Assembly (NCBI GenBank): GCA_903847385.1 | Contig: CAINDO010000565.1 | Coordinates: 1 to 64,000 of the forward strand | Length of the DNA stretch: 64,000 nt | Direction of reading: 5' to 3' | From: an uncultured Myxococcales bacterium | Lineage (GTDB): Bacteria; Myxococcota_A; Bradymonadia; UBA7976; UBA1532 | Shown: one piece after another, positions 1 to 64,000 of the stretch | How the letters are laid out: the number at the start of each line of letters is the position of its first letter | How positions within the stretch are numbered: the stretch's first letter is position 1 | Position numbers and translations under genes: made by a program | The notes under the pieces: model-generated | Databases searched by the model: none | Seen by the model: the letters and a program-made list of their open reading frames with translations, nothing else | What the model was told of the DNA's origin: nothing

Positions 1-774
1 CCCACGGGGGACGCCCGCCCGCCCTCGACGGACGCGATCGCGGCACCCGCCGGGGACGCGGTCGTCGGACCTGCCGGGGACGCCGGAGAGCGCCCGGACG
101 CCGTCGGGCCCGCCGCGGATGTCGGCGCGCCCCCGGCCGACGCCGCCGCGCCCTGCACGCCGGAGGCTCCGTGCGAGGCCGCCTGCGACCGCGACCTGAC
201 CAACGCGGCCTGGGTGCACCTGGCCGCCGATCCGCTGATGAACGCCCGCCCCGAGGTCGTGACCGGCACGCTGCTCTCGGACGCGCGCATGCCCGGCGGC
301 GTGGGGCGGCGCTTCGAGCTCGCGCTGGACGACGGCACGGTGCGTGGTTTCGTGTACGTGATCCCGGCGCCGTCGACGCTGCCCTTCGCGCTCGGAGAGA
401 CCGTGCGCTTCGAGGCCACGGGGCTCCAGGAGCCGGGGATCGACGGCCACGCGACGCTCTCCGGGCCCGAGGGGGTGCGGCTGGCGGTGATCAACCGGCG
501 CGGCGGCGAGCCCACGACGACGCTCGGGCTGCCGCTGGACATCGAGGATCTGGGCTGCGGCCCCACGCTGGTGGGCAACTGTCTGCTGGCGATGCCGGCC
601 ACGCTGATCGTCCACGCGGCGGGGAGCCCGCCCGTCATCGCGCACACGGGCGACACCTTCGCGTTCGGGGGCTGGGACGTCCACGTGGCGCGGGTCTACC
701 GGGACGCCAACGCTTGCGAGCCGGCCCTCCACGACCTGTACGCCAACCTGCTGCTCACGCGGGGGCGACCGTGA
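1..774 (+). CDS. Partial DA-rich envelope protein, C-terminal part
   Basis: The reading frame is open from the first base, so the true start lies outside the window. The visible N-terminal 55 or so residues are an Asp/Ala/Pro-rich low-complexity linker of the kind that follows the lipobox in several other proteins here. A short cysteine-containing stretch (C-T-P-E-A-P-C-E-A-A-C) comes next, then a compact globular domain of about 180 residues rich in beta-type sequence. The final domain also contains two cysteines (L-G-C-G and N-C-L-L) that could form a disulphide. I do not recognise the family. By analogy with the window's other DA-linker proteins it is probably a lipoprotein exposed in the envelope, but its signal peptide is not visible. 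Confidence 0.7.
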   Translation, partial: PTGDARPPSTDAIAAPAGDAVVGPAGDAGERPDAVGPAADVGAPPADAAAPCTPEAPCEAACDRDLTNAAWVHLAADPLMNARPEVVTGTLLSDARMPGGVGRRFELALDDGTVRGFVYVIPAPSTLPFALGETVRFEATGLQEPGIDGHATLSGPEGVRLAVINRRGGEPTTTLGLPLDIEDLGCGPTLVGNCLLAMPATLIVHAAGSPPVIAHTGDTFAFGGWDVHVARVYRDANACEPALHDLYANLLLTRGRP

Positions 775-826
775 GGCCGTCGGCGGGCCTCGTGTCGACG
801 ATCGTCTTCTCCTTGCCGCGCAAAGC

Positions 827-840
827 GGCGGCCTGCCGCC
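827..840 (+). other. Hairpin abutting the sigma-factor start codon
   Basis: GGCGG-CCTG-CCGCC forms a perfect 5-bp stem ending one base before the ATG at 842, where a Shine-Dalgarno sequence would be expected. No purine-rich ribosome site is visible. A 10-bp palindrome, GACGATCGTC, lies a little upstream at 797-806. The pair could control expression of the sigma operon, but short GC palindromes are common by chance at this base composition. Confidence 0.25.
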
Positions 841-841
841 T

Positions 842-1435
842 ATGAACCCGCAGAGCTCCGAGCCCGGGACGGACGAACCCGCGGCCCTGGTGCACGCCCA
901 CGCGGCCGAGGTGGTCCGCGTGCTGCGCGCGGGGTTCACCTGGCGGAAGAAGACGAATCAGGGTGTGCAGCATGCCGTACATCGCGTGGACAGCGTGTTC
1001 GAGGCCGAGGACGTGTGCCACGAGGCCATCGCCATCGTGCTCCGGCAGATGCGCAACGGGCGCTTCGACCGCACCCGGCCCGTGCGCCCGTATCTCATGC
1101 GCATCGCCACGAACCTGGCCCTGCGGCGGGCCCGCCTCGCCGCGCGCGAGGTCCCCACGGAGGTCGTTCTGCTCGAGGGGCGACCCGTCGAGAGCGGCCC
1201 GGCGCCCGATCCGCTGGTGGACGCCGAGCGGGACGCGCTGGTGCGCGACTTCGTCGGGCAGCTCGACACGGGGGAGCGCGCCGTGTTGCGGTTGACCTTC
1301 GAGGCGGGCGAGAGTCAGGCCGCGGCCGCGGGCGCGCTGGGCCTGTCGCGGGATCAGGTCTACCGCACGATGGTGCGCATCCGGACGGCCGCGCTGCGGT
1401 TCTTCCGGGAGCGGGGGCATCTCGATGACGCATGA
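842..1435 (+). CDS. ECF-type RNA polymerase sigma factor
   Basis: The 197-residue protein has the size and two-domain layout of group-4 (ECF) sigma-70 factors. A sigma-2-like helix block lies around residues 50-100 (A-E-D-V-C-H-E-A, then R-P-Y-L-M-R-I-A-T-N-L-A). A C-terminal sigma-4 helix-turn-helix lies around residues 135-185 (L-D-T-G-E-R-A-V-L-R-L-T-F, then A-L-G-L-S-R-D-Q-V-Y-R). Its last codons overlap the next gene, a zinc-finger anti-sigma, by 11 bp. The pair is therefore translated together and probably forms a sigma/anti-sigma unit controlling the caspase and FG-GAP lipoprotein genes downstream. The ATG at 842 lacks a clear ribosome site; a GTG at 889 is an alternative but would trim the N-terminal extension. 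Confidence in the family is good. The stimulus is unknown. Confidence 0.85.
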   Translation: MNPQSSEPGTDEPAALVHAHAAEVVRVLRAGFTWRKKTNQGVQHAVHRVDSVFEAEDVCHEAIAIVLRQMRNGRFDRTRPVRPYLMRIATNLALRRARLAAREVPTEVVLLEGRPVESGPAPDPLVDAERDALVRDFVGQLDTGERAVLRLTFEAGESQAAAAGALGLSRDQVYRTMVRIRTAALRFFRERGHLDDA

Positions 1436-2198
1436 CGACTGCCGGGCGCTGCTGGGGCGCCACTTCACCGAGGGCGACCTGTCGGGCCTGCAGCAGCAGG
1501 CGATGCGGAGCCACCTGCGCGGCTGTGGCGACTGCCGCACGGCGTTCGACGCCCACGCCGAGGCCGAGGCGAACCTGGGCCCCCACGCGGCGGCGGAGCG
1601 CATGGCCCGGGAGCATGCCCATTGGCGCCCCCCTGCCGAGCCCGGGCGGCTGAAGCGGCGCCTGCTCACCTTCGGGACCGCGGGTCTGCTGGCCGCGGGG
1701 CTGGCCTTCGCGCTGGGGCGGACCGCGAGCGCGCCGCCCCCTGCGGACGACGAGGTTCGGGCGCGGGGCGGCGTGAGCGGTCCGGACGCGATGGCCTGGG
1801 TGGCGCTCCACCGGCAGCGCGGCGACGCCATGGAGCCGCTCGGACGGACCATGGCGCCCGACGACGCCCTGCTCGTGGCCTACACCAACCGCGCCGAGAG
1901 CACGGCGACCTTCCTGGCCGTCGCCGCCCGCGACGCCGCCGGTCACATCCACTGGCTGTACCCGGCCTGGGAGGACCCCGCGGCCGCGCCCAAGAGCGTG
2001 TCCATCGCGCAGGGCGTGGCCGACGAGGAGCTGCCCGACGCCGTGATGCCCCGCCCCCCGGCCGGTCCCCTGGAGATCTGCGCGCTGTTCACCCGCGCGC
2101 CGCTGGACGTGCCCAAGGTCGACGCCGCGCTGGAGAAGGGCGGCGAGTGGCCCGCCGCCGAGGCCATCGACTGCCACATGGTCCGGGTGGAGCCGTGA
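1425..2198 (+). CDS. Zinc-finger anti-sigma factor with DUF4384-like periplasmic domain
   Basis: Residues 30-37 carry the ZAS anti-sigma motif H-x3-C-x2-C (H30, C34, C37). A single transmembrane helix follows at about residues 78-97, and a periplasmic domain occupies the rest of the 257 residues. That C-terminal domain has features of the DUF4384 family (a beta-strand core with G-H-I-H-W-L-Y-P and a conserved E-L-P loop). DUF4384 is often fused to, or encoded beside, caspase-like proteins, and a caspase gene follows directly. The inferred role is to hold the upstream sigma factor at the inner membrane and release it on a periplasmic signal. The gene overlaps the sigma factor by 11 bp, and its stop codon overlaps the next GTG start (GTGA). 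The DUF4384 assignment is from memory of the family pattern and is less certain than the zinc finger. Confidence 0.78.
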   Translation: MTHDDCRALLGRHFTEGDLSGLQQQAMRSHLRGCGDCRTAFDAHAEAEANLGPHAAAERMAREHAHWRPPAEPGRLKRRLLTFGTAGLLAAGLAFALGRTASAPPPADDEVRARGGVSGPDAMAWVALHRQRGDAMEPLGRTMAPDDALLVAYTNRAESTATFLAVAARDAAGHIHWLYPAWEDPAAAPKSVSIAQGVADEELPDAVMPRPPAGPLEICALFTRAPLDVPKVDAALEKGGEWPAAEAIDCHMVRVEP

Positions 2199-3667
2199 CG
2201 CGCACCCTCGCGTTCGCGCTGTCGACGCTGGCGCTCTCGGCCGGCGCCGCGCGGGCCGAGCCGGACGTGGCGCGGTTCGTCGTGGCGGTGGGCTTCAACG
2301 AGGCGCCGGAGCGGGACTCGCTGCGCTACGCGGACGACGACGCCGCCCGGGTCTTCGAGCTGCTGGGGCCCGGGGCCGAGGGCGCGGCCCTGCACGCGGC
2401 CTTCGACGCCGAGTCGCAGGCGCTGTTCGCCGGCATGACCGCCGAGGCGCGCCCGCCCACGCTGGCGGCGCTCACGGCCACGCTCGCGCAGATGAACGCG
2501 CGGGTGGCCGAGGCGCGAAGGGCCGGGCGCCGGACGGAGCTGTTCTTCTTCTACGCCGGCCACGGAGACGTCGACGACGGCCGCGGGCGCGTCTACCTGG
2601 CGGACGGCGCGCTCGACCGGGCGTTTCTCGAGCAGTCGCTGCTGGACGTGCCCGGGCGCGCGGACCGGGTGCACGTGGCCGTCGACGCCTGCAAGAGCTA
2701 CTTCCTGGTGGCGGGGCGCGGGCCCGGTGGCGCGCGGCGGCCCGTGGCGGGGCCCTTCGCCGGCCCCGTGCGGCGGCCGGGCGTGGGTTACCTGCTCTCG
2801 ACCTCGACGGACGCGGACGCCCACGAGTGGGGCGCCATCGGCGGCGGCGTGTTCTCGCACCTGCTGCGCTCGGCGATGCTGGGCGCCGCGGACATCGACA
2901 CGGACGGGCAGGTCACCTACGAGGAGGTCGGCGCGTTCATGGGCGCGGCGACGGAGGGGGTGACGGCGGGCCCGTTCCGGCCGAACGTGTTCGTGCGCGC
3001 CCCCCCGGAGGACGCCCGGGCCTCGCTGCTGCGGCTCGCCACGGTCGCGTTCACGCCGCTGCGCATCGAGTCCGCCAGCGCCGGCCGCCTGACCATCGTG
3101 GACCAGCGCGGGCTGCGCTGGGCCGAGGCGCACAAGGCCGGCGGCGCCCCCCTGGTGATGCACCTGCTCTCCGGGCGTCGGTACGAGGTCCGCATGCCCC
3201 CCCGGCGCGCCGAGGTCGAGGCCGCGGGCGCGCCCGTGGAGCTGGCCGCCCTGCCCGAGGCGGGCGCGACGCTGGTGGCCACGCGCGGCGAGGCCCACCG
3301 CGCGCTCGAGGGCCTGTATGGCGCGCCCTTCTCCCCGGACGTCGTGCGCGGGTATCGACTCGGCAACTCCGACGGCGCGCGGCTGGCGGCCGACGCCGTC
3401 GTGCCCGAGGGGCGCGGCGTTCCCCCGGACGAGACCCCCTGGATGAACCCGACGCTGCTCGGCGTGGGCGCGGCGGGCCTCGTGGCCGGCGGGGTGCTGG
3501 CCGTCTTCGCCGCCGATGCCCACGCCGACGCCGCGGACGCACCGCAGAACCGCCGCGCGGATCTGACCGACCGGGGCAACGCCCTGACCTACGGCGCGGG
3601 CGGGGCGTTCGCGGTCGGCGCCGCGGCGTTGGGCTGGGCGGCCGCGCGCCTGTGGACCGCGCCGTGA
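2195..3667 (+). CDS. Envelope-located caspase-family (C14) peptidase
   Basis: The GTG start at 2195 overlaps the previous stop (GTGA) and gives 490 residues with a clean signal peptide ending A-A-R-A. The caspase p20-like domain spans about residues 25-260. Its catalytic dyad is His123 in F-Y-A-G-H-G-D and Cys166 in V-D-A-C-K-S-Y, with the usual hydrophobic strands before each. The C-terminus has two hydrophobic helices (about residues 412-432 and 460-485), so the peptidase is probably anchored in the inner membrane with its catalytic domain in the periplasm. It sits third in an overlapping sigma / anti-sigma / caspase / FG-GAP-lipoprotein operon. This suggests that it acts in envelope stress signalling, perhaps by cutting the anti-sigma, but no substrate can be read from the sequence. 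Most bacterial caspases are cytosolic, so the exported form is notable. Confidence 0.85.
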   Translation: MTRTLAFALSTLALSAGAARAEPDVARFVVAVGFNEAPERDSLRYADDDAARVFELLGPGAEGAALHAAFDAESQALFAGMTAEARPPTLAALTATLAQMNARVAEARRAGRRTELFFFYAGHGDVDDGRGRVYLADGALDRAFLEQSLLDVPGRADRVHVAVDACKSYFLVAGRGPGGARRPVAGPFAGPVRRPGVGYLLSTSTDADAHEWGAIGGGVFSHLLRSAMLGAADIDTDGQVTYEEVGAFMGAATEGVTAGPFRPNVFVRAPPEDARASLLRLATVAFTPLRIESASAGRLTIVDQRGLRWAEAHKAGGAPLVMHLLSGRRYEVRMPPRRAEVEAAGAPVELAALPEAGATLVATRGEAHRALEGLYGAPFSPDVVRGYRLGNSDGARLAADAVVPEGRGVPPDETPWMNPTLLGVGAAGLVAGGVLAVFAADAHADAADAPQNRRADLTDRGNALTYGAGGAFAVGAAALGWAAARLWTAP

Positions 3668-5712
3668 GGCGAGGCGGCTCGGCGCTCCTGCTCGTCGCGC
3701 TGGCGGTCCACGGCTGCATCCGTGGCACGCCCTCGCTCGACGCCGCGCCCTGCCCCTGCGTGGACGACTACGTGTGCTGCGAGGCGCTCGATCGCTGCCT
3801 GCGCGCGGACGAGGTCTGCCCGGGACTCGCGCCGGACGCGTCGCCCGACGCCTCGACGACGCGCGACGCTTCGCCGGCGCCGGACGCTGCGCCCCGCCCC
3901 GACGCCGCAGCCGCCCCGGACGCCGCCGACGCCGGCCTCGCGGTCGTCTCCCTGACCCCCGCCGAGGGGCCCCGCGAGGGCGGGACCACCGTCGACCTCG
4001 TCGGCGCGGGGTTCGGCGAGGCCCCCGAGGTCCGGTTCGGGCTGCGCCCGGCCGCCTCCGTGGAGCGCCTGGACGACCGCCGCCTGCGCGTCGTCACGCC
4101 CCCCGGCCCCTGGGACGTCTCCGCCGTCGACGTGGTCGTGATGCAGGGCGACGCGGCCGTCGTGGTGGCGGGCGCGTACCGCTACGTGCTGCCGGCGCTC
4201 GTCGACGCGACGGAGGCCAGCGGGCTGAGCGGCGGGCGGGGCATCTCCGTGACCGTGTTCGACGCCGACGGCGATGGTCACCGCGATCTGTTCACGGCGC
4301 GCACGACGCCGGACTCGCCGCCCGAGTGGCGGGGCGCGCCGGGGCTGAGCTTCACGCCCGCGGCGGAGGGCGCGGCCTGGGCGGCGGTGCCGTACTTCGA
4401 GTCCGCGGTGCCGGTGGATCTGGACGCGCGCGACCCCCTGGAGCTGGTGGTGCTGCGGGCCTGGACGCCGGTGCTGGAGCGCCCCTACGTGGTCGACCGT
4501 TTCGACGCCCCCGAGGCGAGCCTCACCTCGATGCCCGTGGTCGACGCGGCCTCGTCCTGGGACGGCCTCTGCCCCCTGGACCTGGACGGCGACGGCGACA
4601 CGGACCTGGCCGGCGTGCGCATCGCCCCGCTGGGCGAGGCGGTCGTGAAGACCTCGGCATCGGTTTTCCTGAATGAGAACGGTGATTTGCGGGCCGCGCC
4701 GCCAGGGTTCGATCTGGCGCTCCCCGGTGTGGCGACGGACGCACCGACCTCGGGGGCGCTGGCGGTCGACTTCGACGCCGACGGTTGGGTGGATCTGACC
4801 CTCGTCCTGGGGGGCGTGCCCTGGCTGTGGCGGGGCACCCCCGAGGGCCTGCGCCTGGTGCCGGACGCGTTCCCGACGCTGCCGCCGGGCGTCTTCTTCG
4901 GCGCTCCGCTGGCCGGCGACCTCGACGCCGACGGCGCCCTGGACCTCCTGTTCTGGAACGCCGCCGTCGGGCCCGAGTCGTGGTTCAGGGGCGGCACGTT
5001 CGTCTACCGCGGGCACGGCGCGCGCTTCACGCTCGAGGCCCCCTGGCGTTGGCCCGGACCGCCCACGGTCTGCCCGGACGAACTCGACCCGTCGGCGACG
5101 CTCCCCTCGGGTTTCGGTGGCGGGGCGCTGGCCGATCTGGACCTGGACGGAGACCTGGACCTCGTCCTGCCCGCGCCGAGCGATCCCTGCCCGGTACCCG
5201 CGCGCTGGGCGGAGAGCGGCCGGGTGGACACCGGCGAGGCCTTCGTCGCCGTCCACGACATCGGCGCCGACCTGCCGCGCCGAATGGCCGGCACCCTGGC
5301 CGACGACCTCGACGCGGACGGCGACGTGGACCTGGTCGCCAACGCCTGGTTCTACAGCGACCGCACCCGCCTGTACCGCAACAACACGGTCGAGAACCGG
5401 GGCACGACGGGGGCGGCGGCGGGGGGCTTTCTGCGGGTCACCGTGAAGAATCGGCAGGGCTTCGTGCCCTTCGGCGCGCGCGTGGAGCTGGATCTGGACG
5501 GCCCGGCCGACGCCCCCGATTGGGCGCCCGGGCCGGGCCGGCTGGCGGTGCGGGTGGTGGGCGGCGGGGGGAACGAGGCCTACGGCGACGGCGTCGTCAG
5601 CTTCGGCACGGGCACGGCGCGGGGGCCGTTCCATCTGCGCGTCCTGCTGCCGGACGGGCCCCTGGCGGTACGGGTCGAGGGATTCGACCGGACGGTCGCG
5701 CTCGGACCGTGA
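3664..5712 (+). CDS. FG-GAP/UnbV repeat lipoprotein with IPT/TIG domain
   Basis: The gene starts at a GTG overlapping the caspase stop (GTGA) and encodes 682 residues. A signal peptide ends at a lipobox Cys18 (A-V-H-G-C). A cysteine cluster (residues 29-51) and a D-A-S-P repeat linker follow. An IPT/TIG-like domain starts at L-T-P-A-E-G-P-R-E-G-G (about residue 96). At least six FG-GAP/VCBS calcium-loop repeats follow, of the form D-x-D-x-D-G-x-x-D-L. The last 100 residues resemble the ASPIC/UnbV domain that caps such propellers (G-F-V-P-F-G-A-R-V-E-L; final strands with L-R-V-L-L-P-D-G). This architecture is typical of surface seven-bladed propellers. As the last gene of the sigma/caspase operon it may be an effector or sensor on the outer membrane; that role is inference. 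Confidence 0.82.
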   Translation: MRRGGSALLLVALAVHGCIRGTPSLDAAPCPCVDDYVCCEALDRCLRADEVCPGLAPDASPDASTTRDASPAPDAAPRPDAAAAPDAADAGLAVVSLTPAEGPREGGTTVDLVGAGFGEAPEVRFGLRPAASVERLDDRRLRVVTPPGPWDVSAVDVVVMQGDAAVVVAGAYRYVLPALVDATEASGLSGGRGISVTVFDADGDGHRDLFTARTTPDSPPEWRGAPGLSFTPAAEGAAWAAVPYFESAVPVDLDARDPLELVVLRAWTPVLERPYVVDRFDAPEASLTSMPVVDAASSWDGLCPLDLDGDGDTDLAGVRIAPLGEAVVKTSASVFLNENGDLRAAPPGFDLALPGVATDAPTSGALAVDFDADGWVDLTLVLGGVPWLWRGTPEGLRLVPDAFPTLPPGVFFGAPLAGDLDADGALDLLFWNAAVGPESWFRGGTFVYRGHGARFTLEAPWRWPGPPTVCPDELDPSATLPSGFGGGALADLDLDGDLDLVLPAPSDPCPVPARWAESGRVDTGEAFVAVHDIGADLPRRMAGTLADDLDADGDVDLVANAWFYSDRTRLYRNNTVENRGTTGAAAGGFLRVTVKNRQGFVPFGARVELDLDGPADAPDWAPGPGRLAVRVVGGGGNEAYGDGVVSFGTGTARGPFHLRVLLPDGPLAVRVEGFDRTVALGP

Positions 5713-5730
5713 GGCCGGCGCGACGCGGGC

Positions 5731-7452
5731 TCACCAGGTCGCCAGGGCGGCGCGGATCTGCTCGCGGAGCGTCTCCGAGCCGGCCGCGATGATGTCGTCC
5801 GGGTTGAGCGTCGTGGCCGAGTCGATGAACGCGCCGTGCACGTACTCCCGGGGGGTGACGACGCCGGCGACCTTGAAGGGCAGGCGGGTCTCGGCGAAGT
5901 AGCTGCGCCACTGGACACCGTTCCAGCCGTAGCTGCCGCCCTTCCAGGTGTTGCGGACCTGGGCGCGGAAGGCGTTGATCGTGGCGGCGGACTTGCCGAG
6001 CGCGGCGCCCTCGGCGTTGACGATGGCGGTGAACTGCGCGCTGCCGTTGGACATCAGGTTGTAGAACGTCGTCCGGTTGGCCGGGTTCAGCAGGCCGGCC
6101 GCGACGTCCTCGTGGAGCTCGCCGAGGTCCGAGAGGCTGGTGCGGTTGTGGTTGGCCACCATGTCCGCGCCGCAGCCGATGGTGTGCCGGATCGCCGTCG
6201 CGTCCAGGCCGAGGTCGGTCGCCGTGCCGTTGATGTTGGCCTGGCCGAGGAACTCGCGCATGGCCTGCGTGGCCCGGTTGTCCGATTGCTGCATCATGGG
6301 CTGGAGCACGGTCTGCAGCGTCTTGTTCTGGACGGTCGTGCAGGCCGCGATGGTGTTGGGGCAGCTCGTGGCCACGCCGTCCATGCACATGGGCACGATG
6401 CTGTTGAGGCCCAGCGTGCCGGCCTGGACGCGCTCCATGGCCGTCAGGTGATGGAGGACCTTGATGGAGCTGGCCGGCTCGAAGGCGAAGTTCTCGTTGA
6501 CGCCGCCGAGCACGGCGCCACCGACCTGCTTGGCGAACATGCCGAGCTGGCCGTTGGTCTGGGCGCGGAGCAGCGCGCTCACGCGCTTCTCCAGGGCGTT
6601 GCCGTTGTTCATCATCAGCGAGACGTAGCGGGTCGCGCCGTTGACCGTGTAGGGCTCGACGTCGAACACGCGGGCCTTGTTGCGCCCGGCCGTGAAGTTC
6701 ACGTCGTCCATGCTCTGGCCGTAGTACCACCACCAGGTCTCACCGGCGCTGGCGTTCATCACCACGGAGTAGGCGTCGTTGCCGAGGCGCTCGATGTCCG
6801 TGAGGCGGGCGCCGTTGGCCGTGAGCTGCTGGCCGATGAAGGCGGCGTTGACGTTGTAGTAGTGCCACCAGGCCTTCTGGTCGGCCCCGGCGTTGCGGAT
6901 CATGATGGCCGCGTACTTGCGCACGCCGCCTTCGACGTAGCTGCTGAGGTGCGTGACGCGCGCGCCGTTGGCGGTGGCGTTGGCGGCCACCTGGGCCGAG
7001 GTCAGGCCGTAGTACCACCACCAGGCCTTGGCCTGGGCGCCCGTGTTGGGGACCATCACGGCGGCGACCTTGCGCACGCCGTTGATGAAGTAGACCTCGA
7101 GGTCGACGAGGCGGGCGTTGTTGGCCGTCAGGAGCTGGCTGACCTCGGCCTCGGTCTTGCCGTAGTACCACCAGAAGCCGCTCTGGTAGACGCCGGCGTT
7201 GGACACGAAGGCCGCGGCGAAGCGGGCCGGCGACGCCTGCTCGACTTCGATGTCGACCAGGCGATAGCCCTGGTTGATCTTGGCGGTCACGGTGGCGGCG
7301 TCCACGCCGGTCAGCCAGTACCAGCCCGTGGTGGCGGTCTGGTCGCGCTCCTGGGCCTGGGCCTCGGAGGCCCCGGCGAAGGTGCACAGGGCGGCGGCGG
7401 TGGTGGCGACGGCGGCGGCGGCGTGGCGAACGATGCGGCTGAGGGTCTTCAT
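5731..7452 (-). CDS. Secreted serine hydrolase (class A beta-lactamase fold) with aromatic tandem repeats
   Basis: The 573-residue protein has a signal peptide (A-G-A-S-E-A-Q-A) and a strong ribosome site, AGGAG, before the ATG. Residues about 40-290 contain five tandem repeats of about 50 residues. Each starts with an aromatic cluster such as W-W-W-Y-Y-G and ends in a beta hairpin, like the bacterial tandem repeat domain seen in polyglycine-hydrolase-type proteins. The C-terminal half is a penicillin-recognising serine hydrolase: Ser328-x-x-Lys331 (S-S-I-K), Ser390-Asp-Asn392 and Lys504-Gly-Gly506. The spacings are close to those of class A beta-lactamases. It is probably an extracellular protease or esterase of this superfamily rather than an antibiotic-resistance enzyme. 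It faces the preceding operon tail to tail, 18 bp away, and diverges from the transporter fusion gene. Confidence 0.82.
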   Translation of the reverse strand: MKTLSRIVRHAAAAVATTAAALCTFAGASEAQAQERDQTATTGWYWLTGVDAATVTAKINQGYRLVDIEVEQASPARFAAAFVSNAGVYQSGFWWYYGKTEAEVSQLLTANNARLVDLEVYFINGVRKVAAVMVPNTGAQAKAWWWYYGLTSAQVAANATANGARVTHLSSYVEGGVRKYAAIMIRNAGADQKAWWHYYNVNAAFIGQQLTANGARLTDIERLGNDAYSVVMNASAGETWWWYYGQSMDDVNFTAGRNKARVFDVEPYTVNGATRYVSLMMNNGNALEKRVSALLRAQTNGQLGMFAKQVGGAVLGGVNENFAFEPASSIKVLHHLTAMERVQAGTLGLNSIVPMCMDGVATSCPNTIAACTTVQNKTLQTVLQPMMQQSDNRATQAMREFLGQANINGTATDLGLDATAIRHTIGCGADMVANHNRTSLSDLGELHEDVAAGLLNPANRTTFYNLMSNGSAQFTAIVNAEGAALGKSAATINAFRAQVRNTWKGGSYGWNGVQWRSYFAETRLPFKVAGVVTPREYVHGAFIDSATTLNPDDIIAAGSETLREQIRAALATW

Positions 7453-7535
7453 GGTCCTGCTCCTGAAGTGTCTCGGGTGGATTCCCGTTGCTTCAGTGAG
7501 GCGACGCCCCCGGGCCGGCCACGACAGGCGCTATC

Positions 7536-7545
7536 TTTTTTTTTT
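7536..7545. other. T10 homopolymer in a divergent intergenic region
   Basis: Ten consecutive T residues lie between the divergent genes ending at 7452 (minus) and starting at 7596 (plus). No stable hairpin precedes the tract on either strand, so it is not an obvious intrinsic terminator. Read on the minus strand it is an A-tract about 85 bp upstream of the serine-hydrolase start, where an UP-element-like activating sequence could sit. Such a run is conspicuous in this base composition. Confidence 0.4.
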
Positions 7546-7595
7546 CGGGGCCCGCGGACGGCATACTGCGCGCCACCGATGTCCGTGCACGTGTC

Positions 7596-10505
7596 ATGTC
7601 CGTAACCCGCACGCTCTCTGCCGTGCTGGGGGTCTCGACCGAGGAGTGGCCGCTCGTGCGTTCGCTGGGCGGGCTGTTCCTGCTCGCGTCCGCCGCCGCG
7701 ACGCTCACGGCCAGCGCCTCGAAGGCCATGTTCCTCTCGGCCAACCCGCTCTCGGCCCTGGCCTGGGTGCTCATGGCGCAGGCGGCCTGGGGGCTCGGCA
7801 TCGCCCTGGTCTACGCCCGGGCCACGGCCCGCTACGACGTCACGCGGCGCTTTCTCACCCTCATCGGCCTGTCGCTCGTCTCGTTCACCGGCCTGTGGGC
7901 GCTCTTCGGCGTGGCGCCGGAGCCGGCCTCGCTGGTGGCGGCCATCTGGGCACCCGGGCTGGTGCAGCTCGTGACCATCCAGACGTGGAGCCTGCCGACG
8001 ACCTTCCTGCCCGGGCGCACGGCCAAGCGGCTGATCCCGGTGCTGGCGGCCATCGCCACGTTCGGTGCGGCCTTCGGCGGCGCGCTGACCCGCGTGACGG
8101 GCGAGATCGTCGACACCGAGGCGCTGCTGCTGCTCTCCGGCGGGCTGCTCGGGGGCATGGGCCTGTTCATGCCCGCGGTCGTCCGCAGCCTGCGGGACCA
8201 GGCGGGCGAGTCGCCGCCGCGCACCCGGCAGGCCGCGCGCTCCGTGCGCTCGGGCCTGTTCGACGTCGTCCACTCGCCCCTGCTCGGGCGCCTGGCCGCC
8301 GTGGTGTTCCTCACGCAGTTCGCGTCGGTGCTGGTGGAGTACCAGCTCAGCGGCGAGCTCAAGGCGCGCTACGACAAGGCGTCGATGAGCGCGTTTCTGG
8401 GCACGTTCTATACGGTGGGCAACCTGATGGTGCTCGGCGTGAGCCTGCTGGCGACGCAGCGGCTCGTGCGGTTCCTGGGCCTGGGCATCTGCGTGTCCGC
8501 CGTGGCGATGCTCGTGGGCGCCGGCAGCGGGGCGTACCTCTTCGGGGCGCTCTCGGGGGCGTTCCCGGCGTTCTATGCGCTGGTGGGCACCGCGGCGGCC
8601 GAGCGGGTGGGGCAGTTCGCGCTCTCGCGCAACGCCGCGCAGATGCTGCTGTCGCCCCTGGACTCGCGCACGGTCGAGCACGCCCGCACGCTCATCGACG
8701 GCGTCGTCTATCGCGGCGCCTCGCTGATCGCCTCCGTCGCGCTGCTCGGCGTGGCGGCCCTGCCGCTCTGGGGTCTGACCATTCCGGTGGTGCTGGGCTG
8801 CATCGCCGTGGTGATCATCGGCCTGAGCATCGAGCCCCACTACCGCCGCGCGCTCTACGAGTCGTTGGGCACGGGCGACGCGAAGGTCGGCGGTGCCGGC
8901 GGGCGCGTGGTGCTGGACGCCTCCGCCGAGGACGGGATCACGCGGGCCTTGGCCTCGGACGACGAGGCCGAGATCGTGCGCGGCCTGGAGCTGGTGCAGG
9001 CCGTGGGCGTCGCGCCGGACATCCGCCGCATCGAGGCCCTGGCGGCCGACGGCAACGAGGTCGTGTCGCCGGTGGCGCTGGAGACGCTCCGGGTGCTCGA
9101 GGTGCCCGTGTCCTGGGCGCTCCTGCAGGGGCTGCTGTCGCCGGATCGGCCCGCGCCGGTGCTGCGCGCGGCGCTCTCGGCGCTGGGCGGCACGGACCCG
9201 CCGGAGCTGGCGGCGGCGGTGCAGAGCCTGCGCAGCCACTCGGACGCCACGGTGGCCGCGTTGGCCCATGCGACTTCGCCCATCCCCGGCTTGGTGCCCG
9301 TGCCGCTGGTGCCCACCGCGCCCCTGGGTGACCTGGCCACGCTCATGAACAGCTCCGAGCTGGACGTGCGCCGCAGCCTGGTCGAGCTGTTGGGGCAGGG
9401 TGGCGTCGACGCGGGCCTGCCGCCGCTCTTGCGCTCGCTGGAGGATCATCAGGTGCGCGACCAGGCCGTGGTCTCGCTGTCCCGCTACGGCGCCCGCCTG
9501 GTGCCCGCCGCCGCGGAGGCCCTGGCCGCCAACCGGCTCAGCGAGACGGCGCAGGTGGCGCTGCTGCACGCCGTGGCCCGCACGCGCGCCCCCGCCGCCC
9601 GCGACCTGCTGATGAGCATGTCGCACATGCGGGCCTCGGCCCTGCGCAACGCCGCCGTCCGCGGGCTGTGGCGCATGGCCGCGGACGAGGAGCTCAAGCC
9701 CGATCCGGAGTGGCTCGTGGCCGTCGCCCGGCGTGAGATCGAGCTGGAGAGCGCGCTGATCGGCGCCGCCACGCTCGTCGAGGGCGACGACCGCCACGAG
9801 TTCCTGCGGTCGGAGCTGCGCGAGCAGGCCCGCATGGCCGAGCGGCGGGTGTTCGGGTTCCTGGGTCTGCTTTACGGGCGCGCCGAGCTGCACCGCACGC
9901 AGTGCCACCTGCGCAGCGAGAACCCCCGGTCGCGCTCCAACGCCATCGAGCTGCTCGACCAGAAGCTGCGCCACGCCGCGCTGCGCTCCTTCATCGACCT
10001 GGTCGAGGGCCGCGCGGCGCCCGCGTTGCCCGGTGGCTTCGACCTGCGGCGCGTGGACGCCTGCCCCATCATCCTGCTGCGCATGGAGCGGTGGCTGCAC
10101 GGCCGCGAGGACACGGCCCTCGACCGCGCGCACCAGCTCCGACGGGCGGACCTGTTCGCCGAGGCGTCGGCCGAGGCCATCACGGCGCTCGCCCGCGACA
10201 CCGTGCTGCAGACGCTGCCGGACGCCCGGCGCATCTCGCTGAACGGCACCGTGGTGGTGCTGCTGGCGGGGCAGGCGCGCGTGGTCTCCGACGGGCGGCT
10301 GATGCGGCTCGGCGACACGGCGGGCGCGCTCGAGGCCCTGGCCGGCGAGGTCCTCACGGACGCGCTCGAGGCCGTGGGGCCGGCGCGGGTGGCCTTGATG
10401 CCCGCCGCCACGCTGGAGGAACATCTGACCAACCACCCCGCGCTGGTGCGGGCGCTCTTGCGCAAGTTCGGGCGCAAGCTGCGCGACCTGAACCAGAGGA
10501 GCTGA
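7596..10505 (+). CDS. NTT/MFS-type membrane transporter fused to HEAT repeats and a degenerate cNMP-binding domain
   Basis: The 969-residue protein has about 12 hydrophobic helices in its first 420 residues. The layout and the W-S-L-P-T-T-F-L-P-G-R-T-A-K-R-L-I-P segment resemble ATP/ADP-translocase-like (NTT) members of the MFS superfamily. Residues about 440-790 are alpha-helical HEAT/armadillo-type repeats (for example L-R-N-A-A-V-R-G-L-W). The last 110 residues look like a cyclic-nucleotide-binding fold that has lost its phosphate-binding cassette. The next gene, 3 bp away, encodes an intact cNMP-binding domain, so the two products probably work together. The combination suggests a nucleotide-regulated transporter or membrane scaffold; the substrate cannot be deduced. 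The ATG at 7596 was chosen because it directly precedes the membrane domain. Confidence 0.78.
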   Translation: MSVTRTLSAVLGVSTEEWPLVRSLGGLFLLASAAATLTASASKAMFLSANPLSALAWVLMAQAAWGLGIALVYARATARYDVTRRFLTLIGLSLVSFTGLWALFGVAPEPASLVAAIWAPGLVQLVTIQTWSLPTTFLPGRTAKRLIPVLAAIATFGAAFGGALTRVTGEIVDTEALLLLSGGLLGGMGLFMPAVVRSLRDQAGESPPRTRQAARSVRSGLFDVVHSPLLGRLAAVVFLTQFASVLVEYQLSGELKARYDKASMSAFLGTFYTVGNLMVLGVSLLATQRLVRFLGLGICVSAVAMLVGAGSGAYLFGALSGAFPAFYALVGTAAAERVGQFALSRNAAQMLLSPLDSRTVEHARTLIDGVVYRGASLIASVALLGVAALPLWGLTIPVVLGCIAVVIIGLSIEPHYRRALYESLGTGDAKVGGAGGRVVLDASAEDGITRALASDDEAEIVRGLELVQAVGVAPDIRRIEALAADGNEVVSPVALETLRVLEVPVSWALLQGLLSPDRPAPVLRAALSALGGTDPPELAAAVQSLRSHSDATVAALAHATSPIPGLVPVPLVPTAPLGDLATLMNSSELDVRRSLVELLGQGGVDAGLPPLLRSLEDHQVRDQAVVSLSRYGARLVPAAAEALAANRLSETAQVALLHAVARTRAPAARDLLMSMSHMRASALRNAAVRGLWRMAADEELKPDPEWLVAVARREIELESALIGAATLVEGDDRHEFLRSELREQARMAERRVFGFLGLLYGRAELHRTQCHLRSENPRSRSNAIELLDQKLRHAALRSFIDLVEGRAAPALPGGFDLRRVDACPIILLRMERWLHGREDTALDRAHQLRRADLFAEASAEAITALARDTVLQTLPDARRISLNGTVVVLLAGQARVVSDGRLMRLGDTAGALEALAGEVLTDALEAVGPARVALMPAATLEEHLTNHPALVRALLRKFGRKLRDLNQRS

Positions 10506-10508
10506 GAC

Positions 10509-11006
10509 ATGGCCAAGTCGTCGCTGGCGTACGAGTACCACGGCGCCGTCATCGAGACGGCCCTGGCCATGACCCAGGTGCCCCTCTTCGCGGGCATGAC
10601 CGCCGAGGCCCTGCTGCCCCTGGCCAGCGTGGTGCAGAAGCGGGCGCTCCCCAAGGGCGAGATCCTCTGCGACGAGGGGGACGTGGGGCAGGCGCTCTAC
10701 GTGGTCATCCGCGGCCGGCTCGAGGTCATCGTGGGCGACGAGGTCCGCGGCCACATCGGCGCGGGCGAGGTGGCCGGCGAGATGGCCCTGCTCGACGGCG
10801 GGCCGCGCAGCGCCACGCTCCGCACCGCCGAGGCCATGGAGATCTACGAGATGGACCGCGAGGATCTGCTGGAGACGCTCGACGCCCACCCGCGCCTGGC
10901 CATGACGCTCCTGCGCACTCTGGCGCGGCGCATCCTGGCCGCGGAGAACCCGCGCCGCATCGACGGCGACCGCACGCCCGGGCGCGACCTGAAGTTCGTG
11001 TCCTAG
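10509..11006 (+). CDS. Stand-alone cyclic-nucleotide-binding domain protein
   Basis: This 165-residue protein is a Crp/cNMP-type beta-barrel without a DNA-binding helix-turn-helix. It starts with V-P-L-F-A-G-M-T, the usual first helix. The phosphate-binding cassette is intact at about residues 82-100 (G-E-V-A-G-E-M-A-L-L-D, then R-S-A-T-L). A helical tail follows. It is 3 bp downstream of the transporter-HEAT fusion, whose own C-terminal copy of this fold is degenerate; together they may bind cAMP or another cyclic nucleotide to gate the transporter. The stop codon TAG lies in the palindrome CTAG, which also supplies the stop of the convergent peptidase gene. Confidence 0.88.
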   Translation: MAKSSLAYEYHGAVIETALAMTQVPLFAGMTAEALLPLASVVQKRALPKGEILCDEGDVGQALYVVIRGRLEVIVGDEVRGHIGAGEVAGEMALLDGGPRSATLRTAEAMEIYEMDREDLLETLDAHPRLAMTLLRTLARRILAAENPRRIDGDRTPGRDLKFVS

Positions 11007-12397
11007 GCGGACCGGTTGCGGCGTCGGCGGCGGACGCCGGCCAGCGCGAGCGCCGCGACGACGCTCGGGAGCGCGCCGCCGGACGGACCGGGGACCGCGC
11101 TGCAGCCCGCGCTGCCCTGGTAGCTGACCTTGCGGGGCGTGGGGCCGAACGCCGTGGCGACGCTGGTCGGCACGCGCCCGCCGCCCGCGCCCTCGAAGCC
11201 GTCCTCGGCCGCGTCCGGGCCGTCGGGGGGCTCGACCGGATCGGCGCCACCGTCGCCGAGGCCGGGTTTGTCGCCGGCGTCGCCGAAACCGGGGGCGCCG
11301 GTCCCGTCCGGCGGATCGACCGCGGTGCCGGCGTCCGTCGGCGGCGCGGTGTCCGCGTCGGCCACGGGCGCGGCGTCGGGCTCCGGCGGCACGAAGGGGG
11401 TCAGCCGCACGGCGTCCGCCAGGATGTGCTGGTCGGCGGGCACGTCCCCGGCGAAGTCGTCGTACACGTCCACGAACTGGTCGCCGCCGGCCTCGAAGTG
11501 GAACACACCCAGGGACTGCCAGCCCTCGACGGCGGACTGGTCGACCATGATGGCCTCCGTCGCGCCGGCGTGGCCCACGCCGTAGCGGGTCTGCGACCAC
11601 AGGCCGTAGGGGCCGCCCGTGAGCACGGAGACCTCGTAGTCACCGGCGGCGGCGAGGTCGAGCTTCCAGCGCGCCCAGTTGTCCGGGTTGTCCGAGGTGA
11701 AGGCGTTGGTCCAGTGCAGGCCGCCCTCGTTGCCCTGGTCATTGACCTTGCGCCAGTACTGCGAGGGGCCGTGCATGCGGAAGCACGGCCCGCCGTCGTC
11801 CACCACGCCGCCCTCGGCGGGCAGCACGGGGCAGGGGATGCCCAGGCACGGTCCACCGCCGGGCCCGCCGCCCCACCACTCCCAGTGCCAGTCCTCGCTG
11901 GGCACCGTGCGCTCGAAGCCGTAGTCGCCGCCGTGGGCGTTGAGCCAGCGCAGCACGCCGCCGGCGGCGGTGTTCAGGTCCAGCGCGTGGCCGCTCTGGT
12001 GGTTGCTGTAGCCCGGGCGGGCCGCCAGGTTGCAGTTGTTGCAGTTGCAGTTGGTGTAGCAGGCGTAGAGCTCTTCCTGCTCGGCCATGGTGCGGAAGCC
12101 GCTGACGATGCGGATGCCCACGCCGTCGGCGGCCGCGGCGTCCTGCATCACGATGTAGGCGTTGGCCGTCTCGCGCTCCACGGGCTCGCCGTCCACCGTG
12201 ACCACGGTGATCGCGAACGGGTCGCCCTGCACGTAGCCGCGATCCTGCCGTTCGCTGCAGTCGTAGGCGGCCTGCTCGGCCCACTCCAGGGCCGGCGGAC
12301 CCTCGTCCGGTGCGGGGGCCTCGATCTGGCAGCCGGCGAGCGCCGCACCGATCAAGGCGACGTGGCCGGGGAGAATGCGCGCGACTTTGCGGGACAT
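11003..12397 (-). CDS. VanY-type M15B D,D-carboxypeptidase lipoprotein with MYXO-CTERM tail
   Basis: The 464-residue protein has a signal peptide ending in a lipobox (A-L-A-G-C) and a peptidase M15B domain. Zinc ligands H133 and D140 lie in S-x-H-x-x-G-x-A-x-D, and catalytic E168 with ligand H171 in E-D-W-H. A C-N-C-N-N-C insertion and further cysteines suggest disulphides. A beta-sandwich of the golvesin/XLY type, with a W-R-K-V-N-D-Q-G entry, follows. A DA-rich linker leads to a C-terminal G-C-S-A motif, a hydrophobic helix and R-R-R-R-R-N, the layout of MYXO-CTERM sorting signals. It should trim peptidoglycan stem peptides at the cell surface, either its own or that of other bacteria. ATG 12397 is preferred over an upstream start because it leads straight into the signal peptide. 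A possible -10 (TACGCT) ends 8 bases before it. Confidence 0.85.
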   Translation of the reverse strand: MSRKVARILPGHVALIGAALAGCQIEAPAPDEGPPALEWAEQAAYDCSERQDRGYVQGDPFAITVVTVDGEPVERETANAYIVMQDAAAADGVGIRIVSGFRTMAEQEELYACYTNCNCNNCNLAARPGYSNHQSGHALDLNTAAGGVLRWLNAHGGDYGFERTVPSEDWHWEWWGGGPGGGPCLGIPCPVLPAEGGVVDDGGPCFRMHGPSQYWRKVNDQGNEGGLHWTNAFTSDNPDNWARWKLDLAAAGDYEVSVLTGGPYGLWSQTRYGVGHAGATEAIMVDQSAVEGWQSLGVFHFEAGGDQFVDVYDDFAGDVPADQHILADAVRLTPFVPPEPDAAPVADADTAPPTDAGTAVDPPDGTGAPGFGDAGDKPGLGDGGADPVEPPDGPDAAEDGFEGAGGGRVPTSVATAFGPTPRKVSYQGSAGCSAVPGPSGGALPSVVAALALAGVRRRRRNRSA

Positions 12398-12471
12398 GGG
12401 GTGAGAGCGTAGCAGAGGCGGGCCGCGGCGTCGCACACTGCGCGACCGGAGCGGTTCGAGCGGAGGGGACG

Positions 12472-12999
12472 ATGCGCGCGTTTTGTGGAACCTGGAGCCT
12501 GGCGGTGGCCGTGCAGTTTGCCGCCTGCGACGCGGACACGGCCACGACGCCGGACGCGTCTGCGCCGGACGCCGCCCCGGCGGACGCGATGCCGGTCGAC
12601 GCCGCGGCGGGCGGCGCGAGCGGGACCGGCGGGACCGCCGACCCCGGTGGGACTCCGGCTGCGCCCGGCGGCAGCTTCGGCGGCCTGGGCGGCTCGGTCA
12701 CGGGCGTCGAGCGCCCCGTCGGGGCCTGCGCGCTCGACTGCAGTTGCAGCACGTGGTTCGTCGCGCCGCCCTACCCGCCGGACCCGGTTCTGCTCTTCGA
12801 GACGGCCTGCGCCAACGAGGGCGGAACGCCCATCGACGCCTGCCCGGAGGCCGACCTGCGCGGCGTCTGCGAGCGGGCGGTCGAGTTCTTCGTCGTGCGG
12901 CGCGCGCACCCCGCCCGCGCCCAGGATGGCGCCCAGTGCCCCGCCTCGACGGAGGACCTGCGCGCCGCCTGCGAGGCCGAGGGCGGTGTTTGGGAGTGA
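12472..12999 (+). CDS. Small cysteine-rich lipoprotein with DA linker
   Basis: The ATG at 12472 follows a good ribosome site (GGAGGGG) and gives 175 residues. The signal peptide ends at Cys19 (Q-F-A-A-C). A D-A-S-A-P-D-A-A linker and a Gly-rich stretch come next, then a small domain with six or seven cysteines (C-A-L-D-C-S-C near residue 85). No family is recognised. It diverges from the VanY-type lipoprotein gene and converges on rtcA, so it appears to be a single-gene unit. The cysteine spacing suggests a disulphide-stabilised extracellular domain. Confidence 0.72.
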   Translation: MRAFCGTWSLAVAVQFAACDADTATTPDASAPDAAPADAMPVDAAAGGASGTGGTADPGGTPAAPGGSFGGLGGSVTGVERPVGACALDCSCSTWFVAPPYPPDPVLLFETACANEGGTPIDACPEADLRGVCERAVEFFVVRRAHPARAQDGAQCPASTEDLRAACEAEGGVWE

Positions 13000-13017
13000 G
13001 CCGCGGGCCCGCCCCGG

Positions 13018-14061
13018 TCACTGCGCGGGCGGCGCCGCGACCTCGACGTGCCAGCGGCCGTCGCCCAGATCCCGCCGGCTCACGCGCGACCCCAACGAAG
13101 GGAAGAGCGTGAGCGTCTCGACCTGCGTGGTGAAGTGCAGGCTCGGCTCGGTGGTGGTGAACACGCCGCCCGCCCGCAGCGCCAGCGGCAGCAGGAGCTG
13201 ATCGGCCAGGTGCTCGCCCACGGCGGCGCCCGTGCGCTCGAACGCGGCGATCTGGTCGGCGAGCCGCGCGGCGACCTCCTCGGCGCGCACGCCCTTCTCG
13301 CCCAACGCGGTGAAGACCTCCGTGCCGTGCGTGTTCTCCAGGAACGCCGTCAGGGCGTTGCCCTGCCCGGGCCCGCCGAGCACCTGCACCTCGCCGGAGC
13401 CGTGCGGCCAGCCGAGCCGATCCGCGAGCGTGTCGACCTCGCGCCGACCGACGTGCTCGGGCACGTTGGCCACCAGCGCCCGCGCGCGCCGCCGGACGCT
13501 CGGCCCGGGCTCCGTCAGGTTCAGGGCGCTGGCCGGCCCGTGCGGCTCGATCTCGACCTCGACGCGACCGCCGCCCGCCGGGTAGAAGCCGGCGCGCAGC
13601 AGGCGGGCCTTCACGTGCAGGCCCAGGCGGGCGAGCAGGGGCAGGAACGCCGACTCGATGAATTCGAAGGGCGGCGCCATCGGGTTGTGGGTGCCGCCCA
13701 CGAGCGTGAGACGGGCCGTCGCGCCGGAGAGGGCCAGGGGCAGCAGCACGGTCTGCAGCACCAGCGAGGTGCTGCCGGCCGAGCCGATGTCGAACACGTG
13801 CTCGCCGCCCCGCAGCGCGCCGGGCGTGAACGTGAACGCCGTCGCGCCCACCCGCGCGCCCTCGACGTCGGCGTCGCAGATGGCCGCCGCGGCGGTCACG
13901 GCCATCAGGTGCTGCCGCTGCAGGCCCGGGCGGGCCCGGCCGGCGCGCACGTTCACGAACGACACGGGCTGGCCGGTCAGCACGGACAGCGTGAGCGAGG
14001 TGCGGAGGATCTGCCCCCCGCCCTCGCCGCGCGCGCCGTCGATCTGCATGAAATCACGCAT
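13018..14061 (-). CDS. rtcA: RNA 3'-terminal phosphate cyclase
   Basis: RtcA converts RNA 3'-phosphates to 2',3'-cyclic phosphates using ATP via an enzyme-AMP intermediate. The protein matches the family in length (347 residues) and in hallmark motifs: G-A-R-G-E-G-G-G-Q-I-L-R near the N-terminus, G-S-A-G-S-T-S-L-V-L-Q for the nucleotide pocket, and the adenylated His284 in E-H-L-A-D-Q-L-L-L-P. It lies 12 bp downstream of rtcB on the same strand and is transcribed from the rtcB promoter. The ATG at 14061 is taken as start. The ATG four codons later (14049) aligns better with typical family N-termini and may be the real one. Confidence 0.95.
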   Translation of the reverse strand: MRDFMQIDGARGEGGGQILRTSLTLSVLTGQPVSFVNVRAGRARPGLQRQHLMAVTAAAAICDADVEGARVGATAFTFTPGALRGGEHVFDIGSAGSTSLVLQTVLLPLALSGATARLTLVGGTHNPMAPPFEFIESAFLPLLARLGLHVKARLLRAGFYPAGGGRVEVEIEPHGPASALNLTEPGPSVRRRARALVANVPEHVGRREVDTLADRLGWPHGSGEVQVLGGPGQGNALTAFLENTHGTEVFTALGEKGVRAEEVAARLADQIAAFERTGAAVGEHLADQLLLPLALRAGGVFTTTEPSLHFTTQVETLTLFPSLGSRVSRRDLGDGRWHVEVAAPPAQ

Positions 14062-14073
14062 GATTCACCCGTT

Positions 14074-15318
14074 TCACCCCTTCACGCACACGACCTGCTT
14101 GAGCTCGTACACGATCTCCACCAGGTCCTTCTGCGCTTCCATCACCGCGTCGATGGGCTTGTAGGCCGCCGGCGTCTCGTCGATCACGTCCGCGTCCTTG
14201 CGGCACTCCACGCCCTCGGTCGCCCGCGCGTGGTCCTCGAGCGTGAAGCGGCGCTTCGCCTCGGTGCGGCTCATCACGCGGCCCGCGCCGTGGCTGCACG
14301 AGTGGAACGACTCCTCGTTGCCCTTCCCGCGGACGATGTACGAACGCGCCCCCATGCTGCCGGGGATGATCCCCAGCTCACCGGGGCCCGCGCGCACGGC
14401 GCCCTTTCGGGTCACCCACACGCGCTCGCCGTAGTGCTTCTCCTTCGCGATGTAGTTGTGGTGACAGTTCACCGCCTCGAGGCGGGCCTCGAACGGGGGC
14501 AGCTCACCCTTCGCCACCAGGCCGCGCAGCGCGCCGAGCACCGCCTCCATCATCAGCTCGCGGTTCGTCGCCGCGAACTCCTGCGCCCACCCCACGGCCA
14601 CGCGGTAGTCGTCGAAGTGGGTGCTCCCCTCGGGCAGGTACGCCAGATCCTTCTCGGGCAGGTGCACGAACCAGCGCTCCATCTCGTACTTGGCCTTCTC
14701 GATGAAGTACGAGCCGATGCGGTTCCCCACCCCGCGCGACCCGGAGTGCAGCATCACCCACACGTGCTGCTCGGCGTCCAGGCAGACCTCGATGAAGTGG
14801 TTCCCCGTGCCGAGCGTCCCGAGGTGCTGCTCCGTGGACCCGCGCTTCAGCTTGGGGTGCTTCTCGCAGATCGCGTCGAAGGCGGGCAGCAGCGTGGTCC
14901 AGGCCGCGGCGTGGGGCTCGGGCAGCGTATCGAAGGCGCCCTTGTCGCCAGGGCGGCCGTCGTTCGTCCGCCCGTGGGGCACCGCCGCCTCGATGGCCGT
15001 ACGCACGCCGTGCAGGTCGTCGGGCAGGTCCGAGGCCTTCAGGCTCGTGCGCACCGCCATCATCCCGCAGCCGATGTCCACGCCCACCGCGGCCGGGATG
15101 ATCGCGCCCTTCGTCGGGATCACGCTCCCCACCGTCGCGCCGAGGCCGGCGTGCACGTCCGGCATCACGGCGACCCACTTGTAGATGAAGGGCATCGAGG
15201 CGGCGCGGCGCACCTGCTGCTTCGCCTTGTCGTCGAACGCGACGCCCCGCGTCCACGCCTTCACCAGGCCCTGGCCGGCGTCGCCCTGGAAGATCTCGAT
15301 GTCGTTGCGGGTCGTCAT
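14074..15318 (-). CDS. rtcB: RNA-splicing/repair ligase RtcB
   Basis: RtcB joins RNA 2',3'-cyclic or 3'-phosphate ends to 5'-hydroxyl ends, using GTP and Mn2+. The 414-residue protein carries the family signatures: V-G-V-D-I-G-C-G-M (metal-binding Cys), G-T-G-N-H-F-I-E, H-S-G-S-R-G, C-H-H-N-Y, and S-H-G-A-G-R with the guanylated His343. Start ATG 15318 has a ribosome site GGGAG nearby. The same frame stays open far upstream, but the residues there show no family similarity. rtcA follows 12 bp downstream. A sigma-54-type promoter lies just upstream, matching the sigma-54 control of rtcBA known in enterobacteria. No RtcR activator gene or archease gene is in the window. Confidence 0.96.
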   Translation of the reverse strand: MTTRNDIEIFQGDAGQGLVKAWTRGVAFDDKAKQQVRRAASMPFIYKWVAVMPDVHAGLGATVGSVIPTKGAIIPAAVGVDIGCGMMAVRTSLKASDLPDDLHGVRTAIEAAVPHGRTNDGRPGDKGAFDTLPEPHAAAWTTLLPAFDAICEKHPKLKRGSTEQHLGTLGTGNHFIEVCLDAEQHVWVMLHSGSRGVGNRIGSYFIEKAKYEMERWFVHLPEKDLAYLPEGSTHFDDYRVAVGWAQEFAATNRELMMEAVLGALRGLVAKGELPPFEARLEAVNCHHNYIAKEKHYGERVWVTRKGAVRAGPGELGIIPGSMGARSYIVRGKGNEESFHSCSHGAGRVMSRTEAKRRFTLEDHARATEGVECRKDADVIDETPAAYKPIDAVMEAQKDLVEIVYELKQVVCVKG

Positions 15319-15364
15319 GGATTCGCTCCCTTCGGTGTCTCGATGTCTGGTCACCGTGGGGTAT

Positions 15365-15381
15365 AGCAGGGGGCGTGCCAA
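15365..15381 (-). promoter_or_regulatory. Sigma-54 (-24/-12) promoter of rtcBA
   Basis: Read on the minus strand this is TTGGCACG-CCCC-CTGCT, which matches the consensus TTGGCACG-N4-TTGCW at every fixed position except one T. The GG and GC dinucleotides have the correct spacing. Transcription would begin about 12 bases downstream, leaving a leader of about 35 bases before rtcB. In Escherichia coli rtcBA is sigma-54-dependent and activated by RtcR, so promoter class and gene identity agree. Confidence 0.82.
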
Positions 15382-15402
15382 CCGCGCGGGCGCATGTCTC
15401 CG

Positions 15403-15419
15403 TGCGGTGTCCGTGCCAT
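15403..15419 (-). promoter_or_regulatory. Weaker sigma-54-like element upstream of rtcBA
   Basis: Minus-strand ATGGCACG-GACA-CCGCA keeps the -24 GGCACG core and the -12 GC at correct spacing, but lacks both T residues of the -12 box. It lies 38 bases upstream of the strong element. It may be a chance match or a decoy binding site. Confidence 0.25.
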
Positions 15420-15420
15420 C

Positions 15421-15438
15421 ACGATACGTCTGTATCGT
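15421..15438. promoter_or_regulatory. Inverted repeat ACGATAC-GTCT-GTATCGT
   Basis: Perfect 7-bp arms with a 4-base loop lie about 40 bp upstream of the rtcBA sigma-54 -24 element and 8 bp after the stop of the upstream minus-strand glycosyltransferase gene. It could be an activator site for an RtcR-like enhancer-binding protein or an RNA hairpin ending the upstream gene. There is no T-tract on the minus-strand downstream side. Confidence 0.35.
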
Positions 15439-15446
15439 CGACGAGA

Positions 15447-17042
15447 TCAGCGCGCGACGCGGTACAGCGTGGCGTCCGGCGCCTCGAACACGGGCACGAG
15501 CCAGTCCGGGGCGCCGTGTGCGTCCACGTCCAGCCAGAAGCGCGGGATGTGCGCGACGGGGGAGAGCCCGCGCACCCGCACCGCCCAGCGGACGTCGTAG
15601 TGCGCCAGCGCGGTGCGGACCTCGACGGCGTCCCAGGCGCGGCCGCTGTAGGCGGCGCCGATCGGCCCGAGGACCGGGTGGTCGAGCTCGAAGCCGAGCG
15701 CGTGGCCGGGCTCCGCGAGCAGGGGGGCGCCCGGGGGCACCTGCGCGGCGATCACCTGCCGCAGCGTGCGGCCGTCGGTGGCCGGGGCGTCCAGGTGGGC
15801 GGCGATGCGGCGGGCGGGGTTGCCCTCCAGGTAGGTCGCCCGCATGGCCGGCAGGTACGACCACCCGCCGGCGATCAGCCCGGTCAGCGTGGCGGCGCCG
15901 ACGAGCGCGCCGTGCCGGACGGGCAGGGCTCCGGCGGCGATCAGGCCCCCGAGCGCGCGCCCGGCGACGATCAGCAACGGCGGCAGAATCGGGAGCAGGT
16001 AGCGCGGCAACAGCACGATGGAGTTGCGCGTGTGGCTCAGATAGAGCAGCGACGCCAGATACAGGCCCATGAACACGACACACAGGCGCACCAGCGGGTC
16101 CGTCGCCCAGGCGCCCGCGGCGGCGCGGGTCGGCCCCGGCGCCCGCAGCACGGCGCGCGCCACGAGCCCGAGGGCCAGGACGAAGGCGCCGAGCTCGAGC
16201 CAGAACGCGGCGGTGTCGGGCGTGGCCACGCCGAAGAGCGTCACGCCGCCCCAGAAGAACTCCGAGAGCACGGCGGACCACGGCCGGACGAAGTCGTCCA
16301 GGGCGCCGCCGTCGGCGTCCCCGCTCAGCACCAGGTTGCGCAGGAACAGCGCCCCCATGACCACGGCGCCCGGCAGCCCGACGGCGACGGCGTCCAGAAA
16401 GTGCGCGCGCGTGCGGGCCCGCAGCCAGCGCACGCCGAAGTACACGCCCACCGCGCCGAGCAGGAACGTGCCGGCGAAGCGGCAGGCGAAGGCCGCGCCG
16501 GCCAGCGCGCCCCCTTGCCACAGCGCAGGCCGGTCGTTCGCGCCCAGCCCCGCCCCGAGCCGGACGAGCGCGCCCGTGGCCAGCGCCGTGAAGACGACGT
16601 CGCTCGCGATGACCGTGGTGAGGATGGTGCCGTGCAGGTTCAGCAGCACGAGCAGCGCCGCCCAGGCCCCCATCCACCCGCCGAGCGCGCGGAAGAGCAG
16701 CGCGGCCGTGCACAGGCCCCCGGCCAGCGAGACCAGCAGCCCGGCCAGCGGGGGCGAGCACCCCAGCGTGATCCCCAGGGCGATCAGCAGCGGGTAGCCT
16801 GGCGGGAACGTGGTCTGGCTCGTCGGCAGCGCGCCCGAGGTGAAGTTCGGGTCGTAGATCAGGATCGACGTGCCGAAGCCCTCGCCGCGGGCCAGCGTCC
16901 GCGCGCCCTCGAGGTACTGGATGCCGTCGTTCGACACGAGGTCCGGCGCGTGGGCGCTCCACGTATGGAAGACGTACACCGCGGCGCCGAGGAGCGCGGC
17001 CACCAGGGGGCCCAGACGTGCGCGGTTGCCGAGACCAGACAT
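15447..17042 (-). CDS. GT39/ArnT-like polytopic glycosyltransferase
   Basis: The 531-residue protein has about ten hydrophobic helices over its first 390 residues and a soluble C-terminal domain of about 130 residues. This is the layout of C-type glycosyltransferases of the dolichyl/undecaprenyl-phosphate mannosyltransferase (GT39/83) superfamily. The first periplasmic loop has the expected acidic D-G-I-Q-Y (about residue 39), and T-S-Q-T-T-F-P-P-G-Y-P-L resembles the P-P-G-Y-P motif of the family. It should transfer a sugar from a polyprenyl carrier to lipid or protein on the periplasmic face. It is divergent from two small secreted-protein genes. A possible promoter and a strong inverted repeat lie immediately upstream. 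Confidence 0.75.
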   Translation of the reverse strand: MSGLGNRARLGPLVAALLGAAVYVFHTWSAHAPDLVSNDGIQYLEGARTLARGEGFGTSILIYDPNFTSGALPTSQTTFPPGYPLLIALGITLGCSPPLAGLLVSLAGGLCTAALLFRALGGWMGAWAALLVLLNLHGTILTTVIASDVVFTALATGALVRLGAGLGANDRPALWQGGALAGAAFACRFAGTFLLGAVGVYFGVRWLRARTRAHFLDAVAVGLPGAVVMGALFLRNLVLSGDADGGALDDFVRPWSAVLSEFFWGGVTLFGVATPDTAAFWLELGAFVLALGLVARAVLRAPGPTRAAAGAWATDPLVRLCVVFMGLYLASLLYLSHTRNSIVLLPRYLLPILPPLLIVAGRALGGLIAAGALPVRHGALVGAATLTGLIAGGWSYLPAMRATYLEGNPARRIAAHLDAPATDGRTLRQVIAAQVPPGAPLLAEPGHALGFELDHPVLGPIGAAYSGRAWDAVEVRTALAHYDVRWAVRVRGLSPVAHIPRFWLDVDAHGAPDWLVPVFEAPDATLYRVAR

Positions 17043-17046
17043 GAGA

Positions 17047-17070
17047 CCCGCAACATCGACAGGTTGCGGG
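17047..17070. promoter_or_regulatory. Operator-like inverted repeat CCCGCAAC-N8-GTTGCGGG
   Basis: Perfect 8-bp arms are separated by 8 bases, starting 5 bp upstream of the glycosyltransferase start and lying in its divergent region with the gene at 17126. It covers the predicted -10 and part of the spacer of the minus-strand promoter, the classic position for a repressor site. Symmetry and spacing fit a dimeric regulator, but no regulator gene is adjacent. Confidence 0.45.
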
Positions 17071-17080
17071 CCAGGGTCAA
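17052..17080 (-). promoter_or_regulatory. Sigma-70-type promoter of the glycosyltransferase gene
   Basis: On the minus strand, TTGACC (17075-17080), a 17-bp spacer, and GATGTT (17052-17057) resemble -35 and -10 boxes. The start codon follows 9 bases after the -10, giving a very short leader. The -10 lies inside the inverted repeat. Confidence 0.45.
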
Positions 17081-17113
17081 GGTTTGCCGGACGCGGCGCA
17101 CGTCCCGGCGCGC

Positions 17114-17119
17114 TATGTT
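17114..17119 (+). promoter_or_regulatory. -10 box placed for a leaderless transcript
   Basis: TATGTT ends exactly 6 bases before the ATG at 17126, so the message would begin at or next to the start codon. No Shine-Dalgarno sequence is present. The same spacing occurs upstream of the genes at 35865 and 57820. Confidence 0.4.
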
Positions 17120-17125
17120 GGCCCC

Positions 17126-17644
17126 ATGAAGACCTGCCTCGCTCCGATCCTGGCCACGGCGGTGTGTGCTCTCACCGGCGCGGCCCACGCCGCCGACGCT
17201 CCGGCGCTCCACATGGCCGTGCTCTCGACCGGAGAGCCGCTGCCCTCCGAGGCCAAGGCGCTCACGCGGGTCGAGCAGGCCCTCGCGCGGCCGGGCAAAG
17301 GGCGGCGCTTCACGGTCACGCGCGGCCCGGCCACGGCCGACGAGCAGCGCCTGGCCGCGGCGTATCTGGGGCCCGTGCCGCCGGCGTCCCCACCGCCGCT
17401 GCCCGGGGACTGGAGCGGGCGGGCGGCGGTTCTGGTGCTCGAGCTTCGCCCGCCCACGAGCGCGGGAGATGCCCGCCTCAGCGGCGGGCTGGGCGCGGTG
17501 CTCGTGTTCCACCCGCCCGCGCCCGAGCCGACGCTGGTCTACGTGCCCGACGGCCTGCCCGGGGTGAGTCTGTCGCGCGCCTGGTCCGAGGCCGTGGGCC
17601 CCTGGCTGGTGCAGGCCCTCGCGCTGACGCCGGAGGCCCCGTGA
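17126..17644 (+). CDS. Secreted protein of unknown function
   Basis: The ATG at 17126 gives 172 residues with a signal peptide ending T-G-A-A-H-A. An upstream ATG would put 14 charged residues ahead of the signal sequence and is less likely. The mature part is mixed alpha/beta with a Pro-rich loop (G-P-V-P-P-A-S-P-P-P-L-P) and two strong beta-strands (A-V-L-V-L-E-L and A-V-L-V-F). No family is recognised. Its stop codon overlaps the start of the next gene (TGATG). The two products are both small and secreted, so they may form a periplasmic pair. Confidence 0.68.
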   Translation: MKTCLAPILATAVCALTGAAHAADAPALHMAVLSTGEPLPSEAKALTRVEQALARPGKGRRFTVTRGPATADEQRLAAAYLGPVPPASPPPLPGDWSGRAAVLVLELRPPTSAGDARLSGGLGAVLVFHPPAPEPTLVYVPDGLPGVSLSRAWSEAVGPWLVQALALTPEAP

Positions 17645-18123
17645 TGCGCCACGCCCCGCTCCTCGTGGCGTTGACGCTGGCGGCTGCCCGCGCCCAGGCC
17701 GGCGACCCCGGGCCGCTGCCCACGACCTTCACGAACATGACGCCCGACGCCGAGTCGACGCCGGCGTCGCGGGCCTGCGTGGCCGATCTGGCCGCCCGCC
17801 TCGCCGGCGCCTACACCGAGGTCCGCAAGCTCGGCGAGACGCCGCTGCGCGAGAAGGCCGGCATGACCGCCGGGCAGCCGTTCCTCTCCTGGCCGGTGGA
17901 GGCGCTGGACAAGGTGCGCCGGCAACCCGAGGCGCGGGACGGCGCCGTGGCGCTCGTGCTGGTGGATTGCCGCCCCCAGGCCCGCCGGCTGGACGTGCGC
18001 GTGCTCCCCAAGGCCGGCGGCTCGTTCCGCATCCAGTCCCGGGGCGTGCCCTTGAAGTCCCGGACCCTCGACTGGGTCTTCACGGGGCTGCTGCACCATC
18101 TCCACGACGGTCACGAGCCGTAG
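17644..18123 (+). CDS. Small secreted protein of unknown function
   Basis: The 159-residue product has a short signal peptide (A-A-A-R-A-Q-A) and an alpha/beta mature domain with two cysteines (R-A-C-V-A-D and L-V-D-C-R-P) that could pair. The start codon overlaps the preceding stop (TGATG), so the genes are translationally coupled. The last 44 bp overlap the convergent DUF2079 gene on the other strand. I do not recognise a family. Confidence 0.66.
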   Translation: MRHAPLLVALTLAAARAQAGDPGPLPTTFTNMTPDAESTPASRACVADLAARLAGAYTEVRKLGETPLREKAGMTAGQPFLSWPVEALDKVRRQPEARDGAVALVLVDCRPQARRLDVRVLPKAGGSFRIQSRGVPLKSRTLDWVFTGLLHHLHDGHEP

Positions 18124-19390
18124 CCGGGACCACCACCCACTCCGGCGTGATGCGCCACAGGGTCGGGTCGTCCGGGGCGAACCAGCGGTGGTACACGCGG
18201 GGGCGCTCGGCCAGGTGGGCCAGGATCTCCGAGGGCGCAACCAGGGGCGCGTCCGGCGGGATCTGCGCGGCGGCGGCGCGGGCGGCCGCGGTGTCCGCGT
18301 CGGGGAAGAGCGCGCGCAGCCGCGTCCAGGGCCAGGGGCGGGCGCACAGCACGAACGCGAGCGCGAAGACCCAGGCGAGGCGGCGGGCCGCGCGGGGCGC
18401 CTCGGGCAGCGTGCCCGCGCCGACCACGGCGGCGGCGTAAAGGAACGGCGTCGCGGCCGTGAGGTAGTGGCTGTCCAGGTCGCGCACGCCGTCGAAACCC
18501 GAGAGCAGGTTCACGCCGATGATGGGCAGCGCGCCGCCGAGCAGGCGGGGGGCGCGCAGCGGCAGCAGGGCCGTGGTGGCCAGCAGGGCCGGCAGGTAGA
18601 GCAGGCGGTCGAGCGTGGCCAGGTGCCGCATGACCGCGCCGGGCTGCGCCGCCAGGCCGGCGAGCAGGGCGGGCAGGCCCGCGTCCACGGGCACGCCCAG
18701 CATGCCGAAGTGCTGCGCCAGGCTGCTGCGCGGGTGCCCATGGGCGAAGGCCGGCTGGATCAGGGCCGCGTAGGCGCCGAACCACAGGAGCCCCGCCCCG
18801 GCGAAGGCCAGCCGCGCCCGCAGCCCCAGACCGGGGAACAGCAGGGCCGCCGCCGCCCCCTGCAGGCCGACGTCCTCGCGACAGGTCAGCGCCAGGGCGA
18901 ACCACAGCGCCGCCGCGCGGGTGCGCCCCGCGTCCAGCGCGTTCACGAAGGCCAGCAGCGGCCAGACGGCCAGCGTGTTCGGGTGGAAGTCGAAGTCCAG
19001 GTTGCGGCCGAAGGCCGGCACCAGGAACACACACAGGGCCACGGGCAGGGCGTGCGCGGGCAGGTGGCGCCGGGCGAGGGCATGGGCCGGGAAGATCGCC
19101 GCCGCGCCGGCCAGCGCCTGCACGCACAGCAAAAGCGGCGTCGCGGGCAGTCCCAGTCGAGAGAGCGCGGCGAACGGCAGAAGAATCGGCTCGAAGTGAA
19201 GACCGAGCAGGTGGGGCGCGTCGATGACGGGCTGGCTCGGATCGCCGTGTCCGAGCCCCCACACCAGGCGGGCGTAGTAGGCCATGTCCAGCGTGTGGGC
19301 GTGCCAGGACACATGCCGGGAGAGGCCGATGACGGTGAACAGGGCGGCGAGCGCCGCGAAAGCGCGCCCGGTCGGCGAGTACGTGGGCAT
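18080..19390 (-). CDS. DUF2079 family polytopic membrane protein
   Basis: The 436-residue protein has about nine hydrophobic segments and DUF2079-like motifs: an early S-W-H-A-H-T-L-D-M-A-Y-Y loop, H-F-E-P-I-L-L-P, and F-D-F-H-P-N-T-L-A-V. DUF2079 proteins look like GT-C-fold membrane transferases, with an acidic first loop (here the D-M-A-Y region) and a His-containing second loop. The enzymatic activity is not established. The C-terminal 40 residues are a short soluble tail, and the 3' end overlaps the convergent small-protein gene by 44 bp. It is divergent from the M3 peptidase gene across a 94-bp region with inverted repeats. Confidence 0.8.
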   Translation of the reverse strand: MPTYSPTGRAFAALAALFTVIGLSRHVSWHAHTLDMAYYARLVWGLGHGDPSQPVIDAPHLLGLHFEPILLPFAALSRLGLPATPLLLCVQALAGAAAIFPAHALARRHLPAHALPVALCVFLVPAFGRNLDFDFHPNTLAVWPLLAFVNALDAGRTRAAALWFALALTCREDVGLQGAAAALLFPGLGLRARLAFAGAGLLWFGAYAALIQPAFAHGHPRSSLAQHFGMLGVPVDAGLPALLAGLAAQPGAVMRHLATLDRLLYLPALLATTALLPLRAPRLLGGALPIIGVNLLSGFDGVRDLDSHYLTAATPFLYAAAVVGAGTLPEAPRAARRLAWVFALAFVLCARPWPWTRLRALFPDADTAAARAAAAQIPPDAPLVAPSEILAHLAERPRVYHRWFAPDDPTLWRITPEWVVVPATARDRRGDGAAAP

Positions 19391-19391
19391 T

Positions 19392-19422
19392 CACCGCATC
19401 TTGCCCGCGGCGAAATGCGGTG
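19392..19422. promoter_or_regulatory. Inverted repeat CACCGCAT-N15-ATGCGGTG between divergent genes
   Basis: Perfect 8-bp arms begin one base after the DUF2079 start codon. They overlap a second perfect 10-bp palindrome, GGTGGCCACC, at 19419-19428. Together they fill the middle of the 94-bp region shared by the DUF2079 and M3 peptidase genes. A shared operator or an RNA stem-loop are both possible. Confidence 0.35.
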
Positions 19423-19484
19423 GCCACCGCGCGCTGGATCTGCTACGGCCGCGGCAATCATCGTCCGACCTCTGGAGACGCCCC

Positions 19485-21575
19485 TTGCGCCCTGCCTACC
19501 GGAAGCTGCCCCTCGCCCTGCTGACCCTGCTCGCCGCCTGCGGTGGCGCCCCGGAGACCACCCCGGGCCCGGTCGTCGCCGCGCCCGCCGCGGTGCAGCG
19601 CATCGACCCGCCGGATCTCGTGACGACCTGGGCCCCCGAGGCCCTGACCACCGCCTGCGACCAGGCCGAGAAGGACCTGGACGCCGCGCTGGCCCGGGTC
19701 GTGGCGACGCCCCCCGCGCAGATGACCTTCGCCAACACGTTCGGCCTCTGCGAGGACGCGTCCACGGTCTACACCGAGGTCGTGTCCCGGCTGCACTTCA
19801 TGAAGGACGTGCACCAGGACCCCAAGGTGCGCGAGGTCTCGGCCGCCTGCGAGGAGCGCTCCGGCAAGTACGTGGTGGCCGTCGGCGCCCGCAAGGATCT
19901 GTACGACGCGATGAAGGCGTACCTGGCGAACGCCGGCAAGACGGAGACCCTGGACGCCGAGCAGAAGCGCCTGATCGACATCACGATGCGCGACTTTCAG
20001 CGCAACGGCCTGGACCTGCCCGAGGCCCAGCGCGAGAAGCTCGTCGAGATCCGCAAGCGCCTGGCCGAGCTCGAGACCCGCTATCACCAGCGCATGGGCG
20101 AGGACAAAACGAAGTTCGAGGTGGCCATCGCCGATCTCGAGGGCCTGCCCGCCGACTTCATCGCCCGCCACGAGAAGTCCGCCGACGGCACGAAGATCAC
20201 GCTGACGGTGCAGTACCCCGACTACTTCCCGGTCATGGAGAACTGCAAGAAGGAGTCGGTGCGGCGCCAGATGCTGCACGCCTTCAACAACCGCGGCGGC
20301 ATCGAGAACGTCAAGCTGCTGGACGAGGCCACCAAGCTGCGCGCCGAGGCCGCCCGCATGCTCGGCTTCGCCACCCACTCGGACTACGTGGCGCAGCCCA
20401 ACATGGCCAGGTCGGCCAAGACGATCCGCGACTTCCTGACGCGCATGCAGACGGGCCTGAAGCCCGGCCTCGAGGCCTTCAAACAGAAGATGCTCGCGCT
20501 CAAGCAGGCGGACACTAAGGACGCCAAGACCGTCGTGAACGCCTGGGACACGCGCTACTACCTCAACGAGATCCGCAAGCGCGAGTTCGCCGTGGACGAC
20601 GAGGCCGTGCGCGCCTACTTCCCGGCACCGAAGGTGCTCGAGGGCCTGTTCGGCGTGTACGCGCGCATCTTCGACGTGAAATTCACCGAGGTCGTCGGCG
20701 CCAAGGTCTGGGCCGAGGGCGTGAAGCTCTACGAGGTGCGCGACGGGCAGACCAACGCGCTGACGGCCCGGTTCTACGTGGACATGTACCCCCGCGAGGG
20801 CAAGTACGGCCACGCCGCCGAGTTCAACATGGCCGCCGGCCACGCCGTGCCCGAGGGCTACCGCGTGCCGCTGTCCGTGCTGGTGGTGAACTTCGAGCCC
20901 CCCGCCGGTGGCAAGGTCGCCCACCTGTCCGTGGACGAGATCGAGACGCTCTTCCACGAGTTCGGCCACGTGATGCACGAGTCGCTGACCACGGCCCGCT
21001 ACGCCTCGCTGGCCGGCACCAACACCGCCCGGGACTTCGTCGAGGCGCCGTCGCAGATGCTGGAGAACTGGGTCTACCGGCCCGAGGTGCTCGAGCTGCT
21101 CTCCGAGGACCCGGCCAAGCCGGGCTCGCCCATGCCCCGCGAGCTGATGGACAAGATCATCCACGCCCGCAACTACGACGCCGGCGTGGCCTACACCCGG
21201 CAGGTCTACCTGGGCCTTTTCGACCAGACCATCCACACCGAGGACGCCGCCGACGCGGACGCCACGGCCAAGCGCCTGTGGACCGAGATCGCCGGTTTCC
21301 CCGAGGACCAGGACACGCACTTCGCCGCGGCCTTCGGTCACATGATGGGCGGCTACGACGGCGGCTACTACGGCTACCTGTGGAGCCTCGTCTTCGCGGC
21401 GGACATGTTCACGCGTTTCCAGACCGAGGGCGTGCTCAACCCGACGACGGGTCGGGCCTACCGCGAGCAGGTGCTCGCCCGCGGCCGCACCGAGGACGCC
21501 GACGTGCTCCTGCGCAATTTCCTGGGACGCGAACCCAACGAGAAGGCGTTCCTGGAGCAACTCGGCATTCGATGA
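19485..21575 (+). CDS. M3-family zinc oligopeptidase lipoprotein
   Basis: A TTG start at 19485, 8 bases after TGGAGA, gives 696 residues with a signal peptide ending at lipobox Cys19 (L-L-A-A-C). The catalytic zinc site is H491-E492-F-G-H495, with the third ligand E520 in V-E-A-P-S-Q-M-L-E-N, the standard M3 spacing of 25. The sequence is similar throughout to oligopeptidase A/thimet-type M3A enzymes, which degrade short peptides. Those are usually cytosolic, whereas the lipobox here points to a periplasmic or outer-membrane enzyme. ATG codons upstream in frame lie before charged, non-signal sequence and were rejected. The AsmA-like gene starts 49 bp downstream and may be co-transcribed. Confidence 0.9.
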   Translation: MRPAYRKLPLALLTLLAACGGAPETTPGPVVAAPAAVQRIDPPDLVTTWAPEALTTACDQAEKDLDAALARVVATPPAQMTFANTFGLCEDASTVYTEVVSRLHFMKDVHQDPKVREVSAACEERSGKYVVAVGARKDLYDAMKAYLANAGKTETLDAEQKRLIDITMRDFQRNGLDLPEAQREKLVEIRKRLAELETRYHQRMGEDKTKFEVAIADLEGLPADFIARHEKSADGTKITLTVQYPDYFPVMENCKKESVRRQMLHAFNNRGGIENVKLLDEATKLRAEAARMLGFATHSDYVAQPNMARSAKTIRDFLTRMQTGLKPGLEAFKQKMLALKQADTKDAKTVVNAWDTRYYLNEIRKREFAVDDEAVRAYFPAPKVLEGLFGVYARIFDVKFTEVVGAKVWAEGVKLYEVRDGQTNALTARFYVDMYPREGKYGHAAEFNMAAGHAVPEGYRVPLSVLVVNFEPPAGGKVAHLSVDEIETLFHEFGHVMHESLTTARYASLAGTNTARDFVEAPSQMLENWVYRPEVLELLSEDPAKPGSPMPRELMDKIIHARNYDAGVAYTRQVYLGLFDQTIHTEDAADADATAKRLWTEIAGFPEDQDTHFAAAFGHMMGGYDGGYYGYLWSLVFAADMFTRFQTEGVLNPTTGRAYREQVLARGRTEDADVLLRNFLGREPNEKAFLEQLGIR

Positions 21576-21624
21576 GCCGGTAAATGTCGAACGCTCGAGC
21601 CGGACGGCGTAAAACCCGAGGACG

Positions 21625-24600
21625 ATGTCCGTGAGCCTACCCCCCTTCGACGAGAACGATCCCCCGCCCCCGACCGACGACGCGCCGGTGCCGGCCCCGC
21701 GCAAGAAGCGCAAGTGGCTGCGACGCCTCGTCAAGTGGAGCCTCGGGGGCATCTTCGGCCTCATCGGCCTCGTGCTGCTGCTGCTGATCTTCCTGCCGCT
21801 CGACTGGGCGGTGCACAGCATCGCGCTGCCCAAGGCGCGCGAGATGTTCGATCAGGAGAACATCGAGGTCGGCGACGTCCAGTGGTCGCTGACGGGCGGC
21901 TTCGAGTTCCACGACATCCGCGTGGGGCCGCCGAAGGGCTACACGAAGGACATCCTCACGCTGAAGCGCATGGCCGTTCACTACGACCTCTTCAGCATCG
22001 TGGGCGGCGACTTCCAGCTGCGCGAGGTCTCCCTCGACGCGCCGCACGTGTTCATGGAGCTCAAGGACGGCAAACCCGCCGTCGTGGCCATGCTGGAGAA
22101 GCTGCCCCCGTCCGAGCCCCCGCCCCCCGAGGAGCCCGCCGGCCCGCCGCCCAAGATCAACGTGATCCTCCACAAGATCGCGGTCACGGACTTCCGCGCC
22201 GGCTTCGACGACGGCAACGCCAAGGCCGAGTTCGGCGCCGTGGACGTGGGCATCGACGGCAACTTCAGCTTCGAGAAGAGCCACATTCGCCTGAAAGTGG
22301 GCGTGGGCGGCACGCCGGACGGTCAGCCCAACATCCACGTGAAGCTGGCGCAGCCCAACCCGACGACCGCCGAGCTCGAGATGAAGACGGCGCTCGAGGT
22401 CAACGTGGACATCGGCGCCGAGCTGGACAAGCCGAAGGTCGACATCGACCTGAACCTGTTCATGGTCTCGACGAAGCTGGACGCGCCGGGCCTGGACCTG
22501 CCGCCCATCAAGCTCACCGCCCGCACGACCGCCCAGGCGGACGTGAAGGCCGACACCGCGGGCATCAAGCTCCTGACCGCCGAGTTCAACGGCGAGGAGA
22601 TCCTGCGGATGAAGGCCAACCTCGAGGGCCTGAAGAAGCAGAACATCGTCGCGCAGATCGAGAAGGTCCGCCTCCCGTTCCCCGCCTTCGTACCCTACGT
22701 GCGGCCGTTCCTCCCGCCGGGCAGCAAGTTCGAGCTGTTCGGCGAGGCGGGGCTCGAGAACTTCCTGATCGAGGGCGACGGCGAGAAGCTCGCCGCGGAC
22801 GGCCTGCCGAGCGTGACCGGGCGCCTGTTCGTGCGCGGCTTCGGCGTGGACGTGGACACCACGCAGGCCCCCGCGCCGGGCCCGGACGCGCCCAAGCCCC
22901 TCGTGGTCATCCCGCCCATCGCCGCGTTGGTGAAGGACATCGGCGTCGAGATCGACGTGGGCGTGAACCCCGCGGCCCCGGCGTTGGACGCCGCCGGCCT
23001 GCAGACGGCCTTCACGGCCGGCTTCACCGCCCCGCCCGAGGGTCGGCCGTCGGCGATGCTCAAGGGCACGGTGGGTGTGGGCCTGGTCGATGGCTTCGGC
23101 GCCAAGGTCGAGCGCCTGGCCCTGAACCTGGCCGCCGGCGCCACGCTGAGCGGCCGCGCCCCCACGGACGTCGGCGCCGCGCTGGACCTGCAGATCCCGG
23201 TGATCCAGGCGGACGTGCCCGGCCAGGGCAAGGTCGCGATGTCCTTCGGCACGGCGCTGCAGGCCGGCGGCAACCTGCGCGAGAACAGCTTCTCGCTGGA
23301 CCGGCTGACGGTGAACGTGTCCGACACGATCAAGGTCGGCGTGGACGCCTTCGTGAAGAACATGGGGCAGGGCGGCTTCGCCTTCAACACGCGGGTCGAG
23401 CCCATCTCCATCCCCCGCGCGCTCGGCCTGGCGCCCCCCGGCGCCCGCGCCAAGATGCCCGCCGGCATGGCGCTCGGCGGCAGCGTGGACACGACGATTC
23501 ACGTGTCCGGCGAGCTGCCCCCGCTCGAAGAGCTGAAGACCCTCGGGGGCGATCTGGCCAAGGTCTTCGCGCTCCCGGTGAAGTTCGAGATCACGCAGGG
23601 CTTCAACGGGCTGTCCGTCGGCATGCCCGGCGCGCGCCTGGGCGTGGCCGGGCTGGACGGCGCCGTGCGCGTGTCCGGCACCCCCGCCGACATCCTGATC
23701 GAAGCCCCCGCGAACCGGCCCCTGGGCATCGGGCGCATCAGCAAGGACGACCTGGGGGTGGTCATCAAGAACCTGGCCATCCCGCTGAAGCTGCGCTTCC
23801 AGCCGGGCGTGGCGGGGCAGTCTCTGGAGCTGGACACGGGGCTGCGCATGGCCTTCGAGCCCGGTGGCGCCAAGGGCCCCAAGGCGATGAACCTGCTGGG
23901 TGGCATGACCACCGCGCTGCACGTGCAGGGCCGCCTGCCGGCGCTCGACCGCCTGGGCAGCCTGGGCGGCGACATGGGGCGGCTGTTGGCGCTGCCGGTG
24001 AACTTCGACCTCACGCAGCGGTTCCAGGGCATGTCCGTGGGCATGCCGGCCAAGGGCCTGAAGATCGAGAACCTCAACGGCACCGTGCGGGTCTCCGGGC
24101 GGCCGTCGGACATCACCATCGAGTCGCCCGCGGATGCCGCGCTGGGCATCGGGCGCATCGTGGCCGAGGAGGCCGGCGCCGTGGTCGAGAAGCTCGGCGT
24201 GCCCATGAAGCTGCGGCTGCTGCCCGGCGGCGGCGGCCCCGCGGTGGATGGCCACGCCGGCGTGACCGTGGGCCGCGTGACGCAGAAGGCCAAGGGCGTG
24301 CGCGTCGAGGGCATCGCCGCGAAGCTCACCCCCCAGATCAAGCTCCCCGTGGCCCGCGCGCTCGGCGGCGGCGCCTTCGACATCGAGAAGATCGACGTCG
24401 GCGTGCAGTTCGGCCTCGAGGCCCTGTCGCTGCGGCAGCCGGGCAAGACCATCCGCATCGCCAACAAGGAGAAGGGCGCCCCGGGCACCCGCACCAAGGT
24501 CGTGCAGGACCAGCTCCGGCTGACCTACGACCCGGGCGTGGCCGCGGCGGCGGACGGCAACAAGTACCCCCTCTCCATCGGTCACACGATCAAGCTCGGC

Positions 24601-26283
24601 AACCTGAACATGCGGGAGAGCCGGCTGGACCTGCAGAACCTGGTCGTGGAGCAGCGCATCGACGTCGCCGGCCTGCAGCTCACGGGCCTGAAGCTCTCGC
24701 AGCCCGTGCCCGCCTCGAAGCCGCGCTTCGTGCACTTCACCACCCACCTGGTCCCCAACCGGGACGCGGACGCCGAGGGCACGGACGAGCAGCGCCGACT
24801 CTCCATCAACGTGGGCGGCACGCCCCTCGACCGCGCCATCGCCGAGAACGAGCTGGAGATCGACATCAAGGCGTCGCTCCCCCGGCTGCGCTACCCGCCC
24901 ATCGACTCCGAGGTCTACGCCGAGCTCGACCGCCTCGACGTGAAGCGGCTGGAGTTCTTCAACCACTCCCACGGCGTGCACTTCTCGGCCAACGGCGTGG
25001 TGAAGAACTTCGTGCTCAACGGCACGGCGATGCCGGCGGTCGACCTGTCCATGTTCGCCGGCATCGACCTGCCCGCCGCGCTGGAGAAGGCCCAGGCCAA
25101 ACACATGGTCACCCTGGGCAGCGTCGAGACGCACGACAAGCTGTCCGTCTCCATGGCCGGCAAGGTCGGCGTCGAGGCCCGCGTGCGCAACCTGGACGCC
25201 CAGTCGCTGGAGCTCAAGGGTGTGCTGGTCGGCGAGAACTGCCACATCTGGTCCGAGAAACACGGCCAGGATCCCAGCCTGCCCGACGGCACCCAGCTCT
25301 ACACGGTGCAGAACGTGCACCTGAAGAACCTGACGATGCACTCGCCCATGGTGCAGCGCGTCGACCTGGACATGCTCGCGGCCATCGCCGTGGACAAGAA
25401 CCGCGCCCGCGCGTTCTTCCGCGACGTGACGAAGCTGTGGCCCGCCGCCCGGGACGTCATCGCCGCCGAGCAGAGCCCCCTGCACCACACGATGCAGAGC
25501 TACTCCAACGCGGCGGCCAACGTGACCATCGACGGCGTGGACGTCGACAAAGAGGTCACCTACGTCAAGTCCGGGCGCGTGCTGGAGAAGGCACACAGCC
25601 CGCTGACCGTCGACCGCGTGGCCCTGAACATGGGCTACGAGAACTGGGTCTTCGACATCGAGCGCCTGTACATCCAGATGATGGGCGGCGACATCGGCGG
25701 GCGCGTAGGGCTGCAGCTCAAGGGCCTCGCACCGCCCGACCTGAACCTGGTGATGGAGATGCAGATCGGCGGCATCAACCTGGCCGCCCTGAACCCCCGC
25801 CGCGACGTGAAGAAGAAGTACAGCGCCGCGACGGAGGTGAAGGTCGACGCCGACCTGGCCTTCGGCTGGAAGAACCGCGACGTGGACGGCGGGATCAAGA
25901 TCTCCAAGCTCTCGCTGCGCCAGCTCGACGAGCTCTTGAAGTTCTCCGATCCGGGCGGCCGCAATCAGCAGATCCAGGACCAGCGCACGCTGTTCCAGCG
26001 GGTCTCGTTCCTGAACCCATCGGTCCAGTACGTGAACCTCGAGTTCGAGTACGCGAACATGGACCTCGAGACCAAACTCGACGCCATCCCCGGCGTACGC
26101 GGCGCCCTGAACGCGTACCTGGACGGCATCAAGGTCGAGGGCCTCGACGCACGTCAGGTCGTCGAGAACTTCATCGCCGAGCTGAACTTCATCCCGCCCG
26201 TGCGCGAGCCCCCGGAAATCGGCCCCGCCCCGGACGAGGAAGGCGAGACCGCCGCCGCGGCCGCCGACGGCCCGGCCCCCTGA
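21625..26283 (+). CDS. Large AsmA/YdbH-like intermembrane protein
   Basis: The 1552-residue protein has a Pro/Asp-rich cytoplasmic start, one transmembrane helix at about residues 37-60, and a very long periplasmic part of amphipathic beta-strands. This is the profile of AsmA-like proteins (AsmA, TamB, YhdP, YdbH), which form hydrophobic grooves that carry phospholipids between inner and outer membranes. A block of about 100 residues is duplicated at about 629-730 and 769-870 (both with L-G-G-D, then G-M-P, then V-R-V-S-G, then L-G-I-G-R-I). The next gene is a DUF1318-like lipoprotein. The E. coli ydbH-ynbE-ydbL operon also pairs an AsmA-like protein with a lipoprotein and a DUF1318 protein. 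ATG 21625 follows GAGGACG. Function is inferred from fold and neighbourhood. Confidence 0.82.
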   Translation: MSVSLPPFDENDPPPPTDDAPVPAPRKKRKWLRRLVKWSLGGIFGLIGLVLLLLIFLPLDWAVHSIALPKAREMFDQENIEVGDVQWSLTGGFEFHDIRVGPPKGYTKDILTLKRMAVHYDLFSIVGGDFQLREVSLDAPHVFMELKDGKPAVVAMLEKLPPSEPPPPEEPAGPPPKINVILHKIAVTDFRAGFDDGNAKAEFGAVDVGIDGNFSFEKSHIRLKVGVGGTPDGQPNIHVKLAQPNPTTAELEMKTALEVNVDIGAELDKPKVDIDLNLFMVSTKLDAPGLDLPPIKLTARTTAQADVKADTAGIKLLTAEFNGEEILRMKANLEGLKKQNIVAQIEKVRLPFPAFVPYVRPFLPPGSKFELFGEAGLENFLIEGDGEKLAADGLPSVTGRLFVRGFGVDVDTTQAPAPGPDAPKPLVVIPPIAALVKDIGVEIDVGVNPAAPALDAAGLQTAFTAGFTAPPEGRPSAMLKGTVGVGLVDGFGAKVERLALNLAAGATLSGRAPTDVGAALDLQIPVIQADVPGQGKVAMSFGTALQAGGNLRENSFSLDRLTVNVSDTIKVGVDAFVKNMGQGGFAFNTRVEPISIPRALGLAPPGARAKMPAGMALGGSVDTTIHVSGELPPLEELKTLGGDLAKVFALPVKFEITQGFNGLSVGMPGARLGVAGLDGAVRVSGTPADILIEAPANRPLGIGRISKDDLGVVIKNLAIPLKLRFQPGVAGQSLELDTGLRMAFEPGGAKGPKAMNLLGGMTTALHVQGRLPALDRLGSLGGDMGRLLALPVNFDLTQRFQGMSVGMPAKGLKIENLNGTVRVSGRPSDITIESPADAALGIGRIVAEEAGAVVEKLGVPMKLRLLPGGGGPAVDGHAGVTVGRVTQKAKGVRVEGIAAKLTPQIKLPVARALGGGAFDIEKIDVGVQFGLEALSLRQPGKTIRIANKEKGAPGTRTKVVQDQLRLTYDPGVAAAADGNKYPLSIGHTIKLGNLNMRESRLDLQNLVVEQRIDVAGLQLTGLKLSQPVPASKPRFVHFTTHLVPNRDADAEGTDEQRRLSINVGGTPLDRAIAENELEIDIKASLPRLRYPPIDSEVYAELDRLDVKRLEFFNHSHGVHFSANGVVKNFVLNGTAMPAVDLSMFAGIDLPAALEKAQAKHMVTLGSVETHDKLSVSMAGKVGVEARVRNLDAQSLELKGVLVGENCHIWSEKHGQDPSLPDGTQLYTVQNVHLKNLTMHSPMVQRVDLDMLAAIAVDKNRARAFFRDVTKLWPAARDVIAAEQSPLHHTMQSYSNAAANVTIDGVDVDKEVTYVKSGRVLEKAHSPLTVDRVALNMGYENWVFDIERLYIQMMGGDIGGRVGLQLKGLAPPDLNLVMEMQIGGINLAALNPRRDVKKKYSAATEVKVDADLAFGWKNRDVDGGIKISKLSLRQLDELLKFSDPGGRNQQIQDQRTLFQRVSFLNPSVQYVNLEFEYANMDLETKLDAIPGVRGALNAYLDGIKVEGLDARQVVENFIAELNFIPPVREPPEIGPAPDEEGETAAAAADGPAP

Positions 26284-26315
26284 ACCCCCCGAGAACACTC
26301 GAGAACAGGTGACGT

Positions 26316-26924
26316 ATGAACGCCTGGAAGCCCCTGCTCCCCGCCCTCTTCGGTCTGGTCGCCGCCCTCGTGGCGCCCGGCTGCGTGAGCGTCCGCCCCA
26401 AGGTCGTGTCCGAGAAGACGCAGCTGGAAAACCAGATCCTGGGCAACTTCGACAAGCTGGAGAACGACCTCATCCTGGCGTCGTCCGTGCGCAGCATGGG
26501 CGCGCCCGGCACGGAGCTGAGCCCGGCCCATCGCGAGGCGCTCATCGCCGTGATGAACCGGCAGTTCCGCCGCGACGACGTCGAGGAGCTCAAGGGCAAG
26601 AAGATCGCCGGTGAGAGCCTGCAGGGCACGCTCGCGCTGCGCGACACGCCCGAGCTGAAGGAGAACGCCCAGCTCAAGCTCCAGGCCACCAAAGTGATCG
26701 CCGAGGAGAACCGCGATCGCGACGTGATCATGAAGCGCGTGCTGGACATGTACTCGGGCCTCGGCCCGGAGGACCTGCCCGAGGTGCGCAAGATGATGCA
26801 CGAGCTCGCGGTCACCCAGAGCCTGCCCGGGACCCCCATCGAGGACCCGGACCAGGGCTGGATCGAGAAGCCCGATCCCAAGCTCGACGAGGCCCGCCGG
26901 CAGGCCGAAGCGGAGGCCGAGTAA
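26316..26924 (+). CDS. DUF1318 (YdbL)-like lipoprotein
   Basis: The 202-residue protein has a signal peptide ending in lipobox Cys23 (V-A-P-G-C), then an alpha-helical mature part. The segment from about residue 92, with G-E-S-L-Q-G-T-L-A-L and then A-E-E-N-R-D-R-D-V-I-M, resembles DUF1318, the family of E. coli YdbL. YdbL acts beside the AsmA-like protein YdbH and the lipoprotein YnbE. Here a single lipoprotein may combine the outer-membrane anchor and the DUF1318 part. It lies 32 bp after the AsmA-like gene and 6 bp before the CHAT giant gene. The family match is from remembered patterns and should be confirmed by profile search. Confidence 0.7.
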   Translation: MNAWKPLLPALFGLVAALVAPGCVSVRPKVVSEKTQLENQILGNFDKLENDLILASSVRSMGAPGTELSPAHREALIAVMNRQFRRDDVEELKGKKIAGESLQGTLALRDTPELKENAQLKLQATKVIAEENRDRDVIMKRVLDMYSGLGPEDLPEVRKMMHELAVTQSLPGTPIEDPDQGWIEKPDPKLDEARRQAEAEAE

Positions 26925-26930
26925 GGGCCC

Positions 26931-29900
26931 ATGCGAAAACCCGCCCGCACATCGGCCTGGCTCTCCGCCCTGGCGCTCGTGACCGCAGCGGGTTGCGCCA
27001 GCCGCCCGCGCGGAGGCGGACCGCCGGCCCCAGAGCTCATCCTCCCGGCGTTTCGCGCGCCGGCCCCCGCCGCCGCCCCCGTCGCCCCCACGACGCTCAC
27101 GGGTTTCACCGATCACGAGGTCTACGGCCGCCTGAGCCCCTCGGGCGAGATGCTGGCCTACAGCGTCGACGCCGCGGACGACTTCGACATCTGGATGCGC
27201 AGCCTGCGCACGGGCGAGCGCACGCAGATCAGCACCCACCCGGCCATGGACACCATGCCGGTCTGGTCGCCGGACGGCGAGTCGCTGGTCTTCGTCTCCA
27301 TGCGCGACGACGTGAAGGGCGACCTGTACCTGTGGAAGGGCGACCTGGACGAGGACCGCGAGTCCAGCGAGCAGCTCACGGGCCGCAAGCTCGGCGAGCT
27401 GTTCCCGGTGTTCTCGCCGGACGGCCGCTTCGTCTACTTCGCGCAGGGCCCCGAGGGTCAGTACCGCATCGCCCGCCTGGACCTCTCGAAGGTCGAGGAC
27501 AAGAAGGACCGCGACGACCCCGTCGCCGAGACCGTGGTCACGGAGTGGGGCTACTCGCACCCGGCGGTGTCGCCGGACGGCTCGCTCCTGGCGGTCACGC
27601 GCTTCAAGAACGGTGAGCCGGCCCAGGTCGCGGTGATCCCCATCGACGATCCCAAGGGCACGCCCAAGTACGGCAAGCCGCGCATCGTCACCCTGGGGCC
27701 GTACAGCAAGGGCTTCCCGACGTTCAGCCCGGACGGAAAGACCTTGTATTTCATGGTCTTCCACCACGGCGCGCCGGCGCAGACGGTCACCGGCGACGCC
27801 GAGGGCTCCATCTGGAGCATGCCGACGGAGGCCCTGAAGACGGCCACGCCCGCGGACCTGATGGCCCAATCGCGGCAGCTCACGCCCGATCGCGCCGTGT
27901 CCATCCTGAGCCAGGCCCACGAATCGGGTCTGGTCTACAGCGGCCTGCGCGGCAACAACTTCGACGTCTTCCTGATGCCGGCCGAGGGCCTGCTGCCTCG
28001 CGCGGCGACCGTCGCGGCGCAGATCGCGCTCGCCGACAGCTACGAGGACACCTACGGCAAGGCCTTCGCCCTCAAGGGCCTCGCGGCGTTCCCGCCGACC
28101 CCCGAGAGCCAGCGCGGGCTGTACGAGGCGCTGGAGCTCTACGCCGACGCCGGCGAGTTCGAGAAGGCCGCCGAGATCGGCGAGATCCTGGCCGCCCAGA
28201 GCGGCGGCGGACCGCTGACGGACGTCGGTCGCTGCCGGGCGGCGTCGGCCTACGCCGAAGCGCTGAAGGCCCGCGAGGCCGAGTCCGGCGTGATCTTCGA
28301 GGAGGCCGACGCCCGCGCCGCGCTCGAGCGCGTGCAGGCCGCCGGCGAGGCCGCCCGCTCCCCGGAGGGCAAGGCGCAGTGCCGCGTGCAGGCCGGCGAG
28401 GTCCACTTGCTGGCGGGCGACTGGCAGGCGGCGGCGGCGGCGTTCCGCGGCGTGCTCGCCGAGCGGGACGCCACCCCGGCGCAGGCGGCCGCGGCCTACC
28501 TGGGCCAGGGGCGCGTGCTCGCGCGCATGCCCGGCGGCGGCGAGAGCGGCGCCGAGTACTTCCTGGGCACCTGGGACCGCTGGCCCGGCGAGACGCGCGC
28601 CCACCTGCGGGCCACCCGCGAGGCCCTGCGCGTCGTGGCCGCCGCGTCGCCGGATCCGGCGCTCGAGATCGAGACGCTGCGGTTCCTGATCGACCGCCAC
28701 GCGAAGAAGTCCGCCTTCGCGGCCAAGGCCCAGTACCGCATGGGCGAGCTCTACGCGGTCTCGGGCCAGAACGCCCTGGCGGCGCAGGCGATGGAGACCC
28801 TGCTCGACCGCTGGCCGAACGCCCAGCCCGAGGCCACGCGCGCCGGCTTCAAGGCCGGCCAGTTCGCGGCCTCGCTGGCCGCCGAGCTGCGGGCGCAGGG
28901 CCGGTTCAACGAGGCCAGCGCCTACTACGACCGCGCGCTGACCAGCTACGCCGCGGTGATGAAGGCCCACCCGCCGCTCAACCCGCTCCACCGCGAGGCG
29001 CGGTCGCACACGGTCGCGCTCTCGCTCCAGCGGGCTTTCCAGGCCGAGCAGGACGGCGACACCGAGAAGGCCCACGGCCTCTACACCCGCCTGCTCGAGT
29101 TCGAGCCCGAGGCCGTCGCCGCGCTGCGCAAGGTCATCCAGCACGACCTCAACCAGGGCGTGCCGCCGCCCCCCAACGACGGCATGGACGCCGCCGGCGT
29201 CAAGGCGCGCCGCGAGGAGATCCAGGACAAACTCGAAGCGAACTGGAAGGCCCTGCGCGACGACTTCGAAGGGCGCCTCGAGGAGAACGAGGGCGACTTC
29301 GGGGCCATGTACGGCCTGGGCTACCTGTGGACCTACGACCCGGACCTGCGCCTGAAGAGCCTGGACGAGGCCGAGGAGTACCTCGAGGCCGCGGCGGACC
29401 TGCGCCCGGAGAGCCCGTTCCCGCACATGACCCTGGGCTGGGTCAACCTGATGCGCGAGCAGTACTTCGACAAGGTCAAGGACGCCTTCGTCATCCAGGC
29501 CCTGGACCAGTACATGATCGCCGACGGCCTGAACGACCGCGGCATCGACCTGCAGACCGAGGCCGACCTGCTGGTGAGCCACGGCAACGCCTGGGCCGCC
29601 CTGGGCAACGGCTGGGCCTACGCCTACGAGAAGTACCAGGCCCGCGAGGCCCTGGTGGCGCTGGGCGCGGGGTTCACCAACCCCGAACAGAAGGCGATGT
29701 TCTATTTCAACTTCGCCCAGGCCGCCTACATGACGGACCACTTCCGCGAGGCCGAGGACCACTACGAGACCGCGCGGGCCATCGTGCACGCCCGCGCCGC
29801 GATGGTGGATCCCATCCTGGCGGACGGCTACCGCGAGATGGACGCGCAGATCATCGCCCACCTGGCCCTCGTGAATCACTTCATGGGGGACTACGAGGCG

Positions 29901-32900
29901 TCCAACCGCTACTTCGACCAGACCATCAAGCTCTACACGACGCGGGGCAAGACGCACCTGCTGTCGGCCCTGACGCGCTCGGTGGCCTACAACCTGATCC
30001 TGATGGGCGAGTACGGCGAGGCCATCGCCAAGCTCGAAGAGGCGCGCGTGCTCTACGGTCAGCACGGCGGCATGAAGAGCGAGGAGAGCACGCGCATCGC
30101 GCTGACGCCCGAGGGGTCGCTGTTCTTCGGCGGCTTCGCCGGCGACGCCGAGCGGCACGTGCAGACGGCCCTCGCCGACCTGATCTACCGGGACAACCAC
30201 GCGCTCTGGTACGCGTCGCAGCAGGCGGCCCGGCAGCTCGAGCAGCGCGAGGACCTCTACAAAGAGAACGAGAACCCGGACTTCGCGCGGGCCATGTGGA
30301 TCCTCAAGGGGCGCGTGGCCGCCTCGGCGCTGAAGGCGGGGGACCGGGCCACCTTCGCGCGGGAGCTCGACGCGATCTTCGACGACGCCGTCGAGCTTCA
30401 GTGGGACGACGCGCAGGCCGACGGCGAGGAGTTCCAGGGCCGCCCCGAGCTCTTCGTGTTCATGGCCACGGCCATGGTCAACCGCGCCGAGCAGATGCTC
30501 GCCGATCTCGCCGTGGGGCGCCGCCTGGAGCCCGACGAGCTGTCGACGCTGGCCAAGCGCCTGCGCAAGATGGAGGACTGGCGGCAGCGCATCGAGGTCA
30601 CCAACGGCGGCAACCTGATCGCCGACGAGGAGCTCCGCCTCAAGTACCTGAACGCCACGGCGCTGCTGTTCCTGAACTACGGCCGCTCGCTGGCCGCGGA
30701 CACCGGCCCGGCGGCCTCGGGCGAGGGCAAGAAGAAGACCGGCTGGGGCACCTACTCTCTCTCCGGCAAGTTCGACGCCTGGATGCTGCAGGCGAGCTTC
30801 TTCTCGGACGCGGCGGGGCTGCTGCTGCAGGCGGTCACCCGCACGGCGCCGGAGCCCGGACCCTCGGCCCGCCCTGCGCCGGATCTGGGCCGGACCTTCA
30901 TCGTCGACCGGCTGCGGTGGCACGTCGAGAGCCTGATGAACCTGGCCGAGGTGGCCTCGTACTTCACGGCGCCCGATGCCCTGACGACGGATCGCGGCAT
31001 GGCCTACCTCGAGCAGGCGCGGCGCATCTGCAACGTGCAGGAGGCCCTCGCCCGCAACGAGGAGCGCGCCGCGGCCGCCGCCGCCGCCGCACAGGCCCAG
31101 CCCGAGCCGGAGCCCGAGACGGACGAGGCCCCCGAGGCGCCCCCGGCCCCGCCGACGGCGGCGCTCGGTGACGTCGAGGAGACGCCCATCCCCGTGGTGC
31201 TCGACCTCGGCGAGGCCTGCCCCCTGCTCGACATGGAGTTCGCCAGCCGCAAGAACGACCTGGAAGCCGCCCGCGCCGCCGTGAACGCGCTGCCGCCGGC
31301 CGGGTTCCTGGGCGAGCGCTACCGCACCCACGGCGCCACCGTGCGCCACCGGATGTTCGGGCGGGCGCGCGAGGTGGCCCTGCGCGTCGGCGACATGCGC
31401 GCCGTGCTCGACTTCGCCGAGGATGAAGACCGCCGGATGGTCGCGGACGAGCTCGCGGCGTTCGGTTACGTGTCGCCCTCGGGCCCGCTGCAGGCGGCGC
31501 TCGACCCGATCCGGCAGTGGTACGCCTTCTACCAGCGCGCCTGGGCCAACCAGACCATCGAGCCCAAGGGGCGCGAGACCCACGAGGCCGCGCTGGCCGC
31601 CATGGCGCGCGCCCGGAACGACGGACTGTGGCGCGACCTCTTCGCCGCCGTGGACCGCCAGAGCGCCGCCGTCGCCGATCTCATCTTCGGCACGCGCGTC
31701 GCCGACCAGGGGCTGGCCGAGGCGCTCGGCGACAAGGCCTCCATCGTGTCCGCCGTGGTCGTCGGGCAGGAGGTCGTGTTCTTCAACCTCCGCCGCGATG
31801 GCGACCGGCTGGCCGTCAAACACGCGCTCGCCAAGGGGCGCCTCCCGGCGATCCGCGAGGCGGCGTTCTACGGTGAGCAGAACCTGCCCGCCCTGCTGGC
31901 GCTCCTGCCGGACGTCGTCGGCAAGTGGGTGGCCAGCGACAAGACCGTGTACTTCGACCTGCTGCGCCTGGGCGCGGAGTTCCCCGTGGACGCCGTGGCG
32001 GCGCGGTGGGCGCCGGACGCGCTCCCCGTGCACCTGGCCGGGGTGCTGGAGCTCGGCGACGCCTTCCGCGCGCGCAACCTGTACGTGACGGACGGCCTGG
32101 TGCTCTCGTCCGACGCCGTGGAGGGCAACGCCTTCCCCCGCGCCGACATCGAGCGGACGGTCTCCGGCCTCGAGGGCTGGCGGGTGCTGGAAGAAGAGAA
32201 GCTGAGCCTGACGCGCACCGCCGGCCACATGATCCAGTCGGGCATGCAGCTCTGGACGCTGCCGCTGCGCGTGGAGGAGGACTCCCTGGCCAACGTGCGC
32301 CTCGGCCTCAAGGGTGAGGTCCGCGGCCTGGAGGACTACCGGTTCCCGCTGCGGCTCGGCGACCGGCTCAAGACGAGCTTCGTGGCGGCGGTGGGCGTGA
32401 ACGATGGCCTGCGCGGCCGCGACGGCCTGGTGATGACCACCCGCTACCTGCACGCGCTGGGCGTGCCGACCATCGCGCTGGCGCCCCAGGGGAACCTGAC
32501 GTCCGAGGCGATGACGAAGTGGTTCGGCGAGCTGGCCCGCCGCCTCGGCAAGGAGAGCGCGGGTGATGCGTTCCACCGGGTCCCGGTGCCCGCCGCCCGA
32601 GTGCCCCTGCGCAAGGGCGAGACGGACGAGGACCCGGAGGGCCGCGACATCGAGCGCTTCGACCGGGTGCGGCTGTACGGCTCGCCCGGGCTCTCCCCGA
32701 GCGACGCCGGCGTGGCCGGGCTCGAGGCCGAGCGCATGTTCACCGCCGGCAAGGCCGCCTGGGACGTGGCGCAGTACCGCGTCACGGCGACCAACCTGGA
32801 GCCGGCGCTGGCCCTGTGGCGCGCCGCCGGCGACACCGACAGCGCCAAGGTGATCGAGGCCCAGGAGATCCTGGCCCGTGCGCACTTCAACCTGGGGGAC

Positions 32901-35819
32901 ACCCGCAGCGCCGTGATCACGCAGCTCTCCACCGTGGAGAAGCTGGAGAAGACCGGCCAGCCGATGACGCGGGTCTACGACGCCTGGCTGCGGGTGCCCG
33001 AGTGGCAGACGGCCGGCGGACGCGGGGCGGACGCGATCGAGTCCGTCGCCGCGATCAAGGCCCGCCTGGACAAGGACCTGCCCGCCGCACGCGGGGCGGA
33101 CGCCGCGGCCCTCACGGGCTTCTCGGCGGCGGCCTGGGGGATCGAGGCGATGGGCCTGGAGTCGCTCCACAAGTACCCCGAGGCCGTGCAGGGCTACGAG
33201 AAGGCCGCCGAGCTGGCCAAGAAGAGCCTGTCCGAGGGCGGCGACGCGGCGGCGCAGGCCCGGCGCATCGCGGAGTTCTCGGCGCTGGGCGCCCGGGTGG
33301 CGCGCCTGCACCTGTCGGACTCGGCGCGGGCCAAGCGCGGCCTGACGCTCGCCCTGGGCGCCATGCCCAAGGTCGATCGGGCCGAGTACACCGGCCTGGA
33401 GGCGACCTACGCCGAGTACGTGAAGCGGCTGGCGGACGCCCCGGGCGACGAGGAGGTCGCGCTCTACTCGAAGGGTGTGCACGACCACACCGTGCAGCTC
33501 ACCGAGAAGCGGCAGGACGTCCACGCCGCCGCGGTGGTGCTCCGTGAGCTGGCCTACGTGAAGCTCAGCCGCGCCGACGCGGCCGGCGCCGCGGTGGACG
33601 CCGAGCAGGCGCTCGCGCTCTCCACGCCGCTCGCCGATCAGTCGCTGGCCCACAGCTGCCGCATCGTGCTCTCCATGGCCCGCCTGGAGCTGGGGGACGC
33701 CGTGGACGCCCTGGCGCTCGCCGACGCCGGCCTGAAGGTCTCGCACCTGCTGCCCCAGTGGCACGCGCGCTTCCACGCGGCCCGGGGCCGGGCGCTCACC
33801 CACCTCGGCCGGCTGGACGAGGCCCGCACCGCGCTCACCGAGGGCGTGCGGCTCGCCCGCGAGTCCCGGGACGACGAGGGGTACGCCGACACGCTGCGCG
33901 ACCTCGGCCGCCTGGAGCTCGAGGCCGGGAACCCCGGCAAGGCGGCGACGCAGTTCCGCAGCGCCGAGCTCGAGGACCGCGAGAAGGGCGATCCCGTGCG
34001 GATCGCCGACGACCTGGTCAACGCCGGCAAGGTGCTGCGCGTGATGGCGCGGTACGACGACGCCCGCGACCGTTTGAAAGAGGCCCGCGAGCTGGCCAAA
34101 CCCGCGGATGCCTGGGAGGTCCTGGTGCGGGTCGGTCTGGAGAGCGGGCGCGTGCTCGCCGCCCAGGACGACCACGAGGGCGCGCTGGCGGCCTTCCGCG
34201 CGGGCCTGGACGCCGAGCAGCACCTGAGCCTGCCCGGCGTGCGCTGGATGCTGCAGCTCGGCGAGGCGACGGCCCTGGCCGCGCTGCACCGGGAGGCGGA
34301 CGCCGAGAAGGCGCTGCTCGAGGCGGCGAGCGCCGTGGAGTTGCTGCCCGCGCGGCCGCGGCGGGCGCCGGGTGCTGCGCGGATCGACTTCGAGTTCAAG
34401 GACGTCTACGACCAGCTCGTGAAGCTCTACGCCACGCAGAACCGGGCCGCCGACGCCTTCGACGCGGCCGAGCGGTGGCGCAGCCGCGGCTTCGTGGACA
34501 TGACCGCCCGGAGCGCGGGTGTGTTCAAGCGCGGCAAGGACGCCGTCGCGCGGTACACCGAGCGCCTCAGCGCGCTGCGCGAGGCCGAGGCCGAGGCCGG
34601 TGAGGCCGCCCCGGACGACCGGGCCCGGGCCCGCAAGGCCGCCGACGCCGCCCGGACCGCCGCTGACGAGGCCCGCCGCGCGCTCGCCGCCGTGGACGCG
34701 CAGCTCCCGGCCTACTTCGCCGTGGACACGGAGCCCTTCGCCACGCTGCAGAAGCGCATCCCCGCGCAGACCACGCTGCTGACCTACTACACCGCGCCCT
34801 GGGGCGCCGTGGCCTTCGTGGCCGACGCGCAGGGCCTGAGCCTGCACACGCTGGCCACGGACGCCGCCGCCCTGACCACGGAGATCCGGAACTACCGGCG
34901 ACACACGGCCGCCTTCGACGCCCTCGAGGTCGACTCGAAGCGGCTGTTCGACGCGCTGCTCGGCCCGGTGCAGGACAAGCTGGCCGCCCGGGTGCTCGTG
35001 GTGCCCGAGGGGCCCCTGAACGTGCTGCCCTTCGCCGGCCTCTGGACGGGCAAGGGCTGGGCGGTGGAGCGCTGGAACATCGCGTACCTGCCCTCGGCCA
35101 GTCACCTGCGTACGCTCACGGCGCTCGGCGCCCAGAGCCCCCGCGCGCCGATGGCCTTCAACTGGGCGGGCATGGGTCCGGACACCGAGCCGAAGGCCGG
35201 GACCAAGAAGTACTTCCGGCGCCTCGAGGAGTGGCGCGGCCTGCGGACGCAATGGCCGCACCTGCCCTTCACCGAGAAGGAGACCTCGGCGTTCAAGGAG
35301 AGTTTCCCCGCGGCCACCGTCTTCGCCGGCCGCGAGGCCACCCGCGAGGCGTTCCTGGAGAAGGCGGGCAAGGCCGACCTGCTCGAGATCGCCGCGCACG
35401 CGGTCTACGTGCCCGAGAACCCCATGCTGAGCTACCTGCAGTTCGGCGGCATCCCCGCGGGCGACCTTTTCCCGGCCTTCGCCGAGCAGCGGGTCACGCT
35501 GTACGACATCCTGGGCCTGGACCTGAGCGCCGCGGTGGCCACGCTCTCGGCCTGCGAGACCGGCCTGGCCGATCCCGAGGGCGGCGACGGCCTGGCGGGC
35601 ATGCACCGCGCGTTCCTCACGGCCGGCGCCAAGAGTGTCGTGTCGAGCCTTTGGCGCGTGTCGGACCTGACCTCGGGTGTCCTGATGAAGAACTTCCACC
35701 GCAACTTGAAGACGCACGACCCGGCGACGGCCCTGCGGGACGCGCAGCTCAAGGTGATGAAGTACTTCCCGCACCCGGCCTACTGGGCGGGCTTCCGGCT
35801 GGACGGCGTGGGCCGCTGA
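26931..35819 (+). CDS. Giant lipoprotein: TolB-like propeller, TPR array and CHAT protease domain
   Basis: The 2962-residue protein starts with a signal peptide and lipobox Cys22 (T-A-A-G-C). Residues about 55-360 contain PD40/TolB-type blades (S-P-D-G-E-S-L-V-F, F-S-P-D-G-R-F-V-Y). From about 360 to 2590 it is mostly helical, with many TPR-like pairs, plus an acidic/Ala-rich low-complexity spacer near 1385-1410. Residues about 2600-2960 form a CHAT domain, a caspase-fold peptidase: catalytic His2823 in I-A-A-H-A-V and Cys2875 in L-S-A-C-E-T-G, with S-L-W-R-V-S-D after it. It starts only 6 bp after the DUF1318-like lipoprotein. An outer-membrane-anchored surveillance or processing protease for the lipid-transport machine is one reading; the substrate is unknown. 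Confidence 0.85.
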   Translation: MRKPARTSAWLSALALVTAAGCASRPRGGGPPAPELILPAFRAPAPAAAPVAPTTLTGFTDHEVYGRLSPSGEMLAYSVDAADDFDIWMRSLRTGERTQISTHPAMDTMPVWSPDGESLVFVSMRDDVKGDLYLWKGDLDEDRESSEQLTGRKLGELFPVFSPDGRFVYFAQGPEGQYRIARLDLSKVEDKKDRDDPVAETVVTEWGYSHPAVSPDGSLLAVTRFKNGEPAQVAVIPIDDPKGTPKYGKPRIVTLGPYSKGFPTFSPDGKTLYFMVFHHGAPAQTVTGDAEGSIWSMPTEALKTATPADLMAQSRQLTPDRAVSILSQAHESGLVYSGLRGNNFDVFLMPAEGLLPRAATVAAQIALADSYEDTYGKAFALKGLAAFPPTPESQRGLYEALELYADAGEFEKAAEIGEILAAQSGGGPLTDVGRCRAASAYAEALKAREAESGVIFEEADARAALERVQAAGEAARSPEGKAQCRVQAGEVHLLAGDWQAAAAAFRGVLAERDATPAQAAAAYLGQGRVLARMPGGGESGAEYFLGTWDRWPGETRAHLRATREALRVVAAASPDPALEIETLRFLIDRHAKKSAFAAKAQYRMGELYAVSGQNALAAQAMETLLDRWPNAQPEATRAGFKAGQFAASLAAELRAQGRFNEASAYYDRALTSYAAVMKAHPPLNPLHREARSHTVALSLQRAFQAEQDGDTEKAHGLYTRLLEFEPEAVAALRKVIQHDLNQGVPPPPNDGMDAAGVKARREEIQDKLEANWKALRDDFEGRLEENEGDFGAMYGLGYLWTYDPDLRLKSLDEAEEYLEAAADLRPESPFPHMTLGWVNLMREQYFDKVKDAFVIQALDQYMIADGLNDRGIDLQTEADLLVSHGNAWAALGNGWAYAYEKYQAREALVALGAGFTNPEQKAMFYFNFAQAAYMTDHFREAEDHYETARAIVHARAAMVDPILADGYREMDAQIIAHLALVNHFMGDYEASNRYFDQTIKLYTTRGKTHLLSALTRSVAYNLILMGEYGEAIAKLEEARVLYGQHGGMKSEESTRIALTPEGSLFFGGFAGDAERHVQTALADLIYRDNHALWYASQQAARQLEQREDLYKENENPDFARAMWILKGRVAASALKAGDRATFARELDAIFDDAVELQWDDAQADGEEFQGRPELFVFMATAMVNRAEQMLADLAVGRRLEPDELSTLAKRLRKMEDWRQRIEVTNGGNLIADEELRLKYLNATALLFLNYGRSLAADTGPAASGEGKKKTGWGTYSLSGKFDAWMLQASFFSDAAGLLLQAVTRTAPEPGPSARPAPDLGRTFIVDRLRWHVESLMNLAEVASYFTAPDALTTDRGMAYLEQARRICNVQEALARNEERAAAAAAAAQAQPEPEPETDEAPEAPPAPPTAALGDVEETPIPVVLDLGEACPLLDMEFASRKNDLEAARAAVNALPPAGFLGERYRTHGATVRHRMFGRAREVALRVGDMRAVLDFAEDEDRRMVADELAAFGYVSPSGPLQAALDPIRQWYAFYQRAWANQTIEPKGRETHEAALAAMARARNDGLWRDLFAAVDRQSAAVADLIFGTRVADQGLAEALGDKASIVSAVVVGQEVVFFNLRRDGDRLAVKHALAKGRLPAIREAAFYGEQNLPALLALLPDVVGKWVASDKTVYFDLLRLGAEFPVDAVAARWAPDALPVHLAGVLELGDAFRARNLYVTDGLVLSSDAVEGNAFPRADIERTVSGLEGWRVLEEEKLSLTRTAGHMIQSGMQLWTLPLRVEEDSLANVRLGLKGEVRGLEDYRFPLRLGDRLKTSFVAAVGVNDGLRGRDGLVMTTRYLHALGVPTIALAPQGNLTSEAMTKWFGELARRLGKESAGDAFHRVPVPAARVPLRKGETDEDPEGRDIERFDRVRLYGSPGLSPSDAGVAGLEAERMFTAGKAAWDVAQYRVTATNLEPALALWRAAGDTDSAKVIEAQEILARAHFNLGDTRSAVITQLSTVEKLEKTGQPMTRVYDAWLRVPEWQTAGGRGADAIESVAAIKARLDKDLPAARGADAAALTGFSAAAWGIEAMGLESLHKYPEAVQGYEKAAELAKKSLSEGGDAAAQARRIAEFSALGARVARLHLSDSARAKRGLTLALGAMPKVDRAEYTGLEATYAEYVKRLADAPGDEEVALYSKGVHDHTVQLTEKRQDVHAAAVVLRELAYVKLSRADAAGAAVDAEQALALSTPLADQSLAHSCRIVLSMARLELGDAVDALALADAGLKVSHLLPQWHARFHAARGRALTHLGRLDEARTALTEGVRLARESRDDEGYADTLRDLGRLELEAGNPGKAATQFRSAELEDREKGDPVRIADDLVNAGKVLRVMARYDDARDRLKEARELAKPADAWEVLVRVGLESGRVLAAQDDHEGALAAFRAGLDAEQHLSLPGVRWMLQLGEATALAALHREADAEKALLEAASAVELLPARPRRAPGAARIDFEFKDVYDQLVKLYATQNRAADAFDAAERWRSRGFVDMTARSAGVFKRGKDAVARYTERLSALREAEAEAGEAAPDDRARARKAADAARTAADEARRALAAVDAQLPAYFAVDTEPFATLQKRIPAQTTLLTYYTAPWGAVAFVADAQGLSLHTLATDAAALTTEIRNYRRHTAAFDALEVDSKRLFDALLGPVQDKLAARVLVVPEGPLNVLPFAGLWTGKGWAVERWNIAYLPSASHLRTLTALGAQSPRAPMAFNWAGMGPDTEPKAGTKKYFRRLEEWRGLRTQWPHLPFTEKETSAFKESFPAATVFAGREATREAFLEKAGKADLLEIAAHAVYVPENPMLSYLQFGGIPAGDLFPAFAEQRVTLYDILGLDLSAAVATLSACETGLADPEGGDGLAGMHRAFLTAGAKSVVSSLWRVSDLTSGVLMKNFHRNLKTHDPATALRDAQLKVMKYFPHPAYWAGFRLDGVGR

Positions 35820-35852
35820 GCCCGGGACTATCCCCGGACGCGGCCGTCGACG

Positions 35853-35858
35853 TAGGGT
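35853..35858 (+). promoter_or_regulatory. -10 box placed for a near-leaderless transcript
   Basis: TAGGGT ends 6 bases before the ATG at 35865, the same placement seen before the genes at 17126 and 57820. A purine run (AGGG) in between could alternatively serve as a weak ribosome site, so this case is ambiguous. Confidence 0.3.
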
Positions 35859-35864
35859 AGGGCC

Positions 35865-37058
35865 ATGCTTGGCCTCGCCCGTACCGCGCCCCTCGTCGCC
35901 GCCGCCCTGCTCGGTCTGTCGGCGTGCGACGCCGCCTCGTCGGACCCGGCCGCGGACGCCTCGACCGCGCCGGACGCTGCGGCGCAACGCCCGGACCGCG
36001 TGTGCGAGCCCCCGCCCCCGCGGGATGCCCAGCCTGCGTCGGACGCCCGACCGGCGACCCCGGACGCCCGACCGCCGACGCCGGACGCGGCGACGACCCC
36101 CGACGCCGTGCTCTCCGACGCCGTGCTCTCCGACGCCGTGCTCTCCGACGCCGCGCCCCCCGCCGACGCCGCCGCCGTCGAGGCCGACTGCCCCGCGCTC
36201 GCCGACGCCGCGATCGGGCCGGACGTGGCCGCCGCCGACGCCGCCCTGCCCCGCGTCTGGAACGTGCGGCGCCTGTTCTCCGACGCCGACGGCCTCTCCG
36301 CGCCGGACGGCCTGCACCGCATGGCCGACGGCCGCGTGCTGGTGGCCAACCAGGTCACGGGCGACCTGCAGGTCATCGACCCCGTGGCCAACACCGTGTC
36401 GCTGTTCTTCGAGCACTTTCCCGGGCTCTCCAAACCCGAGGAGACGGCCGACGGCCCCGGCGGCGTGGTCTACGTGTCGGACAACGTGTCGCGCGCGGTG
36501 CACCGCCTGAACCCGGACGGCACCCACGAGACGGTCCTGCGCCCGGCGGACGGCCTGGTCGAGCCCAAGGGCCTGGCCGTACGGCCGGACGGCACGCTGG
36601 TGGTGGCCGACGAAGGGGGCAGCCGCATCGTGGAGTACCCCGCCGGCGCCGAGCCCGTGGTGCTCGTGGACGCGGACACGGGCGCGTCGAGCCCCGAGAG
36701 CCTCCAGCTCGCCGCGGACGGCACGCTCTACTGCACGGACGACCACGCGGGCGGGGTGTTGCGCATCGCGCCGGACCGCACCGTGTCTCAGTTCCTGACG
36801 CCCCAGCAGGTGCGCTGGGCGGACGCCGTGAGCCTCGCCCCCAATGGCGAGCTCTGGTTCAGCGAGGCCAACCCGAACACCGGCCCGCGGCTTTTGCACT
36901 ACAACGCCGCGGGCGATCTGCTGGACACCATCCCCGTGCCCGGCCCCGGTCGCATGCTCGGCGTCGCGGCGCTGGCGGACGGCCGCGTGCTCACGGCCTT
37001 CTACCAGGCGCCCTACATCGCCAGCGAGATCTGGGTGGCCGAGCCGCCGGCGCCCTGA
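35865..37058 (+). CDS. SMP-30/NHL-type beta-propeller lipoprotein with DA linker
   Basis: The 397-residue protein has lipobox Cys21 (L-S-A-C), a linker of about 95 residues built from D-A-x-x-x units, and a six-bladed propeller. The blades carry SMP-30/gluconolaconase- and NHL-like phrases (G-L-A-V-R-P-D-G-T-L-V-V-A-D; L-Q-L-A-A-D-G-T-L-Y; V-S-L-A-P-N-G-E-L-W-F). Such propellers bind or hydrolyse lactones or sugars, but metal ligands cannot be assigned with certainty. The linker includes a perfect 15-bp triplication. It is 45 bp downstream of the CHAT gene and may have its own start, and it converges on the interrupted lipoprotein gene 7 bp away. Confidence 0.75.
   Translation: MLGLARTAPLVAAALLGLSACDAASSDPAADASTAPDAAAQRPDRVCEPPPPRDAQPASDARPATPDARPPTPDAATTPDAVLSDAVLSDAVLSDAAPPADAAAVEADCPALADAAIGPDVAAADAALPRVWNVRRLFSDADGLSAPDGLHRMADGRVLVANQVTGDLQVIDPVANTVSLFFEHFPGLSKPEETADGPGGVVYVSDNVSRAVHRLNPDGTHETVLRPADGLVEPKGLAVRPDGTLVVADEGGSRIVEYPAGAEPVVLVDADTGASSPESLQLAADGTLYCTDDHAGGVLRIAPDRTVSQFLTPQQVRWADAVSLAPNGELWFSEANPNTGPRLLHYNAAGDLLDTIPVPGPGRMLGVAALADGRVLTAFYQAPYIASEIWVAEPPAP
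36101..36145 (+). repeat. 15-bp perfect tandem repeat, three copies, in a lipoprotein linker
   Basis: The unit CGACGCCGTGCTCTC occurs three times head to tail, encoding repeated D-A-V-L-S in the linker of the propeller lipoprotein. As the unit is five codons long, gain or loss of copies would change linker length without breaking the frame. Confidence 0.9.
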
Positions 37059-37065
37059 CCGGGCC

Positions 37066-38334
37066 TCAGGGGAGGTCGGCGTCGGGGCCGGGACTGGCCG
37101 CGGGCCAGCAGGGATGGGTGTCCGGGTGGGTCTGCACCCAGGCGGAGATCCGCGCGGCCGCGTCGAGGAGCGGGCGGTCGTCGGGCGGGACGCCGACGTA
37201 GGCCAGGGCGGAGAACACGGTGGGCAGCGACACGATCTTCGCCTCCCCCAGGAACGACTCGCCGCCGCCGCAGGTTCGCGTATTGCCGCTGGAGTCCAGG
37301 CGCCCCTCGGCGTCGATGCGCGCCGCGAGCCAGTGGGCGGCCGTCCGCAGCCTCTGCGTTGTTGCCGCGTCCGGATCGGCGCCGCCCGCGAGGAGGAAGT
37401 TCACGGCCTGCGAGATCCCGACGGCCTGGTAGCTCGTGTCGTGACCACCCCCCTCGATGAAGTACCCGGCCGGGTCGAAGCGGGCGAAGGCGCGCGCGGC
37501 GAAGTCCGCCCCGAGGGACCTCCACGCCGGCGTGGCGCCCAGGACGCCGCACGCCTGAAACGTGACGGCGTCGAAGAGCAGGCGGTTCGGGGCGGCGGCG
37601 TCCGCGCCCCGGAGGAGGTCGGCCTGGGTGGCGAGCCACCCCGTGGCCCGCACGGCGCGGGAAACGACCTCCGCGCGCTCGGCCGGTGGAACCACGGTGT
37701 CCGCGTCGGGGCTGGCCTCGAGCGCCAGCAGGCCCAGGCAGGCGTCGCCCAGGAAGAAGGCGCCCCCGCTCGCCACGTCCGCCGGCGACAGGACCGCCCC
37801 CGGGAACTCGGCCTCGGGCAGGCGCTCGGGCAGGTAGCCGTCCTCCGCGACCTCGGACAGTCACGCTCGGATGGCCGCGAAGGCGAGGGACGCCTCGCGC
37901 GGGCGTTCGGCGGCCAGCGAAATCCGCAGCGCCGAACCCGCGCCGAGCTGGAATCGTGGGGCGTACATGGCGCCCCAGCGCCGATTGCGACCGATCAGCC
38001 CGCCGTTGTCGCTCGGCAGACCGGCGGCGGCGAGGGCCCGGAACTCGGCCGGGAAACGCTGCAGCACCGCCCGGTCGACCGGGGTCGGCGACACGGACGC
38101 GGGCCCGGGCACCGTGGCGAAGTCCTCTTCGCGGCGACCATCGCGCAGGGCGTCGGCGGGCAGGGCGTCGGCGGGCAGGGCGTCGGCCAGCGCGGCGTCG
38201 ACCGCCGCCGACTCACGACCCCCTGCAGCGTCGTCGCACGCCACGAGCGCCGCGACCATGAGGCGCAGGCCAAGGGCGACGCCCCCAGGAATGGGCGAGA
38301 GGAGCCGGAGGCGAGCCGGCGGGAGCGTGGACAT
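37066..38334 (-). pseudogene. Lipoprotein gene interrupted by an in-frame TGA
   Basis: A single frame of 423 codons runs from ATG 38334 to the stop at 37066-37068, broken only by TGA at 37861-37863 (codon 158). Coding character continues across it: before it come N-G-G-L-I-G-R-N-R-R-W-G and S-L-A-F-A-A-I-R-A; after it come L-S-E-V-A-E-D-G-Y-L-P and G-G-G-H-D-T-S-Y-Q-A-V-G. The N-terminus is a signal peptide with lipobox Cys33 (A-L-V-A-C) and a D-A-L-P-A linker. The C-terminal part is helical, like (alpha/alpha)-barrel polysaccharide-active proteins, but I cannot name a family. A C-to-T change of CGA (Arg) would create this stop. A sequencing error is possible. Selenocysteine is unlikely, as no well-placed SECIS-type hairpin is evident. 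Confidence 0.75.
38146..38190 (-). repeat. 15-bp tandem repeat, about three copies, in the interrupted lipoprotein gene
   Basis: On the plus strand the unit CAGGGCGTCGGCGGG occurs twice exactly and a third time with two changes near its end. It encodes repeats of A-D-A-L-P in the linker. Unit length and position match the repeat in the neighbouring propeller lipoprotein, though the sequences differ. Confidence 0.85.
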
Positions 38335-38403
38335 GCCGGTCAATTTAGGCCGTTCGACCGGAGCCGATCAACGCGCCGGCGCCCTGAACCCCTCGGACCG
38401 CCC

Positions 38404-40755
38404 TCAGGCGCGTCGGGCCAGGAACCGCAGCACGTCCACGATGAACACCGGCTTGCCCACGGGGTCGATCGTGACGCCGAGCAGGCCGTCGATGCGCTCG
38501 AGCAGCGGGCCGAGGGGCTTCATCACGGCGTCCTGTTGGCCGACCACGCGGTCGACGGCGAGCACGAACTGGCCCTCCTCGCCGTGGCAGACCACGCCGG
38601 GGAACGCGGCCTCGGGGCGGTCACCCGCCTCGGCCCCGGGCAGGCCCAGCAGGTGTCGCAGCGGGAAGAGGCGCAGGCGCGAGCCCTGGTGATCGACGAG
38701 GGTCATGCCCCGCTCCTCGGTCCGGGCCGCGGGTTCGAACATCTCGGTGTTGAGGACGCGGGCGAGCGGCAGGCCGAACACCTGGTCGTCCGCCTCCACG
38801 AGCAGCAGCTTGCTGATGCCCGGCGTGCGCGGGAGCCGGAGCCGAATGGTGGTGCCGACGCCGGCCTCGCTCTGCATCTCCAGCGTGCCGCCCAGGCCGC
38901 TGACCATCTCGCGCACGGCGTCCAGGCCCACGCCGCGGCCGGCGTTCTCGCCCGGCTCGTCCCGACTGGTCAGCCCGGGCAGGCACATCAGCCGCGCCAG
39001 ATCCCGCTCGGCGAGCTGTTCGGCCCGACCGCGCGTCAGCAGGCCCATCTCCACGGCCCGGTTGGCCAGCTTCTCGCGGTCCACGCCGCCGCCGTCGTCG
39101 GAGACCTCGACCACGATCTCGTCGCGCACGCGGGTGCACATCAGCTGAATCGTCCCGCCCGGCCGCTTGCCCCGCGCCTCCCGAATCTCGGGCAGCTCGA
39201 TGCCGTGTTCCACCGCGTTCGAGAGCAGGTGGGTCAGCGGGGCGTCCAGGCCCTCGATGATGGCGCGGTCCAGGTGCTGATCGTCCCCGCGCGTCACCAG
39301 CACGGCGCGTTTGCCCGAGCGGCGGGCCATGTCGCGCACCGCGCGGGGCAGGCGCACGGTCAGCACGGAGAGGGGCGTCATGCGCACGGAGAGCGCGTCC
39401 TGGTGCAGGGCGCTGAGCACCCGCGAGAGCTCCGAGAGCGCCTCGGTCATCACCGGATCCGGGCTGTTCTGGTTCCGGTTCCACAGGCGCTGCGCGATGA
39501 TCAGCAGGTCGCCCGTGCGGTTGAGCACGGCGTCCAGCCAGTCGGTGCGCACGCGCACGGAGCGGGCGGCCCGCGGCGCGCGCACGATGGCGGCCTCGGC
39601 CACGCCGGGGGACTCGTCCGGCTCGGGGGCCAGCGCCGGATCGCGGCCCAGGGCGGCCAGATCCGGAGCCTCGAAGGGGGGCAGCGTGGGCGTGTGGGTG
39701 GGGGTCGGCAGCGAGAGCACGCCGGACGGCCGCTCCTCGCGGGGGGCCTCGCGGATCGTGTCGCCGAGCAGGTCCTCGAAGTCGAACTCGCTGAAACCGG
39801 CCGGGTGCGGGGTGGCGCTCGGCCGCGAGAAGCCGTTGCGGTCCCCGCTGTCCGACTCGGCGATGGACACCGGCGGCTGCTCGCCGAAGTCCTCGGAGAA
39901 CAACAGCATGGGCTCGTCCGCAACGGGCGGCGACACCTCGGGGGGGAGCGTCGGCGGGTCGACGTGTTCGACCGCGTGCTGGGCCTTCGGCGGGTCCTCG
40001 CGGCGCACGTGGACCTGTCGGAGGTCGGGCACCAGGCTCAGGTAACCCTCGATCTGCGACACGTCCAGGCTGCTCGTCAGCACGATCTGCACGGGGCCGT
40101 CCAGGCGGCCCTGGCGCAGCTCCGAGGGGTCCGGCCGGGCCGCGCGGATGCGACCCAGGTCGCCGAGCTTCTTGTGCAGCAGGAAACCGCGCAGGCCGGG
40201 ATCCGGCACGCCGGGGTCCATCTCGGCGGTGATCACGATGTCGCCGGGCTCCACGGCCAGGCCGGTCGTGGGCGGGGCGGCCGGCGGCGACGAGGGCACC
40301 GGCGAGAGCGTGTCCGGCAGGCGCCGGCCCGAGGTCGGGGGCGGCGGGGCGACCGGCGCCTCCAGGCGGCCCTCCAGCATCTCCTGAATCCGCCGGTGCA
40401 GCGTGGTCGCGGCCACGTCGTTGCGCAGGGGGAGCTGCTCGGCCTCCACGTCCGTCAGCCACTGCCCGATGCGGTCCGCGCCGGCCAGGATCACGTCGAT
40501 GGCGGCGGTGTGCATGGGCACCTGGAGCCGCCGGAAGCGGTCCATCAGGTCTTCCAGGTGGTGGGCCAGCTCGAACACGGGCGTGTAGCCCATGGTGCCG
40601 CTCATGCCCTTGATCGAGTGCACCAGCCGAAAGACCGTGTCGATGGCGCGCCGATCGTTCGGTTTCGTCTCGAGTTCGACCAGGAGCTGGGAGATCTTCT
40701 CCAGGTTCTCCTGCGTCTCGCTCACATAGAGCTGCCGATATTTGGAGAGGTCCAT
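38404..40755 (-). CDS. cheA: CheA-family chemotaxis histidine kinase
   Basis: The 783-residue kinase has the full CheA order. P1 HPt carries phospho-acceptor His46 in V-H-S-I-K-G. A P2-like regulator-binding domain lies at about residues 170-255 (F-L-L-H-K-K-L-G-D-L-G). A long Pro/Asp-rich linker leads to P3 dimerisation from about 398 (R-T-D-W-L-D-A-V-L-N-R-T-G-D-L). P4 ATPase has an N box near 511 (L-S-N-A-V-E-H-G-I), then D-D-G-G-G-V-D and G-R-G-V-G-L-D. A P5 CheW-like domain starts near 645. Its ATG overlaps the stop of the CheW gene (ATGA). The cluster order is MCP, CheW, CheA, with no CheR, CheB or CheY nearby, so the response regulator is encoded elsewhere. Confidence 0.93.
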   Translation of the reverse strand: MDLSKYRQLYVSETQENLEKISQLLVELETKPNDRRAIDTVFRLVHSIKGMSGTMGYTPVFELAHHLEDLMDRFRRLQVPMHTAAIDVILAGADRIGQWLTDVEAEQLPLRNDVAATTLHRRIQEMLEGRLEAPVAPPPPTSGRRLPDTLSPVPSSPPAAPPTTGLAVEPGDIVITAEMDPGVPDPGLRGFLLHKKLGDLGRIRAARPDPSELRQGRLDGPVQIVLTSSLDVSQIEGYLSLVPDLRQVHVRREDPPKAQHAVEHVDPPTLPPEVSPPVADEPMLLFSEDFGEQPPVSIAESDSGDRNGFSRPSATPHPAGFSEFDFEDLLGDTIREAPREERPSGVLSLPTPTHTPTLPPFEAPDLAALGRDPALAPEPDESPGVAEAAIVRAPRAARSVRVRTDWLDAVLNRTGDLLIIAQRLWNRNQNSPDPVMTEALSELSRVLSALHQDALSVRMTPLSVLTVRLPRAVRDMARRSGKRAVLVTRGDDQHLDRAIIEGLDAPLTHLLSNAVEHGIELPEIREARGKRPGGTIQLMCTRVRDEIVVEVSDDGGGVDREKLANRAVEMGLLTRGRAEQLAERDLARLMCLPGLTSRDEPGENAGRGVGLDAVREMVSGLGGTLEMQSEAGVGTTIRLRLPRTPGISKLLLVEADDQVFGLPLARVLNTEMFEPAARTEERGMTLVDHQGSRLRLFPLRHLLGLPGAEAGDRPEAAFPGVVCHGEEGQFVLAVDRVVGQQDAVMKPLGPLLERIDGLLGVTIDPVGKPVFIVDVLRFLARRA

Positions 40756-41213
40756 CAAAAGGCCTCTTCGATGGCGTCGATGACCCGCTGCAGGTCCAGA
40801 TGCTGAAACGACAGCTCCGGCGTGCTCAGGGCCTCGGTGATCCAGCTCGCCTGGGCCAGGAACTGCTTGATCTGACCCACCTGGACGGCGTCGCGCGCCT
40901 CGACGATGGCCACCTCGCACACACACAGCGCCAGGTTCAGGTCCGCCCGGTCGATGATCACGGCGACGGCGGGCGGCGCCGGGTCGCTGAGCTCCAGGAA
41001 CCGCCCCAGGTCCACGAGCGTGAGCAGGCGGCCCTGGTGGTTCATCACGCCGCAGACCCAGCGCGGGGCCCAGGGCACCCGCGCCACGGCGGTCATGGGG
41101 AGCACCTCGGTGACCTGCGACACGTCGAAGCCGCAGCGCACGGGGTCCTCGGCGGGGGTGGCGCCGCGGCGGTCCGTGGGCCCGAAGGCGGTGACGAGGA
41201 AGCGTTCGCGCAC
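40755..41213 (-). CDS. cheW: CheW-like coupling protein
   Basis: The 152-residue protein is a single CheW domain. It has the R-C-G-F-D-V-S-Q-V-T-E-V-L start, the V-C-G-V-M-N-H-Q-G-R-L-L-T-L-V-D-L core motif (the usual G-x-x-N-x-R-G-x-x-x-P-V-x-D-L region), and paired C-terminal strands. It should link the chemoreceptor encoded just upstream to the CheA kinase just downstream. The overlap with cheA is 1 bp (ATGA), and the gap from the receptor gene is 11 bp. Family identity is clear; the gene symbol is used in the generic sense because the genome may hold several chemosensory systems. Confidence 0.85.
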   Translation of the reverse strand: MRERFLVTAFGPTDRRGATPAEDPVRCGFDVSQVTEVLPMTAVARVPWAPRWVCGVMNHQGRLLTLVDLGRFLELSDPAPPAVAVIIDRADLNLALCVCEVAIVEARDAVQVGQIKQFLAQASWITEALSTPELSFQHLDLQRVIDAIEEAF

Positions 41214-41224
41214 GGCAGCGTCGC

Positions 41225-42535
41225 TCAGAGCCGGAACCGGCGCGTGACCTGCGCCAGCTCGCCCGCCAGCACCGCCAACTGACGCGAAGACGACTCCAGC
41301 GCCTGCCCGCGCCGCCGCTGCTCGCCGAACGAGGACTCGACGGAGCGGGTGGACTCTGCGTTGTGGTCGGCGACCCGGCGCACCTCGCCGGCGGCCTGCA
41401 CGACCTCCTCGGCGAGCTTCAGCTGTCCCACGGCCAGGGTGCTCAGGTCGGCCACCCGGGCGGCCTCGCGGCGCGTGACTTCGACGATCGTATCCAGGGC
41501 GTGCGAGATCTCGTCCATGTCGCGGCGGCCGTCGCCCAGGTCGCGGGTCGACTCGCGCATGATGTCCACCACGCTGCGGGTGTGTTCATCGATGCCCTGC
41601 ACGATGAGCCGGATCTGGGCGGCGCTGCGGGCGCTGGAGTCGGCCAGGCGCCGGATCTCCTCGGCCACCACGGCGAAGCCGCGGCCGGCATCCCCGGCGC
41701 GGGCCGCCTCGATGCTGGCGTTCACGCTGAGCAGGTGGGTCTGCTGGGCGATGCGGGTGATGGCCTCGACGATGTCGTGGATCTCGCCGGCGCTCTCCGA
41801 GAGTTTGAACACGGCGCCGCCGCTGGCCTCGACGCGCTCGAAGGCGCTGCGCACGCGGCCGAGGGCGTGGCGGGTGGACTCGTTGCCCTGGGCGGCCGCG
41901 GTGCTCGTCTCCTGGGTGGAGCGGGCCGTCTCCGTGGCGATGTCCGCCGAGCGCCGCAGGTCGCGTACCATGCGGGTCAGCGCGTCGCTCTGCTCCTCGA
42001 CCTTGCCCGACTGCAGGTCCGCGCGGCGGGCGATGCCGCCCACCTGCTGCACCACGACCTCGTTCTGGGCGCTCAGGTGGCCGGCCGTCTCGACCAGCTC
42101 GCTCGACGAGCGCGCCAGCTTCTCCGAGGCCGACTGCAGGTGCTCCACGAGCACGCGCAGGTTGTCGACCATGATGCCCGTGGACTCGGCCATCACGTCG
42201 ATCTCGTCCGGGAACAGCGCCGGCCCGGGCATGGGCAGCCGCTCGCTCAGGTCGCCCGTGCCGATGGCCCGCGCCGTGACCGAGAGTGCCCGCAGGTTGC
42301 GCGTCAGCCGGTGCGAGATGAGCCAGGCCATGACCATCGCGGGCAGGAACACGGCGATGGAGAGGGCGGTGCGGCTCTCGAACGCGAGCGGCCCGCTGTC
42401 CGCCTGCTCCATGTAGAGGACGAGGGCGATCGTGCCGACCACGGTGGCCAGGTGACCCAGGAAAATCTTGGTGGCCAGCGTGAGGCGAACCTCGGACGTG
42501 GGGCGGATTCGGTCCTCGGGGGGGCGCGTAGGCAT
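41225..42535 (-). CDS. Methyl-accepting chemotaxis protein without a large sensor domain
   Basis: The 436-residue receptor has two hydrophobic helices (about residues 22-42 and 57-76) with only a short loop between them. A HAMP-like segment follows, then a long coiled-coil signalling domain. The conserved hairpin tip is [20 protein letters not shown] (the family usually has T-N-L-L-A-L-N-A-A), followed by [15 protein letters not shown]. With so little periplasmic sequence it may sense within the membrane or through a partner. No C-terminal CheR-docking pentapeptide is present. It is the first gene of the MCP-CheW-CheA operon and is divergent from rho. Confidence 0.9.
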
Positions 42536-42561
42536 GGCTCGGGCATGGTAATCCGAAACTG

Positions 42562-42590
42562 TTGACAGGCCCAGTAAAGTGGCTTAGGAC
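42562..42590 (+). promoter_or_regulatory. Sigma-70-type promoter of rho
   Basis: A perfect -35 box TTGACA (42562-42567) is followed by a 17-bp spacer and TAGGAC (42585-42590), a moderate -10. It lies in the divergent region between the chemoreceptor gene and rho and gives a leader of about 90 bases. A long untranslated leader is usual for rho, which is autoregulated in several bacteria. Confidence 0.55.
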
Positions 42591-42689
42591 CGCGAGACCC
42601 TTCAGACCGCCTGCAACCGCGCCGAACATCGGCCGCGGTCATCAGGTCCCTCCGGGCCCCTCCCCGTCGTCAAGCTCAGGAAAAGCCGA

Positions 42690-43937
42690 ATGAATCTGAA
42701 AGAGCTCAAGCAGTTGAAGATCGCCGATCTCGCGGCGATGGCTCGGGACATGAACGTCGAGAACTCGGCCGGCCTGCGCAAGCAGGAGCTGATCTTCGCG
42801 ATGCTCAACGCCCAGGCGGCGAAGAACGAGCCCATCTTCGGCGAGGGCGTGCTCGAAATACTGCCCGACGGCTTCGGTTTCCTCCGGGCCCCCGACTACA
42901 ACTACATGCCCGGGCCGGACGACATCTATGTGTCTCCGAGCCAGATCCGCCGCTTCGGCCTGCGCACGGGCGACACGATCACCGGTCAGATCCGGCCCCC
43001 CAAGGAGTCGGAGCGCTACTTCGCGCTGCTCAAGGTCGAGACGATCAACTTCGAGGAGCCCGAGGCCGCGAAGAACAAGATCCTCTTCGACAACCTGACG
43101 CCGCTCTACCCGGACCGGAAGCTCAACCTCGAGTACCACCCGAAGAACTACAGCACGCGCATCGTGGATCTGCTCTGCCCCATCGGCATGGGCCAGCGCG
43201 CGCTCATCGTCTCGCCGCCCCGCGCCGGCAAGACGGTGCTGATGCAGAACATCGCCAACGCGATCGTGCACAACCACCCGGACGTCTACCTGATCGTGCT
43301 GCTCATCGACGAGCGCCCGGAAGAGGTCACGGACATGGAGCGCTCGGTGCAGGGCGAGGTGGTCAGCTCCACCTTCGACGAGCCCGCCCAGCGCCACGTG
43401 CAGGTCGCCGAGATGGTCATCGAGAAGGCCAAGCGCCTCGTCGAGCACAAGCGCGACGTGGTCATCCTCCTCGACTCGATCACCCGCCTCGCCCGCGCCT
43501 ACAACACGGTCGTGCCCCCCTCGGGCAAGATCCTGAGCGGCGGTGTCGACTCGAACGCGCTGCACAAGCCCAAGCGGTTCTTCGGCGCCGCCCGCAACAT
43601 CGAAGAGGGTGGCTCGCTCACGATCATCGCCACGGCGCTGATCGACACCGGCAGCCGCATGGACGAGGTCATCTTCGAGGAGTTCAAGGGCACCGGCAAC
43701 GCCGAGCTCCACCTCGACCGCAAGCTCATGGAGAAGCGCATCTTCCCCTGCCTGGACATCAACAAGTCCGGCACCCGCAAGGAGGAGATGCTCATGCCCG
43801 CCAGCACGCTCAACCGCGTGTGGATCCTTCGCCAGCTGCTGCACCCCCTCAACGTGGTCGACTCCATCGAGTTCATGCTCGACAAGATCGCCAAGACGGG
43901 GTCCAACGCAGAATTCCTGGACAGCATGGGCGGTTGA
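42690..43937 (+). CDS. rho: Transcription termination factor Rho
   Basis: Rho is the hexameric RNA-dependent ATPase that ends transcription. The 415-residue protein has the normal length and all landmarks: an N-terminal helical Rho-N part ([10 protein letters not shown]), the cold-shock-like RNA-binding domain ([12 protein letters not shown]), Walker A (P-R-A-G-K-T), the [10 protein letters not shown] segment, Walker B ([15 protein letters not shown]) and the R-loop region [13 protein letters not shown]. No N-terminal insertion domain is present. The start ATG follows AGGAAA. It heads the conserved rho-rpmE-prfA block. Confidence 0.98.
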
Positions 43938-43951
43938 CGCTAATTTGCTGC

Positions 43952-43998
43952 GCCCGTTTTCCAACGGGCTGACATGACCGTCCCGGCCCTGCGCCGGG
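43952..43998 (+). promoter_or_regulatory. Two-hairpin leader upstream of rpmE
   Basis: Within the 111 bases between rho and rpmE lie two perfect stems: GCCCGTT-TTCC-AACGGGC (43952-43969) and CCCGGC-CCTGC-GCCGGG (43982-43998). A weaker CCGC/GCGG pair lies further on. Neither is followed by a T-run, so they are not simple intrinsic terminators. Ribosomal protein L31 is controlled through structured leaders in several bacterial groups, so this is a candidate L31 autoregulatory leader, or a partial terminator for rho. Confidence 0.45.
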
Positions 43999-44048
43999 CA
44001 TACGCGCGGCAGCCGCTGAATTTGCGGTATGTGCGTCGGAGGTTCGAC

Positions 44049-44246
44049 ATGAAAGACGGCATCCACCCCAACTACCGCGAAGCCACGATCACCTGCGCCT
44101 GCGGGTCCGCCATCCCGACCAAGTCGGTGAACGGCTCCTACAGCGTGGAAATCTGCTCGCAGTGCCACCCGTTCTTCACCGGCAAGAACAAGCTGATGGA
44201 CACGGCCGGCCGCGTCGAGCGCTTCAACAAGAAGTACGGCCGCTGA
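44049..44246 (+). CDS. rpmE: Ribosomal protein bL31, zinc-binding form
   Basis: The 65-residue protein begins M-K-D-G-I-H-P-N-Y, as bL31 proteins do. It keeps the zinc ligands of the C+ form: C-A-C-G near the start and [10 protein letters not shown] in the middle, ending with the usual V-E-R-F-N-K-K-Y. The ATG at 44049 has a strong GGAGG ribosome site. An in-frame ATG 75 bases upstream lies in the structured leader and is not the start. It sits between rho and prfA, a conserved order in many bacteria. Confidence 0.97.
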
Positions 44247-44263
44247 ACGCGGTCGACTCCCGC

Positions 44264-44289
44264 ACCCGGCGCGCCGCGCGCCGACGGGT
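44264..44289 (+). terminator. Strong GC hairpin between rpmE and prfA
   Basis: The core stem GGCGCG-CCG-CGCGCC (44268-44282) is extended by ACCC pairing with GGGT (44264-44267 with 44286-44289) across a 3-base bulge. It fills most of the 50-bp gap between rpmE and prfA and ends just before the prfA start. No T-run follows. It may attenuate read-through or control prfA translation rather than terminate fully. Confidence 0.35.
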
Positions 44290-44296
44290 CTGACCC

Positions 44297-45370
44297 ATGC
44301 ACGACCGTCTGGAAGACATCGCGCGCCGCTTCGACGAGATGGCCGCGCGGATGGGCGACCCGGCGGTCTACGCCCAGCCCGGCGAGTTCCAGAAACTCGC
44401 CAAGGAAGTCGGGCAGCTCGAGCCGCTGGTGAAGGCCTTCCGAGCCCTTCAGCAGTGTGATCAGGGCATCGCGGACGCCCGCGAGATGGCGGACGCCGAG
44501 CGCGATCCGGAGCTGCGCGAGCTGGCCCGGGCCGAGGTCGACGCCCTCACGGCGCAGCGCGTGGAGCTGGCCGAGCGGCTGAAGATCCTGCTGTTGCCCA
44601 AGGATCCCAACGACGACAAGAACGTCCTGCTGGAGATCCGGGCCGGCACCGGCGGCGAGGAGGCCTCGCTGTTTGCGGCGGACCTTTTCCGCATGTACGG
44701 CCGCTATGCCGAGCGCAAGGGCTGGCGGCTCGAGGTGATGGACGCCTCGGAGTCCGAGAGCCGCGGCTTCAAAGAGGTCATCGCGCTGGTGAGCGGGCAG
44801 AGCGTGTTCAGCACGCTGAAGTTCGAGGGCGGCGTGCACCGCGTGCAGCGTGTGCCCGAGACGGAGAGCCAGGGGCGGATCCACACCTCGGCCTGCACCG
44901 TGGCCATCATGCCCGAGGCCGAGGACGTCGAGCTCGACATCCCGGACAAGGACCTGCGCATCGACGTGTATCGTTCGAGCGGCAACGGCGGGCAGAGCGT
45001 GAACACCACGGACAGCGCCGTGCGCATCACCCACCTGCCCACGAACACCGTGGTCTGTTGCCAGGACGAGAAGAGCCAGCACAAGAACAAGGCCAAGGCC
45101 ATGAAGGTGCTGCGCTCGCGGCTGCTGGACGCCATGCAGGCCGCGCAGCACGCCGAGCGGGCGGACGCGCGGCGGGTCATGGTCGGCAGCGGCGACCGCT
45201 CCGAGCGCATCCGCACGTACAACTTCCCGCAGAACCGGGTCACGGACCACCGCATCGGCCTGACGCTCTACGCGCTCGACCAGTTCGTGGCCGGGGACAT
45301 CGACCCCATCCTGGATCCGCTGCGGGCCGCGCACCAGGCCGAGCTGCTGCAAGCGCAGCAGGGCGAGTGA
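44297..45370 (+). CDS. prfA: Peptide chain release factor 1
   Basis: RF1 reads UAA and UAG stop codons and releases the finished protein. The 357-residue sequence contains the peptidyl-tRNA hydrolysis motif [10 protein letters not shown] and the RF1-type recognition tripeptide region [15 protein letters not shown], with P-x-T rather than the RF2 S-P-F. Length is normal. No good Shine-Dalgarno sequence precedes the ATG; the preceding 11 bases GGGTC-T-GACCC are palindromic. The methyltransferase gene prmC, a frequent neighbour, is absent; instead a lipoprotein gene overlaps the stop (TGATG). Confidence 0.97.
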
Positions 45371-46233
45371 TGCGCCGCGCGGCGCTGCTGCTCTTGCTGT
45401 GTTGGGCGCCCCTCGCGTGTGAGGAGGCCGCCCCCGTGCTGCCCACCCCCGGCGCGCCCCCCGCGGCTCCGGATCGGATGCCGCAGCTCGAGGCCCTCTG
45501 GCGCGAGAGCGTGCAGCACCGCAGCGCCCACCGGGCCATGGCGGACAACGCCGCCAGCCTGGCCCACGACGTGGAGCGCAGCGCGCGCATGCTGGACACG
45601 GTCGAGGCGTTCCGGCGCGTGCCCGTGGTGGCCGCCGCGGACGCCGAGAAAGACGCCGCCGCCGTTCAGGCCGCGGTGCTGGCCTACGCGAAGCGCCTCG
45701 GCCTGAAGGTCGAGGTCGAGGTCCGCGTGGCGCCCGCGACAGCCGCCCCCCCCGCCGAGGTCGACGCCGCCGAGGGCCTGCGCTACGAGATCCCGCAGGT
45801 GCTCGGCACGCACGGCGTCGAGGTCCGGTTCGGTCAGGGGCTGGAATCCGGCCCCAAGTTCGTCGGCGACCTCAACGCCCTCGGGCGTCTGTTCGAGCCC
45901 ACGGGCGCGCGCATCGGCAAGGATGGCGAGGGCGTGCTCCGCGGGCAGGTCTACTTCTTCCGGGACCTGCAGCCCGTGAAGTTCGTACGCAAGCCGCCCG
46001 CCTTCGCGGCGAAGCTGTCTGAATTCACCGCCCCGACACCCGCCGAGTCGGCCCGGCTGAGCCAGATCCAGGACAACCTCGCCCAGGTCGAGGCCGTCTC
46101 GGCCCAGATCGAGCAGGCCTTCGCCCACCAGGCGGTGATGAAGATCTCCACGGCCCGCTTCCGCGCCTACGGCGAGGCCATCGAGCGCTACAACAAGGCC
46201 ACCTGGGCCACCGCGCTCGCCCGCGGCCTCTGA
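45370..46233 (+). CDS. Lipoprotein of unknown function
   Basis: The start overlaps the prfA stop (TGATG) and encodes 287 residues. The signal peptide ends at Cys17 (A-P-L-A-C). The mature part starts with a helical region, then an alpha/beta domain (A-K-R-L-G-L-K-V-E-V-E-V-R-V; G-Q-V-Y-F-F-R-D-L), and ends in a helical, probably coiled-coil tail. The layout of helix, ferredoxin-like strands and coiled coil is faintly like PilO-type proteins, but I cannot support that name. Coupling to prfA is probably incidental to genome compactness. Confidence 0.7.
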   Translation: MRRAALLLLLCWAPLACEEAAPVLPTPGAPPAAPDRMPQLEALWRESVQHRSAHRAMADNAASLAHDVERSARMLDTVEAFRRVPVVAAADAEKDAAAVQAAVLAYAKRLGLKVEVEVRVAPATAAPPAEVDAAEGLRYEIPQVLGTHGVEVRFGQGLESGPKFVGDLNALGRLFEPTGARIGKDGEGVLRGQVYFFRDLQPVKFVRKPPAFAAKLSEFTAPTPAESARLSQIQDNLAQVEAVSAQIEQAFAHQAVMKISTARFRAYGEAIERYNKATWATALARGL

Positions 46234-46244
46234 GCGGGCCGGCC

Positions 46245-47270
46245 ATGCGCTCCCACCCGAGCCCCTGGTACCGCGACGGGCGGTTCCGCAACCTGGACGG
46301 CCTGGACGTGCCCGGAGACATGGGCCCCGGCGCCGTGCTGAAGTGGAAGCTGAGCCGCCGCGCCCCGGCCGAGGATCCGCTGGCCCGCGACGTGCCGGCC
46401 CTGCCGATCACGCCGGATGCGGCTGCGCTCGCCGCACCGCCGCCATTCCAGATCACCTGGCTCGGCCACGCCACGCTGCTCTGGCAGGTCGACGGCGTGA
46501 ACCTGGTCACGGACCCGACCTTCGGGCGCATCGGGCACGGCACCACGCCGCGTCTGGCCCCCCCGCCGCTCGCGCCGGACGCGCTGCCGCCCCTGGACGC
46601 GCTGCTGGTCACCCACGATCACTACGATCACTGCGACCTGCCCTCGCTCCGCGCGCTGCGCGGCCGCAACCCGCAGGCGCCGCTCATCGTGCCCGAGGGC
46701 CTCGGTCCCTGGGGGCGGCGCAACGTGGGCGGGCCGGTGGTCGAGCTGCCCTGGTACGAGGCGCTCGCCGTGGGTCCCGTGCGCGTGACCGCGCTGCCGG
46801 CCCAGCACTGGTCCATCCGCGGCCCGCTCGACCGCCACCAGAGCCACTGGGTCGGTTACCACGTGGCCGGGCCGTCGGGGTCGACGCTCTTCTCCGGCGA
46901 TACGGGCTTCGGGCCGCACTTCGCGCACATCGCCGAGCGGCTGCCCCCGGTGGACGTCGCCTGCCTGCCCGTGGGCGCCTACGCGCCGCGCTGGTTCATG
47001 CAGCGGCAGCACATGGGCCCGCAGGAGGCCGTCGACGCGGCGCGGATCCTGGGCGCGCGCGTGCTGCTGCCGGTGCACTGGGGCACCTACCGCCTCACGG
47101 ACGAGCCGCTGGACGAGCCGCCCCGCCTGACGCTGGCCGCGGCGGCCGAGGTCGGGCTCGATGTGTGCCCGCTGCACCCCGGGGGGCGCTACACGCGGGC
47201 CGGGCGCCACGGTCTGTGGCAGCCGCCGGACGGCGTTACCGCCAGGCCAGATCCAGCGTCCAACCGTTGA
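46245..47270 (+). CDS. NAPE-PLD-like metallo-beta-lactamase-fold hydrolase
   Basis: The 341-residue protein has a metallo-beta-lactamase fold with the dimetal motif T-H-D-H-Y-D-H-C-D and further ligands in P-A-Q-H-W-S, F-S-G-D-T-G and P-V-H-W-G-T. The N-terminal W-Y-R-D-G-R-F-R-N and the D-P-T-F-G-R phrase are typical of N-acyl-phosphatidylethanolamine phospholipase D and related UlaG-like proteins. It has no signal peptide and is probably cytosolic or peripheral at the inner membrane, acting on a phosphodiester lipid. Its 3' end overlaps the convergent transglutaminase gene by 35 bp. Substrate is inferred from family only. Confidence 0.85.
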   Translation: MRSHPSPWYRDGRFRNLDGLDVPGDMGPGAVLKWKLSRRAPAEDPLARDVPALPITPDAAALAAPPPFQITWLGHATLLWQVDGVNLVTDPTFGRIGHGTTPRLAPPPLAPDALPPLDALLVTHDHYDHCDLPSLRALRGRNPQAPLIVPEGLGPWGRRNVGGPVVELPWYEALAVGPVRVTALPAQHWSIRGPLDRHQSHWVGYHVAGPSGSTLFSGDTGFGPHFAHIAERLPPVDVACLPVGAYAPRWFMQRQHMGPQEAVDAARILGARVLLPVHWGTYRLTDEPLDEPPRLTLAAAAEVGLDVCPLHPGGRYTRAGRHGLWQPPDGVTARPDPASNR

Positions 47271-49431
47271 GCGTGCCGACGTCGGCCTTGGCGAGGTCCT
47301 GGACCTTCAGGGTCCATTCGCCGCCGGCGGGCTTGCCGGCCAGCGAGGGCACGTCGAAGGACTTCTTGATGTCGTCCGCGCCGCCGCCGACCTTGTTCTG
47401 CAGCACGATGGACTCGCCGTTGCGCACGAGGGTGACGACCACGTCCCCGCTGTAGGGGTGCGTGATGTCCACGGTGACCTTGACGCTCGTGAGCGCGCCG
47501 GTGCCGGTCGAGGTCGCCAGGCTGGTGATGCCCGCCCGCTTGTTGTCCGGGATGGCGATGGGCGTGCCCGCGCCGGTGAACTTGCCGGTGGTGGGGGCGG
47601 CCGGGGCCGGGGGCGGCATGGCGGCGCCCTCGGTCACGAGCTCCACGGACCAGCCGTTGATCTTGCCCACGTCCTGCGCGGCGCCGTCGAACACGGACAG
47701 CGTCCACTCGCCCGTCGAGGCCAGGCCCGCGAGCTGAGGCGCGTCGAAGCTGCGCTTGAGGTCGTCGGCGCTGCCGCCGGCGCGGTCGTGCAGCACGATG
47801 CTCTGGCCGGCGTGCTGGAGCACGACGCGCAGATCGCCCACGTAGGGGTGGGTGATGTCGACCTTGACCACGGCGGTCAGGATCTTGCCGCCCTCGGCCA
47901 CCGTGAGCGTGCTGCTCACGCCGGCGGCGACGTTGTCCGGGATGTCCTTGGGCAGGTCTTTCGCGGTCGTCTCCGTGGAGCCCATGCCCGCCGGGGCGGG
48001 AGTGTCGAGAGTCGCCGGGAGGATCTTGCTCTCGACGAGCGCGGCGTACTCGATGTTGGGGTTCTCGTACTTGCGCACGGACGGGCCCTGGCTGAGGGGC
48101 TGCCAGGCGAAGTCCGGCCAGGCGTGGTCGTCCTTGGCCATCGCGTTGGACCACACGCCGTCGCCCACCACGCGCGCGGCGGGGTCGTCCGCCGGCTTGT
48201 CCAGGTAGAGCGTGTAGGTCAGCGTCCGCATCTCGATCTGGCTGCCCCAGAGGCGGTGCGCCTCGTTCGTGGAGGTGGGGTAGACGTCGTCGAGCACGTT
48301 GGCGACCGTGAGCTCCTCGTGGGGCAGGCCGTCCGTGACCCAGTGGAAGCTCGTCGTGACCTGGATGGGGTAGACGTCGATCTCACCGAGGTCGCGCTGC
48401 GTGGCGTTGCCCGTGCGGCGGTCGTACTCGGTCTGGGCGACCTTCGTCTTCACGGCGGCGTCCGTGTAGAGCTTCTCGAAGCGCGACACGTAGCTGCGCA
48501 CGGGCTGGTTCCAGACCTCGCTCCCCGTGAAGCGGTCGATCACGAAGCCCTTGTGCTGCAGGCCGAGCTGCGTGGCGAAGTAGATGTGGAACGCCGCCGG
48601 CGTGAGGTCCGCGTAGGCGCTGCCGGTGTTGTCCGGCTCCTCGCTGCGGCTGCCGAAGAAGCTGCTGGCGTGCTCCATCCAGGCCTCGGTCAAGAGGGCC
48701 TTGACCTCGCCGGGGGTGAACTCGACCGTCACGCCGTTCTCGGTGACGCTGCCGCGCTTGCGGGGCTCGGCCTCCATGAGCGAGGCGGCGGACCAGGCGT
48801 TGCAGTGGCCCCACCAGCCCTGCACGCCGGGCACGCCCTTGCCGTGCTCGAGCTGCTCGAACTCCGTGGCGGTGTCCACCGTGATGGCCGGCAGGCTGGT
48901 CTTGGCCATGTCCAGCTCGGTGTTCAGCGCGACGTAGGCCTTGCCGTCGTCCGTCTCGCGCCAGTCCTTGTCCGGGTTGTCGGCGATGTACTTGTTGAGC
49001 TTGCGCACCAGCGTGCGGAGCTGGTCCTGCTTGGGGCCGAGCTGCGCCTCGGTGACCTCGTGGTAGGTCTTGATGGCGTCCCACTCGATGCTGGCGGCGC
49101 GGCCCTTGAGGACGTCGATCTTCTCGGCGGCGGAAAGGCAGAACGACTTGCCCTGGTCGACGAGGGCCTGCGTGGTCGCGTTGGCGTCCACCCCGCGGCA
49201 CTCGGGGGCGCTGCTGAGCTTGTGGCGGTGGCTGATGCCGTTGCGGGTGTAGGCCCACCACGAGCCCACCCAGGGGGCGTGGGCCATCTTGCCCTGCAGC
49301 GGGAGCTGACCGAAGCGGACCTCGCCGTACACGGTGTTGTCGGCGGCGTGCGCAGTGGAAAAGGAGGACGTGAGGCCCGCGGCGCCGAGGGCGAGCAGGC
49401 CGGCGAGGGCGGTCGTGTGTCGGTTCTTCAT
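47236..49431 (-). CDS. Secreted transglutaminase-elicitor-like enzyme with two P-domains
   Basis: The 731-residue protein has a signal peptide (S-F-S-T-A-H-A). The large N-terminal domain (about residues 30-480) carries W-W-G-H-C-N-A-W, with probable catalytic Cys210, the hallmark of the transglutaminase-elicitor family first known from oomycetes. Two P/Homo-B domains follow (about 490-597 and 615-731), each with D-I-T-H-P-Y-x-G-D, then G-E-W-T-L, then N-G-W. P-domains normally accompany secreted proteases. The enzyme probably cross-links or deamidates proteins outside the cell. The start ATG at 49431 is used because the signal peptide begins there. It is 5 bp downstream of a lipoprotein gene in the same operon. 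Confidence 0.82.
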   Translation of the reverse strand: MKNRHTTALAGLLALGAAGLTSSFSTAHAADNTVYGEVRFGQLPLQGKMAHAPWVGSWWAYTRNGISHRHKLSSAPECRGVDANATTQALVDQGKSFCLSAAEKIDVLKGRAASIEWDAIKTYHEVTEAQLGPKQDQLRTLVRKLNKYIADNPDKDWRETDDGKAYVALNTELDMAKTSLPAITVDTATEFEQLEHGKGVPGVQGWWGHCNAWSAASLMEAEPRKRGSVTENGVTVEFTPGEVKALLTEAWMEHASSFFGSRSEEPDNTGSAYADLTPAAFHIYFATQLGLQHKGFVIDRFTGSEVWNQPVRSYVSRFEKLYTDAAVKTKVAQTEYDRRTGNATQRDLGEIDVYPIQVTTSFHWVTDGLPHEELTVANVLDDVYPTSTNEAHRLWGSQIEMRTLTYTLYLDKPADDPAARVVGDGVWSNAMAKDDHAWPDFAWQPLSQGPSVRKYENPNIEYAALVESKILPATLDTPAPAGMGSTETTAKDLPKDIPDNVAAGVSSTLTVAEGGKILTAVVKVDITHPYVGDLRVVLQHAGQSIVLHDRAGGSADDLKRSFDAPQLAGLASTGEWTLSVFDGAAQDVGKINGWSVELVTEGAAMPPPAPAAPTTGKFTGAGTPIAIPDNKRAGITSLATSTGTGALTSVKVTVDITHPYSGDVVVTLVRNGESIVLQNKVGGGADDIKKSFDVPSLAGKPAGGEWTLKVQDLAKADVGTLNGWTLDLAWR

Positions 49432-49436
49432 GGTCT

Positions 49437-50327
49437 TCACCGCGCCACCAGCACGCCGAGGGCGTTGGGGGTCTCGACGAGGAACGGCCACGGATCACCC
49501 GCGGCCCAGTAGACCTGCTCGGACGAGTCCGTGCCGCGGCCGTCGAGGTCGAAGTGGTAGTACTGGACATCGCGGTAGCCAGGGCGGGTGGCCTGCGCGA
49601 TGGCCGCCAGGGCCTCGGGCAGCTCGGGCAGGGGCTTCTTCTCGGCGTGCAGATAGGCGTTGGGCACGACGTAGGGGAAGCTCGGCTCCAGGCTGCGCAC
49701 GACCTGCCGCGGGTCGAGCTGCATGGTCAGACCGTTGGGGAAGTCCCCGCGCGGGCCGCTGTACGAGGTCACGCTGACGGGGCGCAGCAGGTCGTCCAGC
49801 ACCAGCTCCATGCGCTCCACGACCTCGCTCACGGCGAGCTCGTTCTCGGCGGTGATGAGCCGCGAGACGCTGCCCTGGGCGCGGCCCTGCGTGATGGCCA
49901 GCGTGGCGGTCTCGCGCTCGCGGCCGCCGATCGACGCCGTGCCGCGGGCCTGCACCTTGAAGTCGAGGACCACGAAGCCCGCGTCCGCGAGCGTGCCCGG
50001 GACCTCGGCCTGCAGCGGCAGGTCCTGCATCTGCACGCGGGTGTCCGAGCGCATCAGGTAGGCCACCTGCCAGCGGTCGTTCACTTTCCAGAACTCGCCC
50101 CGCAGGCCGAGCTGAGTCAGGGCGTTGGGGCCGTCCGGGTCGCAGTCGATGCAGTCGGCCTTGTAGCCGGCCGAGGAGAGCAGGTCCTTCGAGCCGGGAT
50201 CGGCGGCTTCGCCGGCGGCCTTGTCGTCGCCGGCGGGGGTGCCGCCGGTGCTCTCGGCGGTCGTCGGGGTGGCCTCGTCGCAGGCGAAGAGCGCGGCGGC
50301 GAGAAACAGCGGTCCGAGGGGACGCAT
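49437..50327 (-). CDS. Lipoprotein encoded with the transglutaminase-like enzyme
   Basis: The 296-residue protein has lipobox Cys16 (A-L-F-A-C), a short low-complexity linker, and a C-I-D-C pair near residue 60. The mature domain is mainly beta (D-L-P-L-Q-A-E-V-P; F-V-V-L-D-F-K-V), with an acidic calcium-like phrase D-L-D-G-R-G near the end. A good ribosome site AGGAG precedes the ATG. It is 5 bp upstream of the transglutaminase-elicitor-like gene, so the two are surely co-expressed. It could anchor, chaperone or inhibit that enzyme. No known family is recognised. Confidence 0.75.
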   Translation of the reverse strand: MRPLGPLFLAAALFACDEATPTTAESTGGTPAGDDKAAGEAADPGSKDLLSSAGYKADCIDCDPDGPNALTQLGLRGEFWKVNDRWQVAYLMRSDTRVQMQDLPLQAEVPGTLADAGFVVLDFKVQARGTASIGGRERETATLAITQGRAQGSVSRLITAENELAVSEVVERMELVLDDLLRPVSVTSYSGPRGDFPNGLTMQLDPRQVVRSLEPSFPYVVPNAYLHAEKKPLPELPEALAAIAQATRPGYRDVQYYHFDLDGRGTDSSEQVYWAAGDPWPFLVETPNALGVLVAR

Positions 50328-50338
50328 GGGGGGCTCCT

Positions 50339-50380
50339 GTCGAGGTTCGCGCGGCGCTCATGCAAGCGGCGCGCCTCGAC
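50339..50380 (-). other. Long stem-loop between two minus-strand lipoprotein genes
   Basis: GTCGAGG and CCTCGAC form perfect 7-bp outer arms, with a further 5-bp GC-rich inner stem after a 2-base bulge and a loop around TTGCATGAG. It sits after the 2425-residue lipoprotein gene and directly before the ribosome site of the next gene. It could terminate the giant gene's message or control translation of the smaller lipoprotein. There is no T-run on the minus strand. Confidence 0.45.
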
Positions 50381-50428
50381 TTTGGCAAGTGGATCTGCCC
50401 CCAAAAGCGCCGAACGCGGAATCGTCCG

Positions 50429-53400
50429 TCAGGGAAGACCCCGAACCGTGAACGACGGGCGGGCCCGATAGCCCCCCTGCGCCGTCAGGAAGTACCGATG
50501 ATCCACGTACACGAGCAGGCCCGAGGTGTTGGCCCCGGGCTGCACCTGCACGGCCTCGTCGTTCGTCAGGCGTTCGAGGGTGCCCTCGACCACGTTCAGG
50601 CGCATGATCTCGGCCTGCAGCGCCAACAGCGTGTCCGCGAAGACGAGCCGATTGGGCGGCGACAGCACGGTGCGGCCGAGCCCGAGGCCGGCGACGTCGC
50701 CGCGCTGGTAGAGCAGGGTGTACTCGTCGGCCCCGCCGCCCAGCACGTTGCCCGGGGGCGTGCTCAGGCGCAGGAGCGGCTGGGTCAGGCCGGCGCCGCC
50801 GCCGAGGGCCGACTCGAGCACCACCGTGCGCTCGTCGATCAGGAACACCTCGCTGGCCGTGCCGTTTCCGAGCAGGCCCAGCCGGGCCGCCGCGTTGTCG
50901 GCGAAGAGCGTGGGGGTGATCGCCGCGCTGTTCCAGTTCGTCGCCTGACTGGCCCGGACCAGCAGACGGAACTCCCAGGTGGCGTTCGCGAGGCGGTTCA
51001 GGCAGCCGATCCGGTCCTCCACGGCGTTGCCGACGACTCGGCTCGCGAAGCCGACCGCGTCGCACTGGGTCAGTCGGTTGCTGGCGGCCCCGGCGCCCAG
51101 GAGCTGCGTCTCCGAGTCCACGCTGGAGTGGGTGCGGTTGTTGGCGAAGTCGCGCAGGAAGTACTGCAAGGCCGTTCCGCCCAGGGCGCGGGTCGCGTGG
51201 AGCATGACTTGCGAGCCGTTCACGGCGACGTCGACCGGGGTGCGCCCGGCGATCATCGCCTGGGGCGCGCCGCCCAGGGCGATGGTCTCCGCCGAGATTT
51301 GCTTGAAGTCGCGGCAGGTCAGGTTGTCCGCAGTGCAGGCCCGGTAGGGCGTGCAGGCGGCATCCCCGGCGGCGCAGAGCACGCCCGTGTCGATCACCGT
51401 CAGCCGGAAGCGGGGCGCGTTGTTCGCCGCGGCCGTAAGCACCTCGACCCAGGCCAGGACGGTGCCGAACGTCGCGAAGCCCCGGCCCTCGGTCCAGGGC
51501 TGCACGTCGCCGGCGTGGGCCTGGGCGTGGGCGGGCAGGGCGAGCGCGAAGGTCACGGGGCTGCCGGCCACGTCGTTGCCGAACAGCGCCAGACCGGGGC
51601 GCCCGTTGGCCCGCGGGGCGACGTGGGCCGTCCAGCCGCCCAGGGGCCGCGGGTGGTTGCGCTCGGCGAGCACCTCGGGATCCAGGCCGCGCCAGGTCAG
51701 GTCCGTGGGGTCGATGCGCAGCAGCCGGGGCGTGCCGCTCGTCTCGTCCACCGTCATGAGGCGGTCGAAGTTCACGATGGTATCGTGCAGGGGGCCGGGG
51801 CGCTCCACGAGGCGCCGCGGCGAGGTGCCGGGCCCGGTGGAGAGCAGGACCCGGTCGTAATCCAGGCCCTCCCGGGTCGTCGTCACGACCGCCGCAAGCA
51901 GGCCGCCGTCCGTCGTCAACGCCTTGGGCGTGCCGCAGTGCTGGTCGTTCGGCTCGGTGCAGACCAGGTTCGGCAAGCCGCCCGCGGGGCGCACCAGGTC
52001 GAAACACACGCCCTTGAAACAGCCTTGCTGGGCGTTGCACGTGTTGGCCGCGCACACCCCCGCCGCCTGGGCGCTCCGGAAGTCGAGGCTGTTGACCTGG
52101 AACAGGCGCCGCTCCGAGGGCGCGGCGGTGGGCGTCAGGATGCCGGCGAGGCCGGTGCTGGTCGCCGTCAGGAAGGGCACCGAGCCGGCGAAGTCGGCGG
52201 GCAGCGTGATGTTCGCCAGGATCGCGCCTGCGCCCGACAGGAGCTTCACCCACGCCCGCGGGGCGGCGTTCGCGGTGAAGAGCAGGGTGTCGCCCGCCAG
52301 CGAGAAGTTCGCGGCCACGTCTGCGGGCGCGCCGGACAGATTGGCGTTCTGATACAGCGTCTGGGTGGTCACCGACTGCGCGGGGCTGTTCGGGCCCGAG
52401 ACCTGGTCGACGTTCAGCGGCAGGGCGTAGGCCTTCCAGGTGCCGACGTTGTTGGACACGGAGAACCGGACCCACACGACCATCCGGTCGCTCGCCCCGA
52501 GCCAGACCACCGCGGTGTTCGTGTCCACGGCCTGACCGGGCAGCGCGCAGCAGTCGTCGGCGAGGTCGGCGTCGTCCGCGGTCCCGGGCTCGCCGTCCGC
52601 TCCCGAGGGCAGTGCCCGGATCTCATGGGTGCCGCGGGGGTTCTGCGCCGTCGCCTCCTGGTACTGCGTGTAGAACAGCCCGAAGCTCGACTGCACCATC
52701 AGGGGCGCGACCCCGGCCCCGGGCAGGCAGTCGCGGAAGCAGCCCTCGGCGGTGCCGATCTGATGGGTCCCCTCGTGCTGCGAGCCGTCGTCCTGCGCCA
52801 TCAGATTGTAATGGCAGCGCCGCCCCTGCCCGAGCGCGTCGCAGCCCCGGGGGTTGGCCCAGGTGGTGCGCCCGCCGGCGAAGTCCGCCGAGTAGGCGAT
52901 GCCGGCCGGCGTCTCGTCCACGGCGCCGTAGCTCGTCTCGTCCATGTAGACGGTGCTGGCCTCGCTCGTGTTGCCGGCGTAGTCCACCGCGCGCAGGGAG
53001 AGCCCGTTCTCCTGTCCGGGCGCGAGGTCGAACGCGAAGCTGCCGGCGGCCGCTTCCTCGGGACGCGCGCGGGTCCACTGCGCGTTCACGCCGGCCAGCT
53101 TCTTCTCGAAGTGGGAGATGTTGGCGTCGAACCTCTCCATGGCCTGGAGCGTGAAGATCGTCACGCTGTCCGCGCGGACCTCGATCTCGTTGGGGAAGAG
53201 ATCCGGGGCGGTGGGCTGCACGGAGTCCTCTTCGATCAGCATGCAGGTCGGGGCCGAGGCCAGGCCGCCCCGGTCGTAGGTCCGAACGCAGTGGAACGTC
53301 TTGCTGTTCTCGTCGGGGAACACGGTCACGTACTGCGTGGCCGAGGGATAGCAGTCGGCGGAGCCCGGCGACCACGCCAGGGCCGCGGTGTCCAGGCAGA

Positions 53401-56400
53401 ACCCGGCGTGGCAGGTGCCCCGCCCCGCGCAGTCCCCGTCGGCGGTGCAGGTCTGCGCCGGGGCGTTCACGCTCTGCACGAAGTAGCACCCGAAGCTCTT
53501 GTCGGCGAGGCCCGCCGGCTGGATGGGGATGTTCACGGCGTCCGCGTTGACCACGCAGCGGCGGGTCCCGGGCAGCGCGCTCGTCGCGAAGCAGCCCGTG
53601 ATGGGCTCGCGCAGCGTCGGCGCGCTCGGTGGCACGTCGTCGATGGCCATCACCGCCAGCTCCGCGGCCTCGCCCGCATTGCCCTCGGCGTCCACCGCGC
53701 GCAAGGCGATGGTCGTCACCTTGTCGATCAGCACGGGGATGGAGAACGGGGGGGTCGGCGCGGCGAGGGGCACCCAGTCGGCCACGGCCGAGGTGCGCAT
53801 CTGCCACTGCCCCAGGCCGCGCTCGGGGTCGAAGTTCGCGTCCGTGTCCCGGGGGTCCACGCCCTCGGCGTCGAAGCCGATCTGCACGCGGCCGCCCCGA
53901 AGGCCGGGCGCGGCCTCGGGGTTGAGCACCGCGACGGCCTGCACCGCCGGCACCTCCGGCAGGCCCGAGAGGGGGCTGAACGCCGGCACCAGGGCCAGCG
54001 TGGGGGCGGCCGGGGCCTTCAGGTCGGTCAGGACGACGTCCCCCGCGTCGGCGTCGCCGCCCGCGCCGACCACGAGCCCCTGCACCTGCGCCGGGGCGTA
54101 GTCCGCGAGGGTCACCGAGAGGCTGTAGACGCCGGCCTTGAGGCCATCGAGCGCGAAGGTGCCGTCCTCGGAGGGGTTCACCTGGGCGGTGCCCGCGGGC
54201 AGGATCTCCACCAGGGCCGTCGTCGTCGAGACCGAGGGATCGTGATCGCCCAGCACGATCCGACCCACGATGCGGCCCGGGTTCACCGCGAGCCGGAGCG
54301 TGCCGACGTCCGTCTCGGCGTCCTCGGACACGACGGCGTTGGTGTCCTCGCTCGCGTAGGCCTCGCGCTCTGCGGTCACGAGCCAGTTTCCGGCCCGGAC
54401 CTCCGCCAACTGCCAGGCGCCGGCCGCGTCCGTCACGGTCGTCTCGACCACGCCGCTCTCGTGCGCCGCGGTCACGACCACCCCGGCCGGGCTCGCGCCG
54501 TCCCCCAGCTCGACCACGCCGTACAGCCCGCCCGTGGCGTAGGCGAGCGCGATGGTCCCGATGTCCGTCGTGAGGCCGGCCGTCACGCCGATGCTCGGCA
54601 GCGTCGTGGCGGCGTAACCGGCGCGGGTGAAGGTCACGGCGTAGCTGCCCTCGCGCAGCCCGCCCGCCAGGAAGGCACCCACGGGCGCGGCGGCGTTCGT
54701 CGTCGTCGGCGCGCCGCCGGCGGGGGTCACGGTCACGCCGGCGAGGGGCGCGGCGTCCGGCCCGACGACCGTGCCGGCGATCTGACCGGGCAGGATGGCC
54801 AGCAGCACGGAGTCCACGGCCACGGCGTCGCCGTCCACGTCCAGCGTGACCTCCTGTGCGCTCGGGGCGTAGTCCTCGCGCTCGACGGTCAGCGTGTAGG
54901 CGTCCACCGGGACCGAGGGGAACTCGATGCGGGCGCAGGGCCGCCCCCCGGGGAGGCAGTCGGGCACCAGGTAGGCGTTGGCCTCGAGCCGCGTGCTCTC
55001 GCCGGGCGTGCGCGAGCCGAGCCGGCCCACGACCGCGCCGTAGACGAGCGCCAGGGCCTCGGCGTCCAGCCGGGCGGCGTCCTCCACCGTCACGTCGACC
55101 GTCACGGCGCCCGTCGCCCGCGAGAGCTCGACGGTGCCCACGTCCACGTCGCCGCCGGCGGGCACGAGCACGTTGGGCACCGAGCCCACGCGGAACCGCG
55201 CGTCGCCGGGGCGGGAGACCTCCAGCGCGTAGGTGCCCGCCCGGATGTTCTCCAGCGCGAACGTCCCGGGCAGGACGACGGGCTCCACGCCCGGCGCGGA
55301 GCCCTCGTCCGTGGTGTCCTCGATGGCCGTGCCGGCGATGCTGACCCGCGTCCCCGCCGCCGTGCCGCCGCCCTCGGGCAGCACGCGGCCGCGCACCCGG
55401 CCGGGGAAGAGCGCGAGCCGGAGGTCCTCGACGGGCGAGACCCGGTCGCGCAGGATCGCCACGGTCCGCTGCTGGGACTCGAAGCCGGGCAGCGAGGCCG
55501 TCAGGACCGCCGTGGGATCCGCGCGCACGCCGAAGAAGCTGTAGCTGCCGTCCGCGCCGGTGTAGGCGACGGCCGAAGACCGGCCCGCCAGCGTGATGAT
55601 CGCGTTCTCCGGCGACTCGCCCTCGGGCACCAGGATCCGGCCCGTGAGCCCGCCCGTGGCGTAGGGCAGCGACTGCTCGCCCAGCTCCACGGCGCCGCCG
55701 GGGGAGAGCGTGACCGTGGGCACGATGAGCACGCCGTAGTCGTCGCCGCCGGAGAGCCGCAGCGCGTAGGTGCCCGGCCGCAGGCCGCTCAGCACGACCT
55801 CGCCGTGGCAGTCGGGGTGCCCGACGCCCTCCGTCCCCAGCAGCGCCGCCTCCAGCGAGGCGAAGGGCGCGCCGTTCTGCGCGTCACACGGCGAATCGGC
55901 GTCCACGGGCACCAGGCCCTCGGCGCTGAGCGTGAGGCGCAGCGTCGCCGGGTTCACGGCGAGCGCGATCTCCAGCGCGGGCGCGCCGACCGCCGCGGGC
56001 ACCGTGACCCGCTCGGTCTGCGCGATGTAGTCGTCGGACGTGACGAAGAGATCGTAGTCGCCCACGGGCAGCGCCGGGAAGTCGAACACACCCGCGCGCT
56101 CGCAGCGCCCGTCCGGCTGGGCGCCGGGCACGTTGGCGATGACGAGCTGCGTCCCGTGGGGCCCCGTGGCCACCACGGAGACGAGCACGGGGTGGGGCGG
56201 ACAGTCGGCGAGCACCACGCTCCCCGAGAGGGCGGCGCGGGCGTAGTCCAGACGCAGCTCGCCCAGATCCGTCGGGGTCGCCGCGTCGTCGGAGACGCTC
56301 ACGTTGAACCGCTGCAGCGTCTCGTACCCCGGGCGCACGACCTCGACGCTGTGGAAACCCGCCCGGGGCTCGACGCGGAAGTAGCCGTCGGCCTGGAGCG

Positions 56401-57706
56401 TAGCCTCGAGCGCGCCGCTGGTGGGCACGCGGACGTGGGCGTCGGGCAGAGTGCCGGCGGCGGGGTCCAGGGGCGGGCAGCCGGCCGTGTCCGGTGTCGG
56501 GGCGGGCGCCTCCCCGGGCTCCGGGGGGAACGAGACGCGGCCGCAGAGCACGCCGGGGCGCACCGCCAGTGCGAGGCTCAGGTCCGTCACGGGGGCGCCG
56601 TCGGCGACGACGACCTCGGGCGGGGCGCCGACCTGCGTGTAGCCGAACGCCGTCGCGCTCAGGGTGTAGGTGCCGGCGCGCACGGCCGCGAACTCGAACT
56701 CGCCCGTGGCCGAGGCCAGGGCGGGGTACTGGCGGTCGGCGTTGCCCAGGGCGAGCCGCACGGCGGCGGCGTCCCCGCCGTCGGCCAGGGTGACCCGCCC
56801 GGCGACGCGCTCGAAGGCCCAGGCCAGCGGCACGTCGCCCAGGTCGGCGACGACCGTGTCGTCCGCCGAGGGTGGCACCGTGAGCGGCGTGGTCACGGTC
56901 CGGTAGCCGGGCACGGCGGCCACGAAGGTCGCCGGCCCCTGGGGCACCGCCAGCGAGAACGCGCCGTCGGCCGCGGTGCGGGCCTCGACGACCTCGCCCC
57001 CGAAGGCCCGCACGGTCACGCCCAGGCCCTCCACGGGCCCCGGATCACCGGCGGGCAGCGCGAGCCTTCCGGCGACGCGGCCCGGCAGCGGCACGAGCAC
57101 CAGCGGCTCGGGCAGGTCGAGGGCCTCGCCGGCGCGGACCTCGAGGCCCGTCGCGGTGGCGGGCGTGTAGCCATAGGCCACGGCCGTCACGGTCTGCCCG
57201 GCGCAGGCGCGGGCGTCCGTGAGGGTGAAGTGCCCGGCATCGTCGGGCCGCGTACCGGCGCCGCCCCCGGGCTGGAAAACGGAGACCTCGGCCAGGCGCC
57301 CCCCGGGGCCGCCGGCGAAGCTCACCGTGCCGCGGAGCGTGCCCGTGGCCACCTCGAGCTGAAGGTCCGGCTGGGTGTGTTCGTCGCCGATCCCGAAGGC
57401 CGCCGTCGCGACGGCGACGCTCCGATGGCAGTCCAGGGCCACCGTCAGCAGGTGCGACCCTTCGGGGACCTCGGTGAGCGTGAACCGCCCCTCGGCGTCC
57501 GTCGTCGCCGAGACGGAGGTGTCCGCGAGGCCCACGGCCGCGCCCGCCGCCGGCGAGGCGTCCGGCCGCAGCACCCGCCCGTGCAGTGTGCCCAGCGCCT
57601 TGACGCTCGCCGGGGCGCCCGGGTCGTAGGGGTTGGTGGCCTCGACGTCCGTGCAGGCCTGGAGGGCCAGCAGAAGCAGTGCAAAGTACGACGGCAAGCG
57701 GCGCAT
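50429..57706 (-). CDS. Giant lipoprotein of carboxypeptidase-regulatory-like repeats
   Basis: The 2425-residue protein has lipobox Cys18 (A-L-Q-A-C) and then N-P-Y-D-P, a common post-lipobox phrase. Residues about 35-1235 hold some 13 repeats of about 90 residues of the carboxypeptidase-regulatory-like (prealbumin-like) type: x-x-G-x-V, then a D-G-x-F-x-L turn, then G-x-Y-x-L. A segment with fibronectin/bacterial-Ig features follows (A-V-D-A-E-G-N-A). Next come cysteine-rich inserts such as C-T-A-D-G-D-C-A-G-R-G-T-C, and a C-terminal region of about 800 residues that looks like a beta-propeller. It is a surface adhesin or matrix protein by architecture. ATG 57706 is chosen for the signal peptide. 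It is probably a single-gene unit. Confidence 0.8.
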   Translation of the reverse strand: MRRLPSYFALLLLALQACTDVEATNPYDPGAPASVKALGTLHGRVLRPDASPAAGAAVGLADTSVSATTDAEGRFTLTEVPEGSHLLTVALDCHRSVAVATAAFGIGDEHTQPDLQLEVATGTLRGTVSFAGGPGGRLAEVSVFQPGGGAGTRPDDAGHFTLTDARACAGQTVTAVAYGYTPATATGLEVRAGEALDLPEPLVLVPLPGRVAGRLALPAGDPGPVEGLGVTVRAFGGEVVEARTAADGAFSLAVPQGPATFVAAVPGYRTVTTPLTVPPSADDTVVADLGDVPLAWAFERVAGRVTLADGGDAAAVRLALGNADRQYPALASATGEFEFAAVRAGTYTLSATAFGYTQVGAPPEVVVADGAPVTDLSLALAVRPGVLCGRVSFPPEPGEAPAPTPDTAGCPPLDPAAGTLPDAHVRVPTSGALEATLQADGYFRVEPRAGFHSVEVVRPGYETLQRFNVSVSDDAATPTDLGELRLDYARAALSGSVVLADCPPHPVLVSVVATGPHGTQLVIANVPGAQPDGRCERAGVFDFPALPVGDYDLFVTSDDYIAQTERVTVPAAVGAPALEIALAVNPATLRLTLSAEGLVPVDADSPCDAQNGAPFASLEAALLGTEGVGHPDCHGEVVLSGLRPGTYALRLSGGDDYGVLIVPTVTLSPGGAVELGEQSLPYATGGLTGRILVPEGESPENAIITLAGRSSAVAYTGADGSYSFFGVRADPTAVLTASLPGFESQQRTVAILRDRVSPVEDLRLALFPGRVRGRVLPEGGGTAAGTRVSIAGTAIEDTTDEGSAPGVEPVVLPGTFALENIRAGTYALEVSRPGDARFRVGSVPNVLVPAGGDVDVGTVELSRATGAVTVDVTVEDAARLDAEALALVYGAVVGRLGSRTPGESTRLEANAYLVPDCLPGGRPCARIEFPSVPVDAYTLTVEREDYAPSAQEVTLDVDGDAVAVDSVLLAILPGQIAGTVVGPDAAPLAGVTVTPAGGAPTTTNAAAPVGAFLAGGLREGSYAVTFTRAGYAATTLPSIGVTAGLTTDIGTIALAYATGGLYGVVELGDGASPAGVVVTAAHESGVVETTVTDAAGAWQLAEVRAGNWLVTAEREAYASEDTNAVVSEDAETDVGTLRLAVNPGRIVGRIVLGDHDPSVSTTTALVEILPAGTAQVNPSEDGTFALDGLKAGVYSLSVTLADYAPAQVQGLVVGAGGDADAGDVVLTDLKAPAAPTLALVPAFSPLSGLPEVPAVQAVAVLNPEAAPGLRGGRVQIGFDAEGVDPRDTDANFDPERGLGQWQMRTSAVADWVPLAAPTPPFSIPVLIDKVTTIALRAVDAEGNAGEAAELAVMAIDDVPPSAPTLREPITGCFATSALPGTRRCVVNADAVNIPIQPAGLADKSFGCYFVQSVNAPAQTCTADGDCAGRGTCHAGFCLDTAALAWSPGSADCYPSATQYVTVFPDENSKTFHCVRTYDRGGLASAPTCMLIEEDSVQPTAPDLFPNEIEVRADSVTIFTLQAMERFDANISHFEKKLAGVNAQWTRARPEEAAAGSFAFDLAPGQENGLSLRAVDYAGNTSEASTVYMDETSYGAVDETPAGIAYSADFAGGRTTWANPRGCDALGQGRRCHYNLMAQDDGSQHEGTHQIGTAEGCFRDCLPGAGVAPLMVQSSFGLFYTQYQEATAQNPRGTHEIRALPSGADGEPGTADDADLADDCCALPGQAVDTNTAVVWLGASDRMVVWVRFSVSNNVGTWKAYALPLNVDQVSGPNSPAQSVTTQTLYQNANLSGAPADVAANFSLAGDTLLFTANAAPRAWVKLLSGAGAILANITLPADFAGSVPFLTATSTGLAGILTPTAAPSERRLFQVNSLDFRSAQAAGVCAANTCNAQQGCFKGVCFDLVRPAGGLPNLVCTEPNDQHCGTPKALTTDGGLLAAVVTTTREGLDYDRVLLSTGPGTSPRRLVERPGPLHDTIVNFDRLMTVDETSGTPRLLRIDPTDLTWRGLDPEVLAERNHPRPLGGWTAHVAPRANGRPGLALFGNDVAGSPVTFALALPAHAQAHAGDVQPWTEGRGFATFGTVLAWVEVLTAAANNAPRFRLTVIDTGVLCAAGDAACTPYRACTADNLTCRDFKQISAETIALGGAPQAMIAGRTPVDVAVNGSQVMLHATRALGGTALQYFLRDFANNRTHSSVDSETQLLGAGAASNRLTQCDAVGFASRVVGNAVEDRIGCLNRLANATWEFRLLVRASQATNWNSAAITPTLFADNAAARLGLLGNGTASEVFLIDERTVVLESALGGGAGLTQPLLRLSTPPGNVLGGGADEYTLLYQRGDVAGLGLGRTVLSPPNRLVFADTLLALQAEIMRLNVVEGTLERLTNDEAVQVQPGANTSGLLVYVDHRYFLTAQGGYRARPSFTVRGLP

Positions 57707-57784
57707 ACGATCCCCCGAAAGACACGACCTGTCTGTAGTCGGCATACGCCGCGCGCCGCTCCAGTCTGACGCCGGCGAGGGAGA

Positions 57785-57813
57785 TTGATGCCGGCCGAGC
57801 GTGGGTGTAGACC
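57785..57813 (+). promoter_or_regulatory. Promoter of serA, placed for a leaderless transcript
   Basis: TTGATG (57785-57790), a 17-bp spacer and TAGACC (57808-57813) precede the serA ATG, with only 6 bases after the -10. The message would begin at or next to the start codon. No Shine-Dalgarno sequence is visible between them. Confidence 0.45.
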
Positions 57814-57819
57814 CTGCCC

Positions 57820-59022
57820 ATGCGCATCTTCATCGCCGACAAACTCGCCAGTTTCGCCGCCGGACGCCTTCAGGACCTCGGCGGCACGATCACCACCGAG
57901 ACGGGCCTCGCGGGCCCGGCCCTGACCGCGCGCCTGGCGGCCCTCGACCCCGAGGTCCTGGTCGTGCGCAGCACCAAGGTCACCGCCGCGGACATCGCCG
58001 CCGCGCCCTCGCTCGCCCTGGTCATCCGCGCGGGCTCCGGCGTGAACACCATCGACCTCGCCGCCGCCAGCGCGCGGGGTGTGTACGTGACCAACTGCCC
58101 GGGCAAGAACGCCGCCGCGGTGGCCGAGCTCGCGCTGGCCCACCTGCTGAACCTGGACCGCCGCGTCTCGGACAACGTGCAGTCGCTGCGCAGCGGGCGC
58201 TGGAACAAGAAGGAGCTCGGCGCCGGCCGGGGCCTGCGCGACCGCCGCCTGGCCATCATCGGCCTGGGACAGATCGGCGGCGAGGTCGCCCGCCTGGCCC
58301 AGGCCTTCGGCATGCACATCACCGCCAGCTCCTACGAGCTCACGCCCGAGAGCGCCGAGGCCCAGGGCGTGACCTACGCCGCCACGCCGGAGCAGGCCGT
58401 GGTGGGCGCGGACGCCGTGAGCGTGCACCTGGCCCTGGTGCCCGAGACGAAGCGCCGCATCGGCGCGAGCGTGTTCGAGGCCATGAAGAACGGCGCATAC
58501 TTCATCAACACCTCGCGCGCCGAGGTCGTGGACCACGAGGCGCTCGCCCGGGCCATCGCGGAGAAGAACCTGCGCGCCGGCCTGGACGTGTTCGACGCCG
58601 AGCCCTCGAGCGGGCAGGCCGAGTTCACGGACGCCCTGAAGGACAACCCGGGCGTGTACGGCACCTGCCACGTGGGCGCCAGCACGCAGCAGGCCGAGGA
58701 CGCCGTGGCCGAGGAGGTCGTGCGCATCGTGGCCGCCTACCGCGCCGGGCAGCCCATCCCCAACTGCGTGAACCTGGCCACCCGCACGCAGGCCACGCAT
58801 GTGATGGTCGTGCGCCACGCCGACCGCGTGGGGGTCCTCGCCGGTGTGTTCGGCGTGCTGCGGCAGGCCGGCATCAACGTGCAGGACATGCAGAACATCA
58901 TCTTCGATGGCTCCAGGGCGGCCTGCGCTCGCATCCACGTGGTCGGCGAGCCGACCCGCGAGACGCTCGACCAGATCGCCCACGACGAGGCCGTGTACGC
59001 CGTGACGGTCACGCCCGTTTGA
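57820..59022 (+). CDS. serA: D-3-phosphoglycerate dehydrogenase
   Basis: SerA oxidises 3-phosphoglycerate to 3-phosphohydroxypyruvate with NAD, the first step of serine synthesis. The 400-residue protein has an N-terminal substrate-binding part, a Rossmann NAD domain (G-L-G-Q-I-G-G-E-V), and the catalytic set Arg in N-T-S-R-A-E-V-V-D, Glu in D-V-F-D-A-E-P and His in C-H-V-G-A-S-T. A C-terminal ACT domain (R-H-A-D-R-V-G-V-L-A-G-V) probably gives serine feedback. R-A-G-S-G-V-N-T-I-D fits the SerA subgroup of 2-hydroxyacid dehydrogenases. Its stop codon overlaps a TTG start of the M23 peptidase gene. Confidence 0.9.
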   Translation: MRIFIADKLASFAAGRLQDLGGTITTETGLAGPALTARLAALDPEVLVVRSTKVTAADIAAAPSLALVIRAGSGVNTIDLAAASARGVYVTNCPGKNAAAVAELALAHLLNLDRRVSDNVQSLRSGRWNKKELGAGRGLRDRRLAIIGLGQIGGEVARLAQAFGMHITASSYELTPESAEAQGVTYAATPEQAVVGADAVSVHLALVPETKRRIGASVFEAMKNGAYFINTSRAEVVDHEALARAIAEKNLRAGLDVFDAEPSSGQAEFTDALKDNPGVYGTCHVGASTQQAEDAVAEEVVRIVAAYRAGQPIPNCVNLATRTQATHVMVVRHADRVGVLAGVFGVLRQAGINVQDMQNIIFDGSRAACARIHVVGEPTRETLDQIAHDEAVYAVTVTPV

Positions 59023-60560
59023 CCGGCCGGCGGCCCAGACTCGGCGCGACCGCGGCGGCGCTCATCATCGGCGCGGCCCTGGCCCCCGGCGCCGCCGCGC
59101 AGACGTGTTACATCCGGCCCTTCGACCGGGTGGGCGACCCCTGGCACTGCAAGGAGGCCTGCGGGCGCAGCATCCCCCACGCCGGCGTGGATTTTCCCGT
59201 GGGGCTCGGCAGCGCCGTGCCGGCCATCGCCGACGGCGTGGCCTCGGTGCCCCCGCGCAGCGACTGTCTGGGCAACGTGCTCGTCATCGCCCACCCGGAC
59301 GGCATGTTCTCGGGCTACGCGCACCTGCAGGCCATCCACGTGGCGAACGGCCAGAGCGTCGCGCGCGGGCAGCACGTGGCCGACTCGGGGGACACGGGCC
59401 GCTACCCGGACTGTGTCACCGGGCCGCACCTGCACCTGACGCTGGGAGATCACTTCGAGAGCTACAGCGATCGCCAGACTGTCGATCCGCTGGCCTACAT
59501 CGACGCCCACGCCGACTGCTCGTGCCGACACACGGCGGGGCGCCTCACCTTCAGCTGCGACGGCCCCCCGGAGGGCCAGACCTGTGTGTCGCTGAACGAG
59601 GCCGAGGACCCCGGCTCCTGGACGGACAACGTGCTCTGCACGCCGGCGCCCGAGGGCCTGGTGTTCAGCACCACCGGCGAGGTCGAGGGCCTGGACTGCG
59701 TGGCCATCACCGAGCCCTCGGACCCGCAGACGGCGGCCTGGGAGAACAACTTCGTGTGTCTGCCGCACGACGCGCTCTTCGACCTTGCCTGGAGTTTCGC
59801 CGGGCCGCTGGACGGCTGGTCCTGTGTGAAGTTCGACGAGCCCTCCGAGGACCCGACCTGGCGCGACAACTACCTGTGCGAGCGCGACCGCATGTGTTTC
59901 GAGGGCGGGGGCCTGAGCTTCTGCCAGCGGGGCGTGGTCGAGGGGCAGCACTGCCTGCCCGTGAACGAGCCCGGGGACGATCAGGCCATCTGGGCGGACG
60001 ACGCGCTGTGTGTCTCCGAGGCCCTGGGCGGCGCCGCGCTCGGCCTGCGCTGGAGCGACGCGGGGCCGCTCGCGGGCATGGACTGCACGGCCATCGCCGA
60101 GCCCGAGGAGACCGAGGCCGCGGCGTGGTCGGACAACTACCTGTGTCTGCCGCCCGGCGCGCCGATCCGCCTCGCCTGGAGCGCGCAGGGGCCCCTGCCG
60201 GACGCCGTCGGCTGTGCGCGGTTCTACGAGGCCGCGGACCTGGGCGACGGCTGGGCGGACAACTACCTGTGCGTGCTGCCGGCGCTCCCGCCGCCCGACG
60301 AACGGGACACCGCCCCGGCGCCGACCCCCGGGACGCCGGACGCCGCAATCGACCGCCCGGACGCAGGGGTCCTCGCCTCCACCGGAGACGCCGCCGTGCT
60401 GCCCGAGGCCTGGAACGCCGAGGCCCGCGGTGTGTTCGGCGAGTCCTCGGGGTGTGATTGCGCGACGACCGGCGGCCCCGGCTCGGCCGCCGGGCCCCTG
60501 GGTCTGCTGCTGGTCGGCCTCGCCCGGCGGCGCCGCGCGAAGAACGGCCGGCGCCCGTGA
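59019..60560 (+). CDS. M23 metallopeptidase with six Cys repeats and MYXO-CTERM tail
   Basis: A TTG at 59019 overlapping the serA stop (TTGA) gives 513 residues with a signal peptide (A-P-G-A-A-A). The LytM/M23 domain has H54-x-G-x-D58 and H137-x-H139 zinc motifs; such enzymes cut peptidoglycan cross-bridges. Residues about 170-420 contain six repeats of about 40 residues. Each has G-x-C, then E-P/E-A with acidic residues, then W-x-D-N-Y-L-C or a close variant. I do not recognise this repeat. A DA linker, a C-D-C motif, a hydrophobic helix and R-R-R-R-A-K form a MYXO-CTERM sorting tail. Other start codons in frame do not give a signal peptide. Confidence 0.85.
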   Translation: MTGRRPRLGATAAALIIGAALAPGAAAQTCYIRPFDRVGDPWHCKEACGRSIPHAGVDFPVGLGSAVPAIADGVASVPPRSDCLGNVLVIAHPDGMFSGYAHLQAIHVANGQSVARGQHVADSGDTGRYPDCVTGPHLHLTLGDHFESYSDRQTVDPLAYIDAHADCSCRHTAGRLTFSCDGPPEGQTCVSLNEAEDPGSWTDNVLCTPAPEGLVFSTTGEVEGLDCVAITEPSDPQTAAWENNFVCLPHDALFDLAWSFAGPLDGWSCVKFDEPSEDPTWRDNYLCERDRMCFEGGGLSFCQRGVVEGQHCLPVNEPGDDQAIWADDALCVSEALGGAALGLRWSDAGPLAGMDCTAIAEPEETEAAAWSDNYLCLPPGAPIRLAWSAQGPLPDAVGCARFYEAADLGDGWADNYLCVLPALPPPDERDTAPAPTPGTPDAAIDRPDAGVLASTGDAAVLPEAWNAEARGVFGESSGCDCATTGGPGSAAGPLGLLLVGLARRRRAKNGRRP

Positions 60561-62908
60561 GGCCGGCGCGTTGGCTCCCGGCGGCGCTCCTGTGCCTCGG
60601 CGTGGCCCACGCGGACCCTGCCCCGGCCCCCTGGGATTCGGACGCCACCCTGCGCGAGAGCGCGGCCTGGTTCGGGGCGGCCGCGCTGGCCGAGCCCGAG
60701 GGCGGCGAATCGCAGGCGCCCCTGGCCCCCTGGGCGGCGGACCTGCTCTGGGGCCGCCTGACGACCCTCGCCGCGGACGTGCCCCGCACGGGCCTGGACC
60801 CTTTGATCGCCGCCGTGGCCGAGGCGCAGCGCCTGCCCCCGCCCCTGGCCCGGCGGGTGCTCGCGATGGCCTTCGCCGTGTTCCGGGCGCGGCCCGGGGC
60901 GGCGCCCTTGTGTTCCACCGAGGCCGGTCTGGAGGCTTGCAAGGTCCGCCTGCGCGCGCTCCTGCCGGACGCCGAGCGGCTGTACTTCGAGTCCGGGCGC
61001 TCGGCGCTGGCGCTGTTCGCGCTCTACCACACCCACGTGGGGCTCTCGTTCACGGCGCATCGGAAAACACACGCCGCCACCGAGGACCTCCCGGCGACCT
61101 TCGTGGCGTTCCTGGACACCCTCGACCCGGCGGAGGGGCCGCCGCTGCTCAATCTCCTGCTGCGCGACGCCTTCTGGTCGCTGCACCGGCACCTGGGGCC
61201 CTTCGTCGCGCGCGTCGAGGCCGCCGCGCCCCTGCCGCCGGGCACGCGGCTGCTCTGGGCCATGGTGACCGCCGAGAACGGGCAGGACCCGATCCCGGCG
61301 CTGCGCGCTGTGTGGGCAGCGCTCCCGGCTTCCGGCGCGTCGGACACGACGCGGCGGGCCGTGGCGGCGGAGATCCTGGCGGCGGCCGGCGACCGGCAGG
61401 GCGACGCGGACGCCTTCGCCGCGTTCGCCGCCGCGCTCCCGGCCGCCCTGCGCGCCGAGTTCGAGGCCGGGCCCCGGCCCGCCGGTCGTCTCGTCCTGGA
61501 CACGGTCGAGCTCGACACCGAGGCGCTCGACCTGCGCCCGGCCCTGGCCGTCGCGCGCGCCCTGGCCGGGGACGCGAAGGCCGCCCTGCACCTCGCCGAG
61601 CAGCCCGTCGCGCGCCCGCCGGGCGGGGCGTTCGTCCGCGTGCCCGCCGCCGGGGGGCCGGCCCTGGTGCGCGCGCGTTTCGGTCGCGACGCCCGGAGCG
61701 CCTGGGACCGCGCCGTCGGCCTGACCCGATACGGCGGCGGCGACTCGCCCTCGCTGGAGGGCCGGCTGAAGCGCGAGATCATCACCCGCGCGGGGTTCCT
61801 GCCCGGGCCGGGTCGCTGGGCCGCGCCGCCGGGCCCGCCGGACGCGCTCACGGCCGCGCTCGCCGAGCGCCTCGCCGCGCCCGCGCTCACGGTCTTCCGT
61901 GAGGTCGAGCCCCCCACGCCCGCCGCCGACGCGACGCTCACCGACGCCGCCGGCCTCACGCTGCCGCCCGGCTTCCGCGCGCTGTTCGCCGAGTCTCGCG
62001 GCGCTGCGCAAACGGGCGTGGCCGTCGTCGCGACCTCCCGCGCGCTGGACCCCACCGGCGAGGTCACCTTCGGTGGTTACTGGCGGCTGGAGAGCGCGGA
62101 CGCCGGCCAGCACTGGGCGCCGCCGCTGTATCTCGGCCTGCGCGAGGTGCGGCCCTACGCGCTCGGGCTCCACGGCGCCTCGCCCCAGCCCGCCCCGGCC
62201 GCGGGCGACGCGATCGTCGTGCCGGCCCGCGCTCTTCCGCTCGAAGAGGCCTCGATCCGCTTGCCGCCCGTGGATCTGCGCTTCGGACCCGAGCGCCCGG
62301 GCTTGTGGTTGTCCGCGCGCCGCGAGGACGCCGCCCGCGACACGGACGCCGACGGCCTGACCGATCTGTTCGAGGACCGCCTGGGCACCGACCCGCGCGC
62401 CGCCGACACGGACGGCGACCGCCTGGGCGACGCCGAGGATCCCTCGCCCCTGGTCGCCCGGGCGCCGGCCCGGGGCTTCGACGACGTCGTGCGTGTCGAG
62501 GTCCTGCGCTGGCTGGATGCCGACCGCTCCGAGGGGGTGGTGCCCGGCCCCGGCCACGACGTGCGCGGGGTCTTCCAGGGGTCCGACGCCTTCGCCGGGG
62601 CGCACTTCCTTCGGGCCGATCGCGCGGCCTGGCGCGGCGTCTCGCTGCCCGGCCGGCGCGTCGTCCTGCTCTCCGCGGACGAGGTCGCCGCGATGGACCG
62701 ACGCTTCGGCCGGAGTTTCGTCGTGACCTTCGAGCCCATCCTGCTCGACCCCCGCGGGCAGCGTGCGCTGGTGCGGGTCGACCAGGGCTGGACGATGTCC
62801 ACGCTGGAGCTGAAGCGCGTGCGCGGGCGCTGGGTCGTGCAGGTCCAGGCCAAGTTGATCACAGGCAAGCCCGATGGATTCAAATCGCCGCGAAAGGCGT
62901 TAGGGTAG
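60557..62908 (+). CDS. Secreted protein with thrombospondin-type-3 calcium motifs
   Basis: The GTG start overlaps the previous stop (GTGA), giving 783 residues with a signal peptide ending G-V-A-H-A. Most of the protein is Ala/Leu-rich helical sequence with no family I recognise. Around residues 595-630 is a calcium-binding thrombospondin type 3-like segment: D-T-D-A-D-G-L-T-D-L-F-E, then D-T-D-G-D-R-L-G-D-A-E-D. A final beta domain ends with R-G-R-W-V-V-Q-V. Translational coupling to the M23 peptidase suggests a shared surface role. An upstream ATG in the same frame lies inside the M23 gene and lacks a signal peptide. Confidence 0.75.
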   Translation: MRPARWLPAALLCLGVAHADPAPAPWDSDATLRESAAWFGAAALAEPEGGESQAPLAPWAADLLWGRLTTLAADVPRTGLDPLIAAVAEAQRLPPPLARRVLAMAFAVFRARPGAAPLCSTEAGLEACKVRLRALLPDAERLYFESGRSALALFALYHTHVGLSFTAHRKTHAATEDLPATFVAFLDTLDPAEGPPLLNLLLRDAFWSLHRHLGPFVARVEAAAPLPPGTRLLWAMVTAENGQDPIPALRAVWAALPASGASDTTRRAVAAEILAAAGDRQGDADAFAAFAAALPAALRAEFEAGPRPAGRLVLDTVELDTEALDLRPALAVARALAGDAKAALHLAEQPVARPPGGAFVRVPAAGGPALVRARFGRDARSAWDRAVGLTRYGGGDSPSLEGRLKREIITRAGFLPGPGRWAAPPGPPDALTAALAERLAAPALTVFREVEPPTPAADATLTDAAGLTLPPGFRALFAESRGAAQTGVAVVATSRALDPTGEVTFGGYWRLESADAGQHWAPPLYLGLREVRPYALGLHGASPQPAPAAGDAIVVPARALPLEEASIRLPPVDLRFGPERPGLWLSARREDAARDTDADGLTDLFEDRLGTDPRAADTDGDRLGDAEDPSPLVARAPARGFDDVVRVEVLRWLDADRSEGVVPGPGHDVRGVFQGSDAFAGAHFLRADRAAWRGVSLPGRRVVLLSADEVAAMDRRFGRSFVVTFEPILLDPRGQRALVRVDQGWTMSTLELKRVRGRWVVQVQAKLITGKPDGFKSPRKALG

Positions 62909-62939
62909 GCAATCCACGACCACGCTCCGGAGCCCGACC

Positions 62940-64000
62940 GTGTCCGATTCGCCGCTCAGTGTGTACCCCGTCAAACCGCAGATTCAGGCCACCGCCCACG
63001 TCCGCTCCATGGCCGAGTACGAGCGCCTGTACCGGCTCTCCCTGGACAACCCGGAGTGGTTCTGGGGCGAGCAGGCCAAGACCCTCTCGTGGTTTCACCC
63101 CTGGACGCAGGTCTTCGACGCCGACTACGACGCCGTGGACTTCGCCTGGTACTCCGGCGGCCGCCTGAACGCCTGCTACAACTGCGTCGACCGCCACCTG
63201 CCCACGCGCGGCGATCAGACGGCGATCATCTGGGCCGCGGACGAGCCCGGTGTGTACAAACACATCACCTACCGCGAGCTGAAGCACGATGTGTGTCGCA
63301 TCGCCAACGTGCTGATCGCCCACGGCGTCCGCAAGGGCGACCGCGTGTGCATCTACATGCCGATGATCCCCGAGACCGTGGCCACCATGCTGGCCTGCGC
63401 GCGCATCGGCGCCGTGCACTCGGTCGTCTTCGGCGGCTTCTCGGCGGAGTCCCTGCGCGACCGCATCATCGACGCCGGCTGCAAGGTCGTCGTCACGGCC
63501 AACGTAGGCATGCGCGGCGGCCGCGAGATCCCGCTGAAGACCATCACGGACCGCGCCGTGGACGGTCTGTCCCTCGTCGAGTCGGTGCTGGTGGCGCGGC
63601 GCACGGACAAAGAGGTCCCCATGCGCCAGGGCCGGGATCACTGGCTGGACGACGAGATGCGCAAGCAGCGGTCGACCTGCACCGTGGAGTGGATGGGCAG
63701 CGAGGATCCACTGTTCATTCTGTATACCAGCGGCTCGACCGGCAAACCGAAGGGTGTGTTGCACACGACCGCCGGCTACATGGTCTACGCGGCGTTCACC
63801 CACAAGACCGTGTTCGACTACCGCGACGGCGACGTGTATTGCTGCGCCGCGGACGTGGGCTGGATCACCGGGCACAGCTACATCGTCTACGGCCCGCTGG
63901 CCAACGGCGCGACGACCGTGCTCTTCGAGTCGGTGCCGACCTACCCCAACGCCGGCCGCTATTGGCAGGTCGTCGACGACCTGGGCATCAACATCTTCTA
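62940..64000 (+). CDS. acs: Acetyl-CoA synthetase-type acyl-CoA ligase, 5' part
   Basis: The GTG at 62940 follows a CCGGAG ribosome site. The frame stays open to the window edge, covering 353 codons of a protein usually about 630-660 long. The sequence is an ANL-superfamily acetyl/propionyl-CoA synthetase: an N-terminal acetyl-CoA synthetase block (W-F-W-G-E-Q-A), H-S-V-V-F-G-G-F-S-A-E-S-L, and the P-loop Y-T-S-G-S-T-G-K-P-K-G followed by V-L-H-T-T-A-G-Y. The C-A-A-D-V-G-W-I-T-G-H-S-Y-I-V-Y-G-P-L motif is typical of AMP-forming acetyl-CoA synthetase. It activates acetate (possibly propionate) with ATP and CoA. Acetate versus propionate preference cannot be settled from this part. Confidence 0.92.
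   Translation, partial: MSDSPLSVYPVKPQIQATAHVRSMAEYERLYRLSLDNPEWFWGEQAKTLSWFHPWTQVFDADYDAVDFAWYSGGRLNACYNCVDRHLPTRGDQTAIIWAADEPGVYKHITYRELKHDVCRIANVLIAHGVRKGDRVCIYMPMIPETVATMLACARIGAVHSVVFGGFSAESLRDRIIDAGCKVVVTANVGMRGGREIPLKTITDRAVDGLSLVESVLVARRTDKEVPMRQGRDHWLDDEMRKQRSTCTVEWMGSEDPLFILYTSGSTGKPKGVLHTTAGYMVYAAFTHKTVFDYRDGDVYCCAADVGWITGHSYIVYGPLANGATTVLFESVPTYPNAGRYWQVVDDLGINIF

Follow-up and report, generated by a model that had tools for sequence, protein, structure and literature searches.

In Escherichia coli, ydbH is followed by ynbE and then directly by ydbL, clustering the genes for a large AsmA-type protein, a lipoprotein and a DUF1318 protein, with YnbE and YdbH together forming an intermembrane phospholipid bridge. 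The roles that YdbH, TamB and YhdP have in outer-membrane lipid homeostasis are redundant (PMC8593681). C-terminal protease domains are found in TPR-CHAT (Csx29) of type III-E CRISPR (Craspase), in which TPRs precede a CHAT domain with a His/Cys dyad, and in separase, a large helical protein of clan CD with a C-terminal caspase-like domain. Gingipain, also of clan CD, contains two caspase-like copies, one of which is inactive (subdomains A and B, PMC4626109). Partners keep known CHAT and separase enzymes inactive until a signal frees them (PMC9729208). Features of both the bridge and the protease systems occur in three consecutive genes of an uncultured Myxococcales bacterium, whose 9.5 Mb draft genome (G000) contains 12 CHAT loci. 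The genes were analysed in a window of 64,000 nucleotides. Closest to the host is the metagenome-assembled genome JAKLJY010000040.1 (G001), also of Myxococcota.

The AsmA-like and DUF1318 genes compared with ydbH-ynbE-ydbL

The first gene (21625-26283, + strand) encodes an AsmA/DUF748-like, putative bridge protein of 1552 residues with an N-terminal membrane helix, which matches Pfam DUF748 in its N-terminal part (E 1e-9, below the curated cut-off) and is 65% identical to its orthologue in G001. AsmA was matched above the Pfam cut-off in three related loci, and one other AsmA match, a weak one, was found in G000. The second gene (26316-26924, + strand), 32 bp further on, encodes a DUF1318 (YdbL-like) lipoprotein of 202 residues (Pfam DUF1318 E 0.002, below cut-off), in which the lipobox Cys23, G99-E100 and N132/D134/R135 are invariant across six family members. 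Alignment with E. coli YdbL (hhalign; prob 87, E 4e-6) covered 85 columns, pairing YdbL up to its next-to-last residue with the C-terminal half of the window protein. This match lends support to the lipid-transport label given to these genes in the preliminary description, with lipid transport itself a putative function.

Like the E. coli cluster, the window thus groups a large AsmA-type protein with a lipoprotein and a DUF1318 protein, but here the DUF1318 protein is itself the lipoprotein and no separate YnbE was found, the comparison with YnbE giving a prob of only 6.7, across the signal peptide and lipobox. The window also adds a propeller/TPR (CHAT) protein, and its AsmA-like protein could not be aligned to YdbH by profile (no match, prob 2). 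Since the AsmA-like protein is unlike YdbH by profile, the module may work like YdbH-YnbE-YdbL but is not classed as a member of that system.

Domain architecture of the giant protein

The third gene (26931-35819, + strand) starts 6 bp past the end of the DUF1318 gene at 26924 and has 2962 open codons with a third-position GC of 0.97, as in a real gene, in agreement with the reading frame and spacing first reported. An antisense ORF of 3581 codons (26154-36899) was discarded as a mirror of the GC-rich gene. The product is a propeller-TPR-pseudoCHAT-TPR-CHAT protein of 2962 residues, 61% identical over its whole length to the G001 orthologue. A signal peptide with a lipobox at Cys22 (TAAGC; 26931-26996) was read by eye, and a lipobox-like cysteine is also present in the giant-form relatives in G001, G058, G059, G064, G336 and G381; as a predicted lipoprotein, the giant protein is probably membrane-anchored.

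The signal is followed by a TolB-like beta propeller (residues about 56-380, 27096-28070), which had been proposed at the outset and is borne out by PD40 repeats in Pfam (E 3.6e-24) and by TolB structures matched by residues 56-214 in a PDB search. The PD40-type propeller is common to TolB and the giant protein but is here one domain of a giant lipoprotein, and the NCBIfam TolB equivalog was not matched (score 82, cut-off 343). Designed 'Pizza' propellers also appeared among the PDB matches, but these were traced to a short segment around LPFAxL and discarded. Beyond the propeller lie a helical/TPR-like stretch A (residues about 381-1600, 28071-31730; weak TPR matches, approximate boundaries) and a TPR stretch B (residues about 1930-2620, 32718-34790), with a Pfam TPR_12 match at 2285-2345. 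Pfam detects few TPRs in the window copy, while the G058 relative has 10 TPR_12 stretches along the whole protein. TPRs are thus present, as described previously, but do not run on as one array over more than 2000 residues, since residues about 1601-1927 (31731-32711) are probably a degenerate second CHAT domain that had been overlooked (profile match prob 92, E 5e-7).

Sliding a profile comparison along the protein revealed exactly two CHAT-like segments, at about 1640-1900 (prob 92) and at the C terminus (prob 100), with column shuffles reaching at most 0.2. The inner match fell to prob 58 when G058 was left out of the profile and was lost with the G000/G001 pair alone. Likewise, Pfam gave no CHAT match to the window inner copy by itself; the G058 inner copy matched Pfam CHAT alone at E 4.4e-4, below cut-off. 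As the window inner copy is too diverged for a match of its own, its identity rests on the orthologues. In the alignment the catalytic His and Cys are both replaced in all six inner copies, the former by Pro, Arg or another residue and the latter by Val, Leu, Thr or Pro, with the G336 copy retaining LSAP where active CHATs have LSAC. By analogy with gingipain, the dead CHAT may inhibit the live CHAT or present substrate to it, although the giant protein differs from separase and gingipain in being a bacterial lipoprotein with its two copies about 740 residues apart.

The C-terminal CHAT domain (residues 2669-2959, 34935-35807) is matched by Pfam at E 3.1e-52 (PF12770, 178 bits against a curated cut-off of 24), and alignment places its catalytic His2823 and Cys2875 at codons 35397-35399 and 35553-35555. 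The intact dyad and its numbering were correctly described before, and both residues are invariant in 5/5 members with a visible C terminus, the others being 39-75% identical to the window copy. On these grounds the domain would be expected to be an active protease. AlphaFold models of the inner and outer CHAT regions, computed with two sequences as input, had pLDDT values of 39 and 47, with 39 for the C-terminal domain. It is doubtful that the CHAT part is structural, with catalysis of little importance and each copy acting as a fold module or a platform for binding within a long scaffold in the periplasm. Such a role would allow one copy to be dead already and 14 genomes to retain the module with no CHAT domain found (see below), but five divergent C termini all have the His and Cys amid residues that vary, and the dead copy shows that these residues are lost when they are not needed.

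Solved relatives of the CHAT domain found by PDB search include Craspase TPR-CHAT chains, which would fit a conflict or cell-death device of the TPR-CHAT/Csx29 kind, with the propeller and TPRs detecting an invader at the envelope and the CHAT domain cutting a death effector. The giant protein differs from Csx29 in its export signal, propeller and second, dead CHAT, is about four times as long, is in no CRISPR context that could be seen, and does not match the NCBIfam Csx29 model (18.6 against a cut-off of 300). Moreover, PADLOC returned no match for the three proteins, no conserved effector gene adjoins them, and the giant gene is inherited with the AsmA/DUF1318 pair and not with defence genes, making a conflict device quite improbable.

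The preliminary description regarded an envelope CHAT protein as unusual in itself, a view weakened by a reading of 22 other CHAT ORFs (21 from the same bacterial family and one from a Bacteroidota relative), of which at least 10 show export signals by eye, three of these being lipoprotein-like. A literature search found nothing linking 'CHAT domain' to Myxococcota and no description of a CHAT protein that is exported and also has a dead second copy.

Several further CHAT loci were recorded alongside. TPR-CHAT proteins with Sec or lipoprotein signals are common in the same bacterial family, with examples at L109, L112, L113, L119, L120, L121, L126 and L020; at L109 (G010:C442) a single contig has three consecutive CHAT genes, all with export signals as read by eye. 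A single genome, G012, has 31 CHAT matches.

Conservation of gene order and the two forms of the partner

The CHAT end as query led to relatives in G058 and G059, and the AsmA-like protein to relatives in G059, G064 and G336. The order AsmA - DUF1318 - giant propeller/TPR protein is identical in G059, G064 and G336. In G058 a CoA-transferase-like ORF separates the DUF1318 and CHAT genes and there is no AsmA gene on the same contig. A six-sequence DUF1318 profile searched against 379 Myxococcota genomes matched 20, six strongly (the giant form) and 14 weakly, and all 14 weak matches have a propeller/TPR homologue directly downstream (E 1e-34 to 7e-73). Two more giant forms came from a further draw of genomes, a full-length protein in G381 and one in G383 within which the contig ends. 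The DUF1318 and propeller/TPR pair is thus present in 22 Myxococcota genomes (8 giant, 14 short), counts taken from draws of genomes of which many are fragmented. An AsmA-like gene lies upstream in 7/8 giant loci (homologues being 5′ of DUF1318 in G059, G064, G336, G381 and G383), and a gene of AsmA/DUF748 type does so in 7/7 short loci run through Pfam.

The adjacency of AsmA-like, DUF1318 and CHAT genes first noted in one genome is therefore conserved across several Myxococcota families, and the refuting condition set at the outset, adjacency in this genome alone, does not hold. Sequences of roughly 23-46% identity still share the order, with none of the flanks retained, and since the flanking genes are not common beyond the genus the trio can be taken as a unit. 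It is very unlikely that the three are chance or hitch-hiking neighbours with no functional link; such neighbours would suit the absence of the trio from most Myxococcota sampled, but not an order maintained across families at this divergence with every flank changed. No conserved substrate gene was found downstream of the giant gene.

Upstream of the AsmA gene lies an M3-family oligopeptidase, probably a lipoprotein (19284-21575, + strand; internal start, LLAACGG), kept in G001 but not in other families; being common to the genus only, it was discarded as a part of the module. A DUF2079 membrane protein is encoded at 18080-19390 (- strand), and its G001 counterpart is in the same place and about 62-64% identical. 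Elsewhere, the window encodes a CheA-type histidine kinase (Hpt, HATPase, CheW; 38404-40926, - strand) and a 2438-residue protein with eight carboxypeptidase-regulatory-like domain stretches (50429-57745, - strand).

The short partner is a putatively secreted propeller/TPR protein of about 1150-1220 residues. Most short proteins have by eye a Sec-type signal peptide without a lipobox, in contrast to the lipobox-like cysteine of the giant ones, and no CHAT domain was found in the 14 short-form genomes within the DNA fetched. In a maximum-likelihood tree of the common N-terminal part, which predates the addition of G381 and G383, one branch with 100/100 support parts six giant from 14 short proteins; as the tree is unrooted, both gain and loss of CHAT in one branch are possible. 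At two short-form loci a small lipoprotein gene with a weak cytochrome cbb3-type match directly follows the propeller/TPR gene (L089:6254-6757, - strand; L094:12721-13212, + strand).

With no CHAT found at 14 short-form loci in which the module is kept, the constant core is AsmA - DUF1318 - propeller/TPR, which suggests that the partnership with a lipid bridge is the core and that the protease is an addition in one branch. This bears on the idea, raised as a quality-control protease in the preliminary description, that the enzyme has a housekeeping role in constitutively trimming proteins of the bridge or of the outer membrane. Gene spacing of 32 and 6 bp, as in an operon, and the co-inheritance of the AsmA, DUF1318 and CHAT genes are in keeping with that role, but trimming would not be a general need of the bridge when no CHAT domain was found in 14 genomes that retain the module. 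As such, quality control is weakened as the purpose of the module, and housekeeping maturation is unlikely.

A proposed bridge module with a possible tethered protease

The findings are explained most simply by a bridge module whose propeller/TPR partner carries a tethered protease in one branch. In its fuller form, to which a probability of roughly 0.4 is given, this would be a module of the envelope with an AsmA-type bridge as its basis, the partner in one branch being a tethered, normally inhibited caspase-type protease. The AsmA-like protein would be anchored in the inner membrane and cross the periplasm, moving lipid in a groove, with the DUF1318 lipoprotein as its partner at the outer-membrane end, a job that in E. 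coli would be shared by YnbE and YdbL. The propeller/TPR protein would contact the bridge as a second partner or as a sensor. In one branch this partner would be an outer-membrane lipoprotein with the arrangement TPR - dead CHAT - TPR - live CHAT, and the tethered protease would cut an envelope protein upon disturbance of the bridge or the outer membrane. Several points count against the bridge-module explanation: the window AsmA and DUF1318 proteins fall below Pfam cut-offs, YdbH is unmatched, G058 is an exception and no conserved substrate gene was found downstream. A more specific proposal, that of a protease-gated lipid bridge in which a self-inhibited protease, with inactive and active CHAT in one chain, reads the AsmA-type bridge and cuts an envelope target when it fails, is speculative and rather unlikely.

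The trio bears on the regulation of AsmA-type bridges and on their partners outside Proteobacteria. Within Myxococcota, the occurrence of the same partner with and without a protease tail offers a natural comparison, in which the short form would reveal the core function and the giant form the contribution of the protease.
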